Below are positions 1 through 64,000 of a stretch of 64,000 bases of DNA, piece after piece. Numbering within the stretch: position 1 is the stretch's first letter; every line of letters starts with the position of its first letter. This stretch comes from Thiemannella venezuelensis (GTDB lineage Bacteria; Actinomycetota; Actinomycetes; Streptosporangiales; Streptosporangiaceae): assembly GCF_014203605.1 (NCBI RefSeq), contig NZ_JACHJJ010000010.1, positions 62,001 to 126,000 on the forward strand. The letters run 5' to 3'. The translations under genes and the position numbers were made by a program. The notes beneath the pieces are model-generated. The model was not told the origin of the DNA and ran no database searches. It was given only the letters and a program-made list of their open reading frames with translations.

Positions 1-942
1 GCCGTCACCGAGGGCGACAAGGTCGAGGCGCAGCTGCGCTTCGGGGTCTCGGTCAACACCTACGGGGTCAACGACCTGGTCGCCGCCGTCGACGCCGCGG
101 CGGACACCGAGGTGGACGCGCTCGTCCAGGAGTACGAGGACGCCTACAAGATGGCGCCCGAGCTGCGCGCGGGGGGCGAGCGGCACGACTCGCTGCGCTA
201 CGCCGCCCGCATCGAGCTGGGCCTGCGCGGCTTCCTGGAGGCCGGCGGCTTCGGCGCGTTCACCACGAACTTCGAGGACCTCGGCGGCCTGCGGCAGCTC
301 CCCGGCCTGGCCGTGCAGCGGCTCATGGCCGACGGGTACGGCTTCGGCGGCGAGGGCGACTGGAAGACCTCCGTGCTGCTGCGCACCCTGAAGGTGATGT
401 CCGCCGGGCTGCCCGGTGGCACGTCGTTCATGGAGGACTACACCTACCACCTGGTGCCCGGCCAGGAGCTCATCCTCGGCGCGCACATGCTGGAGGTCTG
501 CCCGACCATCGCCGCCGGCACCCCCTCGTGCGAGATCCACCCCTTGAGCATCGGCGGCCGGGAGGACCCGGTCCGGCTCGTCTTCGACGCCCAGCCCGGA
601 CCGGCCGTGGTCGTCGGCCTGGCGGACATGGGCGAGCGGTTCCGGCTGGTCGCCAACGAGATCGACGTCGTGACCCCGGCCGAGCCGCTGCCCAACCTCC
701 CCGTGGCCCGCGCGGTGTGGAAGCCCCGCCCCGACATGCGCACCTCCGCCGAGGCGTGGCTGACCGCCGGAGCCCCGCACCACACCGTGCTCTCGGCGGC
801 GGTCGGGACCGAGGAGCTGACCGACTTCGCCGACATGCTCGGCGTCGAGCTGCTGGTCATCGACGCCGACACCACGACCCGCCAGTTCACCAAGGAGATC
901 CGCTGGAACCAGGCCTACTACCGCCTGGCCCAGGGGTTCTAG
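1..942 (+). CDS. araA: L-arabinose isomerase, C-terminal part (5' end outside window)
   Basis: The frame is open from base 1 and ends in TAG at 940-942, so the gene begins upstream of the window. The enzyme converts L-arabinose to L-ribulose in the cytoplasm using a divalent metal. The visible part carries the family's metal-binding signatures in order: Glu in TTNFEDL, Glu in GGEGDWK, His in MEDYTYH and His in GAPHHTVL. These correspond to the two Glu and two His ligands of E. coli Ara[12 protein letters not shown] and the closing [16 protein letters not shown] are also typical. Only about 313 of the usual roughly 500 residues are present. The 142 bases after the stop contain no gene. The neighbouring arabinose genes, if any, must lie to the left of the window. 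Confidence 0.93.
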
Positions 943-1084
943 TACGGCGCGGGTGGCCGTACGGCGCGCACCCGGGCTGAAAAAGCGGCGCCGGTACGGC
1001 GAGCCGTGGGGCGGCGTGATCCGGCGCCGCCCGTACGGTGCGCGATCCGGGCCCCGGGGAGGCTGCCCGGTCATCCAGCCCTTC

Positions 1085-2521
1085 TCAGCCGTCCGCGCGA
1101 TAGGTGGTGAGATCGCCGTAGGCCGACAGCGGCGCGGCCGGGTCCGCCGGGTCGTCCCGCAGTACGGCGTCCAGGAACGCGACGCTGGCGGCCGCGGTGA
1201 TGCGCGGCCCCTCGGTGCGGCCCAGAGAGCCTGCGAGCGCGGGCACGGGCGGCAGGTAGAGCGGTGCGTCGGTGAAAGTCAGATGCTCCGAGCCGGGGAC
1301 GGTGAGCCGGTAGTTCGTCGCGGTGCCGAGTTCCAGGACGCGGGTGAGGCCGGGGATGTAGTCCGGGTCGGTGTCCGGGCCGATGGCCTGGGTGAGGGCG
1401 AGCGCCGGCTGGTGGAAGGGCCGCGGGTCGGGGTCGTGGGGGAAGCCGTCCAGGTCGATGACGGCCGCGAACCGGGGGTCCTGGTGGGCGGCCTGCAAGG
1501 CCGCGCCTCCGCCGAGGGAGTGCCCGGTCGCCGCGGCCCGGCGGGTGTCGAGGCGTCCGGTCAGCGGGCCGGGGGTCTCTCCCCGGTCCAGGCTGCCGAG
1601 CCGGGTCAGGACGAAACTGAGGTCGGCGGCCCGTACCGCGGTCCAGCGGGCCGACCGCCTGCCGTCCTCGGCCTGGTCGCCGGTCGCCGCGACCCGCGTG
1701 CGGACCGTACGGCCGTCGGCGAGGACGACGGCGGCCGAGTCGTAGGGATGGTCGAGGGCCGCGACCACGTAACCCTGGGAGGCCAGCTCCTCAGCCCAGG
1801 CGGTGTTCTGGGTGCGCACCCCGCCCAGCCCGGGGGAGAACAGCACGAGGGGGAACCGCTCGTTCCCTTCGGCCACCGCCGCGCCGGGCACCGCGTTGGT
1901 GCGGGCGCGCGGGAGGTGGTCGAGCACGAAGCCGGGAGCGCCGAGGTAGGCGGCGAGGCCGCGGGAGACCGTACGCGCCTCCCGCTCGGTGCGGCCGAGG
2001 TAGCCCGCCCGCGCGGAGCCTGCGCGTGCGGGGTACCAGAGCTGGACCACGACCGTGCGCCGGTCATCGGGATCGGGGGTGGCGGTCTCCGGGCGGGCCG
2101 GGTCGTCCCACTGCACCACGGTGGTCCCGACCGCGTAGCGGCCCGTCGGCGCGGGGAACACCGGCACCGGCAGCGCCCACGCCGCCACCGCGCTCCCGGC
2201 GACCAGGCCCAGGCACACCACCGCCCCCAGGATCGCCCCCCACCGGGCCCGCCGCGCGGGTTCCCCGGTACGGCGCCGCAGCGCGGAAGGGGCGGTGAAC
2301 AACAGCGCGAGCGCGGCACCGGCGAGTGCGGGCAGCATCTGCCAGCGAGCCCCGGACACGGCCAGCGCCACCCCGCACAGCACGACGGCCGCCGCCGCGG
2401 CCAGGGCGAACGGCCGGCGGACACCGGTCGGCAGCAGGCGGGCCGCCATCAGGGCCACGGTCCCCAGCAGGACCAGGAGCTCTAGGAGGGACAGGCCCAG
2501 GCCGGTGATCGTTTCGGTCAT
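1085..2521 (-). CDS. Membrane-anchored alpha/beta hydrolase (PAF-acetylhydrolase/dienelactone hydrolase-like)
   Basis: The 478-residue protein has about four hydrophobic helices in its first 150 residues (for example LSLLELLVLLGTVALMAARL), followed by an extracytoplasmic alpha/beta hydrolase. The nucleophile elbow is GHSLGG with Ser near 335. An Asp in IDLDG (about 358) and a His in GSEHLTF (about 413) complete a plausible triad. The layout VQLWYPA...PLVLFSPGLGG...LASQGYVVAALDHPYDS is that of the platelet-activating-factor acetylhydrolase type II group. Substrate is unknown; an ester or lipid is likely. The start is MTETITGL, preceded by GTGAGG at good spacing. The frame stays open upstream to 2638 but nothing supports a longer protein. 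The gene faces away from the truncated oxidoreductase at 2773. Confidence 0.82.
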   Translation of the reverse strand: MTETITGLGLSLLELLVLLGTVALMAARLLPTGVRRPFALAAAAAVVLCGVALAVSGARWQMLPALAGAALALLFTAPSALRRRTGEPARRARWGAILGAVVCLGLVAGSAVAAWALPVPVFPAPTGRYAVGTTVVQWDDPARPETATPDPDDRRTVVVQLWYPARAGSARAGYLGRTEREARTVSRGLAAYLGAPGFVLDHLPRARTNAVPGAAVAEGNERFPLVLFSPGLGGVRTQNTAWAEELASQGYVVAALDHPYDSAAVVLADGRTVRTRVAATGDQAEDGRRSARWTAVRAADLSFVLTRLGSLDRGETPGPLTGRLDTRRAAATGHSLGGGAALQAAHQDPRFAAVIDLDGFPHDPDPRPFHQPALALTQAIGPDTDPDYIPGLTRVLELGTATNYRLTVPGSEHLTFTDAPLYLPPVPALAGSLGRTEGPRITAAASVAFLDAVLRDDPADPAAPLSAYGDLTTYRADG

Positions 2522-2707
2522 GAGCCCATCCTCACGGGGAACCCGTGCCGGCCCATCCCTCCCGAGACCGAAACCCCATGCCACCGGGGTCGCACCGCGC
2601 CCCGCGCCCGCGCGACCCAGGTCGCACACGCCGCTCATCCCCGGCTCCGTCCGCAGGGCGGTTGAGTCCCGGGTGGACGGCCGCTCCCCGGCACCGGGCC
2701 CGCTGCC

Positions 2708-2738
2708 TTGACCTCAAGAGCGGTTGAGGCCGCAGGAT
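2708..2738 (+). promoter_or_regulatory. Predicted SoxR box within a 19-bp-spacer promoter
   Basis: An 18-bp inverted repeat CCTCAA-GAGCGG-TTGAGG occupies 2712-2729. It sits between a -35 TTGACC (2708-2713) and a -10-like CAGGAT (2733-2738) separated by exactly 19 bp. Perfect CCTCAA/TTGAGG arms inside an overlong spacer are the hallmark of promoters activated by SoxR, the MerR-family redox-drug sensor. SoxR regulons of Streptomyces include oxidoreductases of the type that starts 35 bp downstream. No soxR gene lies in this window. The assignment is by motif only. Confidence 0.75.
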
Positions 2739-2772
2739 CACCACCGGAAGTCGAGCCGACGGGAGCGATCTG

Positions 2773-3085
2773 ATGCGCGCGGTGTGGTTGAAGGAGTTCG
2801 GCGGGCCGGAGGTACTGGTCGCGGGGGAGGCCCCGGACCCGGTGGCCGGTCCGGGGCAGGCGCTGGTGGAGGTGGCGTTCGCCGACATCACGTTCGTGGA
2901 GACGCAGTTCCGGGCGGGGGGCTTCGGCCCGTTCAAGGCCGGGCTCCCGGTCATCCCGGGCAACGGCGTCGGCGGCGTCGTCGCGGCGGTGGGCCCCGGG
3001 GCGGGGGAGGACCTGGCCGGCAGGCGGGTGGTCACCTCCACCGGCGGGTCGGGCGGCTACGCCGAGCGGGCCGCGGTGGACGCCG
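2773..3085 (+). pseudogene. Truncated zinc-binding dehydrogenase/quinone oxidoreductase-like gene (N-terminal third only)
   Basis: The start has a good GGGAG site at 2760-2764. The first ~100 residues are a typical NADPH:quinone reductase N-terminus: MRAVWLKEFGGPEVL, VIPGNGVGGVV, and GGSGGYAERAAVD. After about base 3085 the reading frame runs on to 3462, but it is then only the antisense of the neighbouring dehydrogenase and loses all family resemblance. It lacks the Rossmann NADPH-binding half (members are ~310-340 residues). The cause is probably a deletion that brought a second, convergent dehydrogenase gene into contact. The SoxR-type promoter just upstream is intact, so a short non-functional protein may still be made under redox stress. 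The exact 3' limit of homology is approximate. Confidence 0.75.
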
Positions 3086-4055
3086 CCGGCTCCGGGCCGG
3101 CGACGCGCAGGACGAGCTTGCCGCGGGTGCGGCCCCGCGCGAGGCGCTCGTGCGCCTCGGCGGCCCGCTCCAGCGGGAACACCTCCTCGACCTCGACCCT
3201 GACGCGGCCGTCGTCGATCAGCCGGGCGATGCGGGCCAGCGCGGCGCCGTCCGGTTCGACCAGGAACGGGGCGGCGCGCACGCCGCGCTCCTCCGCCCGC
3301 CGGAGCAGCTCGGGGGAGACCCCGGACGGGATCGCGAGGAGGAGGCCGCCGGGAGCCAGGACGTCCAGCGACCGGGTGCCGGTCGAGTCGTGCTCGTCGC
3401 CGACCAGGTCGATGACCACGTCCACCCGGTCCACCTCCTTCTCGAAACGGGTCGCGGTGTAGTCGACGAGTTCGTCGGCTCCCAGCTCGCGCAGCCACCC
3501 GTGGTTGTCCGCACGTGCGGTGCCGGTCACATGCGCCCCGAGGTGCTTGGCGAACTGCACGGCGAAGTGCCCGACGCCTCCCGCCGCGGCGTGGACGAGC
3601 ACCCGCTCGCCGGGCCGTACCGCGGCGGCGTCCACCAGGGCCTGCCAGGCGGTGAGCGCGGCCAGCGGTACGGCCGCCGCCTGGTCGTGGCCCAGCGAGC
3701 GGGGCTTGCGGGCGAACTGCCGGGAGGGGGCCGTGACGTACTCGGCGTAGCCGCCCGCCCGGCGGGGGAACCACGGCATGCCGTACACCTCGTCGCCCGG
3801 CCGCAGGGTGTGCACTCCGAAGCCGACCTCCTCGACCACTCCCGAGACGTCCCAGCCCAGGACGGACGGCGGGCCGCCGAGCACTCCGGCGATGCCGCCC
3901 CCGCCGCGGGTCTTGTGGTCGACCGGATTGACCCCGGCCGAGACGACGCGGACCAGGACCTCGGTGGGGAGCGGTTCGGGCCGGGGCAGCCGTACGGGAC
4001 GCAGGACCTCCGGTCCGCCGAAAGCGTCCTGGCTGATCGCGCGCATGAGCGTCAT
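3057..4055 (-). CDS. NADP-dependent zinc-type alcohol dehydrogenase-like oxidoreductase
   Basis: A full-length MDR-superfamily oxidoreductase of about 332 residues: N-terminal GroES-like fold (VLVRVVSAGVNPVDHKTRGG), then a Rossmann domain with VLVHAAAGGVGHFAVQFAKHLGA as the cofactor loop, ending in GRTRGKLVLRV. The structural zinc cysteines are absent, as in quinone reductases. The start MTLMRAISQ follows GAGGAG; an in-frame ATG at 4121 lies inside the divergent promoter and is rejected. The last ~14 residues after VLRV are read from the antisense strand of the truncated gene at 2773, so this tail is foreign to the family. The gene is divergent from the HxlR regulator at 4175 across a shared operator. 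It is probably its target and may detoxify quinones or electrophiles. Confidence 0.87.
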   Translation of the reverse strand: MTLMRAISQDAFGGPEVLRPVRLPRPEPLPTEVLVRVVSAGVNPVDHKTRGGGGIAGVLGGPPSVLGWDVSGVVEEVGFGVHTLRPGDEVYGMPWFPRRAGGYAEYVTAPSRQFARKPRSLGHDQAAAVPLAALTAWQALVDAAAVRPGERVLVHAAAGGVGHFAVQFAKHLGAHVTGTARADNHGWLRELGADELVDYTATRFEKEVDRVDVVIDLVGDEHDSTGTRSLDVLAPGGLLLAIPSGVSPELLRRAEERGVRAAPFLVEPDGAALARIARLIDDGRVRVEVEEVFPLERAAEAHERLARGRTRGKLVLRVAGPEPAASTAARSA

Positions 4056-4107
4056 CGGTTCTCCTCGCAGGTTCGGATCAGGCAGCGGACAAGCTATCTT
4101 CAGGGAT

Positions 4108-4131
4108 GTAGTAACTATCAAGGGCTACTAC
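4108..4131. promoter_or_regulatory. Predicted HxlR operator between the divergent oxidoreductase and regulator
   Basis: The inverted repeat GTAGTA (4108-4113), 12-base spacer, TACTAC (4126-4131) lies in the 119-bp intergenic region between the starts at 4055 (-) and 4175 (+). TAGTA/TACTA arms resemble operators of HxlR-family redox regulators such as YodB. The region is visibly more AT-rich than its surroundings, which fits overlapping divergent promoters. Confidence 0.6.
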
Positions 4132-4174
4132 TTCCTTTCGGAAAGCATCGAGCCCGCGCCGGGAAGGATCTCCC

Positions 4175-4576
4175 ATGTCCGCGACCTGCGCCACGGGGCG
4201 GCACGACAAGCACGACGTCTACGCGGCGCAGTGCCCGTGCCGGGGGGTGCTGGACCTGCTGGCCAACAAGTGGGCGGCCCTGGCGATCGGGGCGCTGGAG
4301 GGCGGTCCGCAGCGCTTCGGGGCGCTGCAGCGCCGCCTGGAGGGCGTCAGCCCCAAGGTGCTCACCCAGACGCTGCGCCGTCTGGAGGACGCGGGGTTCG
4401 TGGAGCGCACGGTCTATCCCGCCGTCCCCCTGCACGTCGAGTACGAGCTGACCGGGCTGGGCCGCGGAGTCGCCGAGCCCCTGGCGGCGCTGCGCTCCTG
4501 GGTCGAACGCCACCTCGACGAGATCCAGGAGCGGAGCCTGCCCGACGTCCCGGGGAGATCGACTCCGGCGGGGTAG
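4175..4576 (+). CDS. HxlR-family winged-helix transcriptional regulator
   Basis: A 133-residue protein of typical family length. The core reads CPCRGVLDLLANKWAALAIGALEGGPQRFGALQRRLEGVSPKVLTQTLRRLEDAGFVERTVYP, the complete HxlR winged helix-turn-helix with the recognition helix around SPKVLTQTLRRLE. Cysteines at about residues 5, 20 and 22 sit where thiol-based sensors of this family carry their redox Cys, so electrophile or quinone sensing is plausible. It is divergent from an NADP-dependent oxidoreductase and probably represses both that gene and itself through the repeat at 4108-4131. The start is preceded by GGAAGGAT. The stop is 12 bases from the next gene, so co-transcription with the exopolyphosphatase is possible. 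Confidence 0.9.
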   Translation: MSATCATGRHDKHDVYAAQCPCRGVLDLLANKWAALAIGALEGGPQRFGALQRRLEGVSPKVLTQTLRRLEDAGFVERTVYPAVPLHVEYELTGLGRGVAEPLAALRSWVERHLDEIQERSLPDVPGRSTPAG

Positions 4577-4588
4577 TAACTTCGACCC

Positions 4589-5518
4589 ATGCGACTGGGC
4601 GTTCTCGACATCGGTTCCAACACGGTCCACCTGCTGGTGATGGACGCCCACCGGGGGGCCAGGCCGCTGCCGGCCTACTCCCACAAGGTGGAGCTGCGGC
4701 TCTCCGAGCACATGGAGGACGGCGACCGCCTCTCCGCGCACGGGGCCGGGCGGCTGCGCGAGTGCGTCGAGGAGGCCCTGCGGATCGCCGAGGACAAGGG
4801 GGTCGAGGAGCTCATGGCCTTCGCCACCTCGGCGGTCCGGGAGGCCGTCAACGGCGAGGAGGTGCTCGCGCAGATCAAGGACGAGACGCGGGTGGACATC
4901 CGGGTGCTCTCCGGCCGGGACGAGGCGACGCTGACGTTCCTGGCCGTGCGGCGGTGGTTCGGCTGGTCGTCGGGGCGGCTGCTGGTGCTCGACATCGGCG
5001 GCGGCTCGCTGGAGATCGCCTCGGGCATCGACGAGCAGCCGGACGTGGCGATCTCGCTCCCGCTGGGCGCGGGGCGGCTGACCCGGGGCTGGTTCACCGC
5101 CGACCCGCCCCCGGCCGAGGAGGTGCGGGCGCTGCGCAGGCACGTGCGGGCGGAGATCGCGCGCTCGGTGGGCGACGTCGCCAGGTACGGCCAGGCGGAC
5201 CACGCCGTCGCGACGTCCAAGACGTTCAAGCAGCTGGCGCGGATCGCCGGGGCCGCGCCCTCCGGCGACGGGCCGAACGTCCGCCGGGCGCTCCGGCACG
5301 CCGACCTCACCGAGTGGGCCGGGCGGCTCGCCGAGATGGACGCCGCCGAGCGCGCGGGGCTGCCGGGGGTCTCGGAGGGGCGGGTACGGCAGCTGCCCGC
5401 CGGGGCGATCGTCGCGGACGCCACCATGGACCTGTTCGGGGTCGGGGAGCTGGAGGTCTGCCCCTGGGCGCTGCGGGAGGGGATCATCCTGCGCCATCTG
5501 GACACCCTGCCGGGCTGA
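4589..5518 (+). CDS. ppx: Ppx/GppA-family exopolyphosphatase
   Basis: A 309-residue short-form member (two actin-like ATPase-fold domains, without the C-terminal HD-type extension of E. coli Ppx). It hydrolyses polyphosphate ends or pppGpp in the cytoplasm. Signature segments are [12 protein letters not shown] at the N-terminus (phosphate loop 1), [12 protein letters not shown] with the region carrying the catalytic Glu, [13 protein letters not shown] (phosphate loop 2) and the C-terminal [16 protein letters not shown]. Length and layout match the mycobacterial PPX1/PPX2 type. The start ATG follows the stop of the HxlR gene by 12 bases, with a weak ribosome site. A PPK2-type polyphosphate kinase is also present at 42442, far away. 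Confidence 0.9.
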
Positions 5519-5597
5519 TCCGGCCTCCCGGGGCATCGAAGATCATTATTGCGCCGCCGCAGGTTTGCCGGGCACTTTGCCGGTAAGGGCGATTGTT

Positions 5598-6410
5598 ATG
5601 AACAGTGCTCAGGTGGAAGGCGCCGCCCGCAGGGCGGCGAACAGTCAGACGCTGGACCGGCTGGCCCGTCTGGGCATGGTCTGCCGCGGCGTCCTGTACG
5701 GGTTGATCGGTTTCCTGTCCCTGCAGATCGCACTCGGCCGCGGCAGCGGGGGCAAGGAGGCCGACAAGACCGGCGCGATCGAGATGGTCGAGCAGCAGCC
5801 GTTCGGCCAGGTCATGCTCTGGCTGATGGCCGTGGGCTTCGCCGCGCTCACGCTGTGGCAGCTCTCCGAGGCCGTCATCGGCCGCGGCCGGACCAAGGAC
5901 CGGGTCGAGTCGGGTGCGCGTACGGCGGTCTACGGGCTGGTCACGGCCACGCTGCTCGGGCTGCTGCTCCGCGGCGACCACGGAGGCTCGACCGACCAGC
6001 ACTCCCAGGACCTCACCGCCGCGCTGATGAAGCTGCCCGGCGGCCAGCTCCTGGTCGGCCTGATCGGGCTCGGCCTGATCGGGCTCGGCGCGTACTGGGT
6101 GCACAAGGGCTGGAAGAAGAGGTTCCTGGAGGACCTGCGGACCGGCGAGATGCCCCCGCAGGCGCTCTCACTCGCCCGGCGGCTCGGCCTGGCCGGGTAC
6201 CTCGCCCGAGGCGTGATCGCCGCGGCGGCCGGCGTCTTCGTCATCCAGGCGGCGGTCACCTACGACGCGGACAAGGCCAAGGGCATCGACTCCACGCTCC
6301 GCTCGCTGGCGGAGACCCCCGCGGGCCCGTGGCTCCTCGGGATCGTCGCGCTCGGCCTGCTGCTCTTCGCGGTCTACTGCTTCTTCGAGGCGCGCTGGCA
6401 CCGGATCTGA
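5598..6410 (+). CDS. DUF1206 integral membrane protein
   Basis: A 270-residue membrane protein with six hydrophobic segments arranged as three internal repeats of two helices each, every repeat beginning with a short arginine-containing turn (LARLGMVCRGVLYGLIGFLSL; ARTAVYGLVTATLLGLLL; ARRLGLAGYLARGVIAAAAG). That threefold pattern is characteristic of DUF1206. Function is unknown in the family. The start is MNSAQVEG rather than the upstream in-frame ATG at 5565, because family members begin with a short hydrophilic stretch and a TAAGGG lies nine bases upstream. It appears to be monocistronic, with a large stem-loop downstream at 6494-6543. Confidence 0.85.
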   Translation: MNSAQVEGAARRAANSQTLDRLARLGMVCRGVLYGLIGFLSLQIALGRGSGGKEADKTGAIEMVEQQPFGQVMLWLMAVGFAALTLWQLSEAVIGRGRTKDRVESGARTAVYGLVTATLLGLLLRGDHGGSTDQHSQDLTAALMKLPGGQLLVGLIGLGLIGLGAYWVHKGWKKRFLEDLRTGEMPPQALSLARRLGLAGYLARGVIAAAAGVFVIQAAVTYDADKAKGIDSTLRSLAETPAGPWLLGIVALGLLLFAVYCFFEARWHRI

Positions 6411-6493
6411 CCCCCGCCGGGCGGAGAGCGGGTTCCGCGACCGGCCGGGGCGCTCTCCGGAAACCCCGGTGACGGGAGGAACCGCACGTGGCG

Positions 6494-6543
6494 GCAGGTG
6501 CGGGCACGCAGGCGGAGGTCCGCCTGGCAAGCCCGACCTGCCT
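6494..6543. repeat. Large imperfect stem-loop between DUF1206 gene and anti-sigma-like ATPase gene
   Basis: Outer arms GGCAGGT-CGGGC (6494-6506, with one bulged base) pair with GCCCGACCTGCC (6532-6543). Inside is a second perfect inverted repeat AGGCGGA/TCCGCCT (6511-6526). There is no T-run, so it could be a non-canonical terminator for the DUF1206 gene or a structured leader for the next gene. Confidence 0.5.
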
Positions 6544-6638
6544 GTCCGGTAAGCGATCCCATTCCTACTTTTCCGAGACATCTCACCCCCCGGGGGCCCG
6601 CGTCTTCCAACGGGCTCGGACGACATCGGGAGGGCCGG

Positions 6639-7094
6639 ATGAACGACTCACCGGAGCACGACGAGGAGTACGACAGTACCGAACGGGTCCTCCGTCTGGC
6701 GGGCTCACCCGACCAGGTGGCGCGGGCTCGCCGCCTGATTTCGGCGATCCTGGGGCGCGACCACCCCCTCTACGACGACTGCGTGCTGCTGACCAGTGAG
6801 ATCGCCACGAACGCGGTGATCCACTCCCGGTCGGGCGACGGCGGGGTGTTCACCGTCACGGTCTCCTGCTCGCCCGGCTGCGTGCGGGTCTGCGTGCAGG
6901 ACGAGGGCTCGGCGGAGGCGCCCTGCCTCTGCCACGCCTCGGCCGAGGACACCGGGGGCCGCGGGCTGCCGCTGCTGGAGGCGCTGGCCCACCGGTGGGG
7001 CCTGGTCAGGGAGGCGGGGATGAACAAGGTCTGGTTCGAGCTCGTGCCGGAGCTGGCCGGGGTCTCCCTGCGCAGCCTCGCCGGCGCCAGATGA
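6639..7094 (+). CDS. ATP-binding protein, RsbW/anti-sigma-factor-like histidine kinase ATPase
   Basis: A 151-residue single HATPase_c_2 domain. It shows SPDQVARARRLISAIL (dimerisation and entry helix), LLTSEIATNAVIHS (N-box with the Mg-binding Asn) and VCVQDEG followed by GGRGLPLLEALAHRWG (G boxes). Such stand-alone GHKL ATPases are very numerous in filamentous actinomycetes and act as anti-sigma factors or kinases of anti-sigma antagonists. The target here is unknown. Several cysteines (CSPGCVRVC, CLCHAS) are unusual for such a short protein and may be redox-active or metal-binding; this is inference. The start is supported by GGGAGG at 6628-6633. The downstream 70-codon gene overlaps the stop by ATGA, so the two are translationally coupled. 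Confidence 0.85.
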   Translation: MNDSPEHDEEYDSTERVLRLAGSPDQVARARRLISAILGRDHPLYDDCVLLTSEIATNAVIHSRSGDGGVFTVTVSCSPGCVRVCVQDEGSAEAPCLCHASAEDTGGRGLPLLEALAHRWGLVREAGMNKVWFELVPELAGVSLRSLAGAR

Positions 7095-7303
7095 CCTCTC
7101 GCGGGACACCGGACATCGTGGCCCTGGAACGGGACGGCGTCATCGAGGTCCTCCCCGGCGGCGACCACAGGAAGATCCACATCCTCGACCGCTCGGAGGA
7201 GTGGCGGGACGGGCGGGTGTTCGAGCCGGAGGACGTCGGCATCGGAAGGTCGTGGAAGTACGACCCCCTCACCGTCACCGGCTCGATGACCCTCACCGGC
7301 TGA
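7091..7303 (+). CDS. Small hypothetical protein coupled to the anti-sigma-like ATPase
   Basis: A 70-residue acidic protein starting MTSRGTPDIVALERDGV. Its ATG overlaps the preceding TGA as ATGA. I do not recognise a family; it is not DUF397, the usual small partner of such ATPases. It has no membrane segment and no cysteines. The tight coupling suggests a binding partner, for example an anti-anti-sigma-like or adaptor protein. It ends ten bases before the convergent M20 peptidase gene. Confidence 0.6.
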   Translation: MTSRGTPDIVALERDGVIEVLPGGDHRKIHILDRSEEWRDGRVFEPEDVGIGRSWKYDPLTVTGSMTLTG

Positions 7304-7313
7304 GCCGCGGGCC

Positions 7314-8603
7314 TCACGGGGACGCGGCCCCGGCCGGGGGAGAGGCGAGCAGGCGGTCCAGGACGCGCACGCCGAACTCGAGGCCCTCGACCGGGACCCG
7401 CTCGTCCACGCCGTGGAACATGCCGTGGTAGTCGAGGCCGGGGGTGAGCATCAGGGGGGCGAAGCCGTACCCGGCGATGCCGATGCCGGCGAAGGACTTG
7501 GCGTCGGTGCCGCCCGACATCACGTACGGCACCGGCCGCGCGTCCGGGTCCTCGGCCCGCAGCGCGGCGCAGAGCCCGTCGTAGAAGGGGGAGTCCATCG
7601 GCGCGGAGGGGGCGTCCTCCAGGTTGACGAACTCGCGGGTCACCTTGGGACCCAGCAGCCGGTCGACCGTCTCCAGGAACTCCTCGCGCAGCCCCGGCAG
7701 GAACCGGCCGTCCACGTGGGCCACGGCGGAGCCGGGCACCACGTTGACCTTGTAGCCGGCCTCCAGCATCGTCGGGTTGGCCGAGTTGCGGATCTGCGCC
7801 CTGAACAGGGCGCCGGCGGGGCCGAGCCGGTCGGCCTCGGCCTCCAGCCGGTCCCGGTCGACCCGCTCGCCCAGGATCTCCTCCAGCGAGGAGAGCAGCG
7901 CCTCGACGGCGGGCGTCAGCCGTACCGGCCAGCGGTGGGCGGCGAGCCGGGACAGCGCGTGGCAGAGCTCGGCGACCGCGTTGTCCACCGGCGGGCGGGA
8001 GCCGTGACCGGCGACGCCGCGGGCGGTCAGCCGCATCCAGGCGGTGCCGCGCTCGCCCACCGCGACGGGGTAGATCCGCGCGCCCGGCGCCTGCACGCTG
8101 TAGCCGCCCGACTCGCTGATCGCCTCGGTGCAGCCGTCGAACAGCTCCCGGTGGCGGGTGACCGCGTGGCGCGCGCCGTACTCGCCGGTGGCCTCCTCGT
8201 CGGCGAGGAACGCCAGCACCAGGTCGCGGCCGGGCCGCACGCCGCGCCGCGCCCAGCCGAGGACCAGGGCGAGCGTCATCGCCAGCGTGCCCTTCATGTC
8301 CACCGCGCCCCGGCCCCAGACGCAGCCGCCGGCGACCTCCCCGGAGAACGGGTGGATCCGCCAGTCGGCGGGTTCGGCGGGGACCACGTCGAGGTGGCCG
8401 TGGACCAGCAGGGCCTCGGGCGAGTCGCCGGGAATCCTGGCGACCACGCTGGTGCGGTGCGGAGCCGGCTCGAAGACGACCGGCTCGACGCCGGCGTCCG
8501 ACAGCAGCCCGGCGACGTACTCGGCCGCCGGGCGCTCGCCGGGGCCGGGGTTGGTGGTGTCGAACCTGATCAGGTCCGAGCAGATCCGTGCGACCTCGCT
8601 CAT
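7314..8603 (-). CDS. M20-family metallopeptidase/deacylase
   Basis: A 429-residue M20/ArgE/DapE-type zinc hydrolase. The metal-binding HGHLDVVPA and the following GRGAVDMKG supply the first His and the bridging Asp. The catalytic and metal Glu pair lies in LAFLADEEATGEYGARH. The inserted dimerisation domain follows (GHGSRPPVDNAV), and the last metal His is in GLDYHGMFHGVDE. It probably removes an acyl or peptidyl group from amino acids in the cytoplasm; the substrate cannot be told from sequence. The start MSEVARIC is preceded by GAGGAG. An upstream in-frame ATG at 8666 lacks a ribosome site. The gene is downstream of, and co-oriented with, the PASTA protein. Confidence 0.88.
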   Translation of the reverse strand: MSEVARICSDLIRFDTTNPGPGERPAAEYVAGLLSDAGVEPVVFEPAPHRTSVVARIPGDSPEALLVHGHLDVVPAEPADWRIHPFSGEVAGGCVWGRGAVDMKGTLAMTLALVLGWARRGVRPGRDLVLAFLADEEATGEYGARHAVTRHRELFDGCTEAISESGGYSVQAPGARIYPVAVGERGTAWMRLTARGVAGHGSRPPVDNAVAELCHALSRLAAHRWPVRLTPAVEALLSSLEEILGERVDRDRLEAEADRLGPAGALFRAQIRNSANPTMLEAGYKVNVVPGSAVAHVDGRFLPGLREEFLETVDRLLGPKVTREFVNLEDAPSAPMDSPFYDGLCAALRAEDPDARPVPYVMSGGTDAKSFAGIGIAGYGFAPLMLTPGLDYHGMFHGVDERVPVEGLEFGVRVLDRLLASPPAGAASP

Positions 8604-8681
8604 TGGAGAACACTCCTCGAATCCGGTTGCCCGCCCTGCGGGCCCTGTGCGCCGGCCGCCCGCCATGCCCGCTCCCCGCGC

Positions 8682-9419
8682 TCAGAACCGCGGGATCTCG
8701 GCCAGGTACAGGGTGATCGGCTGGGTGCTCACGGCCCTCGCGTCCGGTGCGGGGGACTGGGAGGTCACCCGCCAGCCGGAAGGGTCCCCGACGGTGGCCG
8801 GGACGAGGGAGATGGCGTAGAACCCGGCCGACTGCAGCCGGTCCTGCGCGGTCGCCCCGTCCGCGCCGCGCACGTCGGGCACGATGAGCTCCGGGGCGGA
8901 CGGGGCTCCGTCCGCCCCGGAGGCGGGCGCCCTCGTGCGGGGGGCGCCGGTCTCCGGGAACGGCGTGCCGCCGGGAGGGGCGGTGCCCTCCGGGGCCGGG
9001 GTGAAGACCGGCGGGACGGAACGGGTCCCGGCCGGAGGCGGGGGAGAGCCGCCGGTCAGGAAGATCACCACCCCCGCCAGCACGCTGCCCGCGATCGTCA
9101 GCGCGGACATCGCGGTCACCGGGTTCCCCGGCGCGGGGGAGGAGCCCGGAGGCGGCGCGTGCGGCGGAGCCTGGAGGACCGCGGGGAGCGGCGCGCGCAA
9201 CGGCACCGGCGGGACCGGAAGGTACGGCGGGTCCTGCCCGGCCGCCGGAGGGGGCGGGTACGGCGGGGCCTGGAGGGGCACCGGCCCCGGAGCCGGTGGC
9301 GGGGCGGGGCGGGAGCCGGGCGGCGGGGACCAGGGGAGGCCGGGCGGCGGGAACGCGGTCCCGGAGCCGCGACCGGGCCGTGGGTGGTTCAACGCCGGAC
9401 CCCCATTCCCCCTGCGCAC
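8682..9419 (-). CDS. Membrane protein with proline-rich N-terminus and one C-terminal PASTA domain
   Basis: About 245 residues. A proline/glycine-rich cytoplasmic stretch is followed by one membrane helix (MSALTIAGSVLAGVVIFL), a Pro/Thr-rich linker and a single PASTA domain (VPDVRGADGATAQDRLQSAGF). PASTA domains bind peptidoglycan fragments or lipid II; here there is no kinase domain. The start is uncertain. The frame is open to 9521, but a -10-like TAAAGT lies at 9454-9449, so I place the start at GTG 9419 next to GGAGG, with TTG 9392 behind a GGGGG as the alternative. The gene is divergent from the SWIM gene at 9563. Confidence 0.7.
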   Translation of the reverse strand: MRRGNGGPALNHPRPGRGSGTAFPPPGLPWSPPPGSRPAPPPAPGPVPLQAPPYPPPPAAGQDPPYLPVPPVPLRAPLPAVLQAPPHAPPPGSSPAPGNPVTAMSALTIAGSVLAGVVIFLTGGSPPPPAGTRSVPPVFTPAPEGTAPPGGTPFPETGAPRTRAPASGADGAPSAPELIVPDVRGADGATAQDRLQSAGFYAISLVPATVGDPSGWRVTSQSPAPDARAVSTQPITLYLAEIPRF

Positions 9420-9562
9420 GTCCTCCACGCGAACGGCGTCCAACCGTGACTTTATGCGCCTCGCGCGGAGATCGGCCGCCACGGCCGTATCGGTTCCGTC
9501 ACGGGCGGACGGGCGGCGCACCTGAATCGCTTTTGTCAGGGCCGAGCCCTAATGTCCGCGGC

Positions 9563-10897
9563 ATGACGAATGCGGTGCAGGCATACACCTATGCCGGTCC
9601 CTCCGCCCTCGCGGAGGGTCATCTCGGGTTGTCGACCTCCGGGGGCAGGACGGCCACGGGCTTCCTCGACCACCCGCGGTTCTTCAGCGGGCTGCTCACC
9701 CAGGCCGCGCCCGCCGCGGCGGGACTGCTCGCGGTGGCGGACGTGGCGCTGGCCCGCTACCACCGGCCGCAGCCGGGCTTCACCCGCGACCCCGTGGTGA
9801 CCTGCGGCGGCGACCGGCTCCGCTTCGAGTCCTTCTCCGCCTGCGGCGGCGTCTACGCCCGCCTCGACGTGCTCGGCCCCGCCCTCGACGGCGAGGTGTT
9901 CGACCGGGGCACCACCAACGTGGACGTGAACAACCCGCTGCGCGAGGCGCTGGCCCGGGTCGGCGGCCGGGACCCGCTGCACGTCGGCGTCGGTCCCGAC
10001 GAGCTGACCGTGACCACGATGGACGGCGCGGTGGTGGAGAAGAAGGTGCCGCTGCCCGCCCGGTGGCTGCGCGGCTTCGCCGAGGTGCAGGTGATCGCCG
10101 CCGGGTTCGACCTCCGCGCCGAGCTGCCCGGCCCGCAGGCCGTTCGGTTCCTGCGCAGCCTGCCCCGGCGGGCGGCGGCCGAGGTGTGGGCGGTGCCGGC
10201 CGGGCGGGAGCTGCGGGTCTCCGACCGGCACGCGGCCGGAGGGGTGCACCTGGCCGGGGTCGGACGGCTGTCCACGATGACGCCGCTGCTGCGCTTCGCC
10301 AAGGCCCTGCGGGTGTACGGCCCGGCGGGTGCGTCCGCCGGGTCCGGCTCCAGCGCCTGGGAGCTGGAGCTGCCCGGAATGCGCTACACGCTGGCCCTGT
10401 CCCCGCAGGCCTGGCGCGGCTTCTCCGGCGAGGGGGCGGTCCTCGACGACCTCGCCCGCGACGAGACCGCCGAGGACGCCGACCTGGTCGGCGTCCTGCT
10501 CGACTTCGAGCCCACCCTGGAGCCGGGCGTGCTCGCCGAGCGCTCCGGGCTGTCCCCGCAGCGGGTGCGCGCCGCCCTCACCCAGCTCGGCACCGCGGGC
10601 CGGGTCGGCTACGACCTCGCCGAGGCCGCGCACTTCCACCGCGAGCTGCCCTACGACCGCGCCCACGTCGCGGCGCTCAACCCCCGCCTCACCTCGGCCC
10701 GCAGACTCGTCGAGGCGGGCGCCGTCCGGCTGACCGGCGGGGACTCCGCGGAGGTCACCACCGGCGGCGGCGTGCGGCGGGTCCGGATCGAGGAGGGCTC
10801 GTGCACCTGCGAGTGGTGGTACGACCACCGGGGCTCGCGCGGCCCCTGCAAGCACGTGCTCGCCGCCCGGATCGCCCTGCGGGAGGTTCCGGCGTGA
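9563..10897 (+). CDS. SWIM zinc-finger protein
   Basis: A 444-residue protein with a C-terminal SWIM zinc finger: CTCEWWYDHRGSRGPCKHV from about residue 414, that is CxC...CxH. The preceding body contains a MarR-like helical stretch (LEPGVLAERSGLSPQRVRAALTQLGTAGRVGYD). SWIM fingers bind nucleic acid or protein. The start ATG follows a short spacer after TGTCCGCGGC and may be weakly led or leaderless. The stop overlaps the GTG of the DUF6493 gene (GTGA), so the two proteins are made together. The biological role is unknown. Similar SWIM proteins in actinomycetes sit next to large helical-repeat proteins and ATPases of suspected conflict or stress systems. Confidence 0.85.
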   Translation: MTNAVQAYTYAGPSALAEGHLGLSTSGGRTATGFLDHPRFFSGLLTQAAPAAAGLLAVADVALARYHRPQPGFTRDPVVTCGGDRLRFESFSACGGVYARLDVLGPALDGEVFDRGTTNVDVNNPLREALARVGGRDPLHVGVGPDELTVTTMDGAVVEKKVPLPARWLRGFAEVQVIAAGFDLRAELPGPQAVRFLRSLPRRAAAEVWAVPAGRELRVSDRHAAGGVHLAGVGRLSTMTPLLRFAKALRVYGPAGASAGSGSSAWELELPGMRYTLALSPQAWRGFSGEGAVLDDLARDETAEDADLVGVLLDFEPTLEPGVLAERSGLSPQRVRAALTQLGTAGRVGYDLAEAAHFHRELPYDRAHVAALNPRLTSARRLVEAGAVRLTGGDSAEVTTGGGVRRVRIEEGSCTCEWWYDHRGSRGPCKHVLAARIALREVPA

Positions 10898-13800
10898 CCG
10901 CGTGGGACGAGGTCCGCGAGCTCATCGACGCGGGCGACGCGGACAAGGTCGCGGCCCGGGTCGCGGAGTTGGACGGGACGGAGCGGCGCGGGGTCGCCCA
11001 GGCGCTGCCCGGCCACATCGCCGCGGCGCGGGAGGCGGCGCACCGGGCCGAGGAGGAGAAGAGGCAGCGACTGCTCGCCGAGCGTCACCGGGCGATGAGG
11101 CTGTCGCAGGAGGAGTTCGACCGCTACGCCACCGAGCGCGGGCTCCCCCGGGAGGGGCGTCGCCGCTGGGCGAGCAACCTGCACGGCGACTGGCTGGACC
11201 GTTCGGGCCCCAGCACGTGCTTCGCCGAGCGCGACGCCTGGATCGACCCGATGCGCGCCGCCGGCGCGGGCACGATCGAGAGCGTGACGGCGGTGATCTC
11301 CTGGCTGAACCGGAGCGACTTCGACCGCTGGAGGTCCCCCGCCGACGCCGCCGGGCCGGTGGCCCGGGCCGTCGCGGCGCGCCCGGCCGCGTGGCGGGCC
11401 GATCTGGCGGTACGGCTGGCGCTGAAGGTCAGAGCGATCCGCGGAGACGTGAGGTGGTACGGCGACCCGGTCGACCGGCACCTGCCGCTGGCGCTGGAGC
11501 TGTTCCGGCGGCTCGGGACGGCGCCGCCCGAGCACGACCCGCTGGTGGTGGGCTGGGTGTCGATGCGGCCGGACGCCGACCGGCTGCGGGAGGACCCGCT
11601 CCTGGACGTGCTGCTGCCGAGGATCTTCCAGGCGGAGGGGGTGGGCCGGGCGCTGCGCGAGGAGCGGGCCGATCCGCCCGCGCCGGACTCGTGGCTGGGA
11701 GTGCTGACGACCCTGGCCGCCGAGGGGCGGATCTCCCGGGAGCTGCTGCTGAGCGGGTGCGCGGGCCGGTTCCTGCGCGGCGGGAGCGCCACCGACCTGC
11801 GTTTCTTCGCGCGCCTGCACGAGTCGCTGAATCCGTCCGAGGCGGAGGTCGCCGGCCGGGCACGGGACTATCTGCGGCTGCTGCCCGTGGCGCCGGGCCC
11901 GGTGGCGGAGCTGGCGCTCAGGCACCTGCGCCGCCTGGACGCGGAGCCGCTGGACCCGGCCGACGTGGTGGAGGCGCTGGAGGGGCTGCTGTTCCGGGCC
12001 GAGGGCGGACTGGTGCGGGCCGGGCTGGCCTGGCTGGAGGAGCGGCTGACGGCGGGCCCGGGGCGGGCCGACGAGCTGGCCCCGGCGCTGGCCTCGGCCC
12101 TGGGCCACGAGGCGCGGGCCGTACAGGAGAAGGCCGTGGTGCTGGCGGTCAGGCACGCCGCGCTGTTCTCCCCGCCCGGCGCGGAGGCGCTGCGGGAGGC
12201 GGCCGGGCCGCTCCCGCCGGACCTGCACAACCGGATGGCCGGGGTCTTCGGCGGGGAGCTCCGGCCCGAGCCCGAGCCGGAACCCGAGCCGGAGGAGGTC
12301 CTCGTCCCGCGCGCGATCCCGACGCTGCCCGCCCCCACGGCGTTCCCGCCGGTGCCGGAGACGCCCCGGGCGGTGGCCGAGCTGTACGGGAAGGACGGCT
12401 GGGCCGCCGCCGAACGTTTCCTCGCAGGGTTCGTCCGCCACGCCGCGCGGGACCGGGACGGGCTCCGCGCCGCGCTGGCCGCGCACCGGGCCCCGATCAC
12501 GGACAGGGACCTGTGGTGGTATCCGGAGGAATGGGCCGCCGCGCTCCTGGCGGAGCTCGCCGAACCCGGAGCGGGGTGTGTTCCGGAAGGGTCCGCCTTC
12601 CTGGACGGGGCACGCCGATTCCCGGACGAGGCCGGCCGGACGGCCGGGTCCGCGCCGTTCACCGCACCGCCCCGGCCCGCCGCGGACCGCATCCCCGGCA
12701 CGCAGGAGGCCTCCGCGCCGCACCGGTTCATCCTCAGGCGGTACGCGGAGATCCTCACCGCGCTGCGGGACGGCGCGCTCCCGCCGCTGCTGCTGGCCAC
12801 GCCCACGCTCGGCACCGGCCACCTGGACCCGGCCGAGCTGGTCGCCCGGCTGGCGGAGCTGGAGGAGGCAGGGGCGGAGCCGCTCCCCACCGACCTGCTG
12901 CAGGCGCTCCTGCGGCTGCCCCGGACGGACGCCGACCCGGCCGTGACGGCCCGGGCCGCCGCGCTGACCTCCGCCGCCGGTCGCGAGGCGGCCCGGTGGC
13001 TGGCCGGGGGAGTGCTGCCCGACCCGGAGGTGACCGTCCGGTGGTTCTGCTCTCCCGGGCAGGAGAGCGGCTGGTGGAGGGGAGAGGCCGCGCGGGAGTG
13101 GTGGACGGGCGGCGAGCGCCCGGCCGGGCACTGGCTCGACGGGTGCGAGCCGGCGGGGGAGCCGAAGCCCTGGCAGGCGATGGCGGTGGTCTCCATCGCC
13201 CCTGCCGGACCCGGGGAGCCCGCGGCCGGCGGGTCCGGGCCGCTCGGGCGCGCCGTGGCCGCGTTCACCGCGGAGCTGCTGGTCCCGCCGCTCCCGATCG
13301 CCGAGGAGGCGGTCGGGTACTACGGCAAATGCGCGGACTGGTGGCCGGGCGTCATGCCGTCCCACCGGGAGGTGGTCGCCGCGCACCTGGTCCCGATCCG
13401 GTTCTGGAAGGGACGCGACGCCGGGTCCGTCCACAGACGGCTCACCGACCTCGCCGTGCTGCAGGGCCCGGCCGGACAGGCGGTCGCGCTGCTCCTGGCC
13501 GAGCGGCTCGCCGCGGGCCCGGCCGTGCACCCGCTCCGCGCCCTGCAGCACCTCGCCGCCGGCGGGGCGCTGCCCGCCGCCGCCCTCGGCGCGGAGCTCG
13601 GGCAGCGGGTGCGCCGGGGCTGGGCCGCGATCGAGAACGTACGGGCGGTCCTGGAGGACGCCGTCCGGCAGGGCGCCCACCGCGAGGCCTGGGCGGTGAC
13701 GGCCGCCCTTTTGCCCGCGGTCCTCCCCGCCCCCGGCGTACGGCCCCGCAAGGTCCTGCTGGACTTCCTCACCTTCGCCCGCAAGGTCGCCGGATGGGCC

Positions 13801-13929
13801 GGGGCGTCCGGGGAGATCCCCGAGGTCGCCGCGGTGGCCGCCCGGCGGGGCGGCAACCGGCTTTTTCAGGAATGCCGCAGCCTGCACGCTCTTCTGACGT
13901 CCGGGAGGCAGGAGGGGGACGAGCCCTGA
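10894..13929 (+). CDS. Large DUF6493-type helical-repeat protein
   Basis: A 1011-residue protein beginning with GTG overlapping the SWIM stop. The N-terminal ~400 residues are leucine/alanine-rich helical hairpins of HEAT or TPR character. A proline-glutamate linker (near residue 460) leads to a more globular C-terminal half with many Trp residues (DLWWYPEEWAAALL, WWRGEAAREWWTGG, YYGKCADWWPG). There is no signal peptide or membrane helix, so it is cytosolic. I assign it to the DUF6493 group by overall pattern. That group has no known function but regularly accompanies a SWIM protein. The last 64 bases overlap the 3' end of the convergent nucleoside hydrolase gene. Confidence 0.75.
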   Translation: MTAWDEVRELIDAGDADKVAARVAELDGTERRGVAQALPGHIAAAREAAHRAEEEKRQRLLAERHRAMRLSQEEFDRYATERGLPREGRRRWASNLHGDWLDRSGPSTCFAERDAWIDPMRAAGAGTIESVTAVISWLNRSDFDRWRSPADAAGPVARAVAARPAAWRADLAVRLALKVRAIRGDVRWYGDPVDRHLPLALELFRRLGTAPPEHDPLVVGWVSMRPDADRLREDPLLDVLLPRIFQAEGVGRALREERADPPAPDSWLGVLTTLAAEGRISRELLLSGCAGRFLRGGSATDLRFFARLHESLNPSEAEVAGRARDYLRLLPVAPGPVAELALRHLRRLDAEPLDPADVVEALEGLLFRAEGGLVRAGLAWLEERLTAGPGRADELAPALASALGHEARAVQEKAVVLAVRHAALFSPPGAEALREAAGPLPPDLHNRMAGVFGGELRPEPEPEPEPEEVLVPRAIPTLPAPTAFPPVPETPRAVAELYGKDGWAAAERFLAGFVRHAARDRDGLRAALAAHRAPITDRDLWWYPEEWAAALLAELAEPGAGCVPEGSAFLDGARRFPDEAGRTAGSAPFTAPPRPAADRIPGTQEASAPHRFILRRYAEILTALRDGALPPLLLATPTLGTGHLDPAELVARLAELEEAGAEPLPTDLLQALLRLPRTDADPAVTARAAALTSAAGREAARWLAGGVLPDPEVTVRWFCSPGQESGWWRGEAAREWWTGGERPAGHWLDGCEPAGEPKPWQAMAVVSIAPAGPGEPAAGGSGPLGRAVAAFTAELLVPPLPIAEEAVGYYGKCADWWPGVMPSHREVVAAHLVPIRFWKGRDAGSVHRRLTDLAVLQGPAGQAVALLLAERLAAGPAVHPLRALQHLAAGGALPAAALGAELGQRVRRGWAAIENVRAVLEDAVRQGAHREAWAVTAALLPAVLPAPGVRPRKVLLDFLTFARKVAGWAGASGEIPEVAAVAARRGGNRLFQECRSLHALLTSGRQEGDEP

Positions 13930-14837
13930 GCGCGGCCGCCGGGGCCGCCCGCGGTCTCTCCGGTGAAGACCCGGAAGAGCCGCTCGTGGTCGATCCCCAC
14001 CGTGATGAACGTCCCGCTCCCGGCCGCCGGGAGCGCGCCCCAGGCGCCGCTCCCGTCCTGGACCATCTCGACCTCCGCCCAGGCGGCGACGGCGCCGTCG
14101 ACGGCGACGCAGGCCGCGGTGGGATCGTGCAGCAGTTTCCCGCCCGGCTTCCTGCGCAGGTAGTGCTCCATGCCCTCGAACAGCAGGGCCAGGCCGGCGG
14201 AGCGGTCCCGCAGGGGCCGCAACCGCTCGTGGAAGCGCCGGTCGTAGACGACGCCGTGGGTGACGTTCTTGGAGACCAGCTCCCGCCGCCCGATGCGGCC
14301 GCCCGAGGACAGCGCGAGCCGGGCGGCCCGCGGCGCGCCGTTGAAGTTGAACGTCGGGCACGTGAGGCGGCCGTCGAACTTGGGCAGCCGGTGCTCGGGC
14401 GCCACGACGTTGTCCCCGGCGAACCCGCCCTGCGCCACCCAGCGGCTCAGCCGTGCCTCCGGGTGCCCGTCGAGCAGCCGCCCGAGGTTGTGCAGGGGTC
14501 CGCCGGTGAGGAGGACGGCCTCCGGATGGTCGCGCAGGGTCCGGGCCGTCAGCTCGGCGGGCCCGGCGTCCGCCGGGGCCGGTGCGGGGGTGCCGAGCCA
14601 GCGGTGGTGGAAGGCCGACACGTGGTCCTTCCCGGTGCCGGGGTCGCAGGCGCCCACCGGGACGTCGTCGCGGCCCAGCCGTCCGAGCACCCGTCTGACC
14701 AGCCCCACCTGGGCCGGGGATCCGGGGGTGACGGTGACGGCGCGCAGCCGCACCGCCGGATGCGTCGCCACCAGGCAGAGGGTCAGCACGTCGTCGGGGT
14801 CCTGGGTCTCGAGGTCGAAGATCAGATCCAGTGTCAC
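13866..14837 (-). CDS. Inosine/uridine-preferring nucleoside hydrolase family protein (variant metal motif)
   Basis: A 323-residue protein beginning MTLDLIFDLETQDPDD. The family's N-terminal calcium motif is normally DxDxGxDD; here it reads D-L-E-T-Q-D-P-D-D, with Glu in place of the second Asp and one extra residue. The rest fits the fold: LTGGPLHNLGRLL, WVAQGGFAGDNVV, CPTFNFNG and the late Asp in LLHDPTAACVA. Such enzymes hydrolyse N-glycosidic bonds of nucleosides in the cytoplasm. The altered motif suggests a subfamily with a different substrate. The C-terminus overlaps the convergent DUF6493 gene by 64 bases, and the tail after GDETAGG-like sequence is probably not part of the fold. Confidence 0.82.
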   Translation of the reverse strand: MTLDLIFDLETQDPDDVLTLCLVATHPAVRLRAVTVTPGSPAQVGLVRRVLGRLGRDDVPVGACDPGTGKDHVSAFHHRWLGTPAPAPADAGPAELTARTLRDHPEAVLLTGGPLHNLGRLLDGHPEARLSRWVAQGGFAGDNVVAPEHRLPKFDGRLTCPTFNFNGAPRAARLALSSGGRIGRRELVSKNVTHGVVYDRRFHERLRPLRDRSAGLALLFEGMEHYLRRKPGGKLLHDPTAACVAVDGAVAAWAEVEMVQDGSGAWGALPAAGSGTFITVGIDHERLFRVFTGETAGGPGGRAQGSSPSCLPDVRRACRLRHS

Positions 14838-15197
14838 GCGGTGCGGCCTCGTTTCCGGTCGGGAATCCTGAACGGCCGCTCACGGTATTGACCGCCGGGA
14901 GGAGAACGCGACCCGTTTTCCAGGGCGCCCGGTCGTCTCCCGGGGCTCCGCCGGCCGGCGTCATCGTCCGGGGCTCCGCCGGTCGGCCGGGTGACGGACC
15001 CGCGGTCACCCGCGGGAGGGACGCCGTACGGCCCGGCGCGGGCTACCTTTCGTACCGGCTCCACCGGGCCGGGCCCTGCTCCCGCCGGGAGCAGGTGCGC
15101 GGCATACGACCTGATCCCCTCTGCATCCCCTCTGCGGAGCGAGGCCGACCCCTCCCCACGCCTGAAGGCGGGAGTCTCCACGCTTCAAGGAGGTTCG
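14838..15197. other. 360-bp divergent intergenic region
   Basis: This separates the nucleoside hydrolase (-) from the SecD-head protein (+). I see no convincing gene. It contains a 15-bp direct repeat CCGGGGCTCCGCCGG at 14940-14954 and 14968-14982, a 9-bp stem-loop CCTGCTCCC/GGGAGCAGG at 15075-15095, and a tandem ATCCCCTCTGC at 15114-15135. The last two could be leader or regulatory elements for the gene at 15198. Confidence 0.5.
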
Positions 15198-15728
15198 ATG
15201 AAGAAGGCGCTTCCCGGGACCCGGCGCAGGACGGCGCCGGCCGTCGCGATCGCGTCGCTCGTGGTCGTCGTGGGGGCGGTCGCGGCGGTCGTGCTGAACC
15301 GCCTCGCCGCGGACGGGCCCCCGTTCACGCTCGCCACCCCGCTCGTCCTGAGGCCCGTGCTGGAAACCGAGTACGACGACTCCTGCGCCGAGGGGTACCT
15401 GCCGAATCCCCGCGGAGACCAGTGCTACCGGCTGGGCGAGGGGATGACGGTCAGACAGGCCCTGGACCTGCGGGAGCAGGAAGCCGAAACGGGTGAATGG
15501 ATGCTCGTCATCCGTTTCACCCCCGCCGACGGTGCCGTGTTCGGCGAGCTGACCGGCCGCCTGGCGGCCCAGTCCGACCCCCTCGACCAGCTCGCCGTCG
15601 TCGTGGACGGGAAGATCGTCACTGTTCCGCGGGTCACGGACCCGATCACCGGTGGGGATGTCCAGCTGACGGGCGGGTGGAGCAGCCGCGAGGAGATCGC
15701 CGTTCACGTCGACCGGCTCACCCCCTGA
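15198..15728 (+). CDS. Single-pass membrane protein with SecD P1-head-like domain
   Basis: A 176-residue protein. The start has a near-perfect AAGGAGG at 15186-15192. After a basic N-terminus comes one membrane helix (VAIASLVVVVGAVAAVVL) and an extracytoplasmic domain. The domain's C-terminal half, IRFTPADGAVFGELT...LAVVVDGKIVTVPRVTDPITGGDVQLTGG, is the signature of the SecD first periplasmic head subdomain (FTxxGAxxFxxLT...LAIVLDGxVxSxPxIxxPITGGxxxITG). None of the SecD export channel is present. Two cysteines (DDSCAEGYLP, RGDQCYRL) could form a disulfide. Such orphan head-domain proteins occur in actinomycetes without known function; binding unfolded exported protein is a guess from SecD. 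Confidence 0.78.
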   Translation: MKKALPGTRRRTAPAVAIASLVVVVGAVAAVVLNRLAADGPPFTLATPLVLRPVLETEYDDSCAEGYLPNPRGDQCYRLGEGMTVRQALDLREQEAETGEWMLVIRFTPADGAVFGELTGRLAAQSDPLDQLAVVVDGKIVTVPRVTDPITGGDVQLTGGWSSREEIAVHVDRLTP

Positions 15729-15857
15729 CGGAGGGCGCGGACCCGCCGGACGCGGTACCGCGGCGGCCGGGTGCCGCTGCGGGCGTTCTTCCGGGTCGAG
15801 CGTGGCGGCCGCCCGGGAGACGAGCTCCCGGGCGGCCGGGCCGGTGAGGACGTACGC

Positions 15858-16982
15858 CTAGAGATAGAGGCCGGTGGTGTCGGGGGCGGCGGGCCGGTCG
15901 GCCACGCCGTCGCGCAGGGCGAACAGTTCGGCGAGGGTGGCGCCCGACGGGGCCACGCCCTCGCCGGTGCCGAGCCAGGCGGCCGCCTCGTCGTACGGCA
16001 GCGCGCCCACCTCGACCTGGGCCAGGCAGCGGCCCGGCCGGACCACGGCCGGGTGGAGGCGGGCGAGGTCCTCGTTGGTGGTGATGGCCACCAGGACGTC
16101 GCGGCCCTGGCCGAGGAGGCCGTCGGTGAGGTTGAGCAGGCGCGACAGGCCCTGCCCCGTCGCCTCCTTGGCACCGCCCCTGATCAGCTCGTCGCAGTCC
16201 TCCAGCACCAGCAGGCGCCACTTCTCGCCGCCGTCGTCGTCGCCGGAGTCGGAGCCCACGGCGACCTCCATCAGGTAGCCGGGCGAGCCGAAGAGCCGCT
16301 CCGGGTCGAGCACGCAGTCCACCTGGCACCACGACCGCCACTCGTGGGCGAGCGTGCGCAGCAGCGTGGTCTTGCCGGTGCCCGGCGGGCCGTGCAGCAG
16401 GACCAGGCGGCCGTGCACGTCGTCCGGGGTGACCGACATCAGGCGGGAGAGCGGGCCGTGCAGGGAGCGGGCGTAGTTGCCGCTCACCTCCGCCCAAGGG
16501 GAGGTGGTGATCGGCTTGCCGGAGCGGCGGCTGCCGTGGCTGCCCTGCCACCAGAAGCCCATCTCGACGTGGTCGCTCTCCGGCGCGGGCTCGACGGCGT
16601 CCCTGGTGACCTCCTCGACCACCGAGCGGGCGAGCTCCTCGCTGACCGCGGTCACGCTGACCGTGGCGGACCGGTTCTTGAACCGGATCACGCGCAGCGT
16701 CCAGCCCTCCCCGGTGACCAGCCGGGAGTCCCGGCCGTCCTCCTCGCGGGCCGCCCGGACGAGCGTCCCGGCGGCGGGCATGAGCGGCGCGTCGGAGCGC
16801 ACCCGCTCCAGGCTCGCCGTGCGGGCCCAGGGCTGCGCGCCGGTGGCGAACGGGGACAGCGCGAGGGCGTCGATGACGTCGACCGCGCCGTCGGTGTCGT
16901 CGATCCAGATGTTCATGGGCAGCTCCGCCGGGCGCTGCTCCGGGGCGAAACGGACCTCCTTCAACACGGACATGCCGCCCAT
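15858..16982 (-). CDS. AAA-family ATPase with N-terminal DUF5925-like domain
   Basis: A 374-residue protein. The N-terminal ~170 residues (MNIWIDDTDGAVDVIDALALSPFATGAQPW...) form the DUF5925-type domain. A classic AAA module follows, with Walker A GPPGTGKTT at about 198-206, Walker B LLVLEDCDELI, sensor 1 in VLVAITTNEDLARLHPAVVRPGR and arginine fingers in that same segment. It probably acts as a cytosolic remodelling ATPase. Two in-frame ATGs (16982 and 16973) are both possible; I keep the longer. It lies 41 bases downstream of the co-oriented Ser/Thr kinase, so the two may share a transcript and the ATPase could be a phosphorylation target. Confidence 0.85.
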   Translation of the reverse strand: MGGMSVLKEVRFAPEQRPAELPMNIWIDDTDGAVDVIDALALSPFATGAQPWARTASLERVRSDAPLMPAAGTLVRAAREEDGRDSRLVTGEGWTLRVIRFKNRSATVSVTAVSEELARSVVEEVTRDAVEPAPESDHVEMGFWWQGSHGSRRSGKPITTSPWAEVSGNYARSLHGPLSRLMSVTPDDVHGRLVLLHGPPGTGKTTLLRTLAHEWRSWCQVDCVLDPERLFGSPGYLMEVAVGSDSGDDDGGEKWRLLVLEDCDELIRGGAKEATGQGLSRLLNLTDGLLGQGRDVLVAITTNEDLARLHPAVVRPGRCLAQVEVGALPYDEAAAWLGTGEGVAPSGATLAELFALRDGVADRPAAPDTTGLYL

Positions 16983-17023
16983 GATCCCGCCCCGGTCCGC
17001 GGACGTCGAAGGGTTTTCCGGCC

Positions 17024-18616
17024 CTACGGCTTCTCGGACAGGTCGCCGGTCTCGGTGACGATTCCGGGGCCGGGCACGTCCTTCCATGTGTAGGTGAGCA
17101 GGTCACCTTTCCTGGTGAGCCAGATGGTCCCCGCGATGCAGCCCCCGCTGTTGGCTCCCAGCGCGAAGACGAGGGTGTCCTTCTCGACCTTCTGCAGGGT
17201 GATCCGGCCCGTGCAGTTGTAGCCGGGTTCGGCCCAGCCCGCGTCGCTCTTGCCCGCTTCGAGTTCGACCTCGATCCTCTTGGGGCCGGGTGCGATCGGG
17301 TTGGTGGAGGTGATGCCGTCGCCGGCCCAGCTCCCCGCGAAGGAGGCGGGGATCTTCAGGCCGCCGCCGGAGGGCTGGGAGCCGGTCGCCTCGGAAGGGG
17401 CGGGGGAGGCCGCTTCCGAGGGGTCCGCGGACGTGGTCTCGGCCGGGTCGGGGGAGCCTGCCGCGGAGGATCGGGAGCCGGTCGCGGCCGATGGGGTGGA
17501 GGTGGCGGCGAGGGTGCCGCCGGAGCGGTCGCCGAGGGTGAGCCGGACGGCGACTCCGGCGGCGATCAGCACGGACACGGCCACCAGGACCGAGCCGATC
17601 ACGAACCCCCGGGAGCGTCCTCGCCCCGCCTGGGTGGTGAGGGCGGACCGGCCGGGTCCGGTCCGTTCCTGGTCGGCCCGGAGGCCGGGACCCGCCGGGG
17701 GAGGGCCGTGCCCGGGAGCGGGGACACCCGCTGCGAAGGGGGAGCCGGACGGACCCGGGGAGCCGGGGGAGGCCAGTTCGCTGCCGATCCGCGCCAGGTC
17801 CTCGGTGGAGGGCGGGGTGCGCGCGCCGGGGTCGACCAGGTTGATCATCAGGGCGCGGGCGGTGGGGCGCCGGGCCGGGTCCTTGTCGAGGCAGGAGGCG
17901 ATCAGCGCGCCGTACCGGGCGGGCAGCGCCGACAGGTCCGGGTGGTGGCTGAGGATCCGGTGCAGGACGGCGGGCACCGTGTCGGCCCCGAACGGCGAGC
18001 GCCCGCTCGCCGCGCAGAGCATGGTGGCCGCCCAGGCGAACACGTCGGAGGCGGGGGAGGCCGGGGAGCCGGCGATCTGCTCGGGGGACAGGTAGGCGGG
18101 GGTGCCGATCAGCCCGGAGGTGTGGGTGGCCGCGCCCTCCTCCCTGGCGATGCCGAAGTCGACCACGCGGGGGCCGTCCGGGCCGAGAAGCACGTTGGCG
18201 GGCTTGAAGTCGCGGTGCACCACTCCGGCGGCGTGGATGGCGGCCAGGGCGGTGGCGGTGCCGACGACCAGGCGCTCCAGCTCGCCGCCGCGCAGCGGGC
18301 CGCCGTTCTTGATCCGCTGCTCCAGGGAGGGACCGTCGACGAACTCGCTCACCACGTACGGCCGCGGCCCGTCGACCGAGGCGGTCAGCACGCGGGCGGT
18401 GCAGAACGGGGCGACGCTCTCCAGCGTCGCCAGCTCCCTGGCCAGCCGCCTGCGGGACTCGGTGTCGGCGCGGTACAGCAGCTTGACCGCGACCGGCCCG
18501 CCGTCGGGCGCGTAGGCGAGGTAGACGACGCCCTGGCCGCCCTCGCCGAGCCGTCCGGCCAGCCGGAACCCGCCGAGCTGTGCCGGGTCGTCGGAGGTCA
18601 GGGGAGTCGCGGCCAT
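17024..18616 (-). CDS. Transmembrane serine/threonine protein kinase (PknB-like)
   Basis: A 530-residue receptor kinase. The catalytic domain (residues ~16-275) has the glycine loop GRLGEGGQGVVY, Lys in VAVKLLY, catalytic loop HRDFKPANVLL, DFG in VVDFGIA and the APE-like AYLSPEQ. A juxtamembrane proline-rich linker leads to one membrane helix (VIGSVLVAVSVLIAAGVAV) and a Ser/Pro/Thr-rich stalk. The extracellular C-terminal domain (GGGLKIPASFAGSWAGDG... to the end) has two cysteines that could pair. It has no PASTA repeats, so the sensed signal is different from PknB. The palindrome at 18633-18646, right behind the start, may be an operator. Confidence 0.92.
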   Translation of the reverse strand: MAATPLTSDDPAQLGGFRLAGRLGEGGQGVVYLAYAPDGGPVAVKLLYRADTESRRRLARELATLESVAPFCTARVLTASVDGPRPYVVSEFVDGPSLEQRIKNGGPLRGGELERLVVGTATALAAIHAAGVVHRDFKPANVLLGPDGPRVVDFGIAREEGAATHTSGLIGTPAYLSPEQIAGSPASPASDVFAWAATMLCAASGRSPFGADTVPAVLHRILSHHPDLSALPARYGALIASCLDKDPARRPTARALMINLVDPGARTPPSTEDLARIGSELASPGSPGPSGSPFAAGVPAPGHGPPPAGPGLRADQERTGPGRSALTTQAGRGRSRGFVIGSVLVAVSVLIAAGVAVRLTLGDRSGGTLAATSTPSAATGSRSSAAGSPDPAETTSADPSEAASPAPSEATGSQPSGGGLKIPASFAGSWAGDGITSTNPIAPGPKRIEVELEAGKSDAGWAEPGYNCTGRITLQKVEKDTLVFALGANSGGCIAGTIWLTRKGDLLTYTWKDVPGPGIVTETGDLSEKP

Positions 18617-18632
18617 GGGGGCAAGGCTATCG

Positions 18633-18646
18633 ATACCGCTCGGTAT
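18633..18646. promoter_or_regulatory. Perfect 14-bp palindrome upstream of the kinase gene
   Basis: ATACCGCTCGGTAT, a perfect inverted repeat with a two-base centre, lies 17 bp upstream of the kinase start in the divergent region 18617-18807. Such sites are typical of TetR or other dimeric repressors. No adjacent regulator gene is present, so the binding protein is unknown. Confidence 0.45.
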
Positions 18647-18748
18647 GGCATAGGGCGGGTTTAGTGCCGCCGGTCACGGAAAGTGAACCAGCGGCCGGGG
18701 CCATACCGTGAAGGCAAAAGGTAGATCAATCGGTAAACCTCCCTTCCC

Positions 18749-18760
18749 GTGACGCGTCAC
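18749..18760. promoter_or_regulatory. Perfect 12-bp palindrome upstream of the amidase gene
   Basis: GTGACGCGTCAC lies in the AT-richer stretch just upstream of the amidase start at 18808, followed by CTATTACGCT, which could contain a -10 element. An operator is plausible but short palindromes arise by chance in GC-rich DNA. Confidence 0.35.
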
Positions 18761-18807
18761 CTATTACGCTCCGGTTAGCCACCATTGCTCGACCCCCTGG
18801 AGATTCC

Positions 18808-19575
18808 GTGGCCATCGATCTCGTTTCCCGCCGTGAATGGGGGGCCCGCAAGCCGCGCGGTTCCTACACCCCGATCAATTCGACCAGGGGTGTGAAAGTC
18901 CACTACACGGGCGGGCGCGTCGATCCGGGAATCGTCAATGATCACGCGAGGTGTGTGACCCTGATGAAATCCATCCAAAATCAGCATATGGATGGAAACG
19001 GATGGATGGACATAGGTTACTCAATGGTGGCATGTCCACATAGAAAGGTGTTCGAAGGGAGAGGCCCCAAGCGCCTTCCCGCCGCCAACGGCGCCGGGCT
19101 CAACGGCGGCCACTACGCCGTGCTCGCCCTGGTCGGCTCCTCCGGGCTGGTCCAGCCGACCGACGAGATCCTGAACGCCGTCCTCGACGCGGTCGAGTAC
19201 CTCCGCGCGCGGGGCGGCGCGGGCCGCGAGATCAAGGGCCACCGGGACGGCTACGCGACCTCCTGCCCCGGGGACCGGCTCTACGCATGGGTGCGGCGCG
19301 GCGCCCCGCGTCCCGGCGGCGCCCCCGACCCGCCCGACCCGCACCCCTCCTTCCCCGGCCGCACGCTCAAGTACCCGCCGGTCATGGTCGGCGAGGACGT
19401 GCGGACCTGGCAGCGGCAGATGAGCGAGCGCGGCTGGGACATCGACGTCGACGGCCTCTACGGCGAGCGGTCCCGCGAGGTCTGCCGGGGGTTCCAGCAG
19501 GAGAAGGACCTGGCCGTGACCGGAGCGGTCAACCGCGCGACCTGGAACGCGGCCTGGCAGGAGCCGGTCACCTGA
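18808..19575 (+). CDS. PGRP-type N-acetylmuramoyl-L-alanine amidase with C-terminal peptidoglycan-binding domain
   Basis: A 255-residue protein. The amidase/PGRP domain begins LVSRREWGARKPRG and contains KVHYTGG (first zinc His), GYSMVACPHRKVFEGRG, NGGHYAVLALVG and IKGHRDGYATSCPGDRLYAW (second His and the Cys ligand). A peptidoglycan-binding_1 domain follows a Pro/Asp linker (VGEDVRTWQRQMSERGWDIDVDGLYG). There is no signal peptide, so it is released by lysis, by a holin-like route or acts in the cytoplasm; endolysins share this architecture. The GTG start follows GGAG. A segment at roughly 18,940-19,050 is clearly richer in A and T than the rest of the gene. The 3' end overlaps the convergent ABC ATPase gene by eight bases. 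Confidence 0.88.
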   Translation: MAIDLVSRREWGARKPRGSYTPINSTRGVKVHYTGGRVDPGIVNDHARCVTLMKSIQNQHMDGNGWMDIGYSMVACPHRKVFEGRGPKRLPAANGAGLNGGHYAVLALVGSSGLVQPTDEILNAVLDAVEYLRARGGAGREIKGHRDGYATSCPGDRLYAWVRRGAPRPGGAPDPPDPHPSFPGRTLKYPPVMVGEDVRTWQRQMSERGWDIDVDGLYGERSREVCRGFQQEKDLAVTGAVNRATWNAAWQEPVT

Positions 19576-20569
19576 CCTCCCCGCCGTTGCTCCCCCTGCC
19601 GTGCGGGTGGTGGCAGGCCACCCAGTGGTCCGCGCCGATCCGCCGCATCACCGGCTCCTCGGCCGCGCACAGCGGCGTGGCGGCCGGGCAGCGGGTGCGG
19701 AAGCGGCACCCGCTGGGCGGTGTCACCGGCGAGGGCGGCTCCCCGCTGATCAGCCGGTCGGCGGGCGGCAGCCCGAGTCCGCCGCGCGGGATCGAGGCCA
19801 GCAGCGCCCGGGTGTAGGGGTGGGCGGGCCGCCCGACCAGGGCCTCGCCGGAGGCCAGCTCGCAGACCTTGCCGAGGTACATCACCAGGATGCGGTCGCT
19901 GACGTTCTTGACCACGGCCAGGTCGTGGGCGATGAACACCAGCGTCAGCCGGTAGCGCTCCTTGAGCTCCTCCAGCAGGGCGAGGATCTGCGCCTGCACC
20001 GAGACGTCCAGCGCGGAGACCGGCTCGTCGCAGATCACGACCTCGGGTTCGAGCACCAGCGCCCGCGCGATGGAGACGCGCTGGCACTGCCCGCCGGAGA
20101 ACTCGTGCGGTCGACGCGCGGCGGCGGTGGCCGGGTCCAGCCCGACCGCCGTGAGCATCTCGTCGACCAGGTCCGCGCCCGTGCCCCAGACGCGGGGCCC
20201 CTCGGCGACGATGTCGCGGACCCGCCGCCGGGGGTTGAGCGACGAGATCGGGTCCTGGAAGACCATCTGGAGCCGCCGGCGGGTCCTGCGCAGGGCCTCC
20301 CCGCGCAGGGCGGTCAGCTCCACGCCGTCCAGCCGGACCGAGCCTGCCCGCGGCGGCGGCATCTGCATCAGCGCCCGCGCCGTCGTGGACTTGCCGCATC
20401 CGGACTCGCCCACGATGCCGAGCGTCTCCCCCCGGGCCACGTCGAAGCTCACCCCGGAGACCGCGTGCACGCTCCGGCCGCCTCCGGCGGGGAACTCCAC
20501 GACCAGGTCCTCCACCCGGAGCACCACCTCGTCGGCGGGACGGAGATGGGCGTTCCCGCTACCGGCCAC
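19568..20569 (-). CDS. Oligopeptide/dipeptide ABC transporter ATP-binding protein (OppF/DppF type)
   Basis: A 333-residue ATPase, the last gene of the transporter operon. Walker A is GESGCGKST, the Q-loop is in LQMVFQDPISSLNP, the signature is FSGGQCQRVSIARAL, and Walker B is VVICDEPVSALDVSVQ. The C-terminal oligo_HPY segment with a conserved Cys (SGCRFRTRCP) is specific for peptide/nickel transporters. It pairs with the second ATPase fused to the permease upstream to energise uptake. The GTG start overlaps the upstream TAG by 11 bases, so translation is coupled. Confidence 0.92.
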   Translation of the reverse strand: MAGSGNAHLRPADEVVLRVEDLVVEFPAGGGRSVHAVSGVSFDVARGETLGIVGESGCGKSTTARALMQMPPPRAGSVRLDGVELTALRGEALRRTRRRLQMVFQDPISSLNPRRRVRDIVAEGPRVWGTGADLVDEMLTAVGLDPATAAARRPHEFSGGQCQRVSIARALVLEPEVVICDEPVSALDVSVQAQILALLEELKERYRLTLVFIAHDLAVVKNVSDRILVMYLGKVCELASGEALVGRPAHPYTRALLASIPRGGLGLPPADRLISGEPPSPVTPPSGCRFRTRCPAATPLCAAEEPVMRRIGADHWVACHHPHGRGSNGGEVR

Positions 20570-22535
20570 GGCTGTCTGCTCCTTCGATCGTGTCGGTCGT
20601 CTCTTCCGCTCCGGCCGCCTCGGTCGCCCTGAGCACCTCGGCCGCCCCGGACATCCCGGATACGCCGGATGTCTCGACGGCTCCCGCCCCGGTCCCCACG
20701 GGGTACCAGCAGGCGTAGAGGTGGTCGGGGGCCTCCGCCTGGAACAGGGGCGGCTCCTCCGCCGAGCACCGCTCCCGCGCGTAGGGGCAGCGGGGGTGGA
20801 AGGCGCACCCGGACGGCGGGTTCGCCAGGTCGGGCGGGCGGCCGGGCAGCAGGCGGAGCGGGTGGTGGGCGGGGTCGGTCAGCTTCGGCACCGCCGCCAG
20901 CAGCGCCTCGGTGTACGGCATGCGGGTCCGCTCGAACAGCGTGGCCGCGGGGCCCCGCTCGACGACCTTGCCCGCGTACATCACGATGACCTCGTCGGCC
21001 CACTCGGCCACCACCGACAGGTCGTGGCTGACCAGGACCACGGCCATGTGCCGCTCCTCGCGCTGCCGCCGGATGAGCCGGAGCACCTGGTCCTGGACGG
21101 TGACGTCGAGCGCGGTGGTGGGCTCGTCGGCGAACAGCACGTCCGGGCCGCACGACAGGGCCATCGCGATCGTCACCCGCTGCCGCATGCCGCCGGAGAG
21201 CTGGTGCGGGTAGCGGCGCAGCGTCCGCGCGGGCTCGGGGATGCCGACCGAGGCCAGCAGCTCCGCGGCGCGCGCCCGGGCCGCCCTGCGCTTCATGCCC
21301 AGGTGGACCATGAGCGGCTCGGCGACCTGGGCGCCGATCGTCCGGACCGGGTTCAGGGCCGTCATCGGGTCCTGGAAGACGGCGGCGAGCCGCGTCCCCA
21401 GCAGCCGCCGCATCTGCTGGTCGTCCAGCTCGGTCAGGTCCTGCCCGTCCAGGTAGACGTGCCCGCCGCGCAGCGTCCCGCTCTCCGGGGCCAGGCCGAG
21501 GACGGAGCGGATCAGCATGGACTTGCCGGAGCCGGACTCGCCCACGACGGCCAGGGTCCGGCCGCGTTCCAGGGTGAAGGAGACGCCGTCCACGGCCCGG
21601 ACGGTGCCGCGGGCGGTGGTGAAGTGCGTGCGCAGGTCGGCGGCCTGGAGGAGGACGTCCTCCTCGACGTGGTGCGGCCGGGCGGGCAGCCGCTCGGCCC
21701 GGCGGCGCCGTACCGGCTCCAGGCCGCTCTGCCGCACGTCGGTCAGGGCCCGCAGCCGGTCGCCGAGCAGGTTGAAGGCCAGGACGGTCAGGAACATGAC
21801 GAAGGAGGGGAGGAGGACCACGTGCGGCGCGGTCTCCATCAGCGGCCGGCCCTCGTTGATCATCCCGCCCCAGGTGGGGGTGGGCGCCTGGACCGACAGG
21901 CCCAGGAAGGCCAGGCTGCCCTCGGCCACGATGGCCACGGCCATGCCGATGAAGGCGTAGGAGGCGACCGGGAGCGAGACGTTGGGCACGATCTCGCGCC
22001 ACAGGACGGTCCGGTCCCGGGCGCCGAGCAGCCGCGCGGCGGAGACGAACTCCCGCTCGGAGAAGACCATCGTCGCGCCGCGCACCAGCCGGACCCAGGC
22101 CGGGACGCCGAGCACGCCCAGCACGATGAGCACGTTGAGCAGGCTCGCCCCTGCGAACGCCACCACGGCCAGCGCGAACACCAGCGCGGGGAAGGCGAGC
22201 GCGATGTCGTTGACGCCCATGATGACCGCGTCCACGGCCCGCCTGCGGTACCCGGCCAGGACGCCGAGGGGCGCGCCGATCAGCACGCCGAGCAGGACCG
22301 CGCCGACGCCGACGCCGAGTGAGACGCGGGCGCCGTACACGACCCGGCTCAGCACGTCCCGGCCGAGCCCGTCGGTGCCGAACGGGTGGCCCGGGCCGGG
22401 ACCGGACTGGGGCGGCCCGGCCAGCGTCTCGTCGTAGCGCGGCAGCGGGAGCAGGTCGGCCGCGGCCGCCGCGGCGAGAACCAGCGTGATCCAGCCCAGC
22501 GCGAGCCAGAAACCCCAGCCCAGCCGCCTACGCAC
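20559..22535 (-). CDS. Fused peptide ABC transporter permease (OppC/DppC) and ATPase (OppD/DppD)
   Basis: A 658-residue fusion. Residues ~1-275 are a DppC-type permease: an N-terminal membrane helix, HPFGTDGLGRDVLSRVVYGARVSL, and the EAA loop SAARLLGARDRTVLWREIVPN. Residues ~295-560 are an ATPase: Walker A GESGSGKSM (Met where Thr/Ser is usual after GKS), signature LSGGMRQRVTIAMAL and Walker B VLFADEPTTALDV. An oligo_HPY tail follows (PPSGCAFHPRCPYARERC). Such fusions are known in actinobacteria and fix a 1:1 permease:ATPase ratio. It starts eight bases inside the upstream permease gene. The C-terminal ~45 residues are a low-complexity Gly/Ala/Glu tail. Confidence 0.92.
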   Translation of the reverse strand: MRRRLGWGFWLALGWITLVLAAAAAADLLPLPRYDETLAGPPQSGPGPGHPFGTDGLGRDVLSRVVYGARVSLGVGVGAVLLGVLIGAPLGVLAGYRRRAVDAVIMGVNDIALAFPALVFALAVVAFAGASLLNVLIVLGVLGVPAWVRLVRGATMVFSEREFVSAARLLGARDRTVLWREIVPNVSLPVASYAFIGMAVAIVAEGSLAFLGLSVQAPTPTWGGMINEGRPLMETAPHVVLLPSFVMFLTVLAFNLLGDRLRALTDVRQSGLEPVRRRRAERLPARPHHVEEDVLLQAADLRTHFTTARGTVRAVDGVSFTLERGRTLAVVGESGSGKSMLIRSVLGLAPESGTLRGGHVYLDGQDLTELDDQQMRRLLGTRLAAVFQDPMTALNPVRTIGAQVAEPLMVHLGMKRRAARARAAELLASVGIPEPARTLRRYPHQLSGGMRQRVTIAMALSCGPDVLFADEPTTALDVTVQDQVLRLIRRQREERHMAVVLVSHDLSVVAEWADEVIVMYAGKVVERGPAATLFERTRMPYTEALLAAVPKLTDPAHHPLRLLPGRPPDLANPPSGCAFHPRCPYARERCSAEEPPLFQAEAPDHLYACWYPVGTGAGAVETSGVSGMSGAAEVLRATEAAGAEETTDTIEGADSRGR

Positions 22536-23463
22536 GCCGGATCCTGGGGTCGACCGCGACGTAGACGAGATCCACCGCGAAGTTGACGAGCACGTAGCCG
22601 ACCGAGATCAGCACCACGCCTCCCTGCACTGTCAGATAGTCCCGGGCGAAGATGGAGTCCACGATGAGCCGGCCCACGCCGGGCAGCCCGAAGAGCGTCT
22701 CGATGATCACCGCTCCGCCGATCAGCGCCCCGAGGTTCAGGCCGACGGCGGTGACCAGCGAGATGGCGGAGGGCCGCAGCGCGTGCCGCCACAGGATGCG
22801 GCGGGGCGACAGGCCCCGGGCGCGGGCCAGCGTGATGTAGTCCTCCTGCAGGGTGGCGATCAGGTCGGTGCGGAGCAGCCGGGCGTAGACGGCCGTCTGC
22901 GCGCAGCCCAGGGTGATCGCGGGCAGCAGCACCGAGGTCAGGTTCCAGCCGAGGTCCAGCGAGATCGGCGTCCAGCCGGTGGCGGGCAGCACCTGCCATT
23001 TCACGGCGAACACCAGGATCAGCAGCACGCCCAGCACGAAGACCGGGGTGGACAGCAGCCCGAAGCTGAGCGCGGTCAGCGCCTGGTCCAGCGGCCGGCC
23101 CGCCCGGCGGGCCGCCGCCACGCCGATCGGCAGGGCCAGGCCCAGCGCGACCAGCTGGGCGGCGACCAGCAGCTCCAGCGTGACCGGGAGCCGTTCGGCC
23201 AGGGCCTCGGTGACCGGCACGCTCGTGGTGTAGGAGGTGCCGAGGTCGCCGGTGACCAGCTCGCCGAGCCAGGCGAGGTAGCGGGTGAACAGGGGGTCGT
23301 CCAGGCCCAGCTCCCGGCGGAGCTGCTCGCGGGCCTCCTCGCTCGCCGACAGGCCCAGGATCTGCGTGGTCGGGTCGCCCGGCAGCAGGTTGAGCAGGAG
23401 GAAGGACAGGAAGGTCACCACGAGCAGCACGAGCAGGAGGCGGACCAGCCGCAGGGCGATCAC
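22528..23463 (-). CDS. Peptide ABC transporter permease (OppB/DppB type)
   Basis: A 311-residue permease with six membrane helices. Family segments are LLNLLPGDPT near the N-terminus, LGLDDPLFTRYLAWLGELVTGDLGTSY and the EAA loop DYITLARARGLSPRRILWRHALRPS. It forms the membrane channel with the permease half of the downstream fusion. The GTG start overlaps the TGA of the substrate-binding gene (GTGA). The same frame stays open far upstream, but that part is antisense-like shadow within the binding-protein gene and is excluded. Confidence 0.92.
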   Translation of the reverse strand: MIALRLVRLLLVLLVVTFLSFLLLNLLPGDPTTQILGLSASEEAREQLRRELGLDDPLFTRYLAWLGELVTGDLGTSYTTSVPVTEALAERLPVTLELLVAAQLVALGLALPIGVAAARRAGRPLDQALTALSFGLLSTPVFVLGVLLILVFAVKWQVLPATGWTPISLDLGWNLTSVLLPAITLGCAQTAVYARLLRTDLIATLQEDYITLARARGLSPRRILWRHALRPSAISLVTAVGLNLGALIGGAVIIETLFGLPGVGRLIVDSIFARDYLTVQGGVVLISVGYVLVNFAVDLVYVAVDPRIRRA

Positions 23464-25094
23464 GACTGGCTGAGCCACAGGTGGGCGAAGGGGTGGTAGG
23501 GCACCGGTGACCCGGTCAGCGGCAGCCCCTTGGAGCCGTCGGGCAGGACGTGCTGCCCGATGCCCCGGACCTTCGTCTTGGCGATCACGGCGCCGGTGTT
23601 GAGGTGGTCGACGAAGACGAACGGCACCAGCTCGCGCAGCCGCTGCTGGACGGTGGCGTAGGCCTGCTTGCGGACGTCCTCCTGGGGGTTGCTCCGGCCG
23701 CTGTCGAGGGCGTTGCTGAGCTCGGCGTCCTTGATGCGGCTGAAGTTGAGGGAGACGGCGCCGACCGGCTGGGCGTAGTTCTGGTGCAGCCAGATGTACT
23801 CGCCGTCGGGGTCCTGGGCGGAGAACTGCGTCCAGACGGTCGCCTGGAAGTCGCCCGTCACCGCCCGGTTGATCAGGTCGGCCTGGTCCACCTGCTTGAT
23901 CGTCACGTCCACGCCGGCCTTGCGCCACATGTCCTGGGCGAGCTCGATGCCCTGCATGGTGTTGGGGTCGGGCGGCGAGACGATCTCGAACGCGACCGGC
24001 CCCTTCTCGGCCTCGACCTGCTTGATCAGCTCGGTGGCCTTGGCCGGGTCGTAGGCGGGGTAGTCGCCCCCGGGGGCGTACCACTTGGACTCCTTCGACC
24101 AGGGGCCGTCGGCCTCATCGGTCAGCCCGCCGCGGAGCGTGGAGATGACCGTCCTGCGGTCGGTGGCGTGGGCGAGCGCCCGGCGGACCCGCAGGTCGTC
24201 CAGGGGCGCCACCGCGGTGTTGAGCATGAACATGTACTCCGGCACCGCCATCCCCGCGGACCGGCCGACGGTGTAGGCGTCCTTGAGGGCGCCGAACTTG
24301 GCGATGTCCTCGTCCCGGGAGGTGCCGATCACGTCGACGCCGCCGGCCTCCAGGGTCTGCGCCCGGGTCTGGCTGTCGGGCAGGATCCGGAACTCGACCT
24401 CGTCGAGGTACGGCAGGCCCTTGCGCCAGTAGTTCGGGTTCTTCGTCACCACCATCCGGCTGCCGGGCACGTACTCCTTGAACAGGAACGGCCCGGTGCC
24501 CACCGGCGTGCGGCTGGCGGCCTTCGGGTCGGCGAGCGACGACTTGGGGACGATCATCCCGGTCTGCGTGGTGAGGTAGTAGGGGAAGGCCACCCAGGGG
24601 TTGTTCAGCGTGACCTTCACCGTCATCGGGTCCACGACGTCGACGGATTTGAGGGGCGCGAACACCGCCGCGGTGAGCGGGGAGGCCTTCTGCGCGTCGA
24701 GGTTGGCCTTGACGATCTCGGCGTTCAGCGGTTCCCCGTTGGAGAAGGCGATCCCGGGACGCACCTTGACGGTCCACTCGTCGGAGTCCGCGTTGGGGGT
24801 CAGCGACTCGGCCAGCACGGGCTTCCAACCGCCCTCGGCGTCCACTCCGACGAGGGCCTCGATGATCGTCCCGGTCATGCTGTAGCTCTGGGCCGCGAAC
24901 TGGTCGGTCACGGGGTTGAATCCGGCGGCGTCGGCGCTGAGCGCGTAGACGAGCCGCCCGCCGGCGACGGGGCTTCCTGCCGGGGCGGCCGCCCCGGCGT
25001 CCGGTGACGTGGTCTCGCCGGTGGGGCGCGGTCCGCTGCACGCGGCCAGCATCAGTGAGGTGAACACGACGGTCAAGATCTTTAAGCGCCTCAC
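23460..25094 (-). CDS. Peptide ABC transporter substrate-binding lipoprotein
   Basis: A 544-residue family-5 extracellular solute-binding protein and first gene of the four-gene transporter operon. The signal peptide MRRLKILTVVFTSLMLAACSG ends in lipobox LAAC, giving a membrane-anchored mature protein from Cys19. Typical segments are GGRLVYALSADAAGFNP, VKVRPGIAFSNGEPLNAE, TPVGTGPFLFKEYVPGS and RRALAHATDRRTVI. Ligand is a peptide or similar small molecule; the exact one is not readable. The gene is divergent from the TetR regulator at 25246. The 26-bp palindrome at 25129-25154 lies just upstream of its start and should control it. Confidence 0.92.
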   Translation of the reverse strand: MRRLKILTVVFTSLMLAACSGPRPTGETTSPDAGAAAPAGSPVAGGRLVYALSADAAGFNPVTDQFAAQSYSMTGTIIEALVGVDAEGGWKPVLAESLTPNADSDEWTVKVRPGIAFSNGEPLNAEIVKANLDAQKASPLTAAVFAPLKSVDVVDPMTVKVTLNNPWVAFPYYLTTQTGMIVPKSSLADPKAASRTPVGTGPFLFKEYVPGSRMVVTKNPNYWRKGLPYLDEVEFRILPDSQTRAQTLEAGGVDVIGTSRDEDIAKFGALKDAYTVGRSAGMAVPEYMFMLNTAVAPLDDLRVRRALAHATDRRTVISTLRGGLTDEADGPWSKESKWYAPGGDYPAYDPAKATELIKQVEAEKGPVAFEIVSPPDPNTMQGIELAQDMWRKAGVDVTIKQVDQADLINRAVTGDFQATVWTQFSAQDPDGEYIWLHQNYAQPVGAVSLNFSRIKDAELSNALDSGRSNPQEDVRKQAYATVQQRLRELVPFVFVDHLNTGAVIAKTKVRGIGQHVLPDGSKGLPLTGSPVPYHPFAHLWLSQS

Positions 25095-25128
25095 GCGCCT
25101 CTCCTCCCGGTAATCCCCCCGAGAGCAA

Positions 25129-25154
25129 TTTCACCGATAGTACTATCGGTGAAA
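25129..25154. promoter_or_regulatory. Perfect 26-bp palindrome, predicted TetR operator of the peptide transporter
   Basis: The half-site TTTCACCGATAGT is followed directly by its exact complement ACTATCGGTGAAA. It lies between the transporter operon (start 25094, -) and the TetR gene (start 25246, +). Degenerate copies of the half-site occur further toward the regulator (TTCGGTGAA near 25170 and TTATCGGCGAAC near 25219), the latter just ahead of the regulator's start, which would allow autoregulation. Confidence 0.75.
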
Positions 25155-25245
25155 AATCGCACAAGGCCTTCGGTGAAGTTGTTCGCACCGGCCATGGCGG
25201 AGATCGTGAGAGTAGAGTTATCGGCGAACATGGAATGAGGTGGCC

Positions 25246-25896
25246 GTGACCGGCACGCCGCTGAGCCGCAGCGAGGCCAAGGACCTGACGAGGCGCCGGC
25301 TGATCCGCGCCGCGTTCGCCATCCTCGACGAGGAGGGCGAGGCCGGGCTGACCACCGTCAAGGTCGCCAGGGCGGCGGGGATCGCCCAGTCGAGTTTCTA
25401 CGTGCACTTCAAGGACCGGCAGGACCTGCTGCGGGCCCTCGGCGACCAGGCGGGCGAGCGGCTGCGGGCGACGATGCGCGAGGCCCGGCGCAGGGCGCAC
25501 GAGACGCCGGACGACGGCGAGCGGCACCGCGACACCTTCCGCATCCCGCTGGAGGCCATCCGCCGCCATCCGGAGCTGTTCCGGATCGGCCTGCGGGCCC
25601 GGCACGACCCGTCCTCGCCGCTGCAGGACTTCGCGGTCGAGTCCTCGGCCGCCTATCGGGCGCACCTGGCGGCCGACCTGGCGGCCATGGGGTTCCCGAC
25701 CGGGACCGAGCGCGACCGGCGCCGCCTCGAGATGATCGCCGACGGGATCAACGCGCTGACCAACGCGATGGCCGTCGGCCACCTGGAGGGGCGCTACCCG
25801 GACCTGGAGGAGGTGGTGGACGTCCTCGTCGCCTTCTCGAAGGGGTACCTGTGGCTGCTCCGCCCGCCCCGCCGCCCGCTCTCCGAGACGGAGTAG
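25246..25896 (+). CDS. TetR-family transcriptional regulator, probable repressor of the peptide transporter
   Basis: About 216 residues. The helix-turn-helix is LIRAAFAILDEEGEAGLTTVKVARAAGIAQSSFYVHFKDRQDLLRAL, the standard TetR N-terminus. The ligand domain is not assignable. I prefer GTG 25246 because GAGG lies six bases upstream; the in-frame GTG at 25240 overlaps that ribosome site. It is divergent from the transporter operon with a perfect palindrome between them, so the simplest reading is a local repressor whose ligand is the transported compound or a derivative. Confidence 0.9.
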   Translation: MTGTPLSRSEAKDLTRRRLIRAAFAILDEEGEAGLTTVKVARAAGIAQSSFYVHFKDRQDLLRALGDQAGERLRATMREARRRAHETPDDGERHRDTFRIPLEAIRRHPELFRIGLRARHDPSSPLQDFAVESSAAYRAHLAADLAAMGFPTGTERDRRRLEMIADGINALTNAMAVGHLEGRYPDLEEVVDVLVAFSKGYLWLLRPPRRPLSETE

Positions 25897-25985
25897 ACCG
25901 CCTGCCGAGACGGCGGCCGGCCGGACATCCGTCCGGCGGGACCCCGTAGGAATGTTCTGGAGACGGTGCGCCTACTATCCGGTGC

Positions 25986-27920
25986 ATGACCGTGCCGCCT
26001 GAGGAGCTTCGACCGGCCGCTGCATCCCCGGTGCCGCCGGCATCCCCTGTGTCCCCGGCATCCCCTGTGTCCCCGGCGTCCCCGCCGTTCCCGCCGGCCA
26101 CGCGCGAGCGGTGGCGGGAACTGGCGCTCGGGGTGCTGCGCAAGTCGGGGGTGGAGGCCGCCTCCCCGGAGGAGGCGCTGGCCTCGGCGACCTACGACGG
26201 CGTGACCGTCGCGCCGCTCTACGACCTCTCCGACCTCCCCGGCGATCCCGGCCTGCCCGGGCTCGCCCCCTACACGCGCGGCTCCCGCCCGGTGACCGGA
26301 GGCTGGGAGGTACGGCAGCGCCACGAGACGGCCGACTCCGAGGCCGTCCTCGCCGACCTGGAGAACGGCGTCACCTCGCTCTGGCTCGCCCTGGCGCCGG
26401 AGGACCTGCCGCGGGCGCTCGACCGGGTCCACCTGGAGCTGGTCTCGGTCGTGCTGGACGCGGGGGAGCGGACCCGCGAGGCGGCGGAGACCCTGTTCGC
26501 GCTCGCCGCCGAGCGCGGGGTGCGCGCCCTCACCGGGAACCTGGGCGCCGACCCGCTCGCCGACCCCTCGGCGGCCGCGGAGCTGGCCCGCAGGTGCGCG
26601 GCGGACTTCCCCGGCCTGCGCGCGGTGGCCGTGGACGCGACGCCGTACCACGACGCGGGCGGGAGCGACGCCGAGGAGCTCGGCTGCTCGATCGCGGCCG
26701 GCGTCGCCTGCCTGCGGGCGCTGACGGAGGCCGGGCTCACCGCGGAGCAGGCGTTCGGGCAGCTCGAGTTCCGCTACGCCGCCACCGCCGACCAGTTCCT
26801 CACCATCGCCAAGCTCCGCGCGGCGCGCAGACTCTGGGCCCGGGTCGCCGAGGTGTGCGGGGCCGGCGGGGGGGAGCCCGCCCCCGGCCGGGCGGATCCC
26901 GCCGGGCCCGGACCGCGGCGGGCGGCGGGCGGGCAGGTGCAGCACGCGGTGACCGGCTCGGCCATGATGACGGCCCGCGACCCGTGGGTGAACATGCTCC
27001 GCACCACCCTGGCCTGCTTCGCGGCCGGGGCGGGCGGCGCCGACGCGGTGACCGTCCAGCCGTTCGACGCCCGGCTCGGCCTGCCCGACGCCTTCGCCCG
27101 GCGCATCGCGCGCAACACCCACTCCCTGCTGGTCGAGGAGGCCGGGGTGGCCCGGGTGACCGACCCGGCGGGCGGCTCCTTCTACGTCGAGCGGCTCACC
27201 GAGGACCTGGCGGCCGCGGCGTGGGAGTGGTTCCGCGGGATCGAGCGGGCGGGCGGCATGGCCGCGGCCCTGGACTCCGGGCTGGTCGCGGAGCGGCTGG
27301 CCGCCACGAGGGAGCGGCGGTCGGCGAACATCGCCCGCCGCCGCGACCCGATCACCGGGGTCAGCGAGTTCCCGAACCTCGCCGAGCGGCTCCCGGTGCG
27401 GGCGCCCGGGCCGGGAGCGGCGGGCACGGAGCCGGGAGCGGAGGCGGCAGTGGCAGCGGGCGCGGAGCCGGAGCCGGGGCGGACCGGCCTGCCCCGGATC
27501 ACCTACGCCCGGGAGTTCGAGGCGCTGCGCGACCTGGCCGACGCCCGGGACGAGCGCCCGAGCGTCTTCCTGGCCACGATCGGCCCGGTGGCCGCGCACA
27601 CGGCCCGGGCCTCGTTCGCGGCCAACCTGTTCCAGGCCGGCGGGCTGGCCACCGTCCCCGGCGGGCCCGAGACCGACCCGGACCGGATCGCCGCCGCCTT
27701 CGCCGCCGCCGGCACGCCGGTGGCCTGCCTGTGCTCCAGCGACCGGTTGTACGGCGAGCACGCCGAGGCCGTGGCCGCGGCGCTCAGGAAAGCCGGGGCG
27801 CGGAAGGTCTGGCTGGCGGGGAAGGGGTCCTACGAAGGCGTGGACGGCGTCCTCTTCGCCGGATGCGACGTCCTGGCCGTGCTCCGCACGACCTTCGGCG
27901 ACCTGGGGGTGACCCGGTGA
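25986..27920 (+). CDS. mutA: Methylmalonyl-CoA mutase small (beta) subunit
   Basis: A 644-residue subunit that pairs with MutB. It keeps the TIM-barrel family sequence ([86 protein letters not shown]) and a C-terminal Rossmann-like domain. It lacks the cobalamin-ligating DxHxxG of the large subunit, as expected. The N-terminus has a Pro/Ser/Ala-rich tract encoded by short direct repeats near 26,030-26,085. A Gly/Ala/Glu-rich insertion lies near residues 476-500. The mutase interconverts succinyl-CoA and methylmalonyl-CoA, feeding propionate metabolism and polyketide extender supply. Confidence 0.95.
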
Positions 27921-28000
27921 GATCCCATCGACGGACGGGAGGCGGCATGGCGGGCACGCGGTCCGGCGGGACTGTGCGAGACCAGGGGGTGACCCGATGA
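27903..28000 (+). repeat. Duplicated mutA-mutB junction sequence
   Basis: GGGGGTGACCCGGTGA (27905-27920), which contains the mutA stop, recurs exactly 80 bp later as GGGGGTGACCCGATGA (27985-28000). The second copy has the TGA overlapping the mutB ATG. Over 20 bp the copies differ at two positions. The arrangement suggests that an ancestral ATGA overlap was split by an ~80-bp duplication or insertion. Confidence 0.6.
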
Positions 28001-30204
28001 TTCCGGACTTCTCGGGGATCGAGCTGGGCGGCCGGGCGCAGGCCGCGCCGGACGGTCCGGACCGGTGGGCGCGGGCCGTGCGGGAGGAGACCGGGCGGGC
28101 CCCGGACGAGCTGCTCTGGGAGACGCCCGAGGGGATCGGGGTCAAACCGCTCTACACGGCCGCCGACACCGCCGGCCTGGAGTTCCCGCACACCTACCCG
28201 GGCGCGGTGCCGTACGTGCGCGGGCCGTACCCGACGATGTACGTCAACCAGCCGTGGACCATCCGGCAGTACGCCGGGTTCTCCACCGCCGAGGAGTCCA
28301 ACGCCTTCTACCGGCGCAACCTGGCCGCCGGGCAGAAGGGCCTGTCGGTCGCCTTCGACCTGGCCACCCACCGCGGCTACGACTCCGACCACCCCCGGGT
28401 GGCCGGCGACGTCGGCATGGCGGGCGTGGCGATCGACTCGATCTACGACATGCGGCAGCTGTTCGACGGGATCCCCCTCGACCGGATGAGCGTGTCGATG
28501 ACCATGAACGGCGCGGTGCTCCCGGTGCTCGCGCTCTACATCGTGGCCGCCGAGGAGCAGGGGGTGGAACCGGAGCAGCTGGCCGGGACCATCCAGAACG
28601 ACATCCTCAAGGAGTTCATGGTCCGCAACACCTACATCTACCCGCCGGGACCGTCGATGCGGATCATCTCCGACATCTTCGCCTACACCAGCGAGAGGAT
28701 GCCGAAGTTCAACTCGATCTCGATCTCCGGCTACCACATCCAGGAGGCCGGGGCCACCTGCGACCTGGAGCTCGCCTACACCCTCGCCGACGGCGTGGAG
28801 TACCTGCGGGCGGGCGTGGAGACCGGGCTGGACGTCGACCGGTTCGCGCCGCGCCTGTCGTTCTTCTGGTGCATCGGCATGAACTTCTTCATGGAGGTCG
28901 CCAAGCTGCGGGCCGCCCGCCTGCTCTGGTCCCGGCTGGTGGCGGGCTTCGGCGCGAAGGACCCCAGGTCGCTGTCGCTGCGCACCCACTCGCAGACCTC
29001 CGGCTGGTCGCTGACCGCGCAGGACGTGTTCAACAACGTCGTGCGGACCTGCGTGGAGGCGATGGCCGCCACCCAGGGCCACACCCAGTCGCTGCACACC
29101 AACGCCCTGGACGAGGCGCTGGCCCTGCCGAGCGACTTCTCCGCGCGCATCGCCCGCAACACCCAGCTCCTGCTCCAGCAGGAGTCGGGCACCTGCCGGG
29201 TGATCGACCCGTGGGGCGGCTCCTACTACGTGGAGCGGCTCACGCACGAGCTGGCGGAGCGGGCGTGGGGTCACATCCAGGAGGTCGAGGCCGCCGGGGG
29301 CATGGCGAAGGCGATCGACGCCGGGCTGCCCAAGCTCCGCATCGAGGAGGCCGCCGCCCGCACCCAGGCGCGCATCGACTCCGGGCGGCAGCCGGTCATC
29401 GGCGTCAACAAGTACCGGCCGGACGCCGACGAGCCGATCGAGGTGCTCAAGGTCGACAACACCGCCGTGCGGGCCAGCCAGCTGGAGAAGCTGCGGAGGC
29501 TGCGCGCCGAGCGCGACCCGCGCGCGGTGGAGGAGGCGCTGGCCGCCCTTACCGGGGCCGCCGGTGCCGCGGTGAACGGCACCCGGGCGCCAGGCCTGGA
29601 GCAGAACCTGCTCGCGCTGGCGGTGGACGCGGCCCGCGCGAAGGCCACGGTCGGCGAGATCTCCGACGCGCTGGAGAAGGTCTTCGGGCGGCACGCCGGG
29701 CAGATCCGCACGATCTCCGGGGTGTACCGGGAGGAGGCGGGGTCCGGCGTGGACGGAGTCCGTACGGCGTGCGCGGAGTTCGAGAAGGCCGAGGGCCGGC
29801 GCCCGCGCATCCTGGTCGCCAAGATGGGCCAGGACGGTCACGACCGGGGGCAGAAGGTGATCGCCACCGCCTTCGCCGACCTCGGCTTCGACGTCGACGT
29901 CGGCCCGCTGTTCCAGACGCCCGAGGAGGTCGCCCGCCAGGCGGTCGAGGCCGACGTGCACGTGGTCGGCGTCTCCTCGCTGGCGGCCGGGCACCTGACC
30001 CTGGTGCCCGCGCTGAGGCGGGCGCTGGCGGAGCTGGACGCCGACGACATCATGATCGTCGTCGGCGGCGTCATCCCGCCCGGCGACGTCGCCGAGCTGC
30101 GCGCGGCCGGGGCGTCCGCGGTCTTCCCGCCGGGCACCGTGATCGCCGAGGCCGCCCTCGACCTGCTGGGGGACCTGTCGGCCCGGCTCGGCCACGCCTC
30201 GTGA
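27997..30204 (+). CDS. mutB: Methylmalonyl-CoA mutase large (alpha) subunit
   Basis: A 735-residue catalytic subunit. The TIM barrel binds the CoA ester ([68 protein letters not shown]). The C-terminal cobalamin domain has [11 protein letters not shown] with the cobalt-ligating His near residue 615, and [11 protein letters not shown]. It works as a heterodimer with MutA in the cytoplasm using adenosylcobalamin. It is followed after six bases by meaB, so mutA-mutB-meaB form one operon. Confidence 0.97.
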
Positions 30205-30210
30205 GGTGCC

Positions 30211-31182
30211 GTGAGAGCCCTTGAGGAGTACGTCGAGGGGGTGCGGTCCGGGTCGAGGCGCTGGCTCGGCAGGGCCGTCACCCTGGTGGAGTCCACCAGG
30301 GCCGACCACCGGGAGCTGGCGCAGCGGCTGCTGGTCGAGCTGACCCCGCTCGCCGGGAACGCCCGAAGGGTGGGCGTCTCCGGCGTGCCCGGCGTCGGAA
30401 AGTCCACGTTCATCGACGCGCTCGGCACCCACCTGACCGGCCGGGGCCACCGGGTGGCGGTGCTCGCCGTGGACCCGTCGTCCACCCGGACGGGCGGCAG
30501 CGTGCTGGGCGACAAGACCCGGATGGCCCGGCTGGCGGCCGACGACGACGCCTTCATCCGGCCCTCGCCGACCTCGGGGACGCTGGGCGGGGTCGCCAAG
30601 GCGACCCGTGAGGCCATGGTGGTGGTCGAGGCGGCGGGATACGACGTGGTGATCGTGGAGACCGTGGGCGTCGGCCAGTCGGAGACGGCCGTCGCGGACA
30701 TGGTGGACACCTTCCTGCTGCTCGCGCTGGCCAGGACCGGGGACCAGCTCCAGGGCATCAAGAAGGGCGTGCTGGAGCTGGCGGACGTGATCGCGGTCAA
30801 CAAGGCCGACGGCCCGCACGAGGCGGACGCCCGCCGGGCCGCCCGGGAACTGGCCGGGGCGCTGCGGTTGCTCCGCTCCGAGCGGGCGGTGCCGGTCCTG
30901 ACGTGCAGCGGGTTGGCGGGCACGGGCCTGGAGGAGCTGTGGCGGCAGGTCGCCGCGCACCGGGACGCGCTGGAGGCCTCCGGCGAGCTGGCCGCCAGGC
31001 GCAGGCGCCAGCAGGTCGGCTGGACCTGGGCCATGGTCACCGACCGCCTGCTCCGGAGGCTGCACGAGCACCCGGGCGTGATCGCCGTCGCGGGGGAGGC
31101 GGAGCGCGAGGTCCTGGACGGCACGCTGACCCCGGCCCTGGCCGCCGACCGCATCCTCGCGGCCTTCACCCGGGACGGCTGA
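30211..31182 (+). CDS. meaB: Methylmalonyl-CoA mutase-associated GTPase chaperone MeaB
   Basis: A 323-residue G3E-family GTPase. The P-loop is GVPGVGKST at residues 58-66, followed by VLAVDPSSTRTGGSVLGDKTRM, VIVETVGVGQSE (switch and G3 region) and the base-specificity motif NKAD. MeaB loads and protects the cobalamin cofactor of the mutase by GTP-driven gating. The GTG start follows GAGGTG, six bases after mutB. The C-terminal helical dimerisation arm (QQVGWTWAMVTDRLLRRLHEHPGV) is present. Confidence 0.95.
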   Translation: MRALEEYVEGVRSGSRRWLGRAVTLVESTRADHRELAQRLLVELTPLAGNARRVGVSGVPGVGKSTFIDALGTHLTGRGHRVAVLAVDPSSTRTGGSVLGDKTRMARLAADDDAFIRPSPTSGTLGGVAKATREAMVVVEAAGYDVVIVETVGVGQSETAVADMVDTFLLLALARTGDQLQGIKKGVLELADVIAVNKADGPHEADARRAARELAGALRLLRSERAVPVLTCSGLAGTGLEELWRQVAAHRDALEASGELAARRRRQQVGWTWAMVTDRLLRRLHEHPGVIAVAGEAEREVLDGTLTPALAADRILAAFTRDG

Positions 31183-31507
31183 CGGCCGCGTTAACCCGCG
31201 GTTAACGGTGGTATTTGTCCGAAGCTGGACACGATTCATGGTTGATGCGAACTTGATCACCGATCATGGACTGTGTGATACTCCGTCCGGAGAACTGCAA
31301 ATGTGATGTGACGCGCTTTCGGTGAATAGCGCCCGGCGAGGTGAACGGCGAGGCCCGAGGGCGTCTCGGAGGACCGCCGGCCGGTGTCCCCGAGAGAGGC
31401 CGGGGCACGGCGAGGCATCCCGGCTCTGGACGTGCTGAACCGTCCGCGCGACCGCGCGGACGGTGTCTCACGCTGCGCGCGGTCACGTCGTGCGAGGTGG
31501 GAGAGGC
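31183..31507. other. 325-bp intergenic region upstream of the terpene operon
   Basis: There is no gene. The left part is AT-richer than the surroundings and carries inverted repeats TTAACC-CGC-GGTTAA (31191-31205) and TGATC-ACC-GATCA (31254-31266). The right part is GC-rich and carries a 12-bp perfect hairpin (31439-31464) just before the P450 gene. It should contain the promoter of the terpene operon and its control elements. Confidence 0.55.
31439..31464. promoter_or_regulatory. Perfect 12-bp inverted repeat in the leader of the P450-terpene operon
   Basis: The arm ACCGTCCGCGCG (31439-31450), a two-base centre AC and the exact complement (31453-31464) end 43 bp before the P450 start. At DNA level it could be a dimer operator; in RNA it would be a very stable hairpin able to attenuate transcription or affect translation. 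No T-run follows. Confidence 0.5.
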
Positions 31508-32908
31508 ATGGCGATTTCGATCGGCGCAGGGGCCGGGACCGCACGGCGGGTGAGGTCCGTTCCGATCCGCAGGGCGCTGCGGAGGCTGACGGAGGACCCT
31601 GCGGAGGCCCTCCTGGAGTTCGCCCAGGAGGCCGGCGGGGAGGTCGTCCGGCTGGAACTGGGGCCGTTCCGCCCCTACCTGGTGACCCACCCCGACCACG
31701 TCCAGCAGGTGATGCGCCTGGAGTGGACGAACTACCAGCGGGTGGGGATGTTCTGGCGGCCGCTGGAGCGGTTGTTCGGGCACAGCATCATGGGCGACGG
31801 CGAGCCCTGGCGCACCAGCAGGGACATCCTGCAGCCCCTGTTCACCACCCGCTACATCGCCACGATCGCCGAGGAGGTGTCGGCCCGGGTCGCCGGGCGC
31901 ATCGAGGAGTGGGACGAGCACGCCCGGGCGGGGCGGAGCATCGACGCCACCGCCGAGATGTCCGGCATCCTCACCTACATCGTCAACAGGGTGCTGTTCG
32001 GGGACAAGCTGAGCAGGGAGGACGCGGAGCGCATCGTCCCGGCCTTCGACCTGGTCTCCCACTCGCTCGTCTACCGGTTCCTCATGCCGTTCATGCCCTA
32101 CTTCATCCGGGTGCCCCGCGACCGGGCCTGCCTGCGGGGCGTCAAGCAGATCGACGACGTGGTCTTCCCCGTGGTCGAGAGGGCGATGGCGAACCCCGAC
32201 GACGGCCTCGACGTCATCTCCGTGCTCTGCCGCTCCACCAACCCCGACGGCCGGCCGCTCACCGCCAAGCAGATCCGCGACGCCCTGGTCAGCGTGTACG
32301 CCGCGTCGTCGGAGACCACCGCGATGATCCTCACCTGGCTCTGGCTGATCCTGGAGGAGCACCCGGACGTCGCGGCCCGGCTCCAGGCGGAGATCGACGA
32401 GGTCGTGGGGGACGGGCCGGCCCGTCCCGAGCACGTCCCGCGGCTCGCCTACACCCGCATGGTCCTGCTGGAGAGCCTGCGCCTGTACCCGTCGGGCTGG
32501 CTCCTGCCCCGGCAGGTCATGGAGGACGCGGAGATCGGCGGCGTGCGGATCAAGGCCGGGGCGACGGTGCTGATCAGCTCCTACGCCACGCAGCGGCTGG
32601 AGGAGTTCTGGGACCGCCCGAACGAGTTCGACCCCGAGCGGTTCGCCTCCGACAAGGGTCCGGACGGGGAGCGCAGGCACAGGTACTCCTACTTCCCCTT
32701 CGGCGGCGGCCCGCACAAGTGCCTGGGCGAGCACCTGTTCTACGTGGAGGCGCCGCTCGTGGTCGCCGCCATCCTCAGCCGGTACCGCATCTCGGTGCGC
32801 ACCCCGGGGCCCTTCACCGTCGCGTGGGCCGCCTCGCTGCGGCCCAAGGGCAGGATCGAGCTGGGCGTCTCCTTCGCCGGACGCGACCGGAGCGTGGTCC
32901 CCTCATGA
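31508..32908 (+). CDS. Cytochrome P450, first gene of the terpene operon
   Basis: A 466-residue P450. The I-helix oxygen-binding segment is VYAASSETTAMIL (usual (A/G)GxxT region, with E-T-T). The K-helix ExxR is ESLR in MVLLESLRLYPSGW. The heme loop is FPFGGGPHKCLGEH with the thiolate Cys near residue 405. The sequence type (VTHPDHVQQVMR...DGEPWRTSRDILQPLFTTRYI) resembles CYP102/CYP4-like fatty acid or terpene oxidases more than the small CYP105 type. It presumably oxidises the terpene made by the two following genes. The ATG is preceded by GGGAGAGG. Its TGA overlaps the next ATG, so translation is coupled. No ferredoxin gene lies nearby. Confidence 0.93.
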   Translation: MAISIGAGAGTARRVRSVPIRRALRRLTEDPAEALLEFAQEAGGEVVRLELGPFRPYLVTHPDHVQQVMRLEWTNYQRVGMFWRPLERLFGHSIMGDGEPWRTSRDILQPLFTTRYIATIAEEVSARVAGRIEEWDEHARAGRSIDATAEMSGILTYIVNRVLFGDKLSREDAERIVPAFDLVSHSLVYRFLMPFMPYFIRVPRDRACLRGVKQIDDVVFPVVERAMANPDDGLDVISVLCRSTNPDGRPLTAKQIRDALVSVYAASSETTAMILTWLWLILEEHPDVAARLQAEIDEVVGDGPARPEHVPRLAYTRMVLLESLRLYPSGWLLPRQVMEDAEIGGVRIKAGATVLISSYATQRLEEFWDRPNEFDPERFASDKGPDGERRHRYSYFPFGGGPHKCLGEHLFYVEAPLVVAAILSRYRISVRTPGPFTVAWAASLRPKGRIELGVSFAGRDRSVVPS

Positions 32909-33789
32909 CGGCACGGTCCGATGCCGGCTCCTGGCCGGCGGCGACGGAGAGCGGAGCGGTCTGCGCGGGGGCCGGGCGGGCCCAGCGGGACATGTCCGAG
33001 TGGGCGCGGGAGTACCCGGGGCTTTTCTCCGCCAAGCCGTTCGACGCGGCGCTGTACAGCACGCTCTCGCTCGCCATGGCGTTCAGCGGGCCGTGGCTCA
33101 CCGCGGAGCGGCTGCGGATGGCGAACAAGACCACCCTCTGGGCGTTCGGACTGGACTGGCTCGTCGACTACGTCGCCACTTCGGAGACGGAGGTGGAGGA
33201 CATCGCCCGGCGGTGCCTGGACGTGGCCGCGGGCGCCCCGGCGGCCGACGGGGACGACCTCACCCGCATGCTCGCCGGCATCCGGGACGAGCTCGCCTCC
33301 TCGCCGGCCTTCGCCGTGCTCGGGCCGGTCTGGCGCGACGAGCTGGAGCGCATGCTGGACGGGATGCTCACGGAGTGGCGCTGGAAGAGCGAGAAGGCCG
33401 TGCCGGCGTTCGAGGAGTACCTCGGCAACGCCGACAACCTCGGCTTCTCCTTCGTGTTCGCCGCCCACTGGATCCACACCGCGGACGGCGGGGAGGTCGC
33501 GGACGTCGAACGGCTGCGCGAGGCGGGCCGGGCCGTGCAGCGGGTCATCCGCCTCCTCAACGACCTGGGCACCTACGAGCGCGACCTCGCCTGGGGCGAC
33601 CTCAACGCCCTGGCGCTCGGCACGGACCGCGCCGGGGTCGAGCGGCAGGTCGCCGAGCTCGCCGCCCGGAGCCGGGAACTGCTCGCCCCGCTGTACGGCG
33701 GGCACCCGGAGCTGGCCCGCTACATGGAGCGGCAGATGGACTTCTGCGCCGGGTTCTACCGGGTGGGCGACTACTGGGGGACGCTGTGA
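32905..33789 (+). CDS. Class I terpene synthase/cyclase
   Basis: A 294-residue single alpha-domain terpene synthase, typical bacterial length or slightly short. The aspartate motif is FGLDWLVDY (D84xxxD88), a variant of DDxxD. The NSE-type triad is NDLGTYERD (N219, T223, D227). These bind Mg and the diphosphate for ionisation. The protein starts with ATG overlapping the P450 stop and ends with TGA overlapping the start of the class II cyclase. The pairing predicts that it ionises the bicyclic diphosphate made by the class II enzyme, as in bacterial labdane-type pathways. The product is not predictable from sequence. Confidence 0.88.
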   Translation: MTARSDAGSWPAATESGAVCAGAGRAQRDMSEWAREYPGLFSAKPFDAALYSTLSLAMAFSGPWLTAERLRMANKTTLWAFGLDWLVDYVATSETEVEDIARRCLDVAAGAPAADGDDLTRMLAGIRDELASSPAFAVLGPVWRDELERMLDGMLTEWRWKSEKAVPAFEEYLGNADNLGFSFVFAAHWIHTADGGEVADVERLREAGRAVQRVIRLLNDLGTYERDLAWGDLNALALGTDRAGVERQVAELAARSRELLAPLYGGHPELARYMERQMDFCAGFYRVGDYWGTL

Positions 33790-35435
33790 GCGCCGGGCCG
33801 CCGGATCCGGACGTGGCCGCCGAGGCGGGGGAGCTGGTCGCCGGGCTGCTGGCCGAGCCCTGGGGGCAGGTGTCCGCCTCGCCGTACGAGACCGGCCGGG
33901 TGGTGAGCCTGGCCCCGTGGTTGTCCGGGCACGCCGCCCGGGTCGATTTCCTGGTCGCCGCCCAGCGGGCGGACGGGAGCTGGGGGCCGCCCGGCGGCTA
34001 CGGCCTCGGGGCGACGCTGAGCGCGGTCGAGGCGCTCCTGGCCGAGCTCCGGCGCGAGAGCCCCTGCGCCGATCCCGGCCTCCTGGCCAAGGTCGCCGCC
34101 CGGGGGCTGGAGGCCGTGCGGGACAGGCCGGTTCCGGCGGGTGACCTGCCGGACCTGCCGGCGATCGAGCTCATCGTGCCCTCCCTGGTCGCCCGGATAG
34201 GCGCGCACCTCGACCGGGGGGTTCCGGGCGCGGGCGACCTCCGGCTGGGCGCGCTGCGGCCGGAGCCGCCCGCGGGCATGGGGGGCGCGAAGCTGGCGGC
34301 CGTCAGGGCGTGGCTCGCCTCCGGCGCGGAGGTCCCGCAGAAGCTGGTGCACGCCCTGGAGGTCGCGGGACCGGAGGCGGTGGCCGCCTGCGGGATCGCC
34401 CCCGCGCCGATGCCCGGCGGGATGGCGGCCCTGGGCGCCTCGCCCGCCGCGAGCGCGGCCTGGCTGGCCGTACCTCGGGGGCCGGGGAAGGGCGCGGGGC
34501 GGGACCCCGGACCGGACGGGGAGGGCGCGCCGTACGGCCCGGCCCGGCCCGCCGGGCAGGAGGAGGCCGTCCGGCGCTACCTGGAGGCGGTCGCGGCCGC
34601 CGGCGGGGGGCCGGTGCCGTGCACCCTGCCCATCACCGTGTTCGAGCGCGGCTGGACGCTGAGCTGGCTGCGGCGCGCCGGCGTTCCCGTGGAGGTGCCG
34701 GAGGAACTGGTCGCGAGCCTGCGGGACGGGCTCGGCCCGGACGGACTCGCCACCGGGCCGGGGCTGCCCGCCGACGCCGACACCACCTCCGTCGCGCTGT
34801 ACGCCCTGGCGCTGCTCGGCGAGGCGCGCGAGCCGGAAGGGCTGTGGCGGTTCGAGACGGAGACCCACTTCTGCACCTGGCGCGGAGAGGAGGGGACGTC
34901 CCTGACGACCAACGCGCACGTGCTCGACGCCTTCGGCGAGTACGTGCGCAGGTGCGGAGGGGAACCCCGCCACACGGCCGTCGTGGCCGGGCTGGCGGCC
35001 TGGCTCCGCGACCGCCAGGGCCGGGACGGGAGCTGGACGGACCGCTGGCACGCCTCGCCGTACTACGCCACCGCCTGCTGCGCGATCGCGCTGCACGAGT
35101 TCGGCGGCGAGGAGTCCGCCGGCGCGGTGGCGGCCGCCGTGGACTGGGTGCTCGGCACCCGGCGCCCGGACGGGTCGTGGGGCCGCTGGGAGGGCACCGC
35201 GGAGGAGACCGCCTACGCGCTGCAGACTCTGCTGCTGGCCGGAGCCCCGCGCGAGGGGCGGTGGATGGAGGCCGTGGACCGGGGGTACCGCCGGTTGCTG
35301 GACCTGAGGGCGGGCGGGGCGCCGCCGCCGCTCTGGGTCGACAAGGACCTGTACCTGCCGGTGGCGATCGTGCGGGCGGCCATTCTGGGAGCGATTCATC
35401 TGGCGCGGCGCGCTCTGTCCGTTACGGCAGGGTGA
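33786..35435 (+). CDS. Class II terpene cyclase (DxDTT type, beta-gamma fold)
   Basis: A 549-residue protein with the layout of class II di/sesquiterpene cyclases. QW-like repeats are QRADGSWGPPGG near residue 60, DRQGRDGSWTDRW and TRRPDGSWGRWEG toward the C-terminus. The catalytic acid motif is LPADADTTSVALYAL, that is D330-A-D332-T-T334 (DxDTT), a variant of DxDD seen in drimenyl- and merosterol-type cyclases. It would cyclise GGPP or FPP by protonation and keep the diphosphate for the class I enzyme. GTG overlaps the upstream stop. A Gly/Pro/Asp-rich insert near residues 230-258 looks flexible. No prenyl diphosphate synthase lies in the window. Confidence 0.88.
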   Translation: MSAGPPDPDVAAEAGELVAGLLAEPWGQVSASPYETGRVVSLAPWLSGHAARVDFLVAAQRADGSWGPPGGYGLGATLSAVEALLAELRRESPCADPGLLAKVAARGLEAVRDRPVPAGDLPDLPAIELIVPSLVARIGAHLDRGVPGAGDLRLGALRPEPPAGMGGAKLAAVRAWLASGAEVPQKLVHALEVAGPEAVAACGIAPAPMPGGMAALGASPAASAAWLAVPRGPGKGAGRDPGPDGEGAPYGPARPAGQEEAVRRYLEAVAAAGGGPVPCTLPITVFERGWTLSWLRRAGVPVEVPEELVASLRDGLGPDGLATGPGLPADADTTSVALYALALLGEAREPEGLWRFETETHFCTWRGEEGTSLTTNAHVLDAFGEYVRRCGGEPRHTAVVAGLAAWLRDRQGRDGSWTDRWHASPYYATACCAIALHEFGGEESAGAVAAAVDWVLGTRRPDGSWGRWEGTAEETAYALQTLLLAGAPREGRWMEAVDRGYRRLLDLRAGGAPPPLWVDKDLYLPVAIVRAAILGAIHLARRALSVTAG

Positions 35436-35499
35436 CCGGCCCAGAAAAACCGCATTAAATTCATAAATAGGACAGAAGTGTGTATCTGGTCGGTTCCGC

Positions 35500-35528
35500 T
35501 TGAGGCTGTTTACTGACATTGCTAGGGT
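35500..35528 (+). promoter_or_regulatory. Predicted sigma-70-type promoter of the conservon
   Basis: TTGAGG (35500-35505), a 17-base spacer, then TAGGGT (35523-35528). It lies in an AT-rich 211-bp gap between the class II cyclase and the sensor kinase gene. This spacing is the optimum for the housekeeping sigma factor. Confidence 0.6.
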
Positions 35529-35568
35529 TCGGCGAGTGTGATCGCGATGTCTTGTTAGCTCAGGAGAT

Positions 35569-35604
35569 ATGACGGTTTTCAACGCCCGGCGTTGGCTGTC
35601 ATGA
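35569..35604 (+). CDS. Possible 11-residue leader peptide ahead of the conservon
   Basis: An ATG preceded by AGGAG opens an 11-codon frame (M-T-V-F-N-A-R-R-W-L-S) ending in TGA at 35602-35604. It lies between the predicted promoter and the kinase start at 35647. Tandem Arg codons and a Trp codon are the kind of content seen in regulatory leader peptides, but there is no direct proof it is translated. Confidence 0.3.
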   Translation: MTVFNARRWLS

Positions 35605-35646
35605 CATGTGTTACCTCCTTCTTTCTGTTTTCCCGGGGTGGATGCC

Positions 35647-38196
35647 ATGCGCTTGCGCAACGCGCGCTTGCGGACCAAAGTCACAGCGTTGCTGGTCTCA
35701 CTCATCGCGCTCTGGGCGTTCACGGCATGGGTGACCGTCCGTGACGGTCTGAACATGCTCGGCGTGGCCACTCTCAACACCGGCGTGGCCGACCCGGCCG
35801 AGTCGCTCATCGTCGAGCTGCAGGCCGAGCGCCGGCTCACCGCGGTGACCCTCGGCCGGCCCGGGACGGAGCGGCAGCGGCGCGAGGCGCTGGCCGCCCA
35901 GCGCGGGCGGACCGACCGCGCCGGCGCGGACTTCCGCGAGCGCACCGCCGGCACCGGCGTGGACGTGTTCGGCAGCGCGGGCCTGGAGCGCCGCATCACC
36001 GAGATCCGCGACCTCCTGGACGGGCTGGCCACCGCGCGCAAGGCGATCGACATGGGCGGGACGGACCGGGCGCAGGCCGCCGCGGTGTTCACCGGCGTCA
36101 TCGACGCCGTCTTCCGCTCCTACGACTCGATGGCCACGCTGGACGACGAGGAGCTCGCCAGGGACACCCGGACGCTCATCGCGATGAACCGGGCCCGCGA
36201 CCTGCTGGCCCAGGAGGACGCCCTCGTCATGGGCGCCCTGACGGAGGGGCGGCTCACCGACGACGAGCGGATCCAGCTGACCCGGATCGCCGGTGCGCGG
36301 AAGTTCCTCACCGACCAGGCGGTGGCCGAGCTGCCCGCCGCCGACCAGGAGGCCTACCGGCGGCTGGCGGACGGTGAGCGGTTCACCCGCCTGCGCTCCA
36401 TGGAGAACCTGCTGATCGGGACCAGGAACGCGGTGCAGACCGGGCTCGTCGACGCCGCGCGGTGGAGCGCCGACTCCCAGCCGGTGCAGGCCGGGTTCGC
36501 GGAGACCGTCCTCACGGCCGGCAGCGGGGTGGTGGAGCGCGCCGCCCCGGTCGCCGTCGGCGTCGTCGTCCGGCTCGTGCTGGCCGGCGGCCTGGGCCTC
36601 ATCGCCGTCATCGCCTCGATCGTGCTGTCCATCACCACCGCCCGCGCCCTGGTCCAGCAGCTGGAGAAGCTGCGCAACGCCGCCTGGGAGCTGGCCAACA
36701 AGCGGCTGCCGAGCGTGGTGGACCGGATCGGCCACGGCGAGGACGTGGACGTGGCGGCCGAGGCGCCGCCGCTGGAGTTCGGCGACGACCAGATCGGCCA
36801 GGTCGGCAGGGCGTTCAACGTCGTCCAGCAGACCGCGATCGGAGTCGCGGCCGAGCAGGCCCAGCTCCGGCGCGACATCGCCGACATCCTGCGCAACCTC
36901 GCCCGCCGCACCCAGGGCCTCGTCCACCGCCAGCTGAGCGTGCTGGACGCCATGGAGCGCCGGGAGCAGGACCCGCAGGAGCTGCGCGACCTGTTCCGCC
37001 TGGACCACCTGGCGACCCGTATGCGGCGCTATGCCGAGAACCTCCTCGTCCTGTCCGGCGCGGCGCCCGGCCGCGCCTGGCGGGAGTCGGTGCCGATGCT
37101 CGACGTGGTCCGCGGAGCGCTGGCCGAGATCGAGGACTACACCCGGGTGGACGTGCTGCCCATGGGAGAGGTGTCGCTGGACGGGCGGGCCGTCGGTGAC
37201 GTCATCCACCTGATCGCCGAGCTGGTCGAGAACGCGGCCTCCTTCTCCCCGCCCTACACGACGGTGAAGGTCAGCGGCCACATCGTCGCCCACGGGTACG
37301 CCGTGGAGATCGAGGACCGGGGCCTGGGCATGAGCCCGGAGGACATCGCCCTGGCCAACGAGCGCATCGCCAACCCGCCCGAGCTCAAGCTCTCCGGCAA
37401 CGCCCGCCTGGGGCTGTACGTGGTCAGCCGGCTGGCCGAGCGGCACGAGATCAGGGTGGCGTTCAAGGCCTCGCCGTACGGCGGCACGACCGTCGTCGTC
37501 CTGATCCCGCAGAGTCTGATCAGCGACCGGGAGGGCGCCCCCGCCGGCGGCGCCGCCCCGGTGCAGGGGGCCGCCGAGACGCGCGCCGTCTTGGCGTCCG
37601 CGGGCGCCCGGCTGAGCGTCCCCCCGGCCCGTACGGCGACCGCCGTCCCGGCGGATCCCCCCGCTCCCGCCGGCCCGGCCACCGGTCCCGCGGCGCCCGT
37701 CCGGGGCTGGGACCCGCTGGCGGGCGGCCCGGAGTCCTCCGGGACCCCCGGCCCGGGCGCCCCCGCTCCCGCCGCTCCCGCGTCCCGCGCTCCTGCGGAG
37801 GCCCCCGGCCCGGGCCTCCCCTCGGCGGCCGGTCCGCTCGCCGCCCCCGTGTCCCACGCTCCTGCGGAGGCCCCCGTGTCCACCGGCTCCCCGTCACCGT
37901 CCTCGCCCCCCCTCATGCCTGCCCCGGACACCAGCCACACCCCCGGAGGGCTGCCCCGCCGCGTGCCCCAGACCCACCTCGCCGCGCCGCTGCGGGAGGA
38001 CGAGCCGGCCCCGGAGCCGGCGCCCGCGACCGGGGGCGACGAACGCTCGCCGGAGGAGATCCGCGCCGCCTTCTCCTCGTTCCAGGCGGGGACGCGGCGC
38101 GGCCGGTCCGACGCCGCGCATCTGCTGGGCGAGGGCACCGGCCCGGGATCCCCGCAGGACGGCGGCTCCCCGGAAGGCGGGCGGCCGTCCATGTGA
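35647..38196 (+). CDS. cvnA: Conservon sensor histidine kinase with nitrate/nitrite-sensing-type extracellular domain
   Basis: An 849-residue membrane kinase. The first membrane helix (TALLVSLIALWAFTAWV) is followed by a ~250-residue extracellular NIT-type helical domain (residues ~35-290) with ESLIVELQAERRLTAVTLG at its start. A second helix (VVVRLVLAGGLGLIAVIASIVLSI) leads to a HAMP-like region, a dimerisation helix pair (RRTQGLVHRQLSVLDAMERREQDP) and a HATPase domain with N-box LIAELVENAASFSPP and G-boxes VEIEDRGLGMSP and GNARLGLYVVSRLAERH. The C-terminal ~200 residues are Pro/Ala-rich and disordered. It heads a CvnA-B-C-D conservon. The start ATG 35647 is preferred over GTG 35608, which lacks a ribosome site. 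Confidence 0.9.
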   Translation: MRLRNARLRTKVTALLVSLIALWAFTAWVTVRDGLNMLGVATLNTGVADPAESLIVELQAERRLTAVTLGRPGTERQRREALAAQRGRTDRAGADFRERTAGTGVDVFGSAGLERRITEIRDLLDGLATARKAIDMGGTDRAQAAAVFTGVIDAVFRSYDSMATLDDEELARDTRTLIAMNRARDLLAQEDALVMGALTEGRLTDDERIQLTRIAGARKFLTDQAVAELPAADQEAYRRLADGERFTRLRSMENLLIGTRNAVQTGLVDAARWSADSQPVQAGFAETVLTAGSGVVERAAPVAVGVVVRLVLAGGLGLIAVIASIVLSITTARALVQQLEKLRNAAWELANKRLPSVVDRIGHGEDVDVAAEAPPLEFGDDQIGQVGRAFNVVQQTAIGVAAEQAQLRRDIADILRNLARRTQGLVHRQLSVLDAMERREQDPQELRDLFRLDHLATRMRRYAENLLVLSGAAPGRAWRESVPMLDVVRGALAEIEDYTRVDVLPMGEVSLDGRAVGDVIHLIAELVENAASFSPPYTTVKVSGHIVAHGYAVEIEDRGLGMSPEDIALANERIANPPELKLSGNARLGLYVVSRLAERHEIRVAFKASPYGGTTVVVLIPQSLISDREGAPAGGAAPVQGAAETRAVLASAGARLSVPPARTATAVPADPPAPAGPATGPAAPVRGWDPLAGGPESSGTPGPGAPAPAAPASRAPAEAPGPGLPSAAGPLAAPVSHAPAEAPVSTGSPSPSSPPLMPAPDTSHTPGGLPRRVPQTHLAAPLREDEPAPEPAPATGGDERSPEEIRAAFSSFQAGTRRGRSDAAHLLGEGTGPGSPQDGGSPEGGRPSM

Positions 38197-38297
38197 CCCC
38201 AGCCATGATCTCGATTCGCGCATGAAGACCGCATGAAGACTCCGCGCCGACGAGCCGCCGGAGCCCGAGTGGCGGCCGGCAGAAAAGAGGACAACGA

Positions 38298-38729
38298 GTG
38301 GTGCAGGGAACAGGGTCCGTCACCGACCTGGCCTGGTTGCTGGACGACCTGGTCGCACGGGTGGCGGAGACCGAGCACGGGATCGTCTTCTCCACCGACG
38401 GCCTGCTCATGGCCGCCTCGGCGGGTCTCGACCCGGCCGACGCCGAGCATCTGGCCGCGGTGGGCTCGGCGATCCAGAGCCTGGGCCGGGGGGTCAGCGA
38501 CCGGGTCAGGGGCGGGGCGGTGCGCCAGACCATCATCGAGATGCGCTCGGCGTACCTGGTCGTCTCCACCGCGGGGCAGGGCGCCTGCCTGGCGGTGCTC
38601 TGCACGAACGAGGCCGACGTCGGCCTCGTGGCCTACGAGATGGCCATGCTCGTCACCCGGGTCGGGCAGTACCTCACCTCGCCCGCCCGGACGGTGGGCG
38701 CCGCAGGCGGAGGCGACGCGCCGCGATGA
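38298..38729 (+). CDS. cvnB: Roadblock/LC7 domain protein of the conservon
   Basis: A 143-residue protein of the Roadblock/MglB fold: LAWLLDDLVARVAETEHGIVFSTDGLLMAAS, HLAAVGSAIQSLGRGVSDRV, and LAVLCTNEADVGLVAYEMAML. In conservons this protein joins the kinase, the DUF742 protein and the small GTPase in a membrane-associated complex, by analogy with the GTPase/GAP pair MglA/MglB. It starts with GTG at 38298 after AGAGG, about 100 bases after the kinase gene. Its stop overlaps the DUF742 start by ATGA. Confidence 0.92.
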   Translation: MVQGTGSVTDLAWLLDDLVARVAETEHGIVFSTDGLLMAASAGLDPADAEHLAAVGSAIQSLGRGVSDRVRGGAVRQTIIEMRSAYLVVSTAGQGACLAVLCTNEADVGLVAYEMAMLVTRVGQYLTSPARTVGAAGGGDAPR

Positions 38730-39112
38730 ACCCTCGCGACGAGCATCCCGACGCCCAGTGGATCGGCGAGGAGGCCGGGCCGATCGTCCGGCCGTACGTC
38801 CTCACCCGGGGCAGGACGGAACCCACCCGCGGCCGGTTCGACCTCATCACCCTGGCGGTGGCCGTACGCTCTCCCTCCCCGGGGGAGCCGGGCGTCACCC
38901 CGGAGTGCCACGCCATCGTGCGGCTGTGCCGGCAGCCGCAGTCGGTGGCGGAGATCGCGGCGCACGTCAACCTCCCGGCGGGCACGGTCCGCGTTCTGCT
39001 CAGCGACCTGTTCGACCACGGGCTCATCACCCTGCAGGAACCACATTCGGAGACGGACATGCACGACGAGAGGATGTACAGGGCGGTGCTCGATGGACTC
39101 CGTGCGCTCTAG
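38726..39112 (+). CDS. cvnC: DUF742 protein of the conservon
   Basis: A 128-residue DUF742 protein: VRPYVLTRGRTEPTRGRFDLITLAV, ECHAIVRLCRQPQSVAEIAAHVNLPAGTVRVLLSDLFDHGLI. The C-terminal half is a winged-helix-like fold, though DUF742 proteins act as complex members and are not proven DNA binders. It overlaps cvnB at the start and cvnD by 20 bases at the end, so all are translationally coupled. Confidence 0.92.
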   Translation: MNPRDEHPDAQWIGEEAGPIVRPYVLTRGRTEPTRGRFDLITLAVAVRSPSPGEPGVTPECHAIVRLCRQPQSVAEIAAHVNLPAGTVRVLLSDLFDHGLITLQEPHSETDMHDERMYRAVLDGLRAL

Positions 39113-39722
39113 CCGCGACGCCGGGCGGGCGGTGCTGCCCAAGGCGATCAAGATCCTGGTCGCGGGCGGGTTCGGAGCGGGCAAGACCACCCTGGTCGGC
39201 GCGGTCTCCGAGATCGAGCCGCTGCGCACAGAGGAGACGCTGACCGACCGTGGCGTCGGGATCGACGACCTGTCGGGGGTGGAGAGCAAGGCCACCACGA
39301 CCGTCGCCATGGACTTCGGCCGGATCACCATCGGGGACGCCTACCGGCTCTACCTGTTCGGCACGCCGGGGCAGGAGCGGTTCTGGTTCCTCTGGGACGA
39401 GCTGGCGCTGGGCGCGCTGGGCGCGGTCGTGATCGCCGACACCCGCAGGCTGGCCGACTGCTTCCCCGCGCTGGACTACTTTGAGCGGCGGCAGACGCCC
39501 TTCGTCGTGGCGGTGAACTGCTTCGACGGCGCCCCCCGGTACGACCTGGACGAGGTCCGGCTGGGGCTGACCATCCCCGAGGACATCCCGATCGTGCTCG
39601 GCGACGCGCGCCGCCGGGAGTCCGGCAAGGAGATCCTCATCACCCTGGTGGAGCACGCGATGAGGACGCGCCTCGGCGGCTCCCCGTCCGCCGCCCCGGG
39701 ACGGCTGGAGACCATCCGGTAG
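39093..39722 (+). CDS. cvnD: Conservon small GTP-binding protein
   Basis: A 209-residue Ras-like GTPase. The P-loop is GGFGAGKTT at residues 25-33; VAMDFGRITIGDAYRLYLFGTPGQERFWFLWDEL holds switch I/II with the conserved TPGQERF; AVNCFDG stands in for NKxD. It ends with the usual short helical tail. It is the signalling output of the conservon, cycling between GTP and GDP states under CvnB and CvnA. It overlaps cvnC by 20 bases. About 120 bases of non-coding sequence follow. Confidence 0.93.
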   Translation: MDSVRSSRDAGRAVLPKAIKILVAGGFGAGKTTLVGAVSEIEPLRTEETLTDRGVGIDDLSGVESKATTTVAMDFGRITIGDAYRLYLFGTPGQERFWFLWDELALGALGAVVIADTRRLADCFPALDYFERRQTPFVVAVNCFDGAPRYDLDEVRLGLTIPEDIPIVLGDARRRESGKEILITLVEHAMRTRLGGSPSAAPGRLETIR

Positions 39723-39842
39723 GCACATTCATCCACCCGAGTAGCGGTGAATCCATCCGCCGGCCGGGCGCGTCCTCCGCGGCCCGCGCACACCGTGTCA
39801 CGATAACGGCGATCATGGGGAGCTCTACACGGGGAGACACCG

Positions 39843-41903
39843 ATGTGCGAAGATCCGGGCATGTCCCCGGCCATGGCGCGGGCCCTGGAGGACTACCGGG
39901 CGCTGCTGGCCGCCCACGGCGTCACCTGGGGCGAGGATCCCGTCTTCTACGTGAAGTCGATGGCGGCCGACGCCTACCTGATGGGTCCCCGCGACTTCTG
40001 GGGCGTCTGCTACCGGAAAGTCGCCGAACGCCACCCGGGCGCGGACGCCAGGGAACTGGAGGACCACCTGTGCGAGCTGGACATGGACGAGGTGGTCCGC
40101 GACGTCCTCGCCGGAGACCTGCCCGACAACCTCGCCGCGCTCCGGCTCACCCCGTCGGGCGCCGCGCTCGAGGCGCGGGCGCAGGCCGTGCTCCCCGGGC
40201 GGAGCCTGCGCACGACGCTGCTGGTCGACTCCTCCCGGGACGAGCCGTCCACCGTGCTGGTGGACGGCAGGGCCCACGTCGTGGGCCCGCGCGGCGCCCG
40301 GCTGATCGGGATCACCGGCGGGAGCCGGGTCGTCGCCGACGGCGAGCCGGTCGGCCTCGGGCCGCTGGTCCGCCCGGCGGCCGCCGCCCGCCTGCGGGTG
40401 CGCGCCGGCATGCCCTGCCGGTGGAGCGTGTACGGCGCGCACGGCCAGGGCTGGTACCCCGAGGGCGTCCCGCACCGGCGCGACGCCCACGTGCTGCCCT
40501 ACTTCCACGGTGACGACCTGGTGCTGGACGTCCCGGCCGAGCCGCTGACCGTCCGCGTCTGCCGGGGCATGGAGTACGGCTCCGCCGAGGTGGCGGTGAC
40601 CCCCGCCGCAGGGGAGGAGACCGCGGTCGAGCTGGTCCCGGGACGGCTCTACGACGCGGCGGCCCGGGGCTGGTACGGCGGGGACATGCACGTCCACCTC
40701 AACTGGGCCGGGGACATGGTCGGCACCCCCGCCCTCGCCGCCGCCATGCAGCACGGCGAGGACCTGCACGTGCTCAACCTGGTCGCCGGGAACGTCTCCT
40801 CGGCCCGGGTCTACGACGCCGAGGCCCTGGAGCACTGGGCGGGCAGGGACCTGCCCTGGTCCGACGCCGCCCACCTGGCCCGCGTCGGCGTCGAGTACCG
40901 CAACGACCTGCTCGGCCACTTCTACGCCTTCGCTCCCCAGGCCCCGCCCTCGCGCTTCCACACCGGCTTCCTCGGCACCGCGGACTGGCCGCCCAACAGC
41001 GCGGCCTGCGAGGAACTGCGCGCCCTGGGCGCCGTCACCGGCTACAGCCACCCCTTCCACGTGCCGATCTCCGAGGGCGACGGCCCGGAGGCGGCCCTGC
41101 TCTGGCGGCGCAACTGCTCGGCCCGGGAGATCGTCGCCGACGCGGCGCTCGGCCTCGTCGACGCCCTGGACGTGCTCAACCACTCCTCGGTCGAGGCCAC
41201 CGCGCTCGTCTACCGGCGGCTGATCGGGGCCGGCAACCGGCTGGCGGTGACCGCCGGGACCGACACCATGCTCTCCTTCGCCTGCCGGGGCAGCCAGTCC
41301 AGCCCGCCCGGCTGGGAGCGGGTCTACGCCCGCGTGGACGGCCCGCTCACCGCCGCCTCCTTCGCCGAGGCGATCCGGCGGGGCCGTACCTTCGCCACCA
41401 CCGGCCCCTGGCTGGAGCTCTCGGTGGACGGGCACGGGACGGGCGACACCCTGAGCCCGGAACCCGGGACCCGGGTCGCGATCACCGTCCGGTCGATCGG
41501 CCCGGAGGTGGAGCGGCTGGAGATCCGCACCTCCGCCGGGGTGCTCGCCGAGGGGCCCGGCGGCGAGCTGACCGCCGAGCTGGTCGTGGACGGGCCGGAC
41601 TACGTGGTCGCGACCGCCTCCGGCGGCCCGCACGAGCGCACCTTCCACCCCACGGGCGTGCACGCCCACACCAGCCCGGTCTACCTCGACGCGGGCGGCC
41701 GCCGCGTCGCCCGCGCCGAGGACGTGCGCTGGTGCCTGGAGTGGCTGGACGGGCTGGAGGCGATGGTCCGCGCCGAGGGCAGGTTCGAGAGCGAGCGGCA
41801 GCTCGACGACCACCTGGCCCTGTACGGCCGGGCCCGCGCGGTCTACCGGAGCCGGCTGGGCCGACCGCCCCCCGCGCCCCCGCCCGGGGCGGGAGGCGGG
41901 TGA
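39843..41903 (+). CDS. CehA/McbA-family metallohydrolase (PHP-like)
   Basis: A 686-residue protein. The PHP-like metal motif GGDMHVHLNWAGD lies near residue 280. Further His/Asp-containing segments follow (VTGYSHPFHVPISEG, VLNHSSVEA, LAVTAGTDTMLSF), as expected for a multinuclear metal site. The N-terminal ~270 residues are a separate beta-rich domain (LRTTLLVDSSRDEPSTVLVDG...). No signal peptide is seen, unlike some family members. CehA and McbA are carbaryl hydrolases, but most relatives have unknown phosphoester or ester substrates. The start is preceded by GGGGAG. The gene is monocistronic or runs into the small inhibitor gene 22 bases downstream. Confidence 0.85.
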   Translation: MCEDPGMSPAMARALEDYRALLAAHGVTWGEDPVFYVKSMAADAYLMGPRDFWGVCYRKVAERHPGADARELEDHLCELDMDEVVRDVLAGDLPDNLAALRLTPSGAALEARAQAVLPGRSLRTTLLVDSSRDEPSTVLVDGRAHVVGPRGARLIGITGGSRVVADGEPVGLGPLVRPAAAARLRVRAGMPCRWSVYGAHGQGWYPEGVPHRRDAHVLPYFHGDDLVLDVPAEPLTVRVCRGMEYGSAEVAVTPAAGEETAVELVPGRLYDAAARGWYGGDMHVHLNWAGDMVGTPALAAAMQHGEDLHVLNLVAGNVSSARVYDAEALEHWAGRDLPWSDAAHLARVGVEYRNDLLGHFYAFAPQAPPSRFHTGFLGTADWPPNSAACEELRALGAVTGYSHPFHVPISEGDGPEAALLWRRNCSAREIVADAALGLVDALDVLNHSSVEATALVYRRLIGAGNRLAVTAGTDTMLSFACRGSQSSPPGWERVYARVDGPLTAASFAEAIRRGRTFATTGPWLELSVDGHGTGDTLSPEPGTRVAITVRSIGPEVERLEIRTSAGVLAEGPGGELTAELVVDGPDYVVATASGGPHERTFHPTGVHAHTSPVYLDAGGRRVARAEDVRWCLEWLDGLEAMVRAEGRFESERQLDDHLALYGRARAVYRSRLGRPPPAPPPGAGGG

Positions 41904-41925
41904 CCCGCTCGGTACCCTTGCCCGG

Positions 41926-42369
41926 GTGAGGTACCGAACGGGGATCGCCGCCCTGGCACTGGCGGCGCTGGCGGGGCCGGTCGCGGGCTGCGGCGCGGGA
42001 TCGGCCGTGTACGACTACGGCGAGGTCGTCGAGGGCGGGGTCGGCCGGAGCACCGAGGTCGAGGTCGCACCCGGCCAGCGCTTCTCCCTCGCGGTGGAGG
42101 ACAACGCCTCGGTCGGCGACAGCTGGAAGCTGGGCCCGCTGCCCGACCCGAAGGTGGCCTCGTTCATCAGCGCCGAGTACGAGAGCGAGGGCGGGGAGGA
42201 CACCACCGGCGGGGGCGGGGTGCGCTACTTCGTCTTCAACGCCAAGCAGCGCGGCACCACCGCGGTCACCCTCTCCAACTGCTGGCGCTGCACGGCCGGC
42301 CGGGTGCCCTCCGACGAGCAGAGCAGACGCCTCTCGGGAGACGCCGTCTTCCGGATCACCGTCAAGTGA
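41926..42369 (+). CDS. Chagasin-like (I42 family) cysteine protease inhibitor, putative lipoprotein
   Basis: A 147-residue exported protein. The signal peptide ends in a lipobox-like VAGC, giving a lipid-anchored Cys near 22. The mature part has the chagasin pattern: a beta-domain with NASVGDSWKL (in place of NPTTGYxW) as the first inhibitory loop, and GGGGVRYFVFNAKQRGTTAVTL as the GxGxxxFxFxAxxxG segment. Two Cys in SNCWRCTAG are additional. It would inhibit papain-like proteases at the cell surface. It lies 22 bases after the metallohydrolase gene and shares its strand. Confidence 0.78.
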   Translation: MRYRTGIAALALAALAGPVAGCGAGSAVYDYGEVVEGGVGRSTEVEVAPGQRFSLAVEDNASVGDSWKLGPLPDPKVASFISAEYESEGGEDTTGGGGVRYFVFNAKQRGTTAVTLSNCWRCTAGRVPSDEQSRRLSGDAVFRITVK

Positions 42370-42441
42370 GCCGCACCCGCGCCACGCCCGGAATGCCGGA
42401 ATTACTCGGCCCGGGCGGGGAAATCGTGGACCCTGGTGCGC

Positions 42442-43224
42442 ATGAACCGACTTGCTGAGACCGACCTGTCCGTCACGCTGTCCAAGAAGGAGGCGGCCGA
42501 GCGGCTCGACGCGGCCCTGCGGCGGCTGCTCCGGCTCCGCCTGATGCTCGGCGGGCAGATCGGCGACAAGCGGATCGGCCCTCCGCTCTGCGTCGTCTTC
42601 GAGGGCTGGGACGCCTCCGGCAAGGGCGGCGCGATCAAGCGGCTGGTCCGTCCGCTCGACCCCCGGCACGTCCGGGTCGCCCAGTTCGCCGCGCCGACCT
42701 ACGACGAGAAGCGCCACCATTTCCTCTGGCGGTTCTGGAAGGTCCTGCCCGGCTGGGGCGGCATGGCGGTGCTCGACCGCTCCTGGTACGGGCGGGTGCT
42801 GGTGGAGCGGGTGGAGGGCTTCGCCACCGAGGAGCAGTGGTCCCGTGCCTACGGGGAGATCGTCGAGTTCGAGCGGACCCTCGCCGCCGAGGGCATGATC
42901 ATGGTCAAGTTCTGGATGCACGTCTCGGAGGAGGAGCAGCTCCGCCGCTTCCGCGACCGGGCGGCGGACCCGCTCCGGGTCTGGAAGCTCACCGACGAGG
43001 ACTGGCGCAACCGGGACAGGCGCCCGCAGTACGAGGCCGCGGTGGAGGAGATGCTGGAGCGCACCGACCACCCGGACGCCCCCTGGCACGTGATCGCCGG
43101 GGACGACAAGCGGTACGCCCGGGTCGCGGTGGTGGAGACGGTCTGCGCGGCGGTGGAGGCCGAGCTGACGGCCCGCGGCTACGACCTGACCGACCCCGCC
43201 CCGGGCTCCGCCGGCGACGACTGA
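42442..43224 (+). CDS. ppk2: Polyphosphate kinase 2 family protein
   Basis: About 260 residues, one P-loop domain. Walker A is FEGWDASGKGGAIKRL (about residues 54-69), Walker B is AVLDRSWYGRVLVERVEGF, and the lid carries DEDWRNRDRRPQY. These are the diagnostic PPK2 motifs. It transfers phosphate between polyphosphate and nucleotides; whether the acceptor is AMP, ADP or GDP cannot be judged. A GTG at 42436 would add two residues, and neither start has a good ribosome site. The 3' end overlaps the convergent CATRA-like gene by 46 bases. Confidence 0.92.
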   Translation: MNRLAETDLSVTLSKKEAAERLDAALRRLLRLRLMLGGQIGDKRIGPPLCVVFEGWDASGKGGAIKRLVRPLDPRHVRVAQFAAPTYDEKRHHFLWRFWKVLPGWGGMAVLDRSWYGRVLVERVEGFATEEQWSRAYGEIVEFERTLAAEGMIMVKFWMHVSEEEQLRRFRDRAADPLRVWKLTDEDWRNRDRRPQYEAAVEEMLERTDHPDAPWHVIAGDDKRYARVAVVETVCAAVEAELTARGYDLTDPAPGSAGDD

Positions 43225-44696
43225 CGTGACCGGTGGCGGGAGTGGGGAGTCGTCCTCCGCCGCAGCAGCCACCACGCCAGGTGGAGAGTGACGAGGAGGA
43301 GGGCGGCCCCGGCCGATGAAGCGGCAAGGGCCTGAACCGGAGGTAGGGGAGGACGGCCCGAGCCGTAGGTGGCGACCGAGCAGGCGAACCAACCCAGAGC
43401 GCCGCCCGACAGCGCCGTGAGGATTCGGTCGGTGGCGTTCAGCCGGGCCGGGGACGATGCGAAGCGGTGGACGATCGGGGGTGCCGTCAATGCCAGTGCG
43501 GCCAGCAGCACGATCACCGGGGCCTGGCTCCGCGACGGGAGGGGGACCCGGTAATCCAGGGACTGGATGGCACCCAGCGCCATGAGGAGGGCACCGAGCA
43601 GTGATGCCTGAAGCAGGGTCAACCGCTGCTCCCGGTGCCGCAGCCGCTCCTCGATCATCGTCCGGGCCGCTTGGGCGACGTCGGTCGCGCTGTCCCTGGT
43701 GGCCTCCACATAGACGATGTCGGCGTCGAGCTGCTCGGCCAGCCGATCGCTCAGGCGCCGATCGTGGTCGAGGAAGGTGCCTGCGGCGGCGTCCTCGCGG
43801 ATCGCCGCCCTCATGTTCTCCGCTGCGATCTTCACGCTCAGGCGAATCGTCCGCAGGTCGCGAAGCGCCGTGACGAGCCCGGCGTTCCCGCTGACCGCGG
43901 AGACCACGGCCGCCTGCCCGTGTGCCAGCTCGGCGGTCGTGACCCGGCCTCCCCGAGCCGCGGCATCATGGAGCAGCCCTGCGAGGCGGTCGGTCAACGT
44001 GTCCACCTCCACGCTGACCCTTCGGAACCGGTCCTCGTTGAGGATCAGCCACCATGCCCAGCGCATCTTCGCGGAGTGGAGCAGGTACCTGCCGAACGGG
44101 CGGAGCTCTGCCGCTCCGGAGGACCACGTCCACGTGTACATCTCCTCCTCGTCGCCCGGCTCGGCGAGAACGACCAGACGGCGTGTGGCCGGACGGCGCG
44201 GTGCCCGCGCGGAAGGCAGTTCCCGGACGGTGATGCCGCCCCTGCTCCAGACGGGTCCCGGCCCGAGCCGGTCGGGGAGGACATCCCTCGTCCGTCGCAG
44301 GCGGAGCCGGCGCGGGACGGTGACCCCCAGATGGATCCGGGCCGTACCGAGCCCTCCCGACGCCTCATGGGGCCATTGACCGTCGAGGAAGTCCCAGCCC
44401 TTCGCCTCCTCCGCGGCGAGCATCACCATCAAGCCGATGACGTCGTGCTCGCGGTAGAGCACCGCCTGGTAGGTCCCACGACCGGGGATCTCCGCCGCGG
44501 TGAGCACCGTGAAGCGGCCGGCCGGAGGCAGCTCCGCGGGCACGTCGAGCGCGGTGTGCGGGCTTATGGCCCGTGCTTCGCCGAGATCCAGAAAGATCTG
44601 CCAGAGACGGCGGACAGGCTCCCGCCACGAATCACCGTCGTCCCCCACGGCCGTGAAGGCGTGAACGAGCAATGCCTGCTCACGAATCCTCGTCAA
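43179..44696 (-). CDS. CATRA-like membrane protein (third gene of the TPR-CHAT operon)
   Basis: A 505-residue protein starting REQALLVHAFTAVGDDGD a few residues in. The first ~200 residues form a soluble domain (WRLWQIFLDLGEARAISPH-like entry, VTVPRRLRLRRTRDVLPDRLG). A long helical region follows (RVSVEVDTLTDRLAGLLHDAA..., DRLAEQLDADIVYVEATRDSATDVAQAARTMIEERL) and four C-terminal membrane helices at about 359-380, 392-412, 425-444 and 456-478. I assign it to the CATRA group (caspase- and TPR-repeat-associated) because of this layout and its TPR-CHAT partner. TTG 44696 is preferred because GGAGGAGG precedes it; ATG 44723 has no ribosome site. It is a candidate membrane effector cut or controlled by the protease. 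Confidence 0.72.
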   Translation of the reverse strand: MTRIREQALLVHAFTAVGDDGDSWREPVRRLWQIFLDLGEARAISPHTALDVPAELPPAGRFTVLTAAEIPGRGTYQAVLYREHDVIGLMVMLAAEEAKGWDFLDGQWPHEASGGLGTARIHLGVTVPRRLRLRRTRDVLPDRLGPGPVWSRGGITVRELPSARAPRRPATRRLVVLAEPGDEEEMYTWTWSSGAAELRPFGRYLLHSAKMRWAWWLILNEDRFRRVSVEVDTLTDRLAGLLHDAAARGGRVTTAELAHGQAAVVSAVSGNAGLVTALRDLRTIRLSVKIAAENMRAAIREDAAAGTFLDHDRRLSDRLAEQLDADIVYVEATRDSATDVAQAARTMIEERLRHREQRLTLLQASLLGALLMALGAIQSLDYRVPLPSRSQAPVIVLLAALALTAPPIVHRFASSPARLNATDRILTALSGGALGWFACSVATYGSGRPPLPPVQALAASSAGAALLLVTLHLAWWLLRRRTTPHSRHRSRQSSPAEPGAGSVRS

Positions 44697-45018
44697 CGGC
44701 GGCCTCCTCCTCCCGCAGGGCATGGGTGACGAACGCTCCGATGCGCCGTATCGTCCTGTTGATCATCTCGGGTATCTCCACCGGGTCCTCGGGTGCGTCT
44801 CCCGAGGTGATGGGCCGAGGTCCGCCCCTTCTCCCGTCGGCCGACTCGATCTGGCTCAGGCACCCGAGGACGGCGGCTGTGTCGCCCGCCTCGACTGCCT
44901 GCTCCAATGCCGTGATCTCAGCGGAGACCTGCTCCCACTCCCGGGCGGACAGTGACCATCCTCGGACCCGCCCGAGCAGCTCCGCCGTCTCGTGAAGGCT
45001 CTCCTGGTAAGTGAGCAT
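44680..45018 (-). CDS. Small helical protein of the TPR-CHAT/CATRA operon
   Basis: A 112-residue, mostly helical, acidic protein: YQESLHETAELLGRVRGWSLSAREWEQVSAEITALEQAVEAGDTAAVLGCLSQIES, then a Gly/Pro loop and a second helix EIPEMINRTIRRIGAFVTHALREEE. It has no membrane segment. It lies between the CHAT protease and the CATRA-like gene and overlaps the latter's start by 17 bases. It is preceded by GAGGGGGAGG. I recognise it only as the small associated protein expected in such operons. Regulator or inhibitor of the protease or effector is inference. Confidence 0.75.
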   Translation of the reverse strand: MLTYQESLHETAELLGRVRGWSLSAREWEQVSAEITALEQAVEAGDTAAVLGCLSQIESADGRRGGPRPITSGDAPEDPVEIPEMINRTIRRIGAFVTHALREEEAAVDEDS

Positions 45019-45063
45019 CCTCCCCCTCGCTGTTCGAGACCATCCCTTCGGCGGTCGCGGACG

Positions 45064-48000
45064 TCAGAAGCCGGAGTGCACGAACGGCGCCCAGACGATC
45101 GGGGCCTGAGGACGTCGGTCGCGCAGTCTCCGCACGGCTCCGTGCAGCGCCTGGGCCGCGGCGTCGGCACGATGCCGCGGGCGGTTCGGGAGGCGCGAGT
45201 AGAAGTCGGCTGCCACGGTCCGCGATATGTGGTCGGTGGCACCCCACAGGGAACCGATCACATGACGGTATCCCGCCGCCTGGAACGAGGCCACCAGGTG
45301 CTCCGCCTCGTCGAGCCGGTCCATCGAGGGAGCCGCGGTGTGACAGGCGGAAAGGTAGGCGAGTTCCGCGGCCGGAAAGTGGGATCGGCCGACTCGGTCG
45401 ACGTCCAGGGTGCCGTCGGACAGATAGAGCTGCGCGGGCCGCTTGCCCGGTACGGCCGGCGTCCCGTGGCAGGCGATGTGCGCCCACGGATGTGTCGCCA
45501 GCCCCTGCAGTGCCGCGTCCACTGTCGCGTCCTCCCCCGTGACCACCGTGCCGCGGCCCACTTTCCGAAGGATCTCCTCGATCTCCGCCGTGACGCTCGG
45601 GAGCGGGGGGCCACCCGGCGTCGACGGCATGCCGAGGGTGAACAGGTGCGGTTCGCCGGCCGCGTGATGCGTTCCGGAGCCCTCGTGCGCCGCCAGCGGA
45701 AGGGCGCTCACCGTGCTCGTGTACGAGGAGACCACCCGGTCTATGACGTTCTCTCCACCGGAGTGGTACCCGCGCCCCGCCGCGTGCAGAGGGGAGAGGC
45801 AGAGCACGCCGGTGGGGCACCACCAGATGCGCGGCCATGGGCCCTCCTCCGCCGGGGCGCGGACATGCCCCAGCGCGCGGAGGATCGGCTCGGCCGCCGC
45901 TTCCCAGAGCCATGCCAGATGGTCTTGCACGAGCCGGTTGAGACTTTTCGGGTCGAGGGACGGGCGGGGGGCGAACTCCCATTCGATGATCGCGCGCTGG
46001 AGCTCGTAGGCCTGCTCCTGGGCTGTGTGAAATGTGAGATCGGGGAGGTGGATCCTCTCCGTGCGGTCAGCCGTGAGGGCGATGGCGTCACACCCGATCC
46101 GGCTGACGTTGACCACGACGACGGCATCCTGTCCGTGCAGGGCCCTGATGGGGGTGATCCGTGGCGGAACGCCCAGACTCCTCAGCCGCGGATCCCGGCG
46201 TATCTCCGCGGTGAGTACGTTCCAGTCGGAATGGAGCCGCACCTTGAGGTCGTGGGGGTGTTCCCATTGATCGTCGAACAGTGATGAAACAAAGGAATGG
46301 AGCTTATCGAGACCGCCGGGCATGAGAAAAATATCGGGATTGTGCCACTCGTAGTCGTCTTTGTGATATTCGTGCTGGGCTGCGAGGATGGTGAAGGTGC
46401 ATCTCAGGTAATCGATGAACCGCTCGGCGGAGGGAACCAGGTCGAAGGCCTCGACCGCTCTGCTCAGGATCGCCATGCGCTCCGCCAGGTCGGGTCTCAC
46501 CGAGCGCAGCAGGTCGATGTCCCTCCGCTTCTGCAGCGTCGTGTTGCGCAACCTGCAGCGGCCGCGTTCCAGCAGTTCCAGGGCGTCCTCCGGCCGGCCC
46601 GAGCGCAGCGCGCACGCGGCCGCGTCACGTGCGACCGCCGCCCACCGCGTCAACCGATCGCGTCGCTCCGCGAGCGACGCGGTATGCCACTCCAGATCGT
46701 CGACCAAGTGCAATGCGATCTCGTACGCCACTGCGGCCTGGGGGTGGTAGCCGAGCTCGATCGCCGCCTCGGCCCAGGCGAGGGCCGCCGTACGGCGGGT
46801 CTCGGGCGGGATAGGCTCCGTTCCGGTCGCCACCGGCCGCAGATGGCGGATCGCCCTCCGGCAGTCGGTGAGACTTCCGTAACCCTTCTGGTAATTGTCC
46901 AGACGGAGGCATCCCAGAAGAAACCGGTCGTGAGCCTGGTGCTCTTGCGGACTCCCGCCGTCCACTTTCTCACCCAGGACGGCGAGGGCTTCCAGGCGGT
47001 CGTCACGCGAACCCCGCCGCCAGAGAGCACGCGCGAAGTGGCCTGCCGCCTCCTCGGAGCAACCGGCCGCCTCCCGTGCGAGTTCCACCGCCCGGTCGGC
47101 GTCCGCTCGATCGCCGGACAGGTCGTACCGCTCCAGGAAGGCGGTGCTCAGGTTGGCGAGCCGCTGTGCGCGGGTCGGCAGCTCGGGCGTCTCCGGAACG
47201 GACATGAGCCCATGGAGAACGCCGATCAGGGAGTCCAGGCCCTCGACGCCCGTGAAGGCTTTCGTCTCCAGGGCCATGGCCGCGACGCTGTACAGGAGAT
47301 TCGGGCTGGTCGGCCCGTGGTCCTTCACGAGCTCCGCGAGGATCCGCAGCGCCTCCCGCAGGTCCTGCGGAACGTGGCACCGCCGGTACCGCTCGTAGAG
47401 CCATAAGGCCAGTTCTCTTCTGAACTGCGGATCGCCCGCCTCGTTGCCATGGCGGAGCACCCCGCGCATGACCGTGATCGCCTCGTTCAGGTCATCGAGC
47501 CCGTCCGCGGCCTTGAACCGGTCGTGTAGTGCCGACGCCAGTGAGAGCCGCAGGTACCTGCCGGTAGGGGTGTCCGGTGGGAGGGATCTGGAGAGGGCGG
47601 CGGCCTGGGAGATGATCGCATCCAGGTCCTCCGAGCCGGGTACCATCCTGGACCGGCTGTGGAGCAGGGAGAGGAGACAGGCCTGCGCGTCGGTCTCGTC
47701 AGCGGATCTCGACGCCCGGCGGCGGACGATCGCGATCGTCCGGTCCAGCAGGTGGAGGCCGTCCGGACCTTCGACCAGGATGCCTGCGATCATGTGGAGA
47801 CATTCCAGCAGTTGCGCCGTCTTACGGCGCTGACGGTCACTCGCGAGGGCCCGTTCGAGGATGCGGAGGGCGAGTCCGGCGTCCTCGGCCCTGCCGTCCC
47901 GGCGAGAACGCAACGCCAGGCATCCGGCGAGAGCCGTGGTGATCTTCTTCCGGGCCTCCCAGGAGGGCAGCACGCCGCTGGAGATGCCCCCTCTCGAGAT

Positions 48001-48858
48001 GACCTCGTCCAGGTCGTCGGGATGGGTGCTCATGCCGTACCTCAGGAAGAGCGCGTGGCACAGGTCCGCGACGGCCTCCGCGTGCTCGGGACGGCCGGGG
48101 ACCGCGGACTCCAGCCGCCTGCGGGCCCTGATGACGGCTCTGCCGGTGAGCCGCCGCCGCTCGGCCGTGGAGACGACCTGCCTGTACCACTGGTAGTCCT
48201 TCGCCACCAGATCCGGATCGCCTTCGGCAAGCGCGCGGTCCAGGTAGTCGCACACGAGCGGTGGCAGCAGCGACGGATGGAAGGGACGCGTCCTCTCGAA
48301 CTCCTCCAGTGCCCTTATGAGTTCCATCAGCGCGGCGCCTCCGTCCGGAGACATGGCCATGTAGCGCGACCAGTGCACATGCGCCAGGACGTAAGAGATT
48401 CCGGCGGGAAAGGAGCACTCCGCAGTGTGATCGCGGAGATCGGCCAGGCACCCGGCCTCCACGGTCACCGCACCGGACAGGAGCCTCCGGGGGTCGGCGC
48501 CCTCCAGGTGGTTACGGAGATTCCGGATGATCTGTGAGATCAGGTCTTCCGCCAGATCAGCCGGCATCGGAGAGGAACAGCCGTCCAGCCGCCGAGGCAA
48601 CAGGCTCATCACCGTCAGCCACTCCGGCTCGGCGAGCTCTTCGGGAAGCGCCAGGAAGCGGTACCAGTGGACCCGGATGACGAGGTCGAGCGTGCTCATG
48701 CGCCTTTCCGGCCCGCCCAGAACGGAGCGCTCGTCACCGACGAGCTCAAGGAGCCGGGCGGCCCCCGCCGGCACGTCGTGGTCCAGGACCGCGGCATCCA
48801 GGCCCGCGGCGAAAGCCTCGCAGCTCCGCTCCAGGAAGGACACCGTCTCGTGGAACAT
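45064..48858 (-). CDS. TPR-CHAT caspase-like protease
   Basis: A 1264-residue cytosolic protein. The N-terminal ~250 residues are helical. Residues ~250-750 are tandem TPR-like helix pairs (for example LFLRYGMSTHPDDLDEVISR; LRLSLASALHDRFKAADGLDDLNEAITVMRG). The C-terminal ~350 residues form a CHAT domain. Its dyad is His in WAHIACHGTPA (about 1131) and Cys in AYLSACHTAAPS (about 1172), followed by EAEHLVASFQAAGYRHVIGSLWGATD. Both catalytic residues are present. CHAT proteases act in bacterial immunity and cell death, for example CHAT-gasdermin and Craspase-type systems. It is the first gene of the operon and looks less GC-biased than its neighbours, hinting at acquisition. Confidence 0.92.
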   Translation of the reverse strand: MFHETVSFLERSCEAFAAGLDAAVLDHDVPAGAARLLELVGDERSVLGGPERRMSTLDLVIRVHWYRFLALPEELAEPEWLTVMSLLPRRLDGCSSPMPADLAEDLISQIIRNLRNHLEGADPRRLLSGAVTVEAGCLADLRDHTAECSFPAGISYVLAHVHWSRYMAMSPDGGAALMELIRALEEFERTRPFHPSLLPPLVCDYLDRALAEGDPDLVAKDYQWYRQVVSTAERRRLTGRAVIRARRRLESAVPGRPEHAEAVADLCHALFLRYGMSTHPDDLDEVISRGGISSGVLPSWEARKKITTALAGCLALRSRRDGRAEDAGLALRILERALASDRQRRKTAQLLECLHMIAGILVEGPDGLHLLDRTIAIVRRRASRSADETDAQACLLSLLHSRSRMVPGSEDLDAIISQAAALSRSLPPDTPTGRYLRLSLASALHDRFKAADGLDDLNEAITVMRGVLRHGNEAGDPQFRRELALWLYERYRRCHVPQDLREALRILAELVKDHGPTSPNLLYSVAAMALETKAFTGVEGLDSLIGVLHGLMSVPETPELPTRAQRLANLSTAFLERYDLSGDRADADRAVELAREAAGCSEEAAGHFARALWRRGSRDDRLEALAVLGEKVDGGSPQEHQAHDRFLLGCLRLDNYQKGYGSLTDCRRAIRHLRPVATGTEPIPPETRRTAALAWAEAAIELGYHPQAAVAYEIALHLVDDLEWHTASLAERRDRLTRWAAVARDAAACALRSGRPEDALELLERGRCRLRNTTLQKRRDIDLLRSVRPDLAERMAILSRAVEAFDLVPSAERFIDYLRCTFTILAAQHEYHKDDYEWHNPDIFLMPGGLDKLHSFVSSLFDDQWEHPHDLKVRLHSDWNVLTAEIRRDPRLRSLGVPPRITPIRALHGQDAVVVVNVSRIGCDAIALTADRTERIHLPDLTFHTAQEQAYELQRAIIEWEFAPRPSLDPKSLNRLVQDHLAWLWEAAAEPILRALGHVRAPAEEGPWPRIWWCPTGVLCLSPLHAAGRGYHSGGENVIDRVVSSYTSTVSALPLAAHEGSGTHHAAGEPHLFTLGMPSTPGGPPLPSVTAEIEEILRKVGRGTVVTGEDATVDAALQGLATHPWAHIACHGTPAVPGKRPAQLYLSDGTLDVDRVGRSHFPAAELAYLSACHTAAPSMDRLDEAEHLVASFQAAGYRHVIGSLWGATDHISRTVAADFYSRLPNRPRHRADAAAQALHGAVRRLRDRRPQAPIVWAPFVHSGF

Positions 48859-48993
48859 CGGTCACCGCTTTTCCGCGATGGACGGGGGTCGCGTCACACG
48901 AACAAGGGTCTTGCCGACGGTCCGTGATGAAAAGTGCCGCCGGGGATAGAACGCGGCGCGGAAAGGGCCCGGGCGCGTCGGCCGTCCCGCTTC

Positions 48994-49578
48994 TCAGCCG
49001 TTCTCGCCCATGGCGTCGCGGATCACGTCGCGGACCCGGTCCATGATCGCCACCGGCGTGCCGGCCAGTAGGTTCCCGGCCGCCGACTCCACCCCGGGGT
49101 GCGGGTGGGTCGGGGCCATCGCCTCGGCCGCCTTCACCCCGGCCGCCATGGCGCGGCGCTCGGCCTCGGAGGTGTGCGCGCGCAACCGGGTGAACTCGTA
49201 GCGCTCCTCGCTGCGGGCGTGGGCCAGCACGGCCGCCCGCAGCACCGCCAGGTTCGTCAGGAACCGCGCGTCCCCGGGTCCCGCCTCGTCCATCTCCATG
49301 AGCAGCCGCTTGGCCTCGTACTCCTCGGCCAGCCGGTCGCCGACGACGGCGTCCCCGTCCTCCAGCTTCCCGCGGGCGTACGGGTGGACGATCTCCTCCT
49401 CGGCCGTCTCGTGCACGGCCAGCAGCCGCACCAGCCGCCGGAAGGCCTCCGGCCGGTCGGCCGCGGAAGCTCTCTCGACCTCGTCGAACATGTCCCTGAT
49501 CATCGCGTGCTGCGCCAGGAGCAGGTCGACGACGTCGTTCTCCTCCATCGCCTCGGGCCGAGGACGGGCCTTGACCAT
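48994..49578 (-). CDS. Hemerythrin HHE-domain protein
   Basis: A 194-residue protein with an N-terminal HHE cation-binding four-helix bundle: VVDLLLAQHAMIRDMFDEVERA, LAVHETAEEEIVHPYAR, EYEAKRLLMEMDEAG, LRAAVLAHARSEERYEFTRLR. The His and Glu residues at helix positions would bind a di-iron centre for oxygen or nitric oxide. The C-terminal ~60 residues are a helical extension (PTHPHPGVESAAGNLLAGTPVAIMDRVRD). The start is preceded by GAGAGGAG. It stands apart from the CHAT operon and the TelA cassette, with 135 and 155 non-coding bases on either side. Confidence 0.9.
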   Translation of the reverse strand: MVKARPRPEAMEENDVVDLLLAQHAMIRDMFDEVERASAADRPEAFRRLVRLLAVHETAEEEIVHPYARGKLEDGDAVVGDRLAEEYEAKRLLMEMDEAGPGDARFLTNLAVLRAAVLAHARSEERYEFTRLRAHTSEAERRAMAAGVKAAEAMAPTHPHPGVESAAGNLLAGTPVAIMDRVRDVIRDAMGENG

Positions 49579-49733
49579 CTCGTTCTCCTCTCGCGTGTTC
49601 TGCGCACGCGTGGCCTACCCGTGTCCCCCGGGTGAAACCCGGACCGGCCGGGTTCGCGGCACGGCCAGGGGCGTCCCCCCTGGCCGGGACGGTTCGCCCG
49701 GAACGGGGACGGGCAGCGGCCGGTCGGTGCGGG

Positions 49734-50351
49734 TCAGAGGTCCAGGCCGGAGGGGCCGAAACGGTCGCGCAGGAAGCGGCTCTGGTCGCGCAGCGCCTGC
49801 TCGTCGCCCCGGTGCACCGCCTGCTCCACCCGGCGCAGCCCCGCTTCCAGCAGATCGAGCTGGGCCAGGAGCTCCTCGTGGGCGCTGCGCTCGCGGTCGC
49901 CGCGCCGGGTGAGGGCGTAGCCCCGCGGGAGGTTGGCGTACGCCTCCAGACCGGCCGGCAGGTAGTCGCGGATCGTCTGGGAGACGACGTGCAGGTGGTC
50001 GGGGGAGGTCACCAGCACCTCCGCCCGGTCCAGCACCCCCGAGACCAGCTCGCCCAGGGTCTCCACCCGGGCCACCACGTCACCGGGGAAGCGCTGGGAG
50101 CCCCGGACCTTCCGCAGCAGCGCCCCCAGGTCCGCGCGGAGCAGGCCGGTCTCCACCTCGGCGTGCGAGACGGCGAGCCGGACCCGGTCCGGCGGGGCCA
50201 GCAGCGCGCCCACGCCGTACAGCCCGGCGACCACCGCGGGCCAGAACGCGCCCGCCAGCCCGAGGAAGTGGGCCAGGAGACCGGCCAGGGCGAACGCGCA
50301 GCCGGTGATGTTCCGCGTCGAGCCGAGATAGCCCAGCACCCGGTCAGCCAT
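49734..50351 (-). CDS. Two-helix membrane protein, last gene of the TelA cassette
   Basis: A 205-residue protein. The N-terminus carries two membrane helices (NITGCAFALAGLLAHFLGLAG and FWPAVVAGLYGVGALLA). The rest is a cytosolic helical and coiled-coil-rich domain (RVRLAVSHAEVETGLLRADLGALL, VARVETLGELVSGVL, EELLAQLDLLEAGLRRVEQAV). The family is not recognised. ATG 50351 opens a frame that reads through a long upstream shadow which is discarded. It lies 50 bases after the SBP-vWA gene and on the same strand, so it belongs to the cassette and may anchor or sense for it. Confidence 0.72.
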   Translation of the reverse strand: MADRVLGYLGSTRNITGCAFALAGLLAHFLGLAGAFWPAVVAGLYGVGALLAPPDRVRLAVSHAEVETGLLRADLGALLRKVRGSQRFPGDVVARVETLGELVSGVLDRAEVLVTSPDHLHVVSQTIRDYLPAGLEAYANLPRGYALTRRGDRERSAHEELLAQLDLLEAGLRRVEQAVHRGDEQALRDQSRFLRDRFGPSGLDL

Positions 50352-50401
50352 GCGCGCGGGCCCTCCCCGTGAGCGGGCGCGCGGCCCGGCCGCTCCGGCC
50401 G

Positions 50402-52021
50402 TCACTGGTAGCCACGGATCTCCTTGAACGCCGAGGCCAGCGAGCCGTCGCGGGCGTCGAAGACGGCGCCCCCGGTCAGCTCGGCCACCCTGTTCATCTC
50501 CTCGGCGTCGCTCTCGCCGAACAGCACGACGAACGTCCGCGGCCGCCGGGCCTCGGGGAGCATCCGGTACAGCCGCTCGAAGTCCTCGAACGAGGAGCCG
50601 TCGGTGTTCTCGCCGTCGGTCATGAGCACGACCGAGGTGTAGTGGCCGGGGTCGCCCCGGAGGCTCTCGGTGTAGGCGGCCCGGAGCCCGTCGTAGATCG
50701 CGGTTCCCCCGCTCGCCTGCAGTTCCCCGGCGTACGCCCTGATCTCCTCCAGCACTGGCCCCGGACCGCGCTCGGGCAGGCTGAAGGCGCGTGGCTCGTG
50801 CGGGCCTCCGCTGAACGGGACCATGGTCACGTGCTCGCGGCTGCGGAACCGGGAGAACGTCCCCGAGGGCGAGCGGTCGGCGCCGGTCAGCGTGACCAGG
50901 GCCTGGCGCAGCGCCTCGATCCGCTCGCCCTTCATGGAGCCGGAGACGTCCAGGACGAACAGGGCGTGCGCGGGGGTCCGCACCTCGTCGAGGTAGGCGG
51001 TGACGAGCGCGTCGGCGGCCGCCCTGCGGTTCGGGAAGGGCAGCTCCAGCAGGGGCGCGGAGCCGAACTCCGGGCCGGGCCGGACCTCCGGGATGCCGGG
51101 CCGCCGGTGCGTGGAGGCCATGATCTCGCGCTGCACGTCCGGCGTGCGCAGCCAGGCGGCGAGCCTGCCGTACAGCTCCTTCTTCTCCGCCGGGGCGGAG
51201 GCCAGCAGGGTCAGCGGGTAGTCCGCGGTGACCACGCCGTCGCTCGGGTAGACGAGGGTGAGGTCCTTGATGCCCAGCAGCACCGACTCGTAGTTCACGA
51301 GGCCGTCCACCCCGCCCTGCCGGGTGTAGGTCTCGGCCAGCCAGCCCGACGAGCCCGAGGTCAGCTTCTGCGCGGAGAAGAACTCCTTCAGCTCCGGCGT
51401 GACCGAGGCGACCCGGGCGGTGTCCAGCGCCTCGCCGGCGTCCGAGAGCGCGGCGGCCACGCCGACCAGCGCGGAGAACCCCGAGTTGGACGAGGCCGGG
51501 TTGGCCATGCCGAAGGTGAACCTCCCGTCCCGGGCGGCCGCGGCGATCTGCTTCCAGGTCGCCTTCCCGTCCGCCCAGCCGAGCTCGGCGGCCTTGGCGG
51601 TGCGCAGGCCGAGCAGGACCGGGGAGGACATGACCTTGGTCTCGGTGGACAGCCGGGCGGCGGCGCCGTCGATCAGCGACAGGTAGCGGTTGGAGGAGAA
51701 CCAGACGGCGTCGTACCTGCCGTCGGCGCCGCCGCCCGCGACCTGCTCGGCGCCGTCCAGCGTGCCGGTGTAGGAGATCTTCACCTTCACCCCGGAGCGT
51801 GCCAGCAGCGGCTCCAGGTCCTTGACCTCGCTGCCGGCCAGCACCCGTAGCACGTCCGGCCCGTCGGCGACGGTGCCGTCCGCCGAGCACGCCGCCAGGC
51901 CGAGTGCGGGCAGCAGCACCAGCAGCGACCCGATCGCCGCCCGGAGCGCGGCCCCGCGGGCGCCCGCCCGCCGTACGGCCCCGCGGGCGCCCCGCCGTGC
52001 GGCCCCGCGCGGGGCGCTCAC
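50402..52021 (-). CDS. Lipoprotein with substrate-binding and von Willebrand factor A domains
   Basis: A 539-residue exported protein. A basic N-terminus and hydrophobic helix end in lipobox LAAC (Cys45). Residues ~55-320 resemble an extracellular solute-binding protein (VLRVLAGSEVKDLEPLL, YDAVWFSSNRYLSLI, FGMANPASSNSGFSALVGV). Residues ~345-535 are a vWA domain with the MIDAS motif DVSGSM (Asp at 358), T in DRSPSGTFS and D in MTDGENTD. Such fusions act at the outer membrane face and bind metal-dependent ligands. It overlaps the TelA stop by four bases. It is paired with a second solute-binding-like protein upstream. Confidence 0.88.
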   Translation of the reverse strand: MSAPRGAARRGARGAVRRAGARGAALRAAIGSLLVLLPALGLAACSADGTVADGPDVLRVLAGSEVKDLEPLLARSGVKVKISYTGTLDGAEQVAGGGADGRYDAVWFSSNRYLSLIDGAAARLSTETKVMSSPVLLGLRTAKAAELGWADGKATWKQIAAAARDGRFTFGMANPASSNSGFSALVGVAAALSDAGEALDTARVASVTPELKEFFSAQKLTSGSSGWLAETYTRQGGVDGLVNYESVLLGIKDLTLVYPSDGVVTADYPLTLLASAPAEKKELYGRLAAWLRTPDVQREIMASTHRRPGIPEVRPGPEFGSAPLLELPFPNRRAAADALVTAYLDEVRTPAHALFVLDVSGSMKGERIEALRQALVTLTGADRSPSGTFSRFRSREHVTMVPFSGGPHEPRAFSLPERGPGPVLEEIRAYAGELQASGGTAIYDGLRAAYTESLRGDPGHYTSVVLMTDGENTDGSSFEDFERLYRMLPEARRPRTFVVLFGESDAEEMNRVAELTGGAVFDARDGSLASAFKEIRGYQ

Positions 52022-53265
52022 CGGTCCGCCTCCGCCCGCTCCAGGTAGGTGCTGGCGTGGGCCAGCTCGGCGTTCAGGCTCTCGACGGTGACGGCCATGC
52101 TCTGCACGGCCTGGGAACGGAAGGTGTCGATCATGTCCATGGTGGCGTAGACGTTGTCGAAGGCCCTGCGCAGGGAGTCCATGTCCACGCCGGTCGAGGC
52201 GGCCTGGTCCTGGATGGCGCCGGCCTGGGTGCGGAGCATCTCACTGGTGGCCAGGATCAGGTCGCTCGTCGTGGCGTTGAGCGCGCTGACCTGGTCCAGC
52301 ACCAGCTTCTGGTTGGCCAGCGCCTGGGCGACCGTGACCGCGGTGCGCAGCGCGGCGACGGTCGTGGTGGTCGCCCGGTCCACGCCCTTGCTGAGCTCCA
52401 GGTTGTTCTTGCGGACCAGGTCCAGCGCCAGGTAGCTCTGGGCGGAGACGGCGAGCTGGGTGAGGATGTCCTGGTGCTTCTGCCGCACGGTGAACAGCGC
52501 GTCGGAGCGCAGCGCGGCGGCCCGCTCCGGGTCGGTCGCGTCCAGGCGGAGCAGGTGCTCCTCCAGCGCGGCGTCGAGCCCGGCGGCCAGCACCGCGTAC
52601 TCCTGCAGGCGGGTCATCGCCTCCCACAGGTTCGCCTTCTCGCCCTCGATCGCGGCGTTGTCCTTCAGCAGTTCGTCCTGGCCGGACTTCAGCGCGCGGA
52701 TGATGTCGTCGAGGTGCTTCTGGGCGGAGGCGTACTTCGCGAAGTAGTCGCGGAGCCGGTCGCCGAACGGGACCAGCCCGAGCAGCCGGCGCGGTCCGCT
52801 CGCCGCCTGCTTCGGGTCGAGGTCCACCACCGTACGGCGCAGCGCCACCAGCTGCCCGGCCACCCGGCCCTGGGCGTCGGCCGCCTCGCCCTTGGCCGAG
52901 GCCAGGGCCGCGACGGGGCGTTTGAGCATGCGGTCGGCCACCTGGGAGGCGGCGCGGATCTCGGAGTCGCCCATCGAGGAGATGTCGTGCACCCTGCGGG
53001 TGAAGTCCGGGACCCTGGGGTCCATCCCGGCCAGCTCTCCGGCGAACTCCCGGGCCTTGGCGGCGAGCTCGTCCGCGCGTCCGTCGGGCAGCGGCAGCAG
53101 GGCCGAGACCCGCTCGGCGGGTACGGCGGTCACCGGTGCGGGCGGCGTGAGCGTCAGGCCGTTCCCGGGCGCCGTGTTCTCGGGCGCTGTGTTTCCGGTG
53201 TTCCCGGGCGCTGTGTTCTCGGGCGCTGTGTTTCCGGTGTTCCCGGGCGCTGTGTTCTCGGGCAC
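52018..53265 (-). CDS. telA: TelA-family toxic anion resistance protein
   Basis: A 415-residue TelA/KlaA-type protein. After an N-terminal Asn/Thr/Ala/Pro/Glu/Gly repeat (a 13-residue unit, nearly three copies) come the helical hallmarks: FTRRVHDISSMGDSEIRAASQVADRML, LVALRRTVVDLDPKQ, RDYFAKYASAQKHLDDIIRALKSGQDELLKDN, and the C-terminal KGVDRATTTTVAALRTAVTVAQALANQKLVLDQV. TelA proteins confer tellurite and antibiotic tolerance by an unknown mechanism and occur with Ter-type stress modules. GTG 53265 follows GGAGG. The upstream gene stops three bases earlier, and the downstream start overlaps by four bases. Confidence 0.9.
   Translation of the reverse strand: MPENTAPGNTGNTAPENTAPGNTGNTAPENTAPGNGLTLTPPAPVTAVPAERVSALLPLPDGRADELAAKAREFAGELAGMDPRVPDFTRRVHDISSMGDSEIRAASQVADRMLKRPVAALASAKGEAADAQGRVAGQLVALRRTVVDLDPKQAASGPRRLLGLVPFGDRLRDYFAKYASAQKHLDDIIRALKSGQDELLKDNAAIEGEKANLWEAMTRLQEYAVLAAGLDAALEEHLLRLDATDPERAAALRSDALFTVRQKHQDILTQLAVSAQSYLALDLVRKNNLELSKGVDRATTTTVAALRTAVTVAQALANQKLVLDQVSALNATTSDLILATSEMLRTQAGAIQDQAASTGVDMDSLRRAFDNVYATMDMIDTFRSQAVQSMAVTVESLNAELAHASTYLERAEADR
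53161..53265 (-). repeat. 39-bp tandem repeat encoding the TelA N-terminus
   Basis: Almost three copies of a 39-bp unit encode the 13-residue repeat N-T-A-P-E-N-T-A-P-G-N-T-G. The copies are nearly identical in DNA, so they expanded recently and may vary in number between strains. Confidence 0.8.
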
Positions 53266-53267
53266 GG

Positions 53268-54377
53268 TCAGGACCCTCCTCCGGCCTGCGGCACGGTGCC
53301 GTCCGCGTAGAGCCGCTCGATGGTGGTGATCAGCTGCTCCAGCCGGTCGTAGGCGGGCGGCTCCACGACGTCGACCAGGTCGCGGGCGACCGGGGCCCGG
53401 TGCTCGGCCGCCAGGTCCGCGAAGGCGCCGGGGTCGGCGGTGCGGAAGCCGTGCCGGGCGGCGAGGCTCCGCAGCGCGGGGTCCTCGGTCAGCAGCCGCC
53501 CGACCCGGACCGCCTCCTCGGTGAACGGCACCAGCGTGTGCTTGCTGAGCACGGTCGGGGCCGGGTAGAGCAGGCGCATGTCGGGGGTGATCGAGCCGTC
53601 TCCGGAGAACAGGCGCGAGAGGTACTGGGCTTCGTAGGCCATGACCATCGGGGTCTTGCCGGAGCCCATCACCAGGTAGTCCTCGAACGGCGCCTCGGTC
53701 GAGGACTGGGAGTAGCCCTGGTCGAGGAAGACCGGGGCCACCGTCTCGGCGACCTTCGGCACCTGGGCCGCGGTGGTGACCACGTCGTCGCCGTTGGCCA
53801 CGTAGCTGGTCATGGCCAGGTACATGGCCGCGGAGTTGGAGGTCCTGACGTCGGTGGTGGTGAGCAGCACCCGCTTGCGCGCCGGGTAGGCGGTGTTGCC
53901 CGGCAGTTCGTCCCACCGGGTGCCCTGGGCGGCCAGCTTGAGGTACTCGGCGAGATCGAGCACCTGGTAGCCGTGACCGGAGTCGCGCACCAGGCCGGCC
54001 TTGGCCAGGACGTCGGCGATGGGCCGGAAGGTCGCCACGGCCATGGGCGAGTAGAAGGGGGAGAAGACCTGGGAGACCCCGCGCTCCTTTTTGATCTTCT
54101 CCGCGGCGGGGAGGCTGGAGGGGAACGCGAAGGCGTAGCCGTCCAGCTCGACCTCGGTGGCGATCTGCCGCGATCCGGCGGTTTCCACCTCCACCCGGAG
54201 CCCGTGTTTCTCGAATGCCGCGCGCACCCGGGGGTCGTCGAAGAACGGTTTCTTCTCCGAGCCGATCACGCCCCGGACCACGGCCGGTCCGCCGCCCCCG
54301 TTGCCGAGGACGACCGCCACCACGACCGCGGCGCCGAGCAGCAGCGCGAGGACGACGCCGATCGACCGTTTCATCAC
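53268..54377 (-). CDS. Membrane-anchored solute-binding-like protein, first gene of the TelA cassette
   Basis: A 369-residue protein with an uncleaved-looking N-terminal helix (SIGVVLALLLGAAVVVAVVLG) and no lipobox. The extracellular part has the bilobal solute-binding pattern (VVRGVIGSEKKPFFDDPRVRAAFEKHGLRVEVETAGSRQ; YAFAFPSSLPAAEKIKKE; TTDVRTSNSAAMYLAMTSYVANGDDV; KTPMVMAYEAQYLSRL). It would bind a small ligand or cell-wall component. Met1/Met2 are both ATG; the start is at 54377 or 54374. It is the first gene of the cassette and is preceded by an AT-rich promoter region. Confidence 0.8.
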   Translation of the reverse strand: MMKRSIGVVLALLLGAAVVVAVVLGNGGGGPAVVRGVIGSEKKPFFDDPRVRAAFEKHGLRVEVETAGSRQIATEVELDGYAFAFPSSLPAAEKIKKERGVSQVFSPFYSPMAVATFRPIADVLAKAGLVRDSGHGYQVLDLAEYLKLAAQGTRWDELPGNTAYPARKRVLLTTTDVRTSNSAAMYLAMTSYVANGDDVVTTAAQVPKVAETVAPVFLDQGYSQSSTEAPFEDYLVMGSGKTPMVMAYEAQYLSRLFSGDGSITPDMRLLYPAPTVLSKHTLVPFTEEAVRVGRLLTEDPALRSLAARHGFRTADPGAFADLAAEHRAPVARDLVDVVEPPAYDRLEQLITTIERLYADGTVPQAGGGS

Positions 54378-54560
54378 ACTCCTTTTTCTGGAATAACCCC
54401 GTGAATGGGATTATGTGAGCCAGAGAAAAGAGGCGTGTTCTCCAGGTGGCGACGGGCGGGAGAATTCAATCCGTGTTCATTCACCCGTCATCCGGGGGGC
54501 CGCGGAGCGCGGAGAGCCGCCCGGGACCGGGGAGGCCGGGCCCGGGGCTCCCCGGCGGGA
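54378..54560. other. Promoter region of the TelA cassette and end of the acyl-CoA ligase gene
   Basis: A 183-bp gap between the cassette start and the ligase stop. The right half is GC-rich and carries a Gly/Pro-type inverted repeat likely to terminate the ligase transcript. The left half is AT-rich with an imperfect inverted repeat TAATCCC...GGGGTTA (about 54,393-54,413), the likely promoter/operator. Confidence 0.4.
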
Positions 54561-56372
54561 TCAGACGCGTTCGACCGGGTTCCTGTAGAGGGAGTCGAGG
54601 AGCTCCCGGTTGCGCTCCTCCACCTCGCGGCGGCGCACCTTCATGCTCGGGGTCAGCTCGCCGCTCTCCACGGTGAAGTCGGCCGGCAGCACGGCGAAGT
54701 CCTTGACGGTCTCGTAGCTGGCGAGATCGGCGTTGACCGTCTCGATCGCCCGCCGTACCTCCTCGCGGAGCCTGGGATGCGCGCACAGCTCGGCCGGGTC
54801 GGACGGCAGGCCCTCCGCCTGCGCCCAGGGGGCGACCACGTCGGCGTCCAGCGTCACCAGCGCCGTGCAGTAGTTGCGCCGGTCGCCGTGGACGACGACG
54901 TGCGACAGGAACGGGCAGGCGGCCTTGATCCGGCCCTCCAGGTGCTGGGGCGCGACGTACTTGCCGCCGGAGGTCTTGATCAGCTCCTTCTTCCGGTCGG
55001 TGATGCGCAGCCGCCCGGCCTCGTCGAGCTCGCCGATGTCGCCGGTGTGCAGCCAGCCGTCCTGGAGCGCCTCGGCGCTCTCCTCGGGCAGGCCGTGGTA
55101 GCCGCGCATGATCCCGTGCCCGCCGATCAGGATCTCCCCGTCCTCGGCGATCCGCACGGTGACGCCGGGCAGCGGCGGACCGACCGTGCCGAACCTCACG
55201 TTCCCCGGCCGGTTCACGAAACTTCCGGCCGACGACTCGGTCAGTCCGTACCCCTCCAGGATCGTCAGCCCGGCGGCGTCGAAGAACTCGGCCATCTCCA
55301 GGGAGAGCGGGGCCGAGCCGGAGATGAAGTAGCGGATGCGCCCGCCGAACCTGGCGCGGAGCTTGGCGAAGACCAGCCGGTCGGCGAGCGCGTGGCGGGC
55401 CCGCAGTCCGGGGGAGAGGGCCCGGCCCTCCTGCCGGGCGCGGACGGTCTCCAGACCGACGCCGCGCGCCCAGCGGAACAGCTTCAGCTTGATCCCGCCC
55501 TCGCGCTGCACGGTCGCGGCCACGGTGTTGTGGATCTTCTCGAAGATCCGGGGCGCGGCGGCCATCACGGTGGGCCGGACCGCGCCGAGGTTGGCGGCGA
55601 TGCGGTCCAGGCGGCCGTCGACCACGGTCGGCGTGCCCACCGCGATCATCACGGACTCCAGCAGCTTGCCGAACGAGTGGGACATCGGCAGCCAGAGGAA
55701 GTGCAGGTCGTCGGGGGTCAGCAGCTCGATCTGCGCGGCCGCGCGGGCGGTCTGCAGCCAGTTGCGGTGGGTCAGCTCCACCCCCTTGGGGCGGCCGGTC
55801 GTCCCCGAGGTGTAGATCAGGGTGGCCAGGTCGTCCTCGGTGACGGCGTCCACCATCCGGTCGTACTCGCCGGCCCCGCCCGCGGCGGCCTCCTCACCGG
55901 AGCGCGCCACCTGGTCGAGGGTGAGCACCCAGCCCTCCTCGTCCGCCTCGCCGTCGATGACGACCACGTGCTTGACGGCGGGGATCTCGCTCCTGACGGA
56001 GCGGAGCTTGGCCACCTGGTCGTCGTTCTCCGCGACGACCAGCACGCTGCCGGAGTCGGTGAGGATGAACGCGCACTCCGCGGCGGTGTTGGACGGGTAG
56101 ATCGTGGTGGTCGCGGCGCCGGTGGACAGGACCGCCAGGTCCGCGACGATCCACTCCACCCGGGTCCCGCAGAGCACCGCCGCCCGGGTGCCGGGCTCCA
56201 GACCGAGCTCGCGCAGCCCCAGGGCCAGCGCGCGGACCCGCTCGCCCGTCTCGGACCAGGTGAGACAGGCCCAGCCGTCGCCCGACGGGTGGCGGAAGGC
56301 CTCCGTGTACGGTGTCGCTCGGACCCGGCTCCGCAGCAGGGCGGGGAGGGAACCGGTGTATTCGACGCTCAT
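54561..56372 (-). CDS. fadD: Long-chain fatty acid-CoA ligase (AMP-dependent synthetase)
   Basis: A 603-residue ANL-superfamily enzyme. The AMP-binding P-loop is DDLATLIYTSGTTGRPKGVELTH; further motifs are YGLTESSAGSFVNR, DGWLHTGDIGELDEAGRLRITDRKKELIKTSGGKYVAPQ (A8/A10 core) and the C-terminal Lys region LTPSMKVRRREV. Sequence pattern follows the FadD15-type long-chain ligases of actinobacteria, which activate fatty acids with ATP. MSVEYTG at 56372 is preceded by GAGG; an upstream ATG at 56396 lies inside the operator. It is divergent from a TetR regulator. Confidence 0.95.
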   Translation of the reverse strand: MSVEYTGSLPALLRSRVRATPYTEAFRHPSGDGWACLTWSETGERVRALALGLRELGLEPGTRAAVLCGTRVEWIVADLAVLSTGAATTTIYPSNTAAECAFILTDSGSVLVVAENDDQVAKLRSVRSEIPAVKHVVVIDGEADEEGWVLTLDQVARSGEEAAAGGAGEYDRMVDAVTEDDLATLIYTSGTTGRPKGVELTHRNWLQTARAAAQIELLTPDDLHFLWLPMSHSFGKLLESVMIAVGTPTVVDGRLDRIAANLGAVRPTVMAAAPRIFEKIHNTVAATVQREGGIKLKLFRWARGVGLETVRARQEGRALSPGLRARHALADRLVFAKLRARFGGRIRYFISGSAPLSLEMAEFFDAAGLTILEGYGLTESSAGSFVNRPGNVRFGTVGPPLPGVTVRIAEDGEILIGGHGIMRGYHGLPEESAEALQDGWLHTGDIGELDEAGRLRITDRKKELIKTSGGKYVAPQHLEGRIKAACPFLSHVVVHGDRRNYCTALVTLDADVVAPWAQAEGLPSDPAELCAHPRLREEVRRAIETVNADLASYETVKDFAVLPADFTVESGELTPSMKVRRREVEERNRELLDSLYRNPVERV

Positions 56373-56387
56373 GACGCACCTCGGTTG

Positions 56388-56411
56388 GAGTGGCACTCTA
56401 GAGCGTCACTC
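56388..56411. promoter_or_regulatory. Two tandem inverted repeats, predicted operator for the ligase/TetR pair
   Basis: GAGTG-G-CACTC (56388-56398) is followed after TA by GAGCG-T-CACTC (56401-56411). Both are 11-bp inverted repeats of the form GAGTGnCACTC, the second with one mismatch. They lie in the 59-bp space between the ligase start (56372, -) and the TetR start (56432, +), next to the -10 regions of both. A binding site for one or two TetR dimers, probably released by acyl-CoA. Confidence 0.7.
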
Positions 56412-56431
56412 TAGCAATCGGGGGAAGAGCG

Positions 56432-57001
56432 ATGGCAAGGGGCGCCACACGCGAGGCGGTCCTGGACGCGGCGCTGCGGATCGTGGCCGAGGGCGGGCTG
56501 GAGGCCATGACGGTCAGCCGGCTGGCCGAGGTCTCCGGGGCCTCGAACGGGAGCATCTACCACCACTTCGGCAGCCGGGGCGGGGTGGTCGCCGCGCTGT
56601 ACCGGGAGAGCTTCGCCGAGCTGGTCGGCGCGATGGCCCTCGCCCTCGACGACCGCCCGGCCGCGACGGTCGTGCCGGAACTGGCCGGGCGGTTCCTCGA
56701 CTGGATCGTGGAGAACCCGACCCGGGGGGAGTTCGTCTACCGGGCCTCGGTCGCCGGGCTGCTCCCCGAGGACGGGACCGCCGAGTTCAAGGCGCGGGTC
56801 ATGGCGCCGCTGGCGGAGTGGTTCGGAGCCCGTACGGCCCGCGGGGAGCTCCGGCCGGTCCCGCCCTGGGCGCTGGACGCGGTGGTCATGGGCCCGGCCC
56901 ACGAGTGCGCCCGGCGCTATCTGGCCGGGCCGGACTCCTTCGACCTGAAGCTGGCCCGGCCCGAGGTCGAGCACGCGGTCTGGGCGATCGTCCGGCCCTG
57001 A
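56432..57001 (+). CDS. TetR-family regulator, probable repressor of the acyl-CoA ligase
   Basis: A 189-residue TetR protein. The DNA-binding domain is VLDAALRIVAEGGLEAMTVSRLAEVSGASNGSIYHHFGSRGGVVAALY. The ligand domain contains FLDWIVENPTRGEFVYR and is of the type seen in fatty-acid/acyl-CoA-responsive regulators, though that is inference. The ATG is preceded by GGGGGAAGAG. It is divergent from fadD with a 59-bp shared promoter region carrying two operator-like repeats. Confidence 0.9.
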   Translation: MARGATREAVLDAALRIVAEGGLEAMTVSRLAEVSGASNGSIYHHFGSRGGVVAALYRESFAELVGAMALALDDRPAATVVPELAGRFLDWIVENPTRGEFVYRASVAGLLPEDGTAEFKARVMAPLAEWFGARTARGELRPVPPWALDAVVMGPAHECARRYLAGPDSFDLKLARPEVEHAVWAIVRP

Positions 57002-57357
57002 GCGGCGCGTGTCCCGGGTGCGGTGTCCCGGGTGCGGTGTCCCGAGGGCGGTCTCCGGGGGCGGACGAAAAGAGCTTGACGCGACATGAGTCGCATCAGT
57101 ACTCTCGACGATGTCGTACTGCCGTCCGTAGGAGAGCCCGTTGGAGTTCTGAGGTTCCAGACACCGCGCCATGAGAGCCGTTCCCCGGCCCGGCGCGCAG
57201 CTGACCTCGGTGCACTCCGCTCTCCGTCCCGGCCCCTCGCCTCCGGCGCCCCGCGCCCGGTGACGGCTCTTTCCGTGCGGAACCGCTTCTGACGGCGTGC
57301 GCGCCCGCGGTGTCTCCCGTGTCCCGATGAATCACGACACACCGTTGGAGCCGCCCC
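57002..57357 (+). promoter_or_regulatory. Long structured leader of the ABC-F gene
   Basis: A 356-bp gap. A promoter candidate is TTGACG (57076-57081) with TACTCT (57100-57105), spacer 18. It overlaps a stem CAGTA/TACTG with inner CGAC/GTCG (57097-57121), a possible operator or 5' hairpin. Downstream are a 30-codon upstream ORF (57171-57263), a TTCCG/CGGAA stem shortly after its stop, and GGTGT...ACACC arms (about 57310-57343) flanking the ribosome site GGAG at 57347. The layout is that of translational attenuation upstream of antibiotic-resistance ABC-F genes. Confidence 0.5.
57171..57263 (+). CDS. Possible 30-residue upstream ORF in the ABC-F leader
   Basis: ATG AGA GCC GTT opens a 30-codon frame ending in TGA at 57261-57263. 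Its peptide is rich in Pro and Arg (M-R-A-V-P-R-P-G at the start; P-A-P-R-A-R at the end), which would make ribosomes pause. It has only a modest ribosome site and no homology that I recognise. Confidence 0.3.
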   Translation: MRAVPRPGAQLTSVHSALRPGPSPPAPRAR

Positions 57358-58992
57358 ATGTCCTCTTCCTTCACCTCCATCGTCTGCGACGGTCTCTCGT
57401 TCGCGTGGGCGGACGGCACGCCCGTCCTGGAGGACCTCGACGCCGCCTTCCCCGCCGGCCGTACCGGCCTGATCGGGGTCAACGGATCGGGCAAGTCCAC
57501 CCTGCTCAGGCTGATCGCCGGCGAGCTCGTCCCGGTCTCCGGCTCGGTCGCCGTCGCCGGGGAGGTCGGATACCTGCCGCAGAACCTCCCGCTCGGCGCC
57601 GGCCGTACCGTCTGCGAACTGCTCGGCATCGCGGAGAAGCGGGCCGCGCTGCTCGCCCTCGAACGCGGCGACGTCCCGGAGCACGAACTGGCCGGGCACT
57701 TCGCCGTCATCGGCGACGACTGGGACGTCGAGGAGCGCGCCCGCGCCGAGCTCGACCGGCTCGGCCTGGACCACGTCGGCCTCGACCGGACGGTGGCGGC
57801 GCTCTCCGGCGGCGAGACCGTCATGGTCGCCCTGGCCGCGCAGTTCCTGCGCCGCCCGGACGTGCTGCTGCTGGACGAGCCGACCAACAACCTCGATCTC
57901 GACGCCCGCAGGCGGCTCTACGCCGCGCTGGAGGCGTGGACCGGGGTGCTGGTGGTGGTCAGCCACGACCGGACCCTGCTGGAGCGGGTGGACACCGTCG
58001 CCGACCTGACCGGCGGCGCGGTCCGGATGTACGGAGGGAACCTCTCCGCCTACGAGGAGGTGCTCGCCGCCGAGCAGGAGGCCGCCGAGCGCACGGTCCG
58101 GGTCGCGGAGGCCGACGTGCGGCGGCAGAAGCGCGAATGGGAGGAGGCGCAGGTGAAACTGGCCCGCCGGGTGCGCTACGGCAACAAGATGTACGCGCAG
58201 AAACGCGAACCGAAGATCATCATGCAGGAGCGCAAGCGGCAGGCGCAGGTGGCGGCGGGCAAGCACCGGAACATGCACGCCGCCAAGCTCGCAGAGGCCC
58301 GCGAACGGCTCGGCGAGGCCGAGGACGCCGTGCGCGCCGAGGCGGAGATCCGGATCGAGCTGCCCGAGACCGCCGTGCCGCCGGGCAAGACCGTGCTGAC
58401 CGTGACCGGCCTGCGGACCGCGGGTGGGACGACCGTGGCCGAGCTGGTCGTCCGGGGGCCCGAGCGGATCGCGCTGCTCGGCCCCAACGGCTCCGGCAAG
58501 ACCACGCTCCTGCGCACCGTCGCCGGGGAGCTCGAACCGGCGGAGGGCTCGGTGGAGGTGGGCGTGCCCGGGGTGGGATACCTCCCGCAGCGGCTGGACC
58601 TGCTGGACGACTCGCTCAGCGTGGTCGGCAACGTCCGCCGGTTCGCGCCCTCCGCGCCGGTCAACGCCGTCCGGGCGCGGCTGGCCCGGTTCCTCTTCCG
58701 GGGGGAGCGGGCCGAGCGGCCCGCCGGGACGCTCTCCGGCGGCGAGCGGTTCCGCGCGACGCTGGCGGCGCTGCTCTCGGCGGAGCCCCCGCCGTGGCTG
58801 CTGCTGCTGGACGAGCCGACCAACAACCTGGACCTGGCCAGCGTCCGCCGGCTCGCCGAGGCGCTCCGGGCCTACCGGGGCGCGCTCATCGTGGCGAGTC
58901 ACGACCTGCCGTTCCTGGAGGCCGCGGGGATCACCCGCAGGCTGGTCCTCGACCGGGAGGGGACGTTGCGGGAGGAACAGGATGACCAGTAG
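57358..58992 (+). CDS. ABC-F family ATPase
   Basis: A 544-residue protein with two ATPase domains and no membrane helices, hence ABC-F. Domain 1 has Walker A GVNGSGKST, signature LSGGETVMVALA and Walker B VLLLDEPTNNLDL. Domain 2 has GPNGSGKTT, LSGGERFRATLA and LLLLDEPTNNLDL. The interdomain linker is charged and helical (RQKREWEEAQVKLARRVRYGNKMYAQKREPKIIMQERKRQAQ). ABC-F proteins act on the ribosome, many of them displacing antibiotics. The linker type and long attenuation-like leader favour a resistance-type factor, but the ligand is unknown. The start follows GGAG at 57347. Confidence 0.92.
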   Translation: MSSSFTSIVCDGLSFAWADGTPVLEDLDAAFPAGRTGLIGVNGSGKSTLLRLIAGELVPVSGSVAVAGEVGYLPQNLPLGAGRTVCELLGIAEKRAALLALERGDVPEHELAGHFAVIGDDWDVEERARAELDRLGLDHVGLDRTVAALSGGETVMVALAAQFLRRPDVLLLDEPTNNLDLDARRRLYAALEAWTGVLVVVSHDRTLLERVDTVADLTGGAVRMYGGNLSAYEEVLAAEQEAAERTVRVAEADVRRQKREWEEAQVKLARRVRYGNKMYAQKREPKIIMQERKRQAQVAAGKHRNMHAAKLAEARERLGEAEDAVRAEAEIRIELPETAVPPGKTVLTVTGLRTAGGTTVAELVVRGPERIALLGPNGSGKTTLLRTVAGELEPAEGSVEVGVPGVGYLPQRLDLLDDSLSVVGNVRRFAPSAPVNAVRARLARFLFRGERAERPAGTLSGGERFRATLAALLSAEPPPWLLLLDEPTNNLDLASVRRLAEALRAYRGALIVASHDLPFLEAAGITRRLVLDREGTLREEQDDQ

Positions 58993-59039
58993 GGAAAGGA
59001 GTTTGACGGACACTGACCGACCCCACGATAGTGGGGCAA

Positions 59040-60065
59040 ATGAGTATCCCCCCGGCTGCTCGCCGTCTGCTCCCGTGCGCCGCGGCCACCATGCTCGCCC
59101 TGACCGCCTGCTCCTCCCTGCTCCCCCCGTCCGAGCCCGTCCGAGGGCAGGCCACCGCGGGCGGGGTCGTGGGGGCGTTCGGCGGCCAGAGCGGTGACCG
59201 GGGCGGTGACCAGGGCGGTGACCCGACCGGTGCCGCCCCGTCGTCCACCGCGAGCGCCACGCCCTCCCCGGCCGCGCTGGCGCCCGAGGACTACCGGGCC
59301 GAGCTGGAGCAGGCGCGCGGCCCGGTCCGCGAGGCGCTGAAGAAGCTGGCCGGGACCGGCGGCAAGAGCCTCGACCGCCGGGTCAAGGGGGTCGCCGCCG
59401 CGGTGGACGACGCCGTGGCCCGGCTGGAGCCGCTGGCGCCGCCCGCCGAGCTGGCCGCCCAGCACGGGAACTACGTCGGCGCGCTGCGCTCCTTCGGCAC
59501 CGCCTTCGACGGGGCGCTGCAGGACGTGCAGACGCAGCAGGCGTGCACCGGCCCCGCGGTGCTGACCGGGCTGGAGAAGCAGGGCGAGCTGACCCGGATG
59601 GACGAGGCCGCCGCCGCGATGAGCGGCTACCCGGCCGACGTCGTACCGGTGAAGGCGGCCGGGCAGCGGAACCGGCGGCTTCCCAACGGCAGGATCATCC
59701 GCTCGGAGAGCCGCACCGGCCGGGGCTCGCTGAAGATCCACAACGGGGGCAAGCGCGACGCCGTCATCGTCATGCTGCGCGGAGGCAAGCGGGTCGTCAC
59801 CGTCTACGTGCGCGGGAAGAGCAAGGCGACGATCAGCGGGGTCCGCGACGGCAAGTACAAGGTCTTCTACACCACCGGGACCGACTGGGACTCCAGGGCG
59901 TTCACCCGGTCGTGCGAGTTCACCCAGTTCGGCAAGACGGTGCCCTTCAAGACCACCTACTCCGGCGCGTACGTCCGCTGGAACAACTGGACCATCACCC
60001 TGCACTCCGTCAAGGGCGGGACCGTACGCTCCAAGCCGCTCAAGCCGGACGACTTCCCGGGCTGA
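59040..60065 (+). CDS. Putative exported lipoprotein with C-terminal beta domain
   Basis: About 341 residues. The signal peptide ends in a lipobox LTAC (Cys near 21-24 depending on start). A Gly/Asp-rich linker encoded by short GGTGACC-type repeats follows, then a helical domain of ~120 residues (EDYRAELEQARGPVREALKKLAGTGGKSLDRRVKGVAAAVDDAVARLEPLAPP). The C-terminal ~150 residues form a beta-rich domain (GRGSLKIHNGGKRDAVIVMLRGGKRVVTVYVRGKSKATISGVRDGKYKVFYTTGTDWDSRAFTRSC). Function is unknown. ATG 59040 follows GTGGGG; GTG 59031 would add three residues. The gene is followed by a 9-bp hairpin terminator. Confidence 0.8.
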   Translation: MSIPPAARRLLPCAAATMLALTACSSLLPPSEPVRGQATAGGVVGAFGGQSGDRGGDQGGDPTGAAPSSTASATPSPAALAPEDYRAELEQARGPVREALKKLAGTGGKSLDRRVKGVAAAVDDAVARLEPLAPPAELAAQHGNYVGALRSFGTAFDGALQDVQTQQACTGPAVLTGLEKQGELTRMDEAAAAMSGYPADVVPVKAAGQRNRRLPNGRIIRSESRTGRGSLKIHNGGKRDAVIVMLRGGKRVVTVYVRGKSKATISGVRDGKYKVFYTTGTDWDSRAFTRSCEFTQFGKTVPFKTTYSGAYVRWNNWTITLHSVKGGTVRSKPLKPDDFPG

Positions 60066-60084
60066 GGCCGGGGGGGAAAGGCGA

Positions 60085-60113
60085 AGACCGCGACCTCCTG
60101 GAGATCGCGGTCT
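60085..60113. terminator. Bidirectional hairpin terminator between convergent genes
   Basis: AGACCGCGA (60085-60093) pairs perfectly with TCGCGGTCT (60105-60113), with further CTCC/GGAG pairing inside the loop. It lies between the stop of the lipoprotein gene (60065) and the stop of the convergent zinc-ribbon gene (60135). Confidence 0.7.
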
Positions 60114-60134
60114 CGTCGTCCCCCCTTGGGCGGA

Positions 60135-60419
60135 TCAGGTGGAGAAGAGCATTCCCACCCAGCTGCGCTGGCGGTGGTGGCCGTAGTGGCCGCCGTAGTG
60201 CGGGGCCGGAGCGCCCCAGGCCGGCGGGGCGCCGTGGGCGGGCGGCGGCGGCGGGGGCGGCGGGGTCGCGTGCTGCTGGGACCACTGGCTCTCCATGCGG
60301 GTCAGGGTCTCGAGCTCGCCGTAGTCCAGGAAGATCCCGCGACAGCCGTCGCACTGGTCGATATGGACACCATTGCGCTCATAAGTGCGCATGTTGCCGC
60401 GACACTTCGGGCACTGCAT
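60135..60419 (-). CDS. TFIIB-type zinc-ribbon protein
   Basis: A 94-residue protein. The N-terminal zinc ribbon MQCPKCRGNMRTYERNGVHIDQCDGCRGIFLDYGELETL has the CxxC...CxxC of zf-TFIIB (PF13453-type). A run of prolines and a Gly/His/Tyr-rich tail (HYGGHYGHHRQRSWVG) follow, which could bind metal or membranes. The start is chosen at MQCPKC because AAGGAG lies eight bases upstream; an in-frame ATG at 60464 is not supported. It lies 48 bases after the APH-type gene on the same strand, so they probably share a transcript. Confidence 0.88.
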   Translation of the reverse strand: MQCPKCRGNMRTYERNGVHIDQCDGCRGIFLDYGELETLTRMESQWSQQHATPPPPPPPPAHGAPPAWGAPAPHYGGHYGHHRQRSWVGMLFST

Positions 60420-60467
60420 CTGGTTGTCTCCTTGCCTTGGCATCGTGGTCGCCGTGCTAACCACAAC

Positions 60468-61400
60468 CTACTGCGTTGGCACACTATGGCAGGCACGCCG
60501 GAACTGGACAATCCTTTGGCAGGTGTCGACCAGCACCTGCTCGACCTCGTCCAGTTCCCGCCCCTCCCGCCCCGCCGCGGCCACGGCCGCCGCCGCGAGC
60601 TGCACCGTCATCGCCTGCGCCGGGACCTCCAGCCGCTCCCACGGCTCGCCGTGCGGGGGGACCGCGCACCCGCCCTCGGCCCGGTAGGCGTCCAGGAAGC
60701 GGTGCCAGACCTGCGGCTCCAGCAGGCCCGCCGCGAACCAGGCCGCGGGCCTCGACAGGTCCCAGGCCGGGTCGCCGACGCCCAGGTCGTCGGTGTCGAG
60801 GATGATCCACTCGCCGTGGAGGCGGACCATCTGCCCCATGTGCCAGTCGCCGTGCGCCAGCAGGTCCGCCCCGTCCCGCGCGTCCGGTCCGGGGGCGCCC
60901 CCGGGGCCCGGCAGGAAGGCGGCCAGGGAGTCGAAGGCGCGCAGCACGACGCGCCCGGCCGCCGTGCCGCCGTCCAGCCGGGCGACGGTCTTGCCCACCC
61001 GCGCGGGCCCGCCCGCCGCCGGCAGCGGGGGGAGTGCCCCGGCCGGTACGGCGTGCAGCCTGGCCAGCAGCCGGGCGCTCGCCTCCCAGGGGGCGGAGTC
61101 CGGGTCGTCGTGGTCCACCGGGACGCCGGTCGGCCAGACGGTCACCAGCCTGCCGCAGACCTCCGTGACCTCCTCGGTCACCGGGTCGAGCAGGATGCCG
61201 CGGAGCACGGGGTGGCGCACGGCCCGCATCCGCCGCACCAGCGGTTCCCGGTCGGTCCCGGGGGCGTGCGCCTTGACCACGACGGACCCGGCCCGCACGA
61301 TGACCACGTCCGGCCGGGTCGGCAGCACCTCGGGGGGCGCGTCGCCGTACCGCAGGCCGATCCGGCCCATCTCGGAGATCAGCTCCTCGCTCTCGCTCAC
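60468..61400 (-). CDS. Aminoglycoside phosphotransferase (APH)-family kinase
   Basis: About 310 residues. The kinase-like core contains the catalytic loop LAHGDWHMGQMV (HGDxHxxN with Gln in place of Asn) and LDTDDLGVGDPAWDLSRP, the equivalent of the metal-binding DxD. The N-terminal nucleotide lobe shows VVIVRAGSVVVKAHAP with the conserved Lys. The family phosphorylates antibiotics or small metabolites; most chromosomal members have unknown substrates, so resistance is not implied. The start is GTG 61400 (alternative TTG 61406); neither has a strong ribosome site. Confidence 0.88.
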   Translation of the reverse strand: MSESEELISEMGRIGLRYGDAPPEVLPTRPDVVIVRAGSVVVKAHAPGTDREPLVRRMRAVRHPVLRGILLDPVTEEVTEVCGRLVTVWPTGVPVDHDDPDSAPWEASARLLARLHAVPAGALPPLPAAGGPARVGKTVARLDGGTAAGRVVLRAFDSLAAFLPGPGGAPGPDARDGADLLAHGDWHMGQMVRLHGEWIILDTDDLGVGDPAWDLSRPAAWFAAGLLEPQVWHRFLDAYRAEGGCAVPPHGEPWERLEVPAQAMTVQLAAAAVAAAGREGRELDEVEQVLVDTCQRIVQFRRACHSVPTQ

Positions 61401-61499
61401 CCGCAAAGTGAACCACAGCGTCCGGCGCCGAACGATAATCTACACTGTAAAGGCGGAGGCGCCGGAGCCGCTCGGGGCCGGGGCGGCGGGGCCCCTCGC

Positions 61500-61526
61500 G
61501 TATATACCAAGCGTTTGGTTGTATAC
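61500..61526. promoter_or_regulatory. TetR-type operator upstream of the NTF2-like gene
   Basis: The core ACCAA-GCGT-TTGGT (61506-61519) is flanked by GTATA (61500-61504) and TATAC (61522-61526). It resembles operators of TetR regulators. It lies immediately upstream of the ATG at 61532 and no regulator gene is adjacent, so control must come from elsewhere. Confidence 0.65.
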
Positions 61527-61531
61527 GGGTC

Positions 61532-61963
61532 ATGAGGCAACAGGAGATCGCGGACCGGCTGGAGATCGGCGACCTGCTCGCCCGCTACACCCGGGCCATC
61601 GACACCGGTGACTGGCAGCGCCTGGACCTGGTGTTCACCTCCGACGCGGTGATCGACTACACGGCGGCGGGCGGGATCAGGGGCACCCGGGACGAGGTGC
61701 GCGCGTGGCTGGCCGAGGTGCTGCCGCAGTGGCCCGGTCGGCAGCACCTGATCGGGGCGGCGACCATCCGGTTCGAGGGCGACGAGGCCGCGGTCGCGGC
61801 CCCCTTCACCGACGTCCTCGCCCCGTCCAGGGAGATGGTCGCCGCCGATGCCGCCGGGCTCATCCGGGGCGGCGGCTGGTACCGCCACCGGATGGTCCGC
61901 ACGATGTACGGCTGGCGCAGCCGGGAACTCGTCGAGGAGCAGTCCTGGCGCACCATCCAGTGA
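61532..61963 (+). CDS. Nuclear transport factor 2/SnoaL-like protein
   Basis: A 143-residue alpha+beta cone protein of the SnoaL/NTF2 type: EIADRLEIGDLLARYTRAIDTGDWQRLDLVFTSDAVIDYTAAGGIRGTRDEVRAWLAE is the diagnostic N-terminus. Members include limonene epoxide hydrolases, ketosteroid isomerases and dehydratases; the pocket residues do not reveal the substrate. The C-terminal VEEQSWRTIQ is typical. The ATG sits six bases after the operator-like palindrome, so the transcript is probably leaderless or nearly so. It is divergent from the APH-family kinase gene. Confidence 0.88.
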   Translation: MRQQEIADRLEIGDLLARYTRAIDTGDWQRLDLVFTSDAVIDYTAAGGIRGTRDEVRAWLAEVLPQWPGRQHLIGAATIRFEGDEAAVAAPFTDVLAPSREMVAADAAGLIRGGGWYRHRMVRTMYGWRSRELVEEQSWRTIQ

Positions 61964-62132
61964 TCGCCGCGCGCTGATCACCGCACGCTGAGCGCCGGGT
62001 GCCGGTCCCGTGCGGCGGGCGCGTCCGTGAAGCCCGGGGGAATCGGGCTGATATGGCATGCCTGACGACATATGACCGCTTCGCACCTGTCATCCTTGTC
62101 TCCTGCACACCAGGACGAGACGCGGGGGAACG

Positions 62133-62915
62133 GTGAACGAGCGCAGGCCGATCGAGTGCTGGCTGTCGGACATGGACGGGGTCCTCGTCCACGAGGGGCA
62201 CCCCGTGCCCGGCGCCGACGAGTTCATCCGCCGCCTGCGCGAGACGGGCAAGCGGTTCATGGTGCTGACCAACAACTCCATCTACACCCCGCGCGACCTG
62301 GCCGTACGGCTGCGCGCGGCGGGCCTGGAGATCCCGCCGGAGTCGATCTGGACCTCGGCCCTGGCCACCGCCAAGTTCCTCGACGACCAGCGCCCCGGCG
62401 GCTCGGCCTACGCGGTCGGCGAGGCCGGGCTGACCACCGCCCTGCACGAGATCGGCTACGTCCTCACCGACCTGGACCCCGACTACGTGGTCCTCGGCGA
62501 GACCCGCACCTACAGCTTCACCCAGATAACGCGGGCGATCCGGCTGATCGAGGGCGGCGCCCGCTTCATCGCCACCAACCCCGACCCGGTCGGCCCCTCC
62601 AACGAGGGCTCCCTGCCGGCCTGCGGGGCGGTCGCGGCGCTGATCACCAAGGCGACGGGCGTCGAGCCGTACTTCGTGGGCAAGCCCAACCCGATGATGA
62701 TGCGCAGCGCGCTGCGGGCCATCGACGGGCACAGCGAGAGCACCGCGATGATCGGCGACCGGATGGACACCGACATCGTCTCCGGCATGGAGGCCGGGCT
62801 GCACACGATCCTGGTGCTCACCGGCGTGGTGGCCAAGGAGCAGGTCGACCGCTTCCCGTTCCGCCCCTCGCAGGTGGTCGACTCGGTCGCCGACCTCATC
62901 GGCATGGTCGGCTGA
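62133..62915 (+). CDS. HAD-superfamily IIA phosphatase (NagD/AraL-like)
   Basis: A 260-residue hydrolase. Motif I is [13 protein letters not shown], motif II is VLTNNS, motif III Lys is in VGKPNPMMM and motif IV is [26 protein letters not shown]. These are complete, and the C2 cap ([18 protein letters not shown]...) identifies subclass IIA. Substrates are sugar phosphates or nucleotides; unknown here. GTG 62133 follows a run of GGGGGAA. It lies 55 bases before the F420-type oxidoreductase gene on the same strand. Confidence 0.93.
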
Positions 62916-62970
62916 CGGCGCGGCGCGGCCGTACCGGCCCGAAGATCGCGGCCCGGCGTAGGGTACCGGC

Positions 62971-63870
62971 ATGAGGATCGGATTCGCGGTGCCGGTGTCC
63001 GGGTCGTGGGCGACGCCCGCCAACATGGCCGGGATCGCCCGGCGGGCGGAGGAGCTCGGCTACCACGAGGTGTGGACCTTCCAGCGGCTGCTGTACCCCG
63101 AGGGGCATCCGATGGGCCCCACGTACCGCAGCGTGCACGATCCGGTGGTCACGCTGGCCTACCTGGCCGGGGCGACCACCCGGATCCGGCTGGGGGTGGC
63201 GGTCCTGAACATGCCGTTCTTCTCGCCTGCCCTGCTGGCCAAGCAGCTCGCCACCCTCCAGGCCGTCTCCGGCGGCCGGCTCGACGCCGGGCTCGGGCTG
63301 GGCTGGCTGCCGGAGGAGTTCGCCGCCTCGGGGGTGCCGTTCGAGCGGCGCGGCAGGCGGGGGGAGGAGTTCCTCCGGGTGCTGCGGAGGCTCTGGACGG
63401 AGGAGGCCGTGGAGCACGACGGCGAGTTCTACCGGCTGCCGCCGGTGCACCAGGAGCCCAGGCCGGACGTGCCGCCGCCCATCCTGCTGGGCGGGGGCGC
63501 GCCGGCGGCGCTGCGGCGCGCGGGACGGCTGGCGGACGGCTGGGTGAGCGCGAGCCGGGAGGACCTGGACCGCATCGGCGAGAAGGTCTCCGTCGTCAGG
63601 CGGGCGGCGCTCGACGCCGGGCGGGACCCCGGGGCGCTGCGCTTCGTCACCCGCGGGGTGACGCGGGTACGGCCCGCCGGAAGCCCCGGCCGCGCGCCGC
63701 TGACCGGCTCGTTCGAGGAGATCCGGGCGGACGTGGCGCGCCTGGCGGAGCAGGGGGTGACCGACGTCTTCCACGACCTGAACTTCGACCCGGAGATCGG
63801 CTCGCCCGACGCCGACCCCGCGGAGTCGATGCGCCGGGCGGAGGCCGCGCTGGAGGCCCTCGCGCCCTGA
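62971..63870 (+). CDS. F420-dependent LLM-class oxidoreductase
   Basis: A 299-residue TIM-barrel luciferase-like monooxygenase: MRIGFAVPVSGSWATPANMAGIARRAEELGYHEVWTFQ, TRIRLGVAVLNMPFFSPALLAKQLATLQAVSGGRLDAGLGLGW, PPILLGGGAPAALRRAGRLADGWVS. It resembles the TIGR03619-type F420 family of actinobacteria. It uses the deazaflavin F420, or less likely FMN, to reduce or oxidise an unknown substrate. It shares the strand with, and lies close to, the HAD phosphatase. A strong 16-bp stem terminator follows. Confidence 0.88.
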   Translation: MRIGFAVPVSGSWATPANMAGIARRAEELGYHEVWTFQRLLYPEGHPMGPTYRSVHDPVVTLAYLAGATTRIRLGVAVLNMPFFSPALLAKQLATLQAVSGGRLDAGLGLGWLPEEFAASGVPFERRGRRGEEFLRVLRRLWTEEAVEHDGEFYRLPPVHQEPRPDVPPPILLGGGAPAALRRAGRLADGWVSASREDLDRIGEKVSVVRRAALDAGRDPGALRFVTRGVTRVRPAGSPGRAPLTGSFEEIRADVARLAEQGVTDVFHDLNFDPEIGSPDADPAESMRRAEAALEALAP

Positions 63871-63877
63871 GCGGGGT

Positions 63878-63913
63878 GACGGGCCCGGGGCGGAGCCCCG
63901 CCCCGGGCCCGTC
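63878..63913. terminator. Strong 16-bp hairpin terminator
   Basis: GACGGGCCCGGGGCGG (63878-63893) pairs perfectly with CCGCCCCGGGCCCGTC (63898-63913) around the loop AGCC. It ends the transcript of the F420 gene. It overlaps the stop codon (TCA, 63912-63914) of the convergent gene, so it serves both strands. Confidence 0.85.
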
Positions 63914-64000
63914 AGCCGATCAGCTCGGGCAGGCGGGTGACGGTGTCGGCGAGGTAGGGGCCCAGCTCCGGCGGGATGAGGTTGAGGGCGGTGATCTCGG
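63912..64000 (-). CDS. C-terminal end of an unidentified gene (5' part outside window)
   Basis: The minus strand is open from base 64000 to TGA at 63914-63912, encoding 28 residues (E-I-T-A-L-N-L-I-P-P-E-L-G-P-Y-L-A-D ... L-P-E-L-I-G). The composition and codon use are those of a normal gene, and it is placed exactly at the terminator. Too little is present to name it. Confidence 0.6.
   Translation of the reverse strand, partial: EITALNLIPPELGPYLADTVTRLPELIG

Follow-up and report, generated by a model that had tools for sequence, protein, structure and literature searches.

A predicted terp1-type diterpenoid operon and the conservon behind it in Thiemannella venezuelensis

The window, i.e. 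the whole stretch of 64,000 nucleotides of T. venezuelensis DNA that we analysed, contains genes for a P450, a class I diterpene synthase and a class II cyclase. Directly downstream of the class II gene lie the four genes cvnABCD (35608-39722), which belong to the same conserved block as the enzyme genes (Table 1). A preliminary description of the window had read the first three genes, joined by ATGA and GTGA overlaps, as a terpenoid operon that couples a class II and a class I enzyme with a P450. This operon core is right and the overlaps are correct to the base, but the cvnABCD block behind the enzymes had been left out. Pfam finds a P450 domain (7e-67), Terpene_syn_C_2 (2.5e-14) and SQHop_cyclase_C (4.5e-12) in the respective proteins. 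The sequence features noted before were all recovered: the complete P450, the class I residues D84xxxD88 and N219/T223/D227, the class II motif DADTT at 330-334 (D330/D332) and QW-like repeats (QRADGSWG, QGRDGSW and RRPDGSWG are visible). In the P450, the I-helix, ExxR and haem (FGGGPHKC) motifs are all intact. The operon indeed lacks a gene for a prenyl diphosphate synthase; a genome search, proposed in the same description, found four elsewhere in the genome.

Table 1. Genes and promoter-like elements of the locus (positions in the window).
Feature	Position	Strand	Remarks
Promoter-like element before P450	31253..31282	+	TTGATC-N18-GATACT; alignment of close relatives
P450 gene	31508..32908	+	466 aa, complete
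Class I diterpene synthase gene	32905..33789	+	294 aa, complete
Class II cyclase gene (predicted copalyl diphosphate synthase)	33786..35435	+	549 aa, GTG start, complete
Promoter-like element before cvnA	35499..35528	+	CTTGAG...TTGCTAGGGT; alignment of close relatives
cvnA	35608..38196	+	sensor kinase-like; extracytoplasmic NIT domain + HATPase
cvnB	38298..38729	+	Roadblock/LC7 protein
cvnC	38726..39112	+	DUF742 protein
cvnD	39093..39722	+	small GTPase, P-loop GGFGAGKTT

The best PDB match of the class II cyclase is the ent-copalyl diphosphate (CPP) synthase PtmT2 (5BP8; 5e-106, full-length, 44% identity), followed by Tpn2 and Rv3377c. Squalene-hopene cyclase matches at 3e-8 in the same comparison and reaches 44 bits against an NCBIfam cut-off of 431, so this identity, which the preliminary description had considered as a counter-indication, was rejected. 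In the tree the window cyclase groups with the cyclase of the terp1 operon (49% identity; support 94/89), apart from PtmT2, Tpn2, the Streptomyces enzymes and Rv3377c. The central acid D332 is present and the fourth position of the motif is a threonine, as in the terp1 cyclase (also DADTT) and Rv3377c (DCDTT), whereas PtmT2 has DSDD. PtmT2 also differs in the diphosphate-binding lysine (DKWH), which is an arginine in the window (DRWH) and in 118/121 family members. Both this change and the D to T change are family-wide, and both count against our main reading. D519, within WVDKDLY, aligns with D502 of PtmT2, which is said to position the water that quenches the cation at C17 (PMC9814783). At least 115 of the 121 family members have this aspartate. 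We therefore predict an enzyme of the CPP synthase type, which would convert GGPP to CPP.

The threonine in the acid motif allows two other products to be considered. The class II product could be rearranged to a halimane, as by Rv3377c, or to a clerodane, as by Tpn2. The window cyclase has DxDTT in common with Rv3377c, but it keeps D519 as CPP synthases do, while the equivalent residue is alanine in Rv3377c and glycine in Tpn2 (PMC9814783), and it does not group with Rv3377c; we consider a rearranged product very unlikely. A drimane sesquiterpenoid pathway from FPP is highly improbable. HAD-type drimenol synthases do have DxDTT (PMC9128629), but the window cyclase does not resemble the HAD type and its nearest relatives are GGPP cyclases; the drimane pathway was rejected. 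Moreover, its terp1 relative, likewise with DADTT, makes CPP from GGPP (cited in PMC9814573). 7XKX is Tpn2 and not a drimenyl diphosphate synthase.

The class I enzyme carries DWLVD (84-88) and NDLGTYERD (219-227), and matches Sat1646 at 7e-71 with 45% identity. Its DxxxD motif had been called unusual, yet the same metal site has been solved in Sat1646, where D88/D92 of EDWQVD bind Mg2+ (PMC9814573). Both Sat1646-type metal sites, DxxxD and NDxx(S,T)xx(R)(D,E), are present, and the Mg2+ ligands of the first motif are conserved in 121/123 sequences. The Tyr183-Tyr288 dyad, which gives isopimara-8,15-diene in Sat1646, is incomplete: Tyr288 is kept, but the catalytic Tyr183 is Leu179 here. Ala185 of Sat1646 is also replaced, by Phe181. 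We therefore do not label the enzyme an isopimara-8,15-diene synthase, and its double-bond isomer is probably a different one. A diene prediction from the Tyr183 position, matched to the 8(14),15-pimaradiene of Microbispora hainanensis, was also dropped: the residue is a cysteine there and the strain differs.

The closest known system is the terp1 operon of Salinispora arenicola. Its enzymes SaCPS, SaDTS and CYP1051A1 convert GGPP through copalyl diphosphate and isopimara-8,15-diene to isopimara-8,15-dien-19-ol (cited in PMC9814573 and PMC10301674). The order P450-class I-class II is common to both loci, the class I enzymes are 44-45% identical, and the window P450 is 44% identical to the P450 at the position of CYP1051A1 in terp1 locus L231. 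With the cyclases in one clade, we predict the window operon to be of the terp1 type, probably with a different diene isomer. The identities to terp1 proteins are only 44-49%, which counts against this assignment, and we found no characterised enzymes of the operon's clade outside Salinispora in the literature. The preliminary description had left the substrate length open. The functionally known relatives (SaCPS, Sat1646/SaDTS and PtmT2) use GGPP or CPP and the window cyclase groups with that of terp1, so the length is not really open. "Bicyclic" holds for the intermediate but not for the end skeleton, which is tricyclic (pimarane) in the closest characterised relative. The terp1 kinship, PtmT2 as the nearest structure and the Sat1646-type metal site make an oxidised, tricyclic diterpenoid of the pimarane type the most likely product of the three enzymes.

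The four genes behind the enzymes encode, in one operon, a histidine-kinase-like CvnA, a Roadblock CvnB, a DUF742 CvnC and a GTPase CvnD, which are all four core proteins in the order of conservons generally (PMC13343842). The N-terminus MRLRNARL suggests ATG 35647 as the true start of cvnA. cvnABCD also follows the enzyme genes in the terp1 locus: in the genome whose class I enzyme shares 98% identity with Sat1646, the order is P450-TSI-TSII-cvnABCD and the cyclase carries DADTT. The accessible terp1 literature describes three enzymes and mentions no conservon there (PMC9814573, PMC10301674), and a link between conservons and diterpenes was described in no paper that we found. Unlike conservons generally, that of the window stands behind diterpene genes, its CvnA falls in a distinct group, and a NIT-bearing CvnA (1.7e-39) occurs together with a P450 (PMC13343842).

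The oxidised diterpenoid, or the P450, could itself be the input of CvnA, so that the operon would itself supply the ligand or modifier of the adjacent G-protein system, in a diterpenoid signal circuit. For some conservons, a P450 accessory has been proposed as sensory input (PMC13343842). Such accessories were reported with CvnAs lacking NIT or another sensory domain, whereas NIT was found in 9/9 CvnAs checked (the window and 8 relatives); the CvnA here thus differs from those with a CvnE-type accessory. In addition, the catalytic motifs of the P450 are complete, and its gene accompanies the synthase genes. On the other side, the CvnAs form their own group, and each synthase, where separated, is accompanied by a conservon (see below). 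We regard this possibility as doubtful.

The block occurs in unchanged order in more than 100 genomes of related actinobacteria, which places the operon far beyond chance. The P450 and class II genes are followed by cvnA in 80/80 named loci from about 13 genera, and a conservon is present at 21/24 Micromonosporaceae loci. The cassette CvnAs are separate from 29/30 paralogues. In the T. venezuelensis genome itself, no conservon was found within about 10 kb of the geosmin-type or the other terpene synthase loci. Only Planobispora, Planomonospora and Streptosporangium genomes (11/80 named loci) have mutAB-meaB upstream, and a link of these genes to the pathway was rejected.

The conservon could still be a long-standing neighbour whose linkage has no functional meaning. 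Part of the common order is explained by vertical descent, cvnA has its own promoter-like element, and at one locus (L208) the three enzyme genes stand without a conservon, which also counts against our main reading. However, the unit is kept between genera and its outer neighbours are not (common to 8.9% of locus pairs of different genera for the upstream gene and 2.7% for the downstream gene), and it was also found on a Micromonospora plasmid. One Nonomuraea lineage replaced the class I enzyme by a divergent one and retained the conservon. Two Micromonospora genomes carry the two synthases on separate contigs, where a conservon of its own accompanies each of them, and at L091 they are separated head to head, again each with a conservon. 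Streptomyces lrd-type labdane clusters (LrdC, 6OH6) likewise combine class II, class I and P450 genes, and the one on the S. anthocyanicus plasmid also adjoins a cvnABCD, although a different one. They differ from the window in having a GGPPS, a DADD cyclase (38% identical), another gene order and a CvnA with no NIT match. Indole prenyltransferase clusters are also small and always have a conservon, but their chemistry is different and the conservon lies upstream of the biosynthetic genes (PMC3617294). Overall, mere neighbourhood appears unlikely.

The pattern TTGA-N17..20-G[AT]TA..[TA] occurs in 28/101 P450 upstream regions (0.5 expected from shuffles), and TTGCTAGGGT in 30/101 cvnA upstream regions (0 expected). 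We found two different promoter-like elements and no operator common to the P450 and cvnA promoters, nor a downstream target of the conservon. With its own element and a gap of 173-211 bp before cvnA, the enzyme and cvn genes are probably transcribed separately. These points, too, count against our main reading.

Homology, motifs, gene order and the conservation of the seven-gene unit lead us to assign a probability of about 70% to a terp1-type diterpenoid pathway controlled by the dedicated conservon behind it. For T. venezuelensis itself, we infer the chemistry, the isomer formed and the conservon's part in regulation as follows. In the class II enzyme, D332 would protonate GGPP supplied from elsewhere in the genome, and the cyclised cation would be quenched at C17 by water held by D519 to give a copalyl diphosphate. 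The class I enzyme would ionise it with Mg2+ on D84/D88 and N219/T223/D227 and form the third ring, giving a diene of the pimarane type, which the P450 would then oxidise. The NIT domain of CvnA may receive a signal, which CvnB, CvnC and CvnD may relay as a GTPase switch that sets when the pathway is on. Control of a neighbouring pathway has a precedent in Cvn8, which represses its adjacent biosynthetic cluster (PMC13343842).

The enzymes are of a kind known from terp1, and what appears to be new is the seven-gene, putatively signal-coupled unit. We suggest, tentatively and with low confidence, that all seven genes act as a single signalling unit, whose own G-protein system controls the production of a labdane-related oxidised diterpenoid and possibly senses it. 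If so, this would be a widespread actinobacterial circuit with a hormone-with-receptor-like logic, in which synthase exchange between lineages changes the molecule. Little is known of what conservons respond to and act on, and S. arenicola in pure culture does not show the terp1 compound (PMC10301674). With one defined pathway tied to a conservon lineage in many species, both questions become testable, and the link may explain the timing of production of such compounds. The unit is also a genetic candidate for orphan diterpenoids of Microbispora, Actinomadura, Micromonospora and Streptosporangium (PMC10301674, PMC11857663), and offers a way of finding and switching on silent clusters.

The preliminary description had given coordinates, overlaps and motifs for the P450, class I and class II genes, and all of these were found in the sequence. 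The three genes are complete, and the G+C content of the operon region (~73%) is similar to that of the flanking DNA. The operon is followed by a conservon, cvnABCD. We surveyed the same-family relatives and the best 80 named loci of 312 relatives from one scan. In every one of these named loci the P450 precedes the class II gene, which is followed by cvnA. The unit was found in Planobispora, Planomonospora, Streptosporangium, Nonomuraea, Microbispora, Microtetraspora, Actinomadura, Actinoallomurus, Herbidospora, Acrocarpospora, Sphaerisporangium and Planotetraspora, and it is present in its entirety on a Micromonospora zamorensis plasmid. A conservon is adjacent in 21 of the 24 Micromonosporaceae loci with a class I gene, the exceptions being L208, L225 and the degenerate L226.

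Features of the window around the predicted diterpene operon
Position	Strand	Feature
25986-31182	+	mutA-mutB-meaB (methylmalonyl-CoA mutase and its chaperone), directly upstream of the P450
31508-32908	+	P450
32905-33789	+	class I synthase
33786-35435	+	class II cyclase
35608-39722		cvnABCD: NIT + HATPase, Robl_LC7, DUF742 and small GTPase proteins
39843-41903	+	686-aa protein directly 3' of cvnD, no Pfam match
43179-48858	-	CATRA-N/CATRA-C (caspase and TPR repeat associated) protein adjoining a 1264-aa CHAT-domain (caspase-like) protein
44-48 kb		lowest G+C of the window (68.7%), holding the CATRA/CHAT genes
53161-53263		tandem repeat, 39-bp unit, 2.6 copies, 98%
53268-54377		369-aa protein bordering the repeat, no Pfam match

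Across genera, pairs of loci have the outer upstream gene in common in 8.9% and the downstream gene in 2.7%; thus, the unit is conserved while its surroundings change. The mut-mea genes precede the unit only in the nearest genera and are therefore read as local synteny. Further downstream, the CATRA/CHAT pair resembles a bacterial conflict module of the caspase type.

Part of Nonomuraea lacks the usual class I gene (loci L062, L104, L106, L109-L112, L123, L129, L130, L139, L141, L144, L145 and L170). Instead, where the locus is readable, a divergent terpene synthase (~25% identity, DDIAD motif) separates the class II gene from cvnA and is encoded on the opposite strand. This lineage has swapped the synthase and retained the rest of the unit. 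Two Micromonospora-group genomes split the pathway, with P450-class I-cvnABCD at one locus and class II-cvnABCD at another (L211 + L271; L213 + L270), and in L091 the same two halves lie head to head. Each synthase therefore retains its own conservon.

The window genome has 10 cvnA genes. Its other terpene synthases, a two-domain geosmin-synthase-like gene on contig C4 and another on C30, have no conservon within ~10 kb. In a tree of 61 CvnA sequences, all 29 cassette CvnAs were separated from all but one of the 30 paralogues; the paralogue group had a support of 92, while the branch isolating the cassette group alone had none of its own. A Streptomyces plasmid carries cvnABCD-P450-GGPPS-class II-P450-LrdC-like class I, a second diterpene-conservon association that is built differently. 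Two Streptomyces class II clusters (DADD), L064 and L095, adjoin a conservon; L064 is completed as such a second association by a P450, a GGPPS and a class I enzyme resembling LrdC.

By the preliminary description, a better alignment of the cyclase to squalene-hopene cyclases would have refuted its reading. In the solved-structure search, the class II enzyme matched the ent-copalyl diphosphate synthase PtmT2 best (5e-106), followed by Tpn2 and Rv3377c, versus 3e-8 across ~100 residues for squalene-hopene cyclases. In Pfam and NCBIfam, the enzyme hits broad squalene/hopene models, and its NCBIfam scores are far under the equivalog cut-offs. Among 121 distinct class II sequences, D-x-D-[T/S]-[T/S] occurs in 118 (exact DADTT in 105) and DRWH also in 118; PtmT2, Tpn2 and Rv3377c have Lys at the DRWH site. 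D502 of PtmT2 holds the quenching water, and its equivalents are Gly485 in Tpn2 and Ala475 in Rv3377c (PMC9814783). The window equivalent, D519, is nearly invariant in the 121-sequence alignment. The enzyme shares a clade of 30 (support 94/89) with the cyclase of terp1, the Salinispora arenicola diterpene operon; PtmT2, Tpn2, Rv3377c and the Streptomyces enzymes fall outside. The PtmT2 match, the retained D519 and this clade support a predicted conversion of GGPP to copalyl diphosphate. The preliminary description had seen no local prenyl diphosphate synthase. The genome encodes four polyprenyl synthases at other sites; from size and sequence, one is read as long-chain type and three as short-chain candidates.

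The best solved relative of the class I enzyme (7e-71) is Sat1646 of terp1, an isopimara-8,15-diene synthase that binds Mg2+ on D88/D92 of EDWQVD and on NDLASYERD (PMC9814573). These ligands are kept as D84, D88, N219, T223 and D227, but Leu179 stands in place of Tyr183, which acts as the base in the Tyr183-Tyr288 dyad. Y183F in Sat1646 shifts the double bond of the product (PMC9814573). This site is variable among 123 class I sequences (Leu 40, Phe 34, Tyr 19, Cys 15), which suggests that different lineages make different dienes.

The catalytic motifs of the P450 are all intact. In NCBIfam it comes nearest to two models of terpene P450s, the albaflavenone and pentalenene oxygenases, scoring under cut-off for each. 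Its PDB matches include the Streptomyces P450 3DBG (CYP170A1), and it shares 44% identity with the terp1-locus P450. CvnE-type P450 accessories are reported with CvnAs without a sensory domain (PMC13343842). Since CvnA has a NIT domain in 9 of 9 checked units, the window included, we read the P450 as a biosynthetic enzyme rather than a CvnE accessory.

A search of one Micromonosporaceae genus found a genome whose class I enzyme shares 98% identity with Sat1646, and by this identity we regard the genome as that of Salinispora arenicola or a close relative. Its locus reads P450-class I-class II with cvnABCD directly after, and its cyclase carries DADTT. The terp1 operon is reported to yield isopimara-8,15-dien-19-ol in E. 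coli, and the product to be absent from pure culture (PMC9814573, PMC10301674). Pimarane- or kaurane-type compounds were isolated from genera with the unit, including Actinomadura geliboluensis (PMC11857663, PMC10301674), whose genome carries it (L163). That they derive from the unit is a guess.

Full-text searches turned up no paper that connects conservons with terpenes, diterpenes or terpenoids, which is weak evidence as subscription papers are mostly outside the search. An indole prenyltransferase cluster accompanied by a conservon is the known precedent (PMC3617294). In the published scheme, CvnA is the input and CvnB/C act on the GTPase CvnD, and the Cvn8 conservon represses the biosynthetic cluster beside it (PMC13343842). 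Because of this scheme and the Cvn8 case, the simplest reading is that the window conservon would regulate the adjacent diterpene genes.

Follow-up and report, generated by a model that had tools for sequence, protein, structure and literature searches.

A CHAT protease, CATASP and CATRA gene trio of Thiemannella venezuelensis as a putative conflict system with a membrane effector

Judging from sequence, three adjacent genes in a 64,000-nt stretch of Thiemannella venezuelensis DNA (the window) belong to the known CATRA ternary conflict systems, and the killing part of the locus is probably a membrane-damaging module. These systems were reportedly described by Burroughs and Aravind in 2020. CATRA is a caspase-centered bacterial system, and the window locus is a compact and intact example of its membrane class; the survey of CATRA loci presented below yields testable assignments for the effector part, the partner of CATASP and the residues to be mutated.

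The three genes lie on the minus strand: the CHAT protease gene (45064 to 48858; 1264 amino acids by ORF call), the CATASP gene (44680 to 45018; 112 amino acids) and the CATRA gene (43179 to 44723; 514 amino acids counted from an ATG). A 45-nt spacer separates the first two, and the CATASP and CATRA genes overlap by 44 nt if CATRA starts at its ATG. Translation of CATRA perhaps begins instead at a TTG at codon 10 (44696), whose Shine-Dalgarno sequence, judged by eye, is better than that of the ATG; the protein would then be 505 amino acids long and the overlap 17 nt. The original prediction, which had described three co-oriented, closely packed genes at 43179 to 48858 with a lower GC content than their neighbors, was accurate in span, ORFs and packing, and the trio is the lowest-GC block in the window (0.690 compared to 0.735 for the window, with none of 117 sliding windows lower). 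GC3 of the trio is 0.81 to 0.85 versus 0.95 to 0.98 in six of seven other ORFs measured; the seventh (54405 to 56414, GC3 of 0.70) was possibly taken on the wrong strand. None of the three ORFs is interrupted, and the protease dyad is in place. A scan for promoter and terminator consensus sequences gave no match.

The trio is a cassette-like insertion. It is held in a variable block (43225 to 48992, no strand assigned) that is absent from a genome of the same genus (G595), and the genes flanking the block are conserved in the sister species, where the block itself is missing. At its 3' end, the CATRA ORF runs for 46 nt antisense within PPK2 DNA common to G595. The three genes identified next to the trio code for PPK2, hemerythrin and VWA proteins.

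The membrane protein carries both CATRA domains at scores far above Pfam cutoffs, as had been proposed, and does not fall into an unrelated family. CATRA-N (PF20269; E = 1.2e-26, 94.3 bits versus a cutoff of 27) spans amino acids 17 to 203 (44115 to 44675, minus strand) and CATRA-C (PF20270; E = 2.7e-22, 80.4 bits versus a cutoff of 24.6) spans amino acids 209 to 346 (43686 to 44099, minus strand); by Pfam and the AlphaFold model, the former is alpha/beta and the latter helical. The NCBIfam model NF038357 matches the protein at 1.2e-74. The Pfam name of CATRA is “CASPASE and TPR Repeat-Associated.” The membrane module, TM1 to TM4, occupies amino acids 364 to 491 (43251 to 43634, minus strand) and contains a conserved AIQSLxYRVPLP hairpin, in which L383, A385, Q387, and V393 are invariant over 16 members; the loop reads SLDYRVPLP in the window protein. 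The four C-terminal membrane helices predicted earlier are all present in the AlphaFold model, with helices at 316 to 391 (the end of which is TM1), 397 to 422, 430 to 454, and 462 to 491, and all but the third of the four reach a Kyte-Doolittle value of 1.5, that one falling just under it at 1.45. No protease cleavage site was found, and the stalk helix leading from CATRA-C to TM1 is modeled with confidence as unbroken, lacking a flexible linker at the expected pre-TM1 cut. Sequence searches of the PDB with CATRA alone or with a 47-row CATRA profile, a single scan of viral contigs with the CATRA protein, and PADLOC models yielded no match.

The 112-residue protein matches Pfam PF20271, CATASP or “CATRA-Associated Small Protein” (1.8e-10, 41 bits versus a cutoff of 29), and is a named component of the CATRA system. 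CATASP tracks CATRA, not the protease: across 44 loci, Mantel r values, which blend shared ancestry and co-transfer with co-evolution, were 0.69 for CATRA-CATASP, 0.40 for CATRA-CHAT and 0.28 for CATASP-CHAT, and plain correlations for pairs whose CATRA proteins differ by more than 40% were 0.52, 0.16, and 0.07, respectively. In one genome (locus L108), CATASP, CATRA and PNP are fused in a single ORF. Two of five additional loci examined have CATASP close to CHAT but no CATRA: the two genes are about 55 nt apart in L156 and about 490 nt apart in L155, the latter with a 98–amino acid ORF in between.

To estimate linkage, we surveyed 67 distinct CATRA loci. Repeated contigs (L089, L095, L096, L097, L104, and L113), the second fragment of a CATRA with a broken frame (L103), and sub-cutoff CATRA-N matches in proteins of ~1335 amino acids (L085 and L086; five such genomes) were excluded. 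CATASP lies on the same strand within 200 nt upstream of CATRA in 55 of 67 loci, and a strong CHAT gene (E < 1e-20, ORF of at least 300 amino acids, within 3 kb of CATRA) is found in 45. All three components are present in 41 of 67 loci, so the trio is a co-occurring unit and its members are not rare as neighbors. A looser tally that includes weak CHAT fragments gives 49 loci with CHAT within 3 kb and 45 with all three; the stricter counts of 45 and 41 are used here. The nearest strong CHAT gene is upstream on the same strand in 7 loci, downstream on the same strand in 16, upstream on the opposite strand in 13, and downstream on the opposite strand in 9. Since CHAT occurs on either side and strand, its proximity to CATRA survives rearrangement; with six CHAT matches in the 8.2-Mb genome that contains the window, chance proximity should be rare. 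In the membrane class, CATASP is adjacent in 24 of 25 loci and strong CHAT is present in 20 of 25. Strong CHAT is absent within 3 kb from 22 of 67 loci, 14 of which still have an adjacent CATASP. When one large neighbor was scanned in each of eight CHAT-less loci, no caspase or trypsin was found as a substitute protease; these neighbors gave a sub-cutoff NACHT match, an NB-ARC/TPR protein and a TPR protein. Neighbor clustering revealed no clear fourth component for the membrane class. From their position, we judged several of the largest neighbor clusters to consist of ORFs antisense to CHAT and CATRA.

The CHAT half of the proposed TPR-CHAT fusion is firmly matched by Pfam (E = 2.2e-34; amino acids 979 to 1263, 45070 to 45924, minus strand), while no Pfam TPR model matches the protease at E ≤ 1, and the TPR half is backed by homology to relatives only. 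The middle part of the protein (approximately amino acids 240 to 810; 46429 to 48141, minus strand) aligns with related CHAT proteins, 7 of 35 of which contain TPR_12, and is thus predicted to carry TPR-like repeats. The catalytic dyad is exactly where it had been placed, at H1131 (codon at 45466 to 45468, minus strand) and C1172 (codon at 45343 to 45345, minus strand), and neither residue varies among 35 aligned CHAT proteins, comprising the window protease and 34 of its 46 listed CATRA-linked counterparts. In a set of 50 CHAT pieces, His was present in 44 (6 gaps) and Cys in 46 (4 gaps), the gaps being due to fragments and split hits. The N-terminal ~240 amino acids (48139 to 48858, minus strand), a candidate sensor, are almost matchless among CATRA-linked CHAT proteins: one match was obtained (L088, amino acids 9 to 96, E = 3e-4), and rows for L070 and L107 were nonsignificant. 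With phmmer, the window protease did not match 8 of the 46 other CATRA-linked CHAT proteins. The sole match in a PDB sequence search was the TPR-CHAT structure 7zoq, at a nonsignificant E of 0.71.

The C termini of CATRA proteins are exchangeable. Among 65 clustered (L103 and L105 were left out), 25 carry the membrane module, 23 TIR, 6 PNP, and 2 GT4; nine are unclassified, of which L045, L055, L098, L100, L101, and L102 are empty through an alignment artifact and L082, L084, and L111 are singletons. A TIR profile did not match any of these nine. L109, assigned to the membrane class by hydrophobicity, was rejected from it as being of PNP type. CATRA forms with two TM helices also exist. Of the 23 TIR-type loci, 13 have a ThsA-type macro gene no more than 3 kb away, compared to 0 of 44 others. 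Because the C termini are exchangeable, CATRA-N and CATRA-C can be regarded as a platform, with the membrane helices as the probable effector of the window locus. Interchangeable TIR, PNP, GT4, and membrane ends likewise back the original view of the locus as a conflict system.

We infer sensing, cleavage, a lock function of CATASP, pore formation, toxicity and an antiviral role for this locus, as follows. CATRA-N and CATRA-C would form a soluble platform with an exchangeable C-terminal killing module, which here would be a four-helix membrane module capping a long stalk helix. CATASP, presumably made just ahead of CATRA, would keep it off; most likely, it is a dedicated partner that holds CATRA inactive. 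The protease may sense infection or another danger signal through its variable N terminus and repeats, and the activated CHAT domain would cut CATASP or a regulatory loop of CATRA. Membrane modules could then oligomerize and permeabilize the membrane, and the cell would be killed or arrested before phage spread. We consider this sequence of events, from the danger-sensing protease through release of the CATASP lock to membrane damage, fairly likely.

CATASP could alternatively act as an adaptor, recruiting the protease to CATRA, the latter being a substrate activated by cleavage (compare Csx30 and Csx29), with no off-state held. Loci L155 and L156, where CATASP accompanies CHAT but no CATRA is present, and its near-constant adjacency in membrane-class loci fit such a role, and fusion of CATASP to CATRA would be compatible with tethering as much as with inhibition. 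However, CATASP co-varies least with CHAT and stands beside CATRA in 14 of 22 loci without strong CHAT within 3 kb, and we regard the adaptor as possible but doubtful. It is unlikely that the membrane helices are a mere anchor for a signaling platform whose protease kills by cutting cellular proteins: they sit where other CATRAs carry TIR, PNP, or GT4 enzymes, and the conservation of the first hairpin exceeds an anchor's need, although the dyad is intact and invariant and two-TM CATRA forms could be plain anchors. A chance neighborhood or a functionless decayed cassette, which the sporadic distribution and the trio-less sister genome might suggest, is highly improbable given the intact ORFs and dyad and the survey, which contradicts it.

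The membrane-class CATRA might also be a divergent CorA/ZntB/Mrs2 channel opened by the protease. As in these channels, a long stalk helix of the CATRA model runs into TM1 and is followed by TM2. With the whole model, Foldseek placed CorA first (8tmb, E = 4.4e-3, probability of 0.98), and the VIA list included Mrs2 8q8q (Z of 10.7, rmsd of 8.8, 190 aligned), ZntB 3nvo (Z of 10.1, rmsd of 2.7, 111 aligned) and CjCorA 8zak (Z of 9.4, rmsd of 2.5, 119 aligned). Against this, no Foldseek match reached E ≤ 0.001 and a GPCR ranked fourth; the unrelated bundle 4hwi (BAG1) was second in VIA (Z of 10.3) and a designed protein fifth (Z of 9.6), and every CATRA match listed was below the caution level of ~13 for helical bundles. 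Comparison of the CATRA profile by hhalign with 30 CorA sequences, picked by a YG[MQ]N motif, gave probabilities below 1% (best E of 0.038 in global C-terminal and 0.09 in local mode), and Pfam CorA (PF01544) did not match CATRA at E ≤ 1. CATRA-N folded alone had no CorA among the 50 best matches listed in each structure search; its best ones, all weak, were a mitoribosomal protein (Z of 6.7) and Med18/20 (Z of 6.0 to 6.5). In the CorA superfamily, a GMN-type motif follows TM1; it is YGMN or YGQN in the CorA sequences compared and is absent after TM1 of CATRA, which moreover has four helices, not two. A divergent CorA channel is therefore quite improbable. On the basis of the profile comparison and isolated CATRA-N, we dropped CorA homology and retained a resemblance in layout. 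A broader scheme is tentative and, as a whole, rather unlikely: CATASP would lock and CHAT unlock CATRA-N/C as a general platform for interchangeable death modules, which would be a CorA-like stalk-hairpin channel opened by proteolysis in the membrane class and, in the TIR class, the source of a nucleotide signal for a dedicated transcription regulator with a macro domain.

Among known systems, the trio is closest in composition to CATRA ternary systems, mentioned in excerpts of PMC8195603 and PMC12657218: all three named domains exceed Pfam cutoffs, CHAT adjoins, and the module is in the “effector position.” It differs in having a membrane module where one literature passage has GT4. Among the open-license papers listed, no experiment on CATRA was found, and those that name it do so only in passing. 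The partners in type III-E Craspase are gRAMP/Cas7-11 and Csx30. Its TPR-CHAT protein Csx29, an RNA-activated endopeptidase according to an excerpt of PMC10028731, is likewise a repeat-plus-CHAT protease, with a spacing of 43 residues from His to Cys (H615/C658 in that excerpt) versus 41 here. In contrast to Csx29, whose sequence match is at E = 0.71 only, the window protease is partnered by CATASP and CATRA, and the trio is flanked by PPK2 and hemerythrin. CorA/ZntB/Mrs2 proteins and the CorA-family effector of type III CRISPR (excerpts of PMC12255297 and PMC10600005) share with CATRA a helical bundle, a stalk helix into TM1 and a short TM2, but no sequence relation to CATRA was found and CATRA has no GMN-type motif. 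The layout of the window locus also recalls another arrangement. In bacterial gasdermin operons, a protease adjoins a membrane-killing protein, as it adjoins a putative one here. Unlike gasdermins, CATRA is modeled as alpha/beta with long helices, and its Pfam matches include no gasdermin, though Pfam may be without a bacterial gasdermin model. If the proposed mechanism is true, the locus would be a bacterial counterpart of membrane death triggered by caspases, with a non-gasdermin membrane protein.

The original prediction had described a TPR-CHAT protease, a small protein and a CATRA-like membrane protein packed closely together, and three ORFs lie at exactly the stated coordinates. The protease (45064–48858), the small protein (44680–45018) and the membrane protein (43179–44723) follow one another in this order in the direction of reading, on the minus strand and with tight packing. 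Pfam searches assigned the first gene to CHAT (2.2e-34), the third to CATRA-N (1.2e-26) and CATRA-C (2.7e-22), and the second to CATASP, the “CATRA-Associated Small Protein” (1.8e-10; 41 bits, cut-off 29); the third gene also belongs to the NCBIfam family BN6_48550 (1.2e-74). None of the three proteins matched a PADLOC model. The GC content of the block, noticed earlier as less biased than that of its neighbors, is the minimum for its size in the window (lower in 0 of 117 sliding windows). Judged by these family matches, the trio is a predicted CATRA ternary system, which was reportedly first described by Burroughs and Aravind (J. Bacteriol., 2020).

Within the window's own family, 37 of 341 genomes have a CATRA-N match above the cut-off, as have 3 of 396 genomes drawn phylum-wide (the window's own genome counted in both); CATASP exceeds its cut-off in 35 of the same 341. 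A wider scan yielded 26 loci from named actinobacteria (Actinoplanes, Micromonospora, Streptomyces, Kibdelosporangium and Nonomuraea among them), of which 6 duplicate contigs that were in the set before. Linkage was counted at 67 distinct CATRA loci. At 55 of these, CATASP is found on the same strand no more than 200 nt upstream of CATRA; 45 have a strong CHAT gene within 3 kb, and 41 have all three parts together. Counting against the trio, 22 of the 67 loci have no strong CHAT gene within 3 kb; 14 of these 22 still carry an adjacent CATASP. The CHAT gene is upstream of CATRA on the same strand, as in the window, at 7 loci, downstream on the same strand at 16, upstream on the opposite strand at 13 and downstream on the opposite strand at 9. 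Since proximity of CHAT and CATRA outlasts rearrangement, it points to a joint function rather than to inherited gene order.

A TPR protein with no detected CHAT domain (L079:8798–11701) takes the position held by the CHAT gene at the related-looking locus L076. Genomes G650, G651, G655, G681 and G683 encode ~1335–amino acid proteins with CATRA-N similarity under the cut-off; at the two loci examined (L085 and L086), neither CATASP nor CHAT was found close by.

The PPK2 and hemerythrin genes flanking the trio are present in the sister genome G595, the one further member of the genus in the comparison, at 93 and 81% identity and ~1.5 kb apart. Homology to G595 stops at window position 43224 and restarts at 48993; the variable block thus comprises the trio alone. 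At the same site, the sister carries a different gene of ~405 to 414 amino acids with no Pfam match (contig C2; L152:1499–2740). This comparison suggests that the trio occupies a swap site. The CATRA ORF ends with 46 nt of DNA that is shared with the sister's PPK2 gene, so the low-confidence C-terminal tail of CATRA may be an accident of insertion. A protein with a solute-binding and a VWA domain is encoded close to the block, on the minus strand at 50402–52021.

The predicted protease dyad, His1131 and Cys1172, agrees with the residues found. When the window's CHAT protein is aligned with 34 of the 46 others listed, H1127, H1131 and C1172 prove invariant. In phmmer searches, the protease matched 38 of the 46 other CHAT proteins linked to CATRA. 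In most of the 38, the match spans approximately the C-terminal 395 residues; mid-protein repeat matches are weaker, and almost nothing matches in the first 240 residues. The variable N terminus is the natural candidate for recognition. In the known TPR-CHAT protease Csx29, the TPR region is described as relaying the signal to the caspase site (PMC10028731).

Distances between the proteins were compared over 44 loci with all three parts (Mantel test, 2000 permutations). The correlation was 0.69 for CATASP-CATRA, 0.28 for CATASP-CHAT and 0.40 for CATRA-CHAT, and no permutation reached any of these values. When only pairs differing by over 40% in CATRA are considered, plain correlations drop to 0.52, 0.07 and 0.16, respectively. 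In addition, a single ORF of Pseudosporangium ferrugineum (L108:7590–9833) naturally fuses CATASP, CATRA-N, CATRA-C and a PNP_UDP_1 module. The correlations and the fusion together indicate that CATASP is primarily the partner of CATRA, on which it would most simply act as a lock. An adaptor role is also possible, because at two of five extra CATASP loci (L155 and L156) CATASP lies ~490 nt and ~55 nt, respectively, from a CHAT protease, and the 16 kb examined contain no CATRA match.

CATRA proteins have CATRA-N/C in common and differ in their C-terminal ends. In a domain scan of 47 proteins, 22 matched the CAP12/Pycsar TIR, 3 PNP and 2 GT4-conflict. Clustering the ends of 65 proteins gave 25 membrane (the window's included), 23 TIR and 6 PNP modules (for L108 and L109, Pfam confirmed the assignment), besides 2 ends taken to be the GT4 proteins and 9 left unclassified. 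The membrane module thus occupies the place of enzymes typical of conflict effectors and is likely the effector of this locus. Membrane modules form a single cluster with two to four helices and a conserved first hairpin (A-I-Q-S/A-L-x-Y-R-V-P-L-P), in which L383, A385, Q387 and V393 are invariant among 16 aligned members. The confident structure model (pLDDT 84.8, pTM 0.73) contains an alpha/beta head, a helical bundle, a 76-residue helix (316–391) leading into TM1 and, after the soluble part, all four predicted membrane helices, the third marginally hydrophobic.

In the proposed mechanism, which we consider most likely, a danger signal would activate the protease, which would remove CATASP's control or cut a CATRA loop; the freed membrane modules would then assemble and permeabilize the membrane. 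Two points weaken it: the analysis identified no cleavage site, and the modeled CATRA stalk is a continuous helix.

TIR-type CATRAs have a further companion. At 13 of 23 such loci (by profile: L040–L044, L046, L047, L049, L053, L054, L057, L063 and L065), a gene combining Trans_reg_C/BTAD with a ThsA-type macro domain is located no more than 3 kb away, versus 0 of 44 other loci, 11 of which have another or unknown module (Fisher 4.5e-8, indicative only, the loci being related). Pfam also detected genes with this domain combination at L155:8124–9557 and L157:8064–9419. As ThsA macro domains are described as binding ADPR and IAD (PMC11204291), TIR-CATRAs may signal via a nucleotide.

CorA channels were the best Foldseek matches of the CATRA model, and a second comparison added Mrs2 and ZntB, which resemble the model over the bundle, the stalk and membrane helices 1 and 2. 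Unrelated helical proteins rank among these matches (BAG1 is second, Z 10.3), and, by the tool's own caution, Z-scores of this kind may reflect no more than a common helical arrangement. The resemblance was supported neither by sequence-profile comparison nor, among the matches listed, by a structure search with isolated CATRA-N, and only a likeness of layout to CorA/Mrs2/ZntB is claimed here, not membership. Among the matches listed in openly licensed literature, we found no experimental work on CATRA or CATASP, which does not prove its absence. The locus is a good new representative of the known CATRA system, apparently without an experimental test so far, to which our survey adds the CATASP-CATRA coupling, the assignment of the membrane module as probable effector and, outside the window locus, the macro-domain regulator gene accompanying TIR-type CATRAs.
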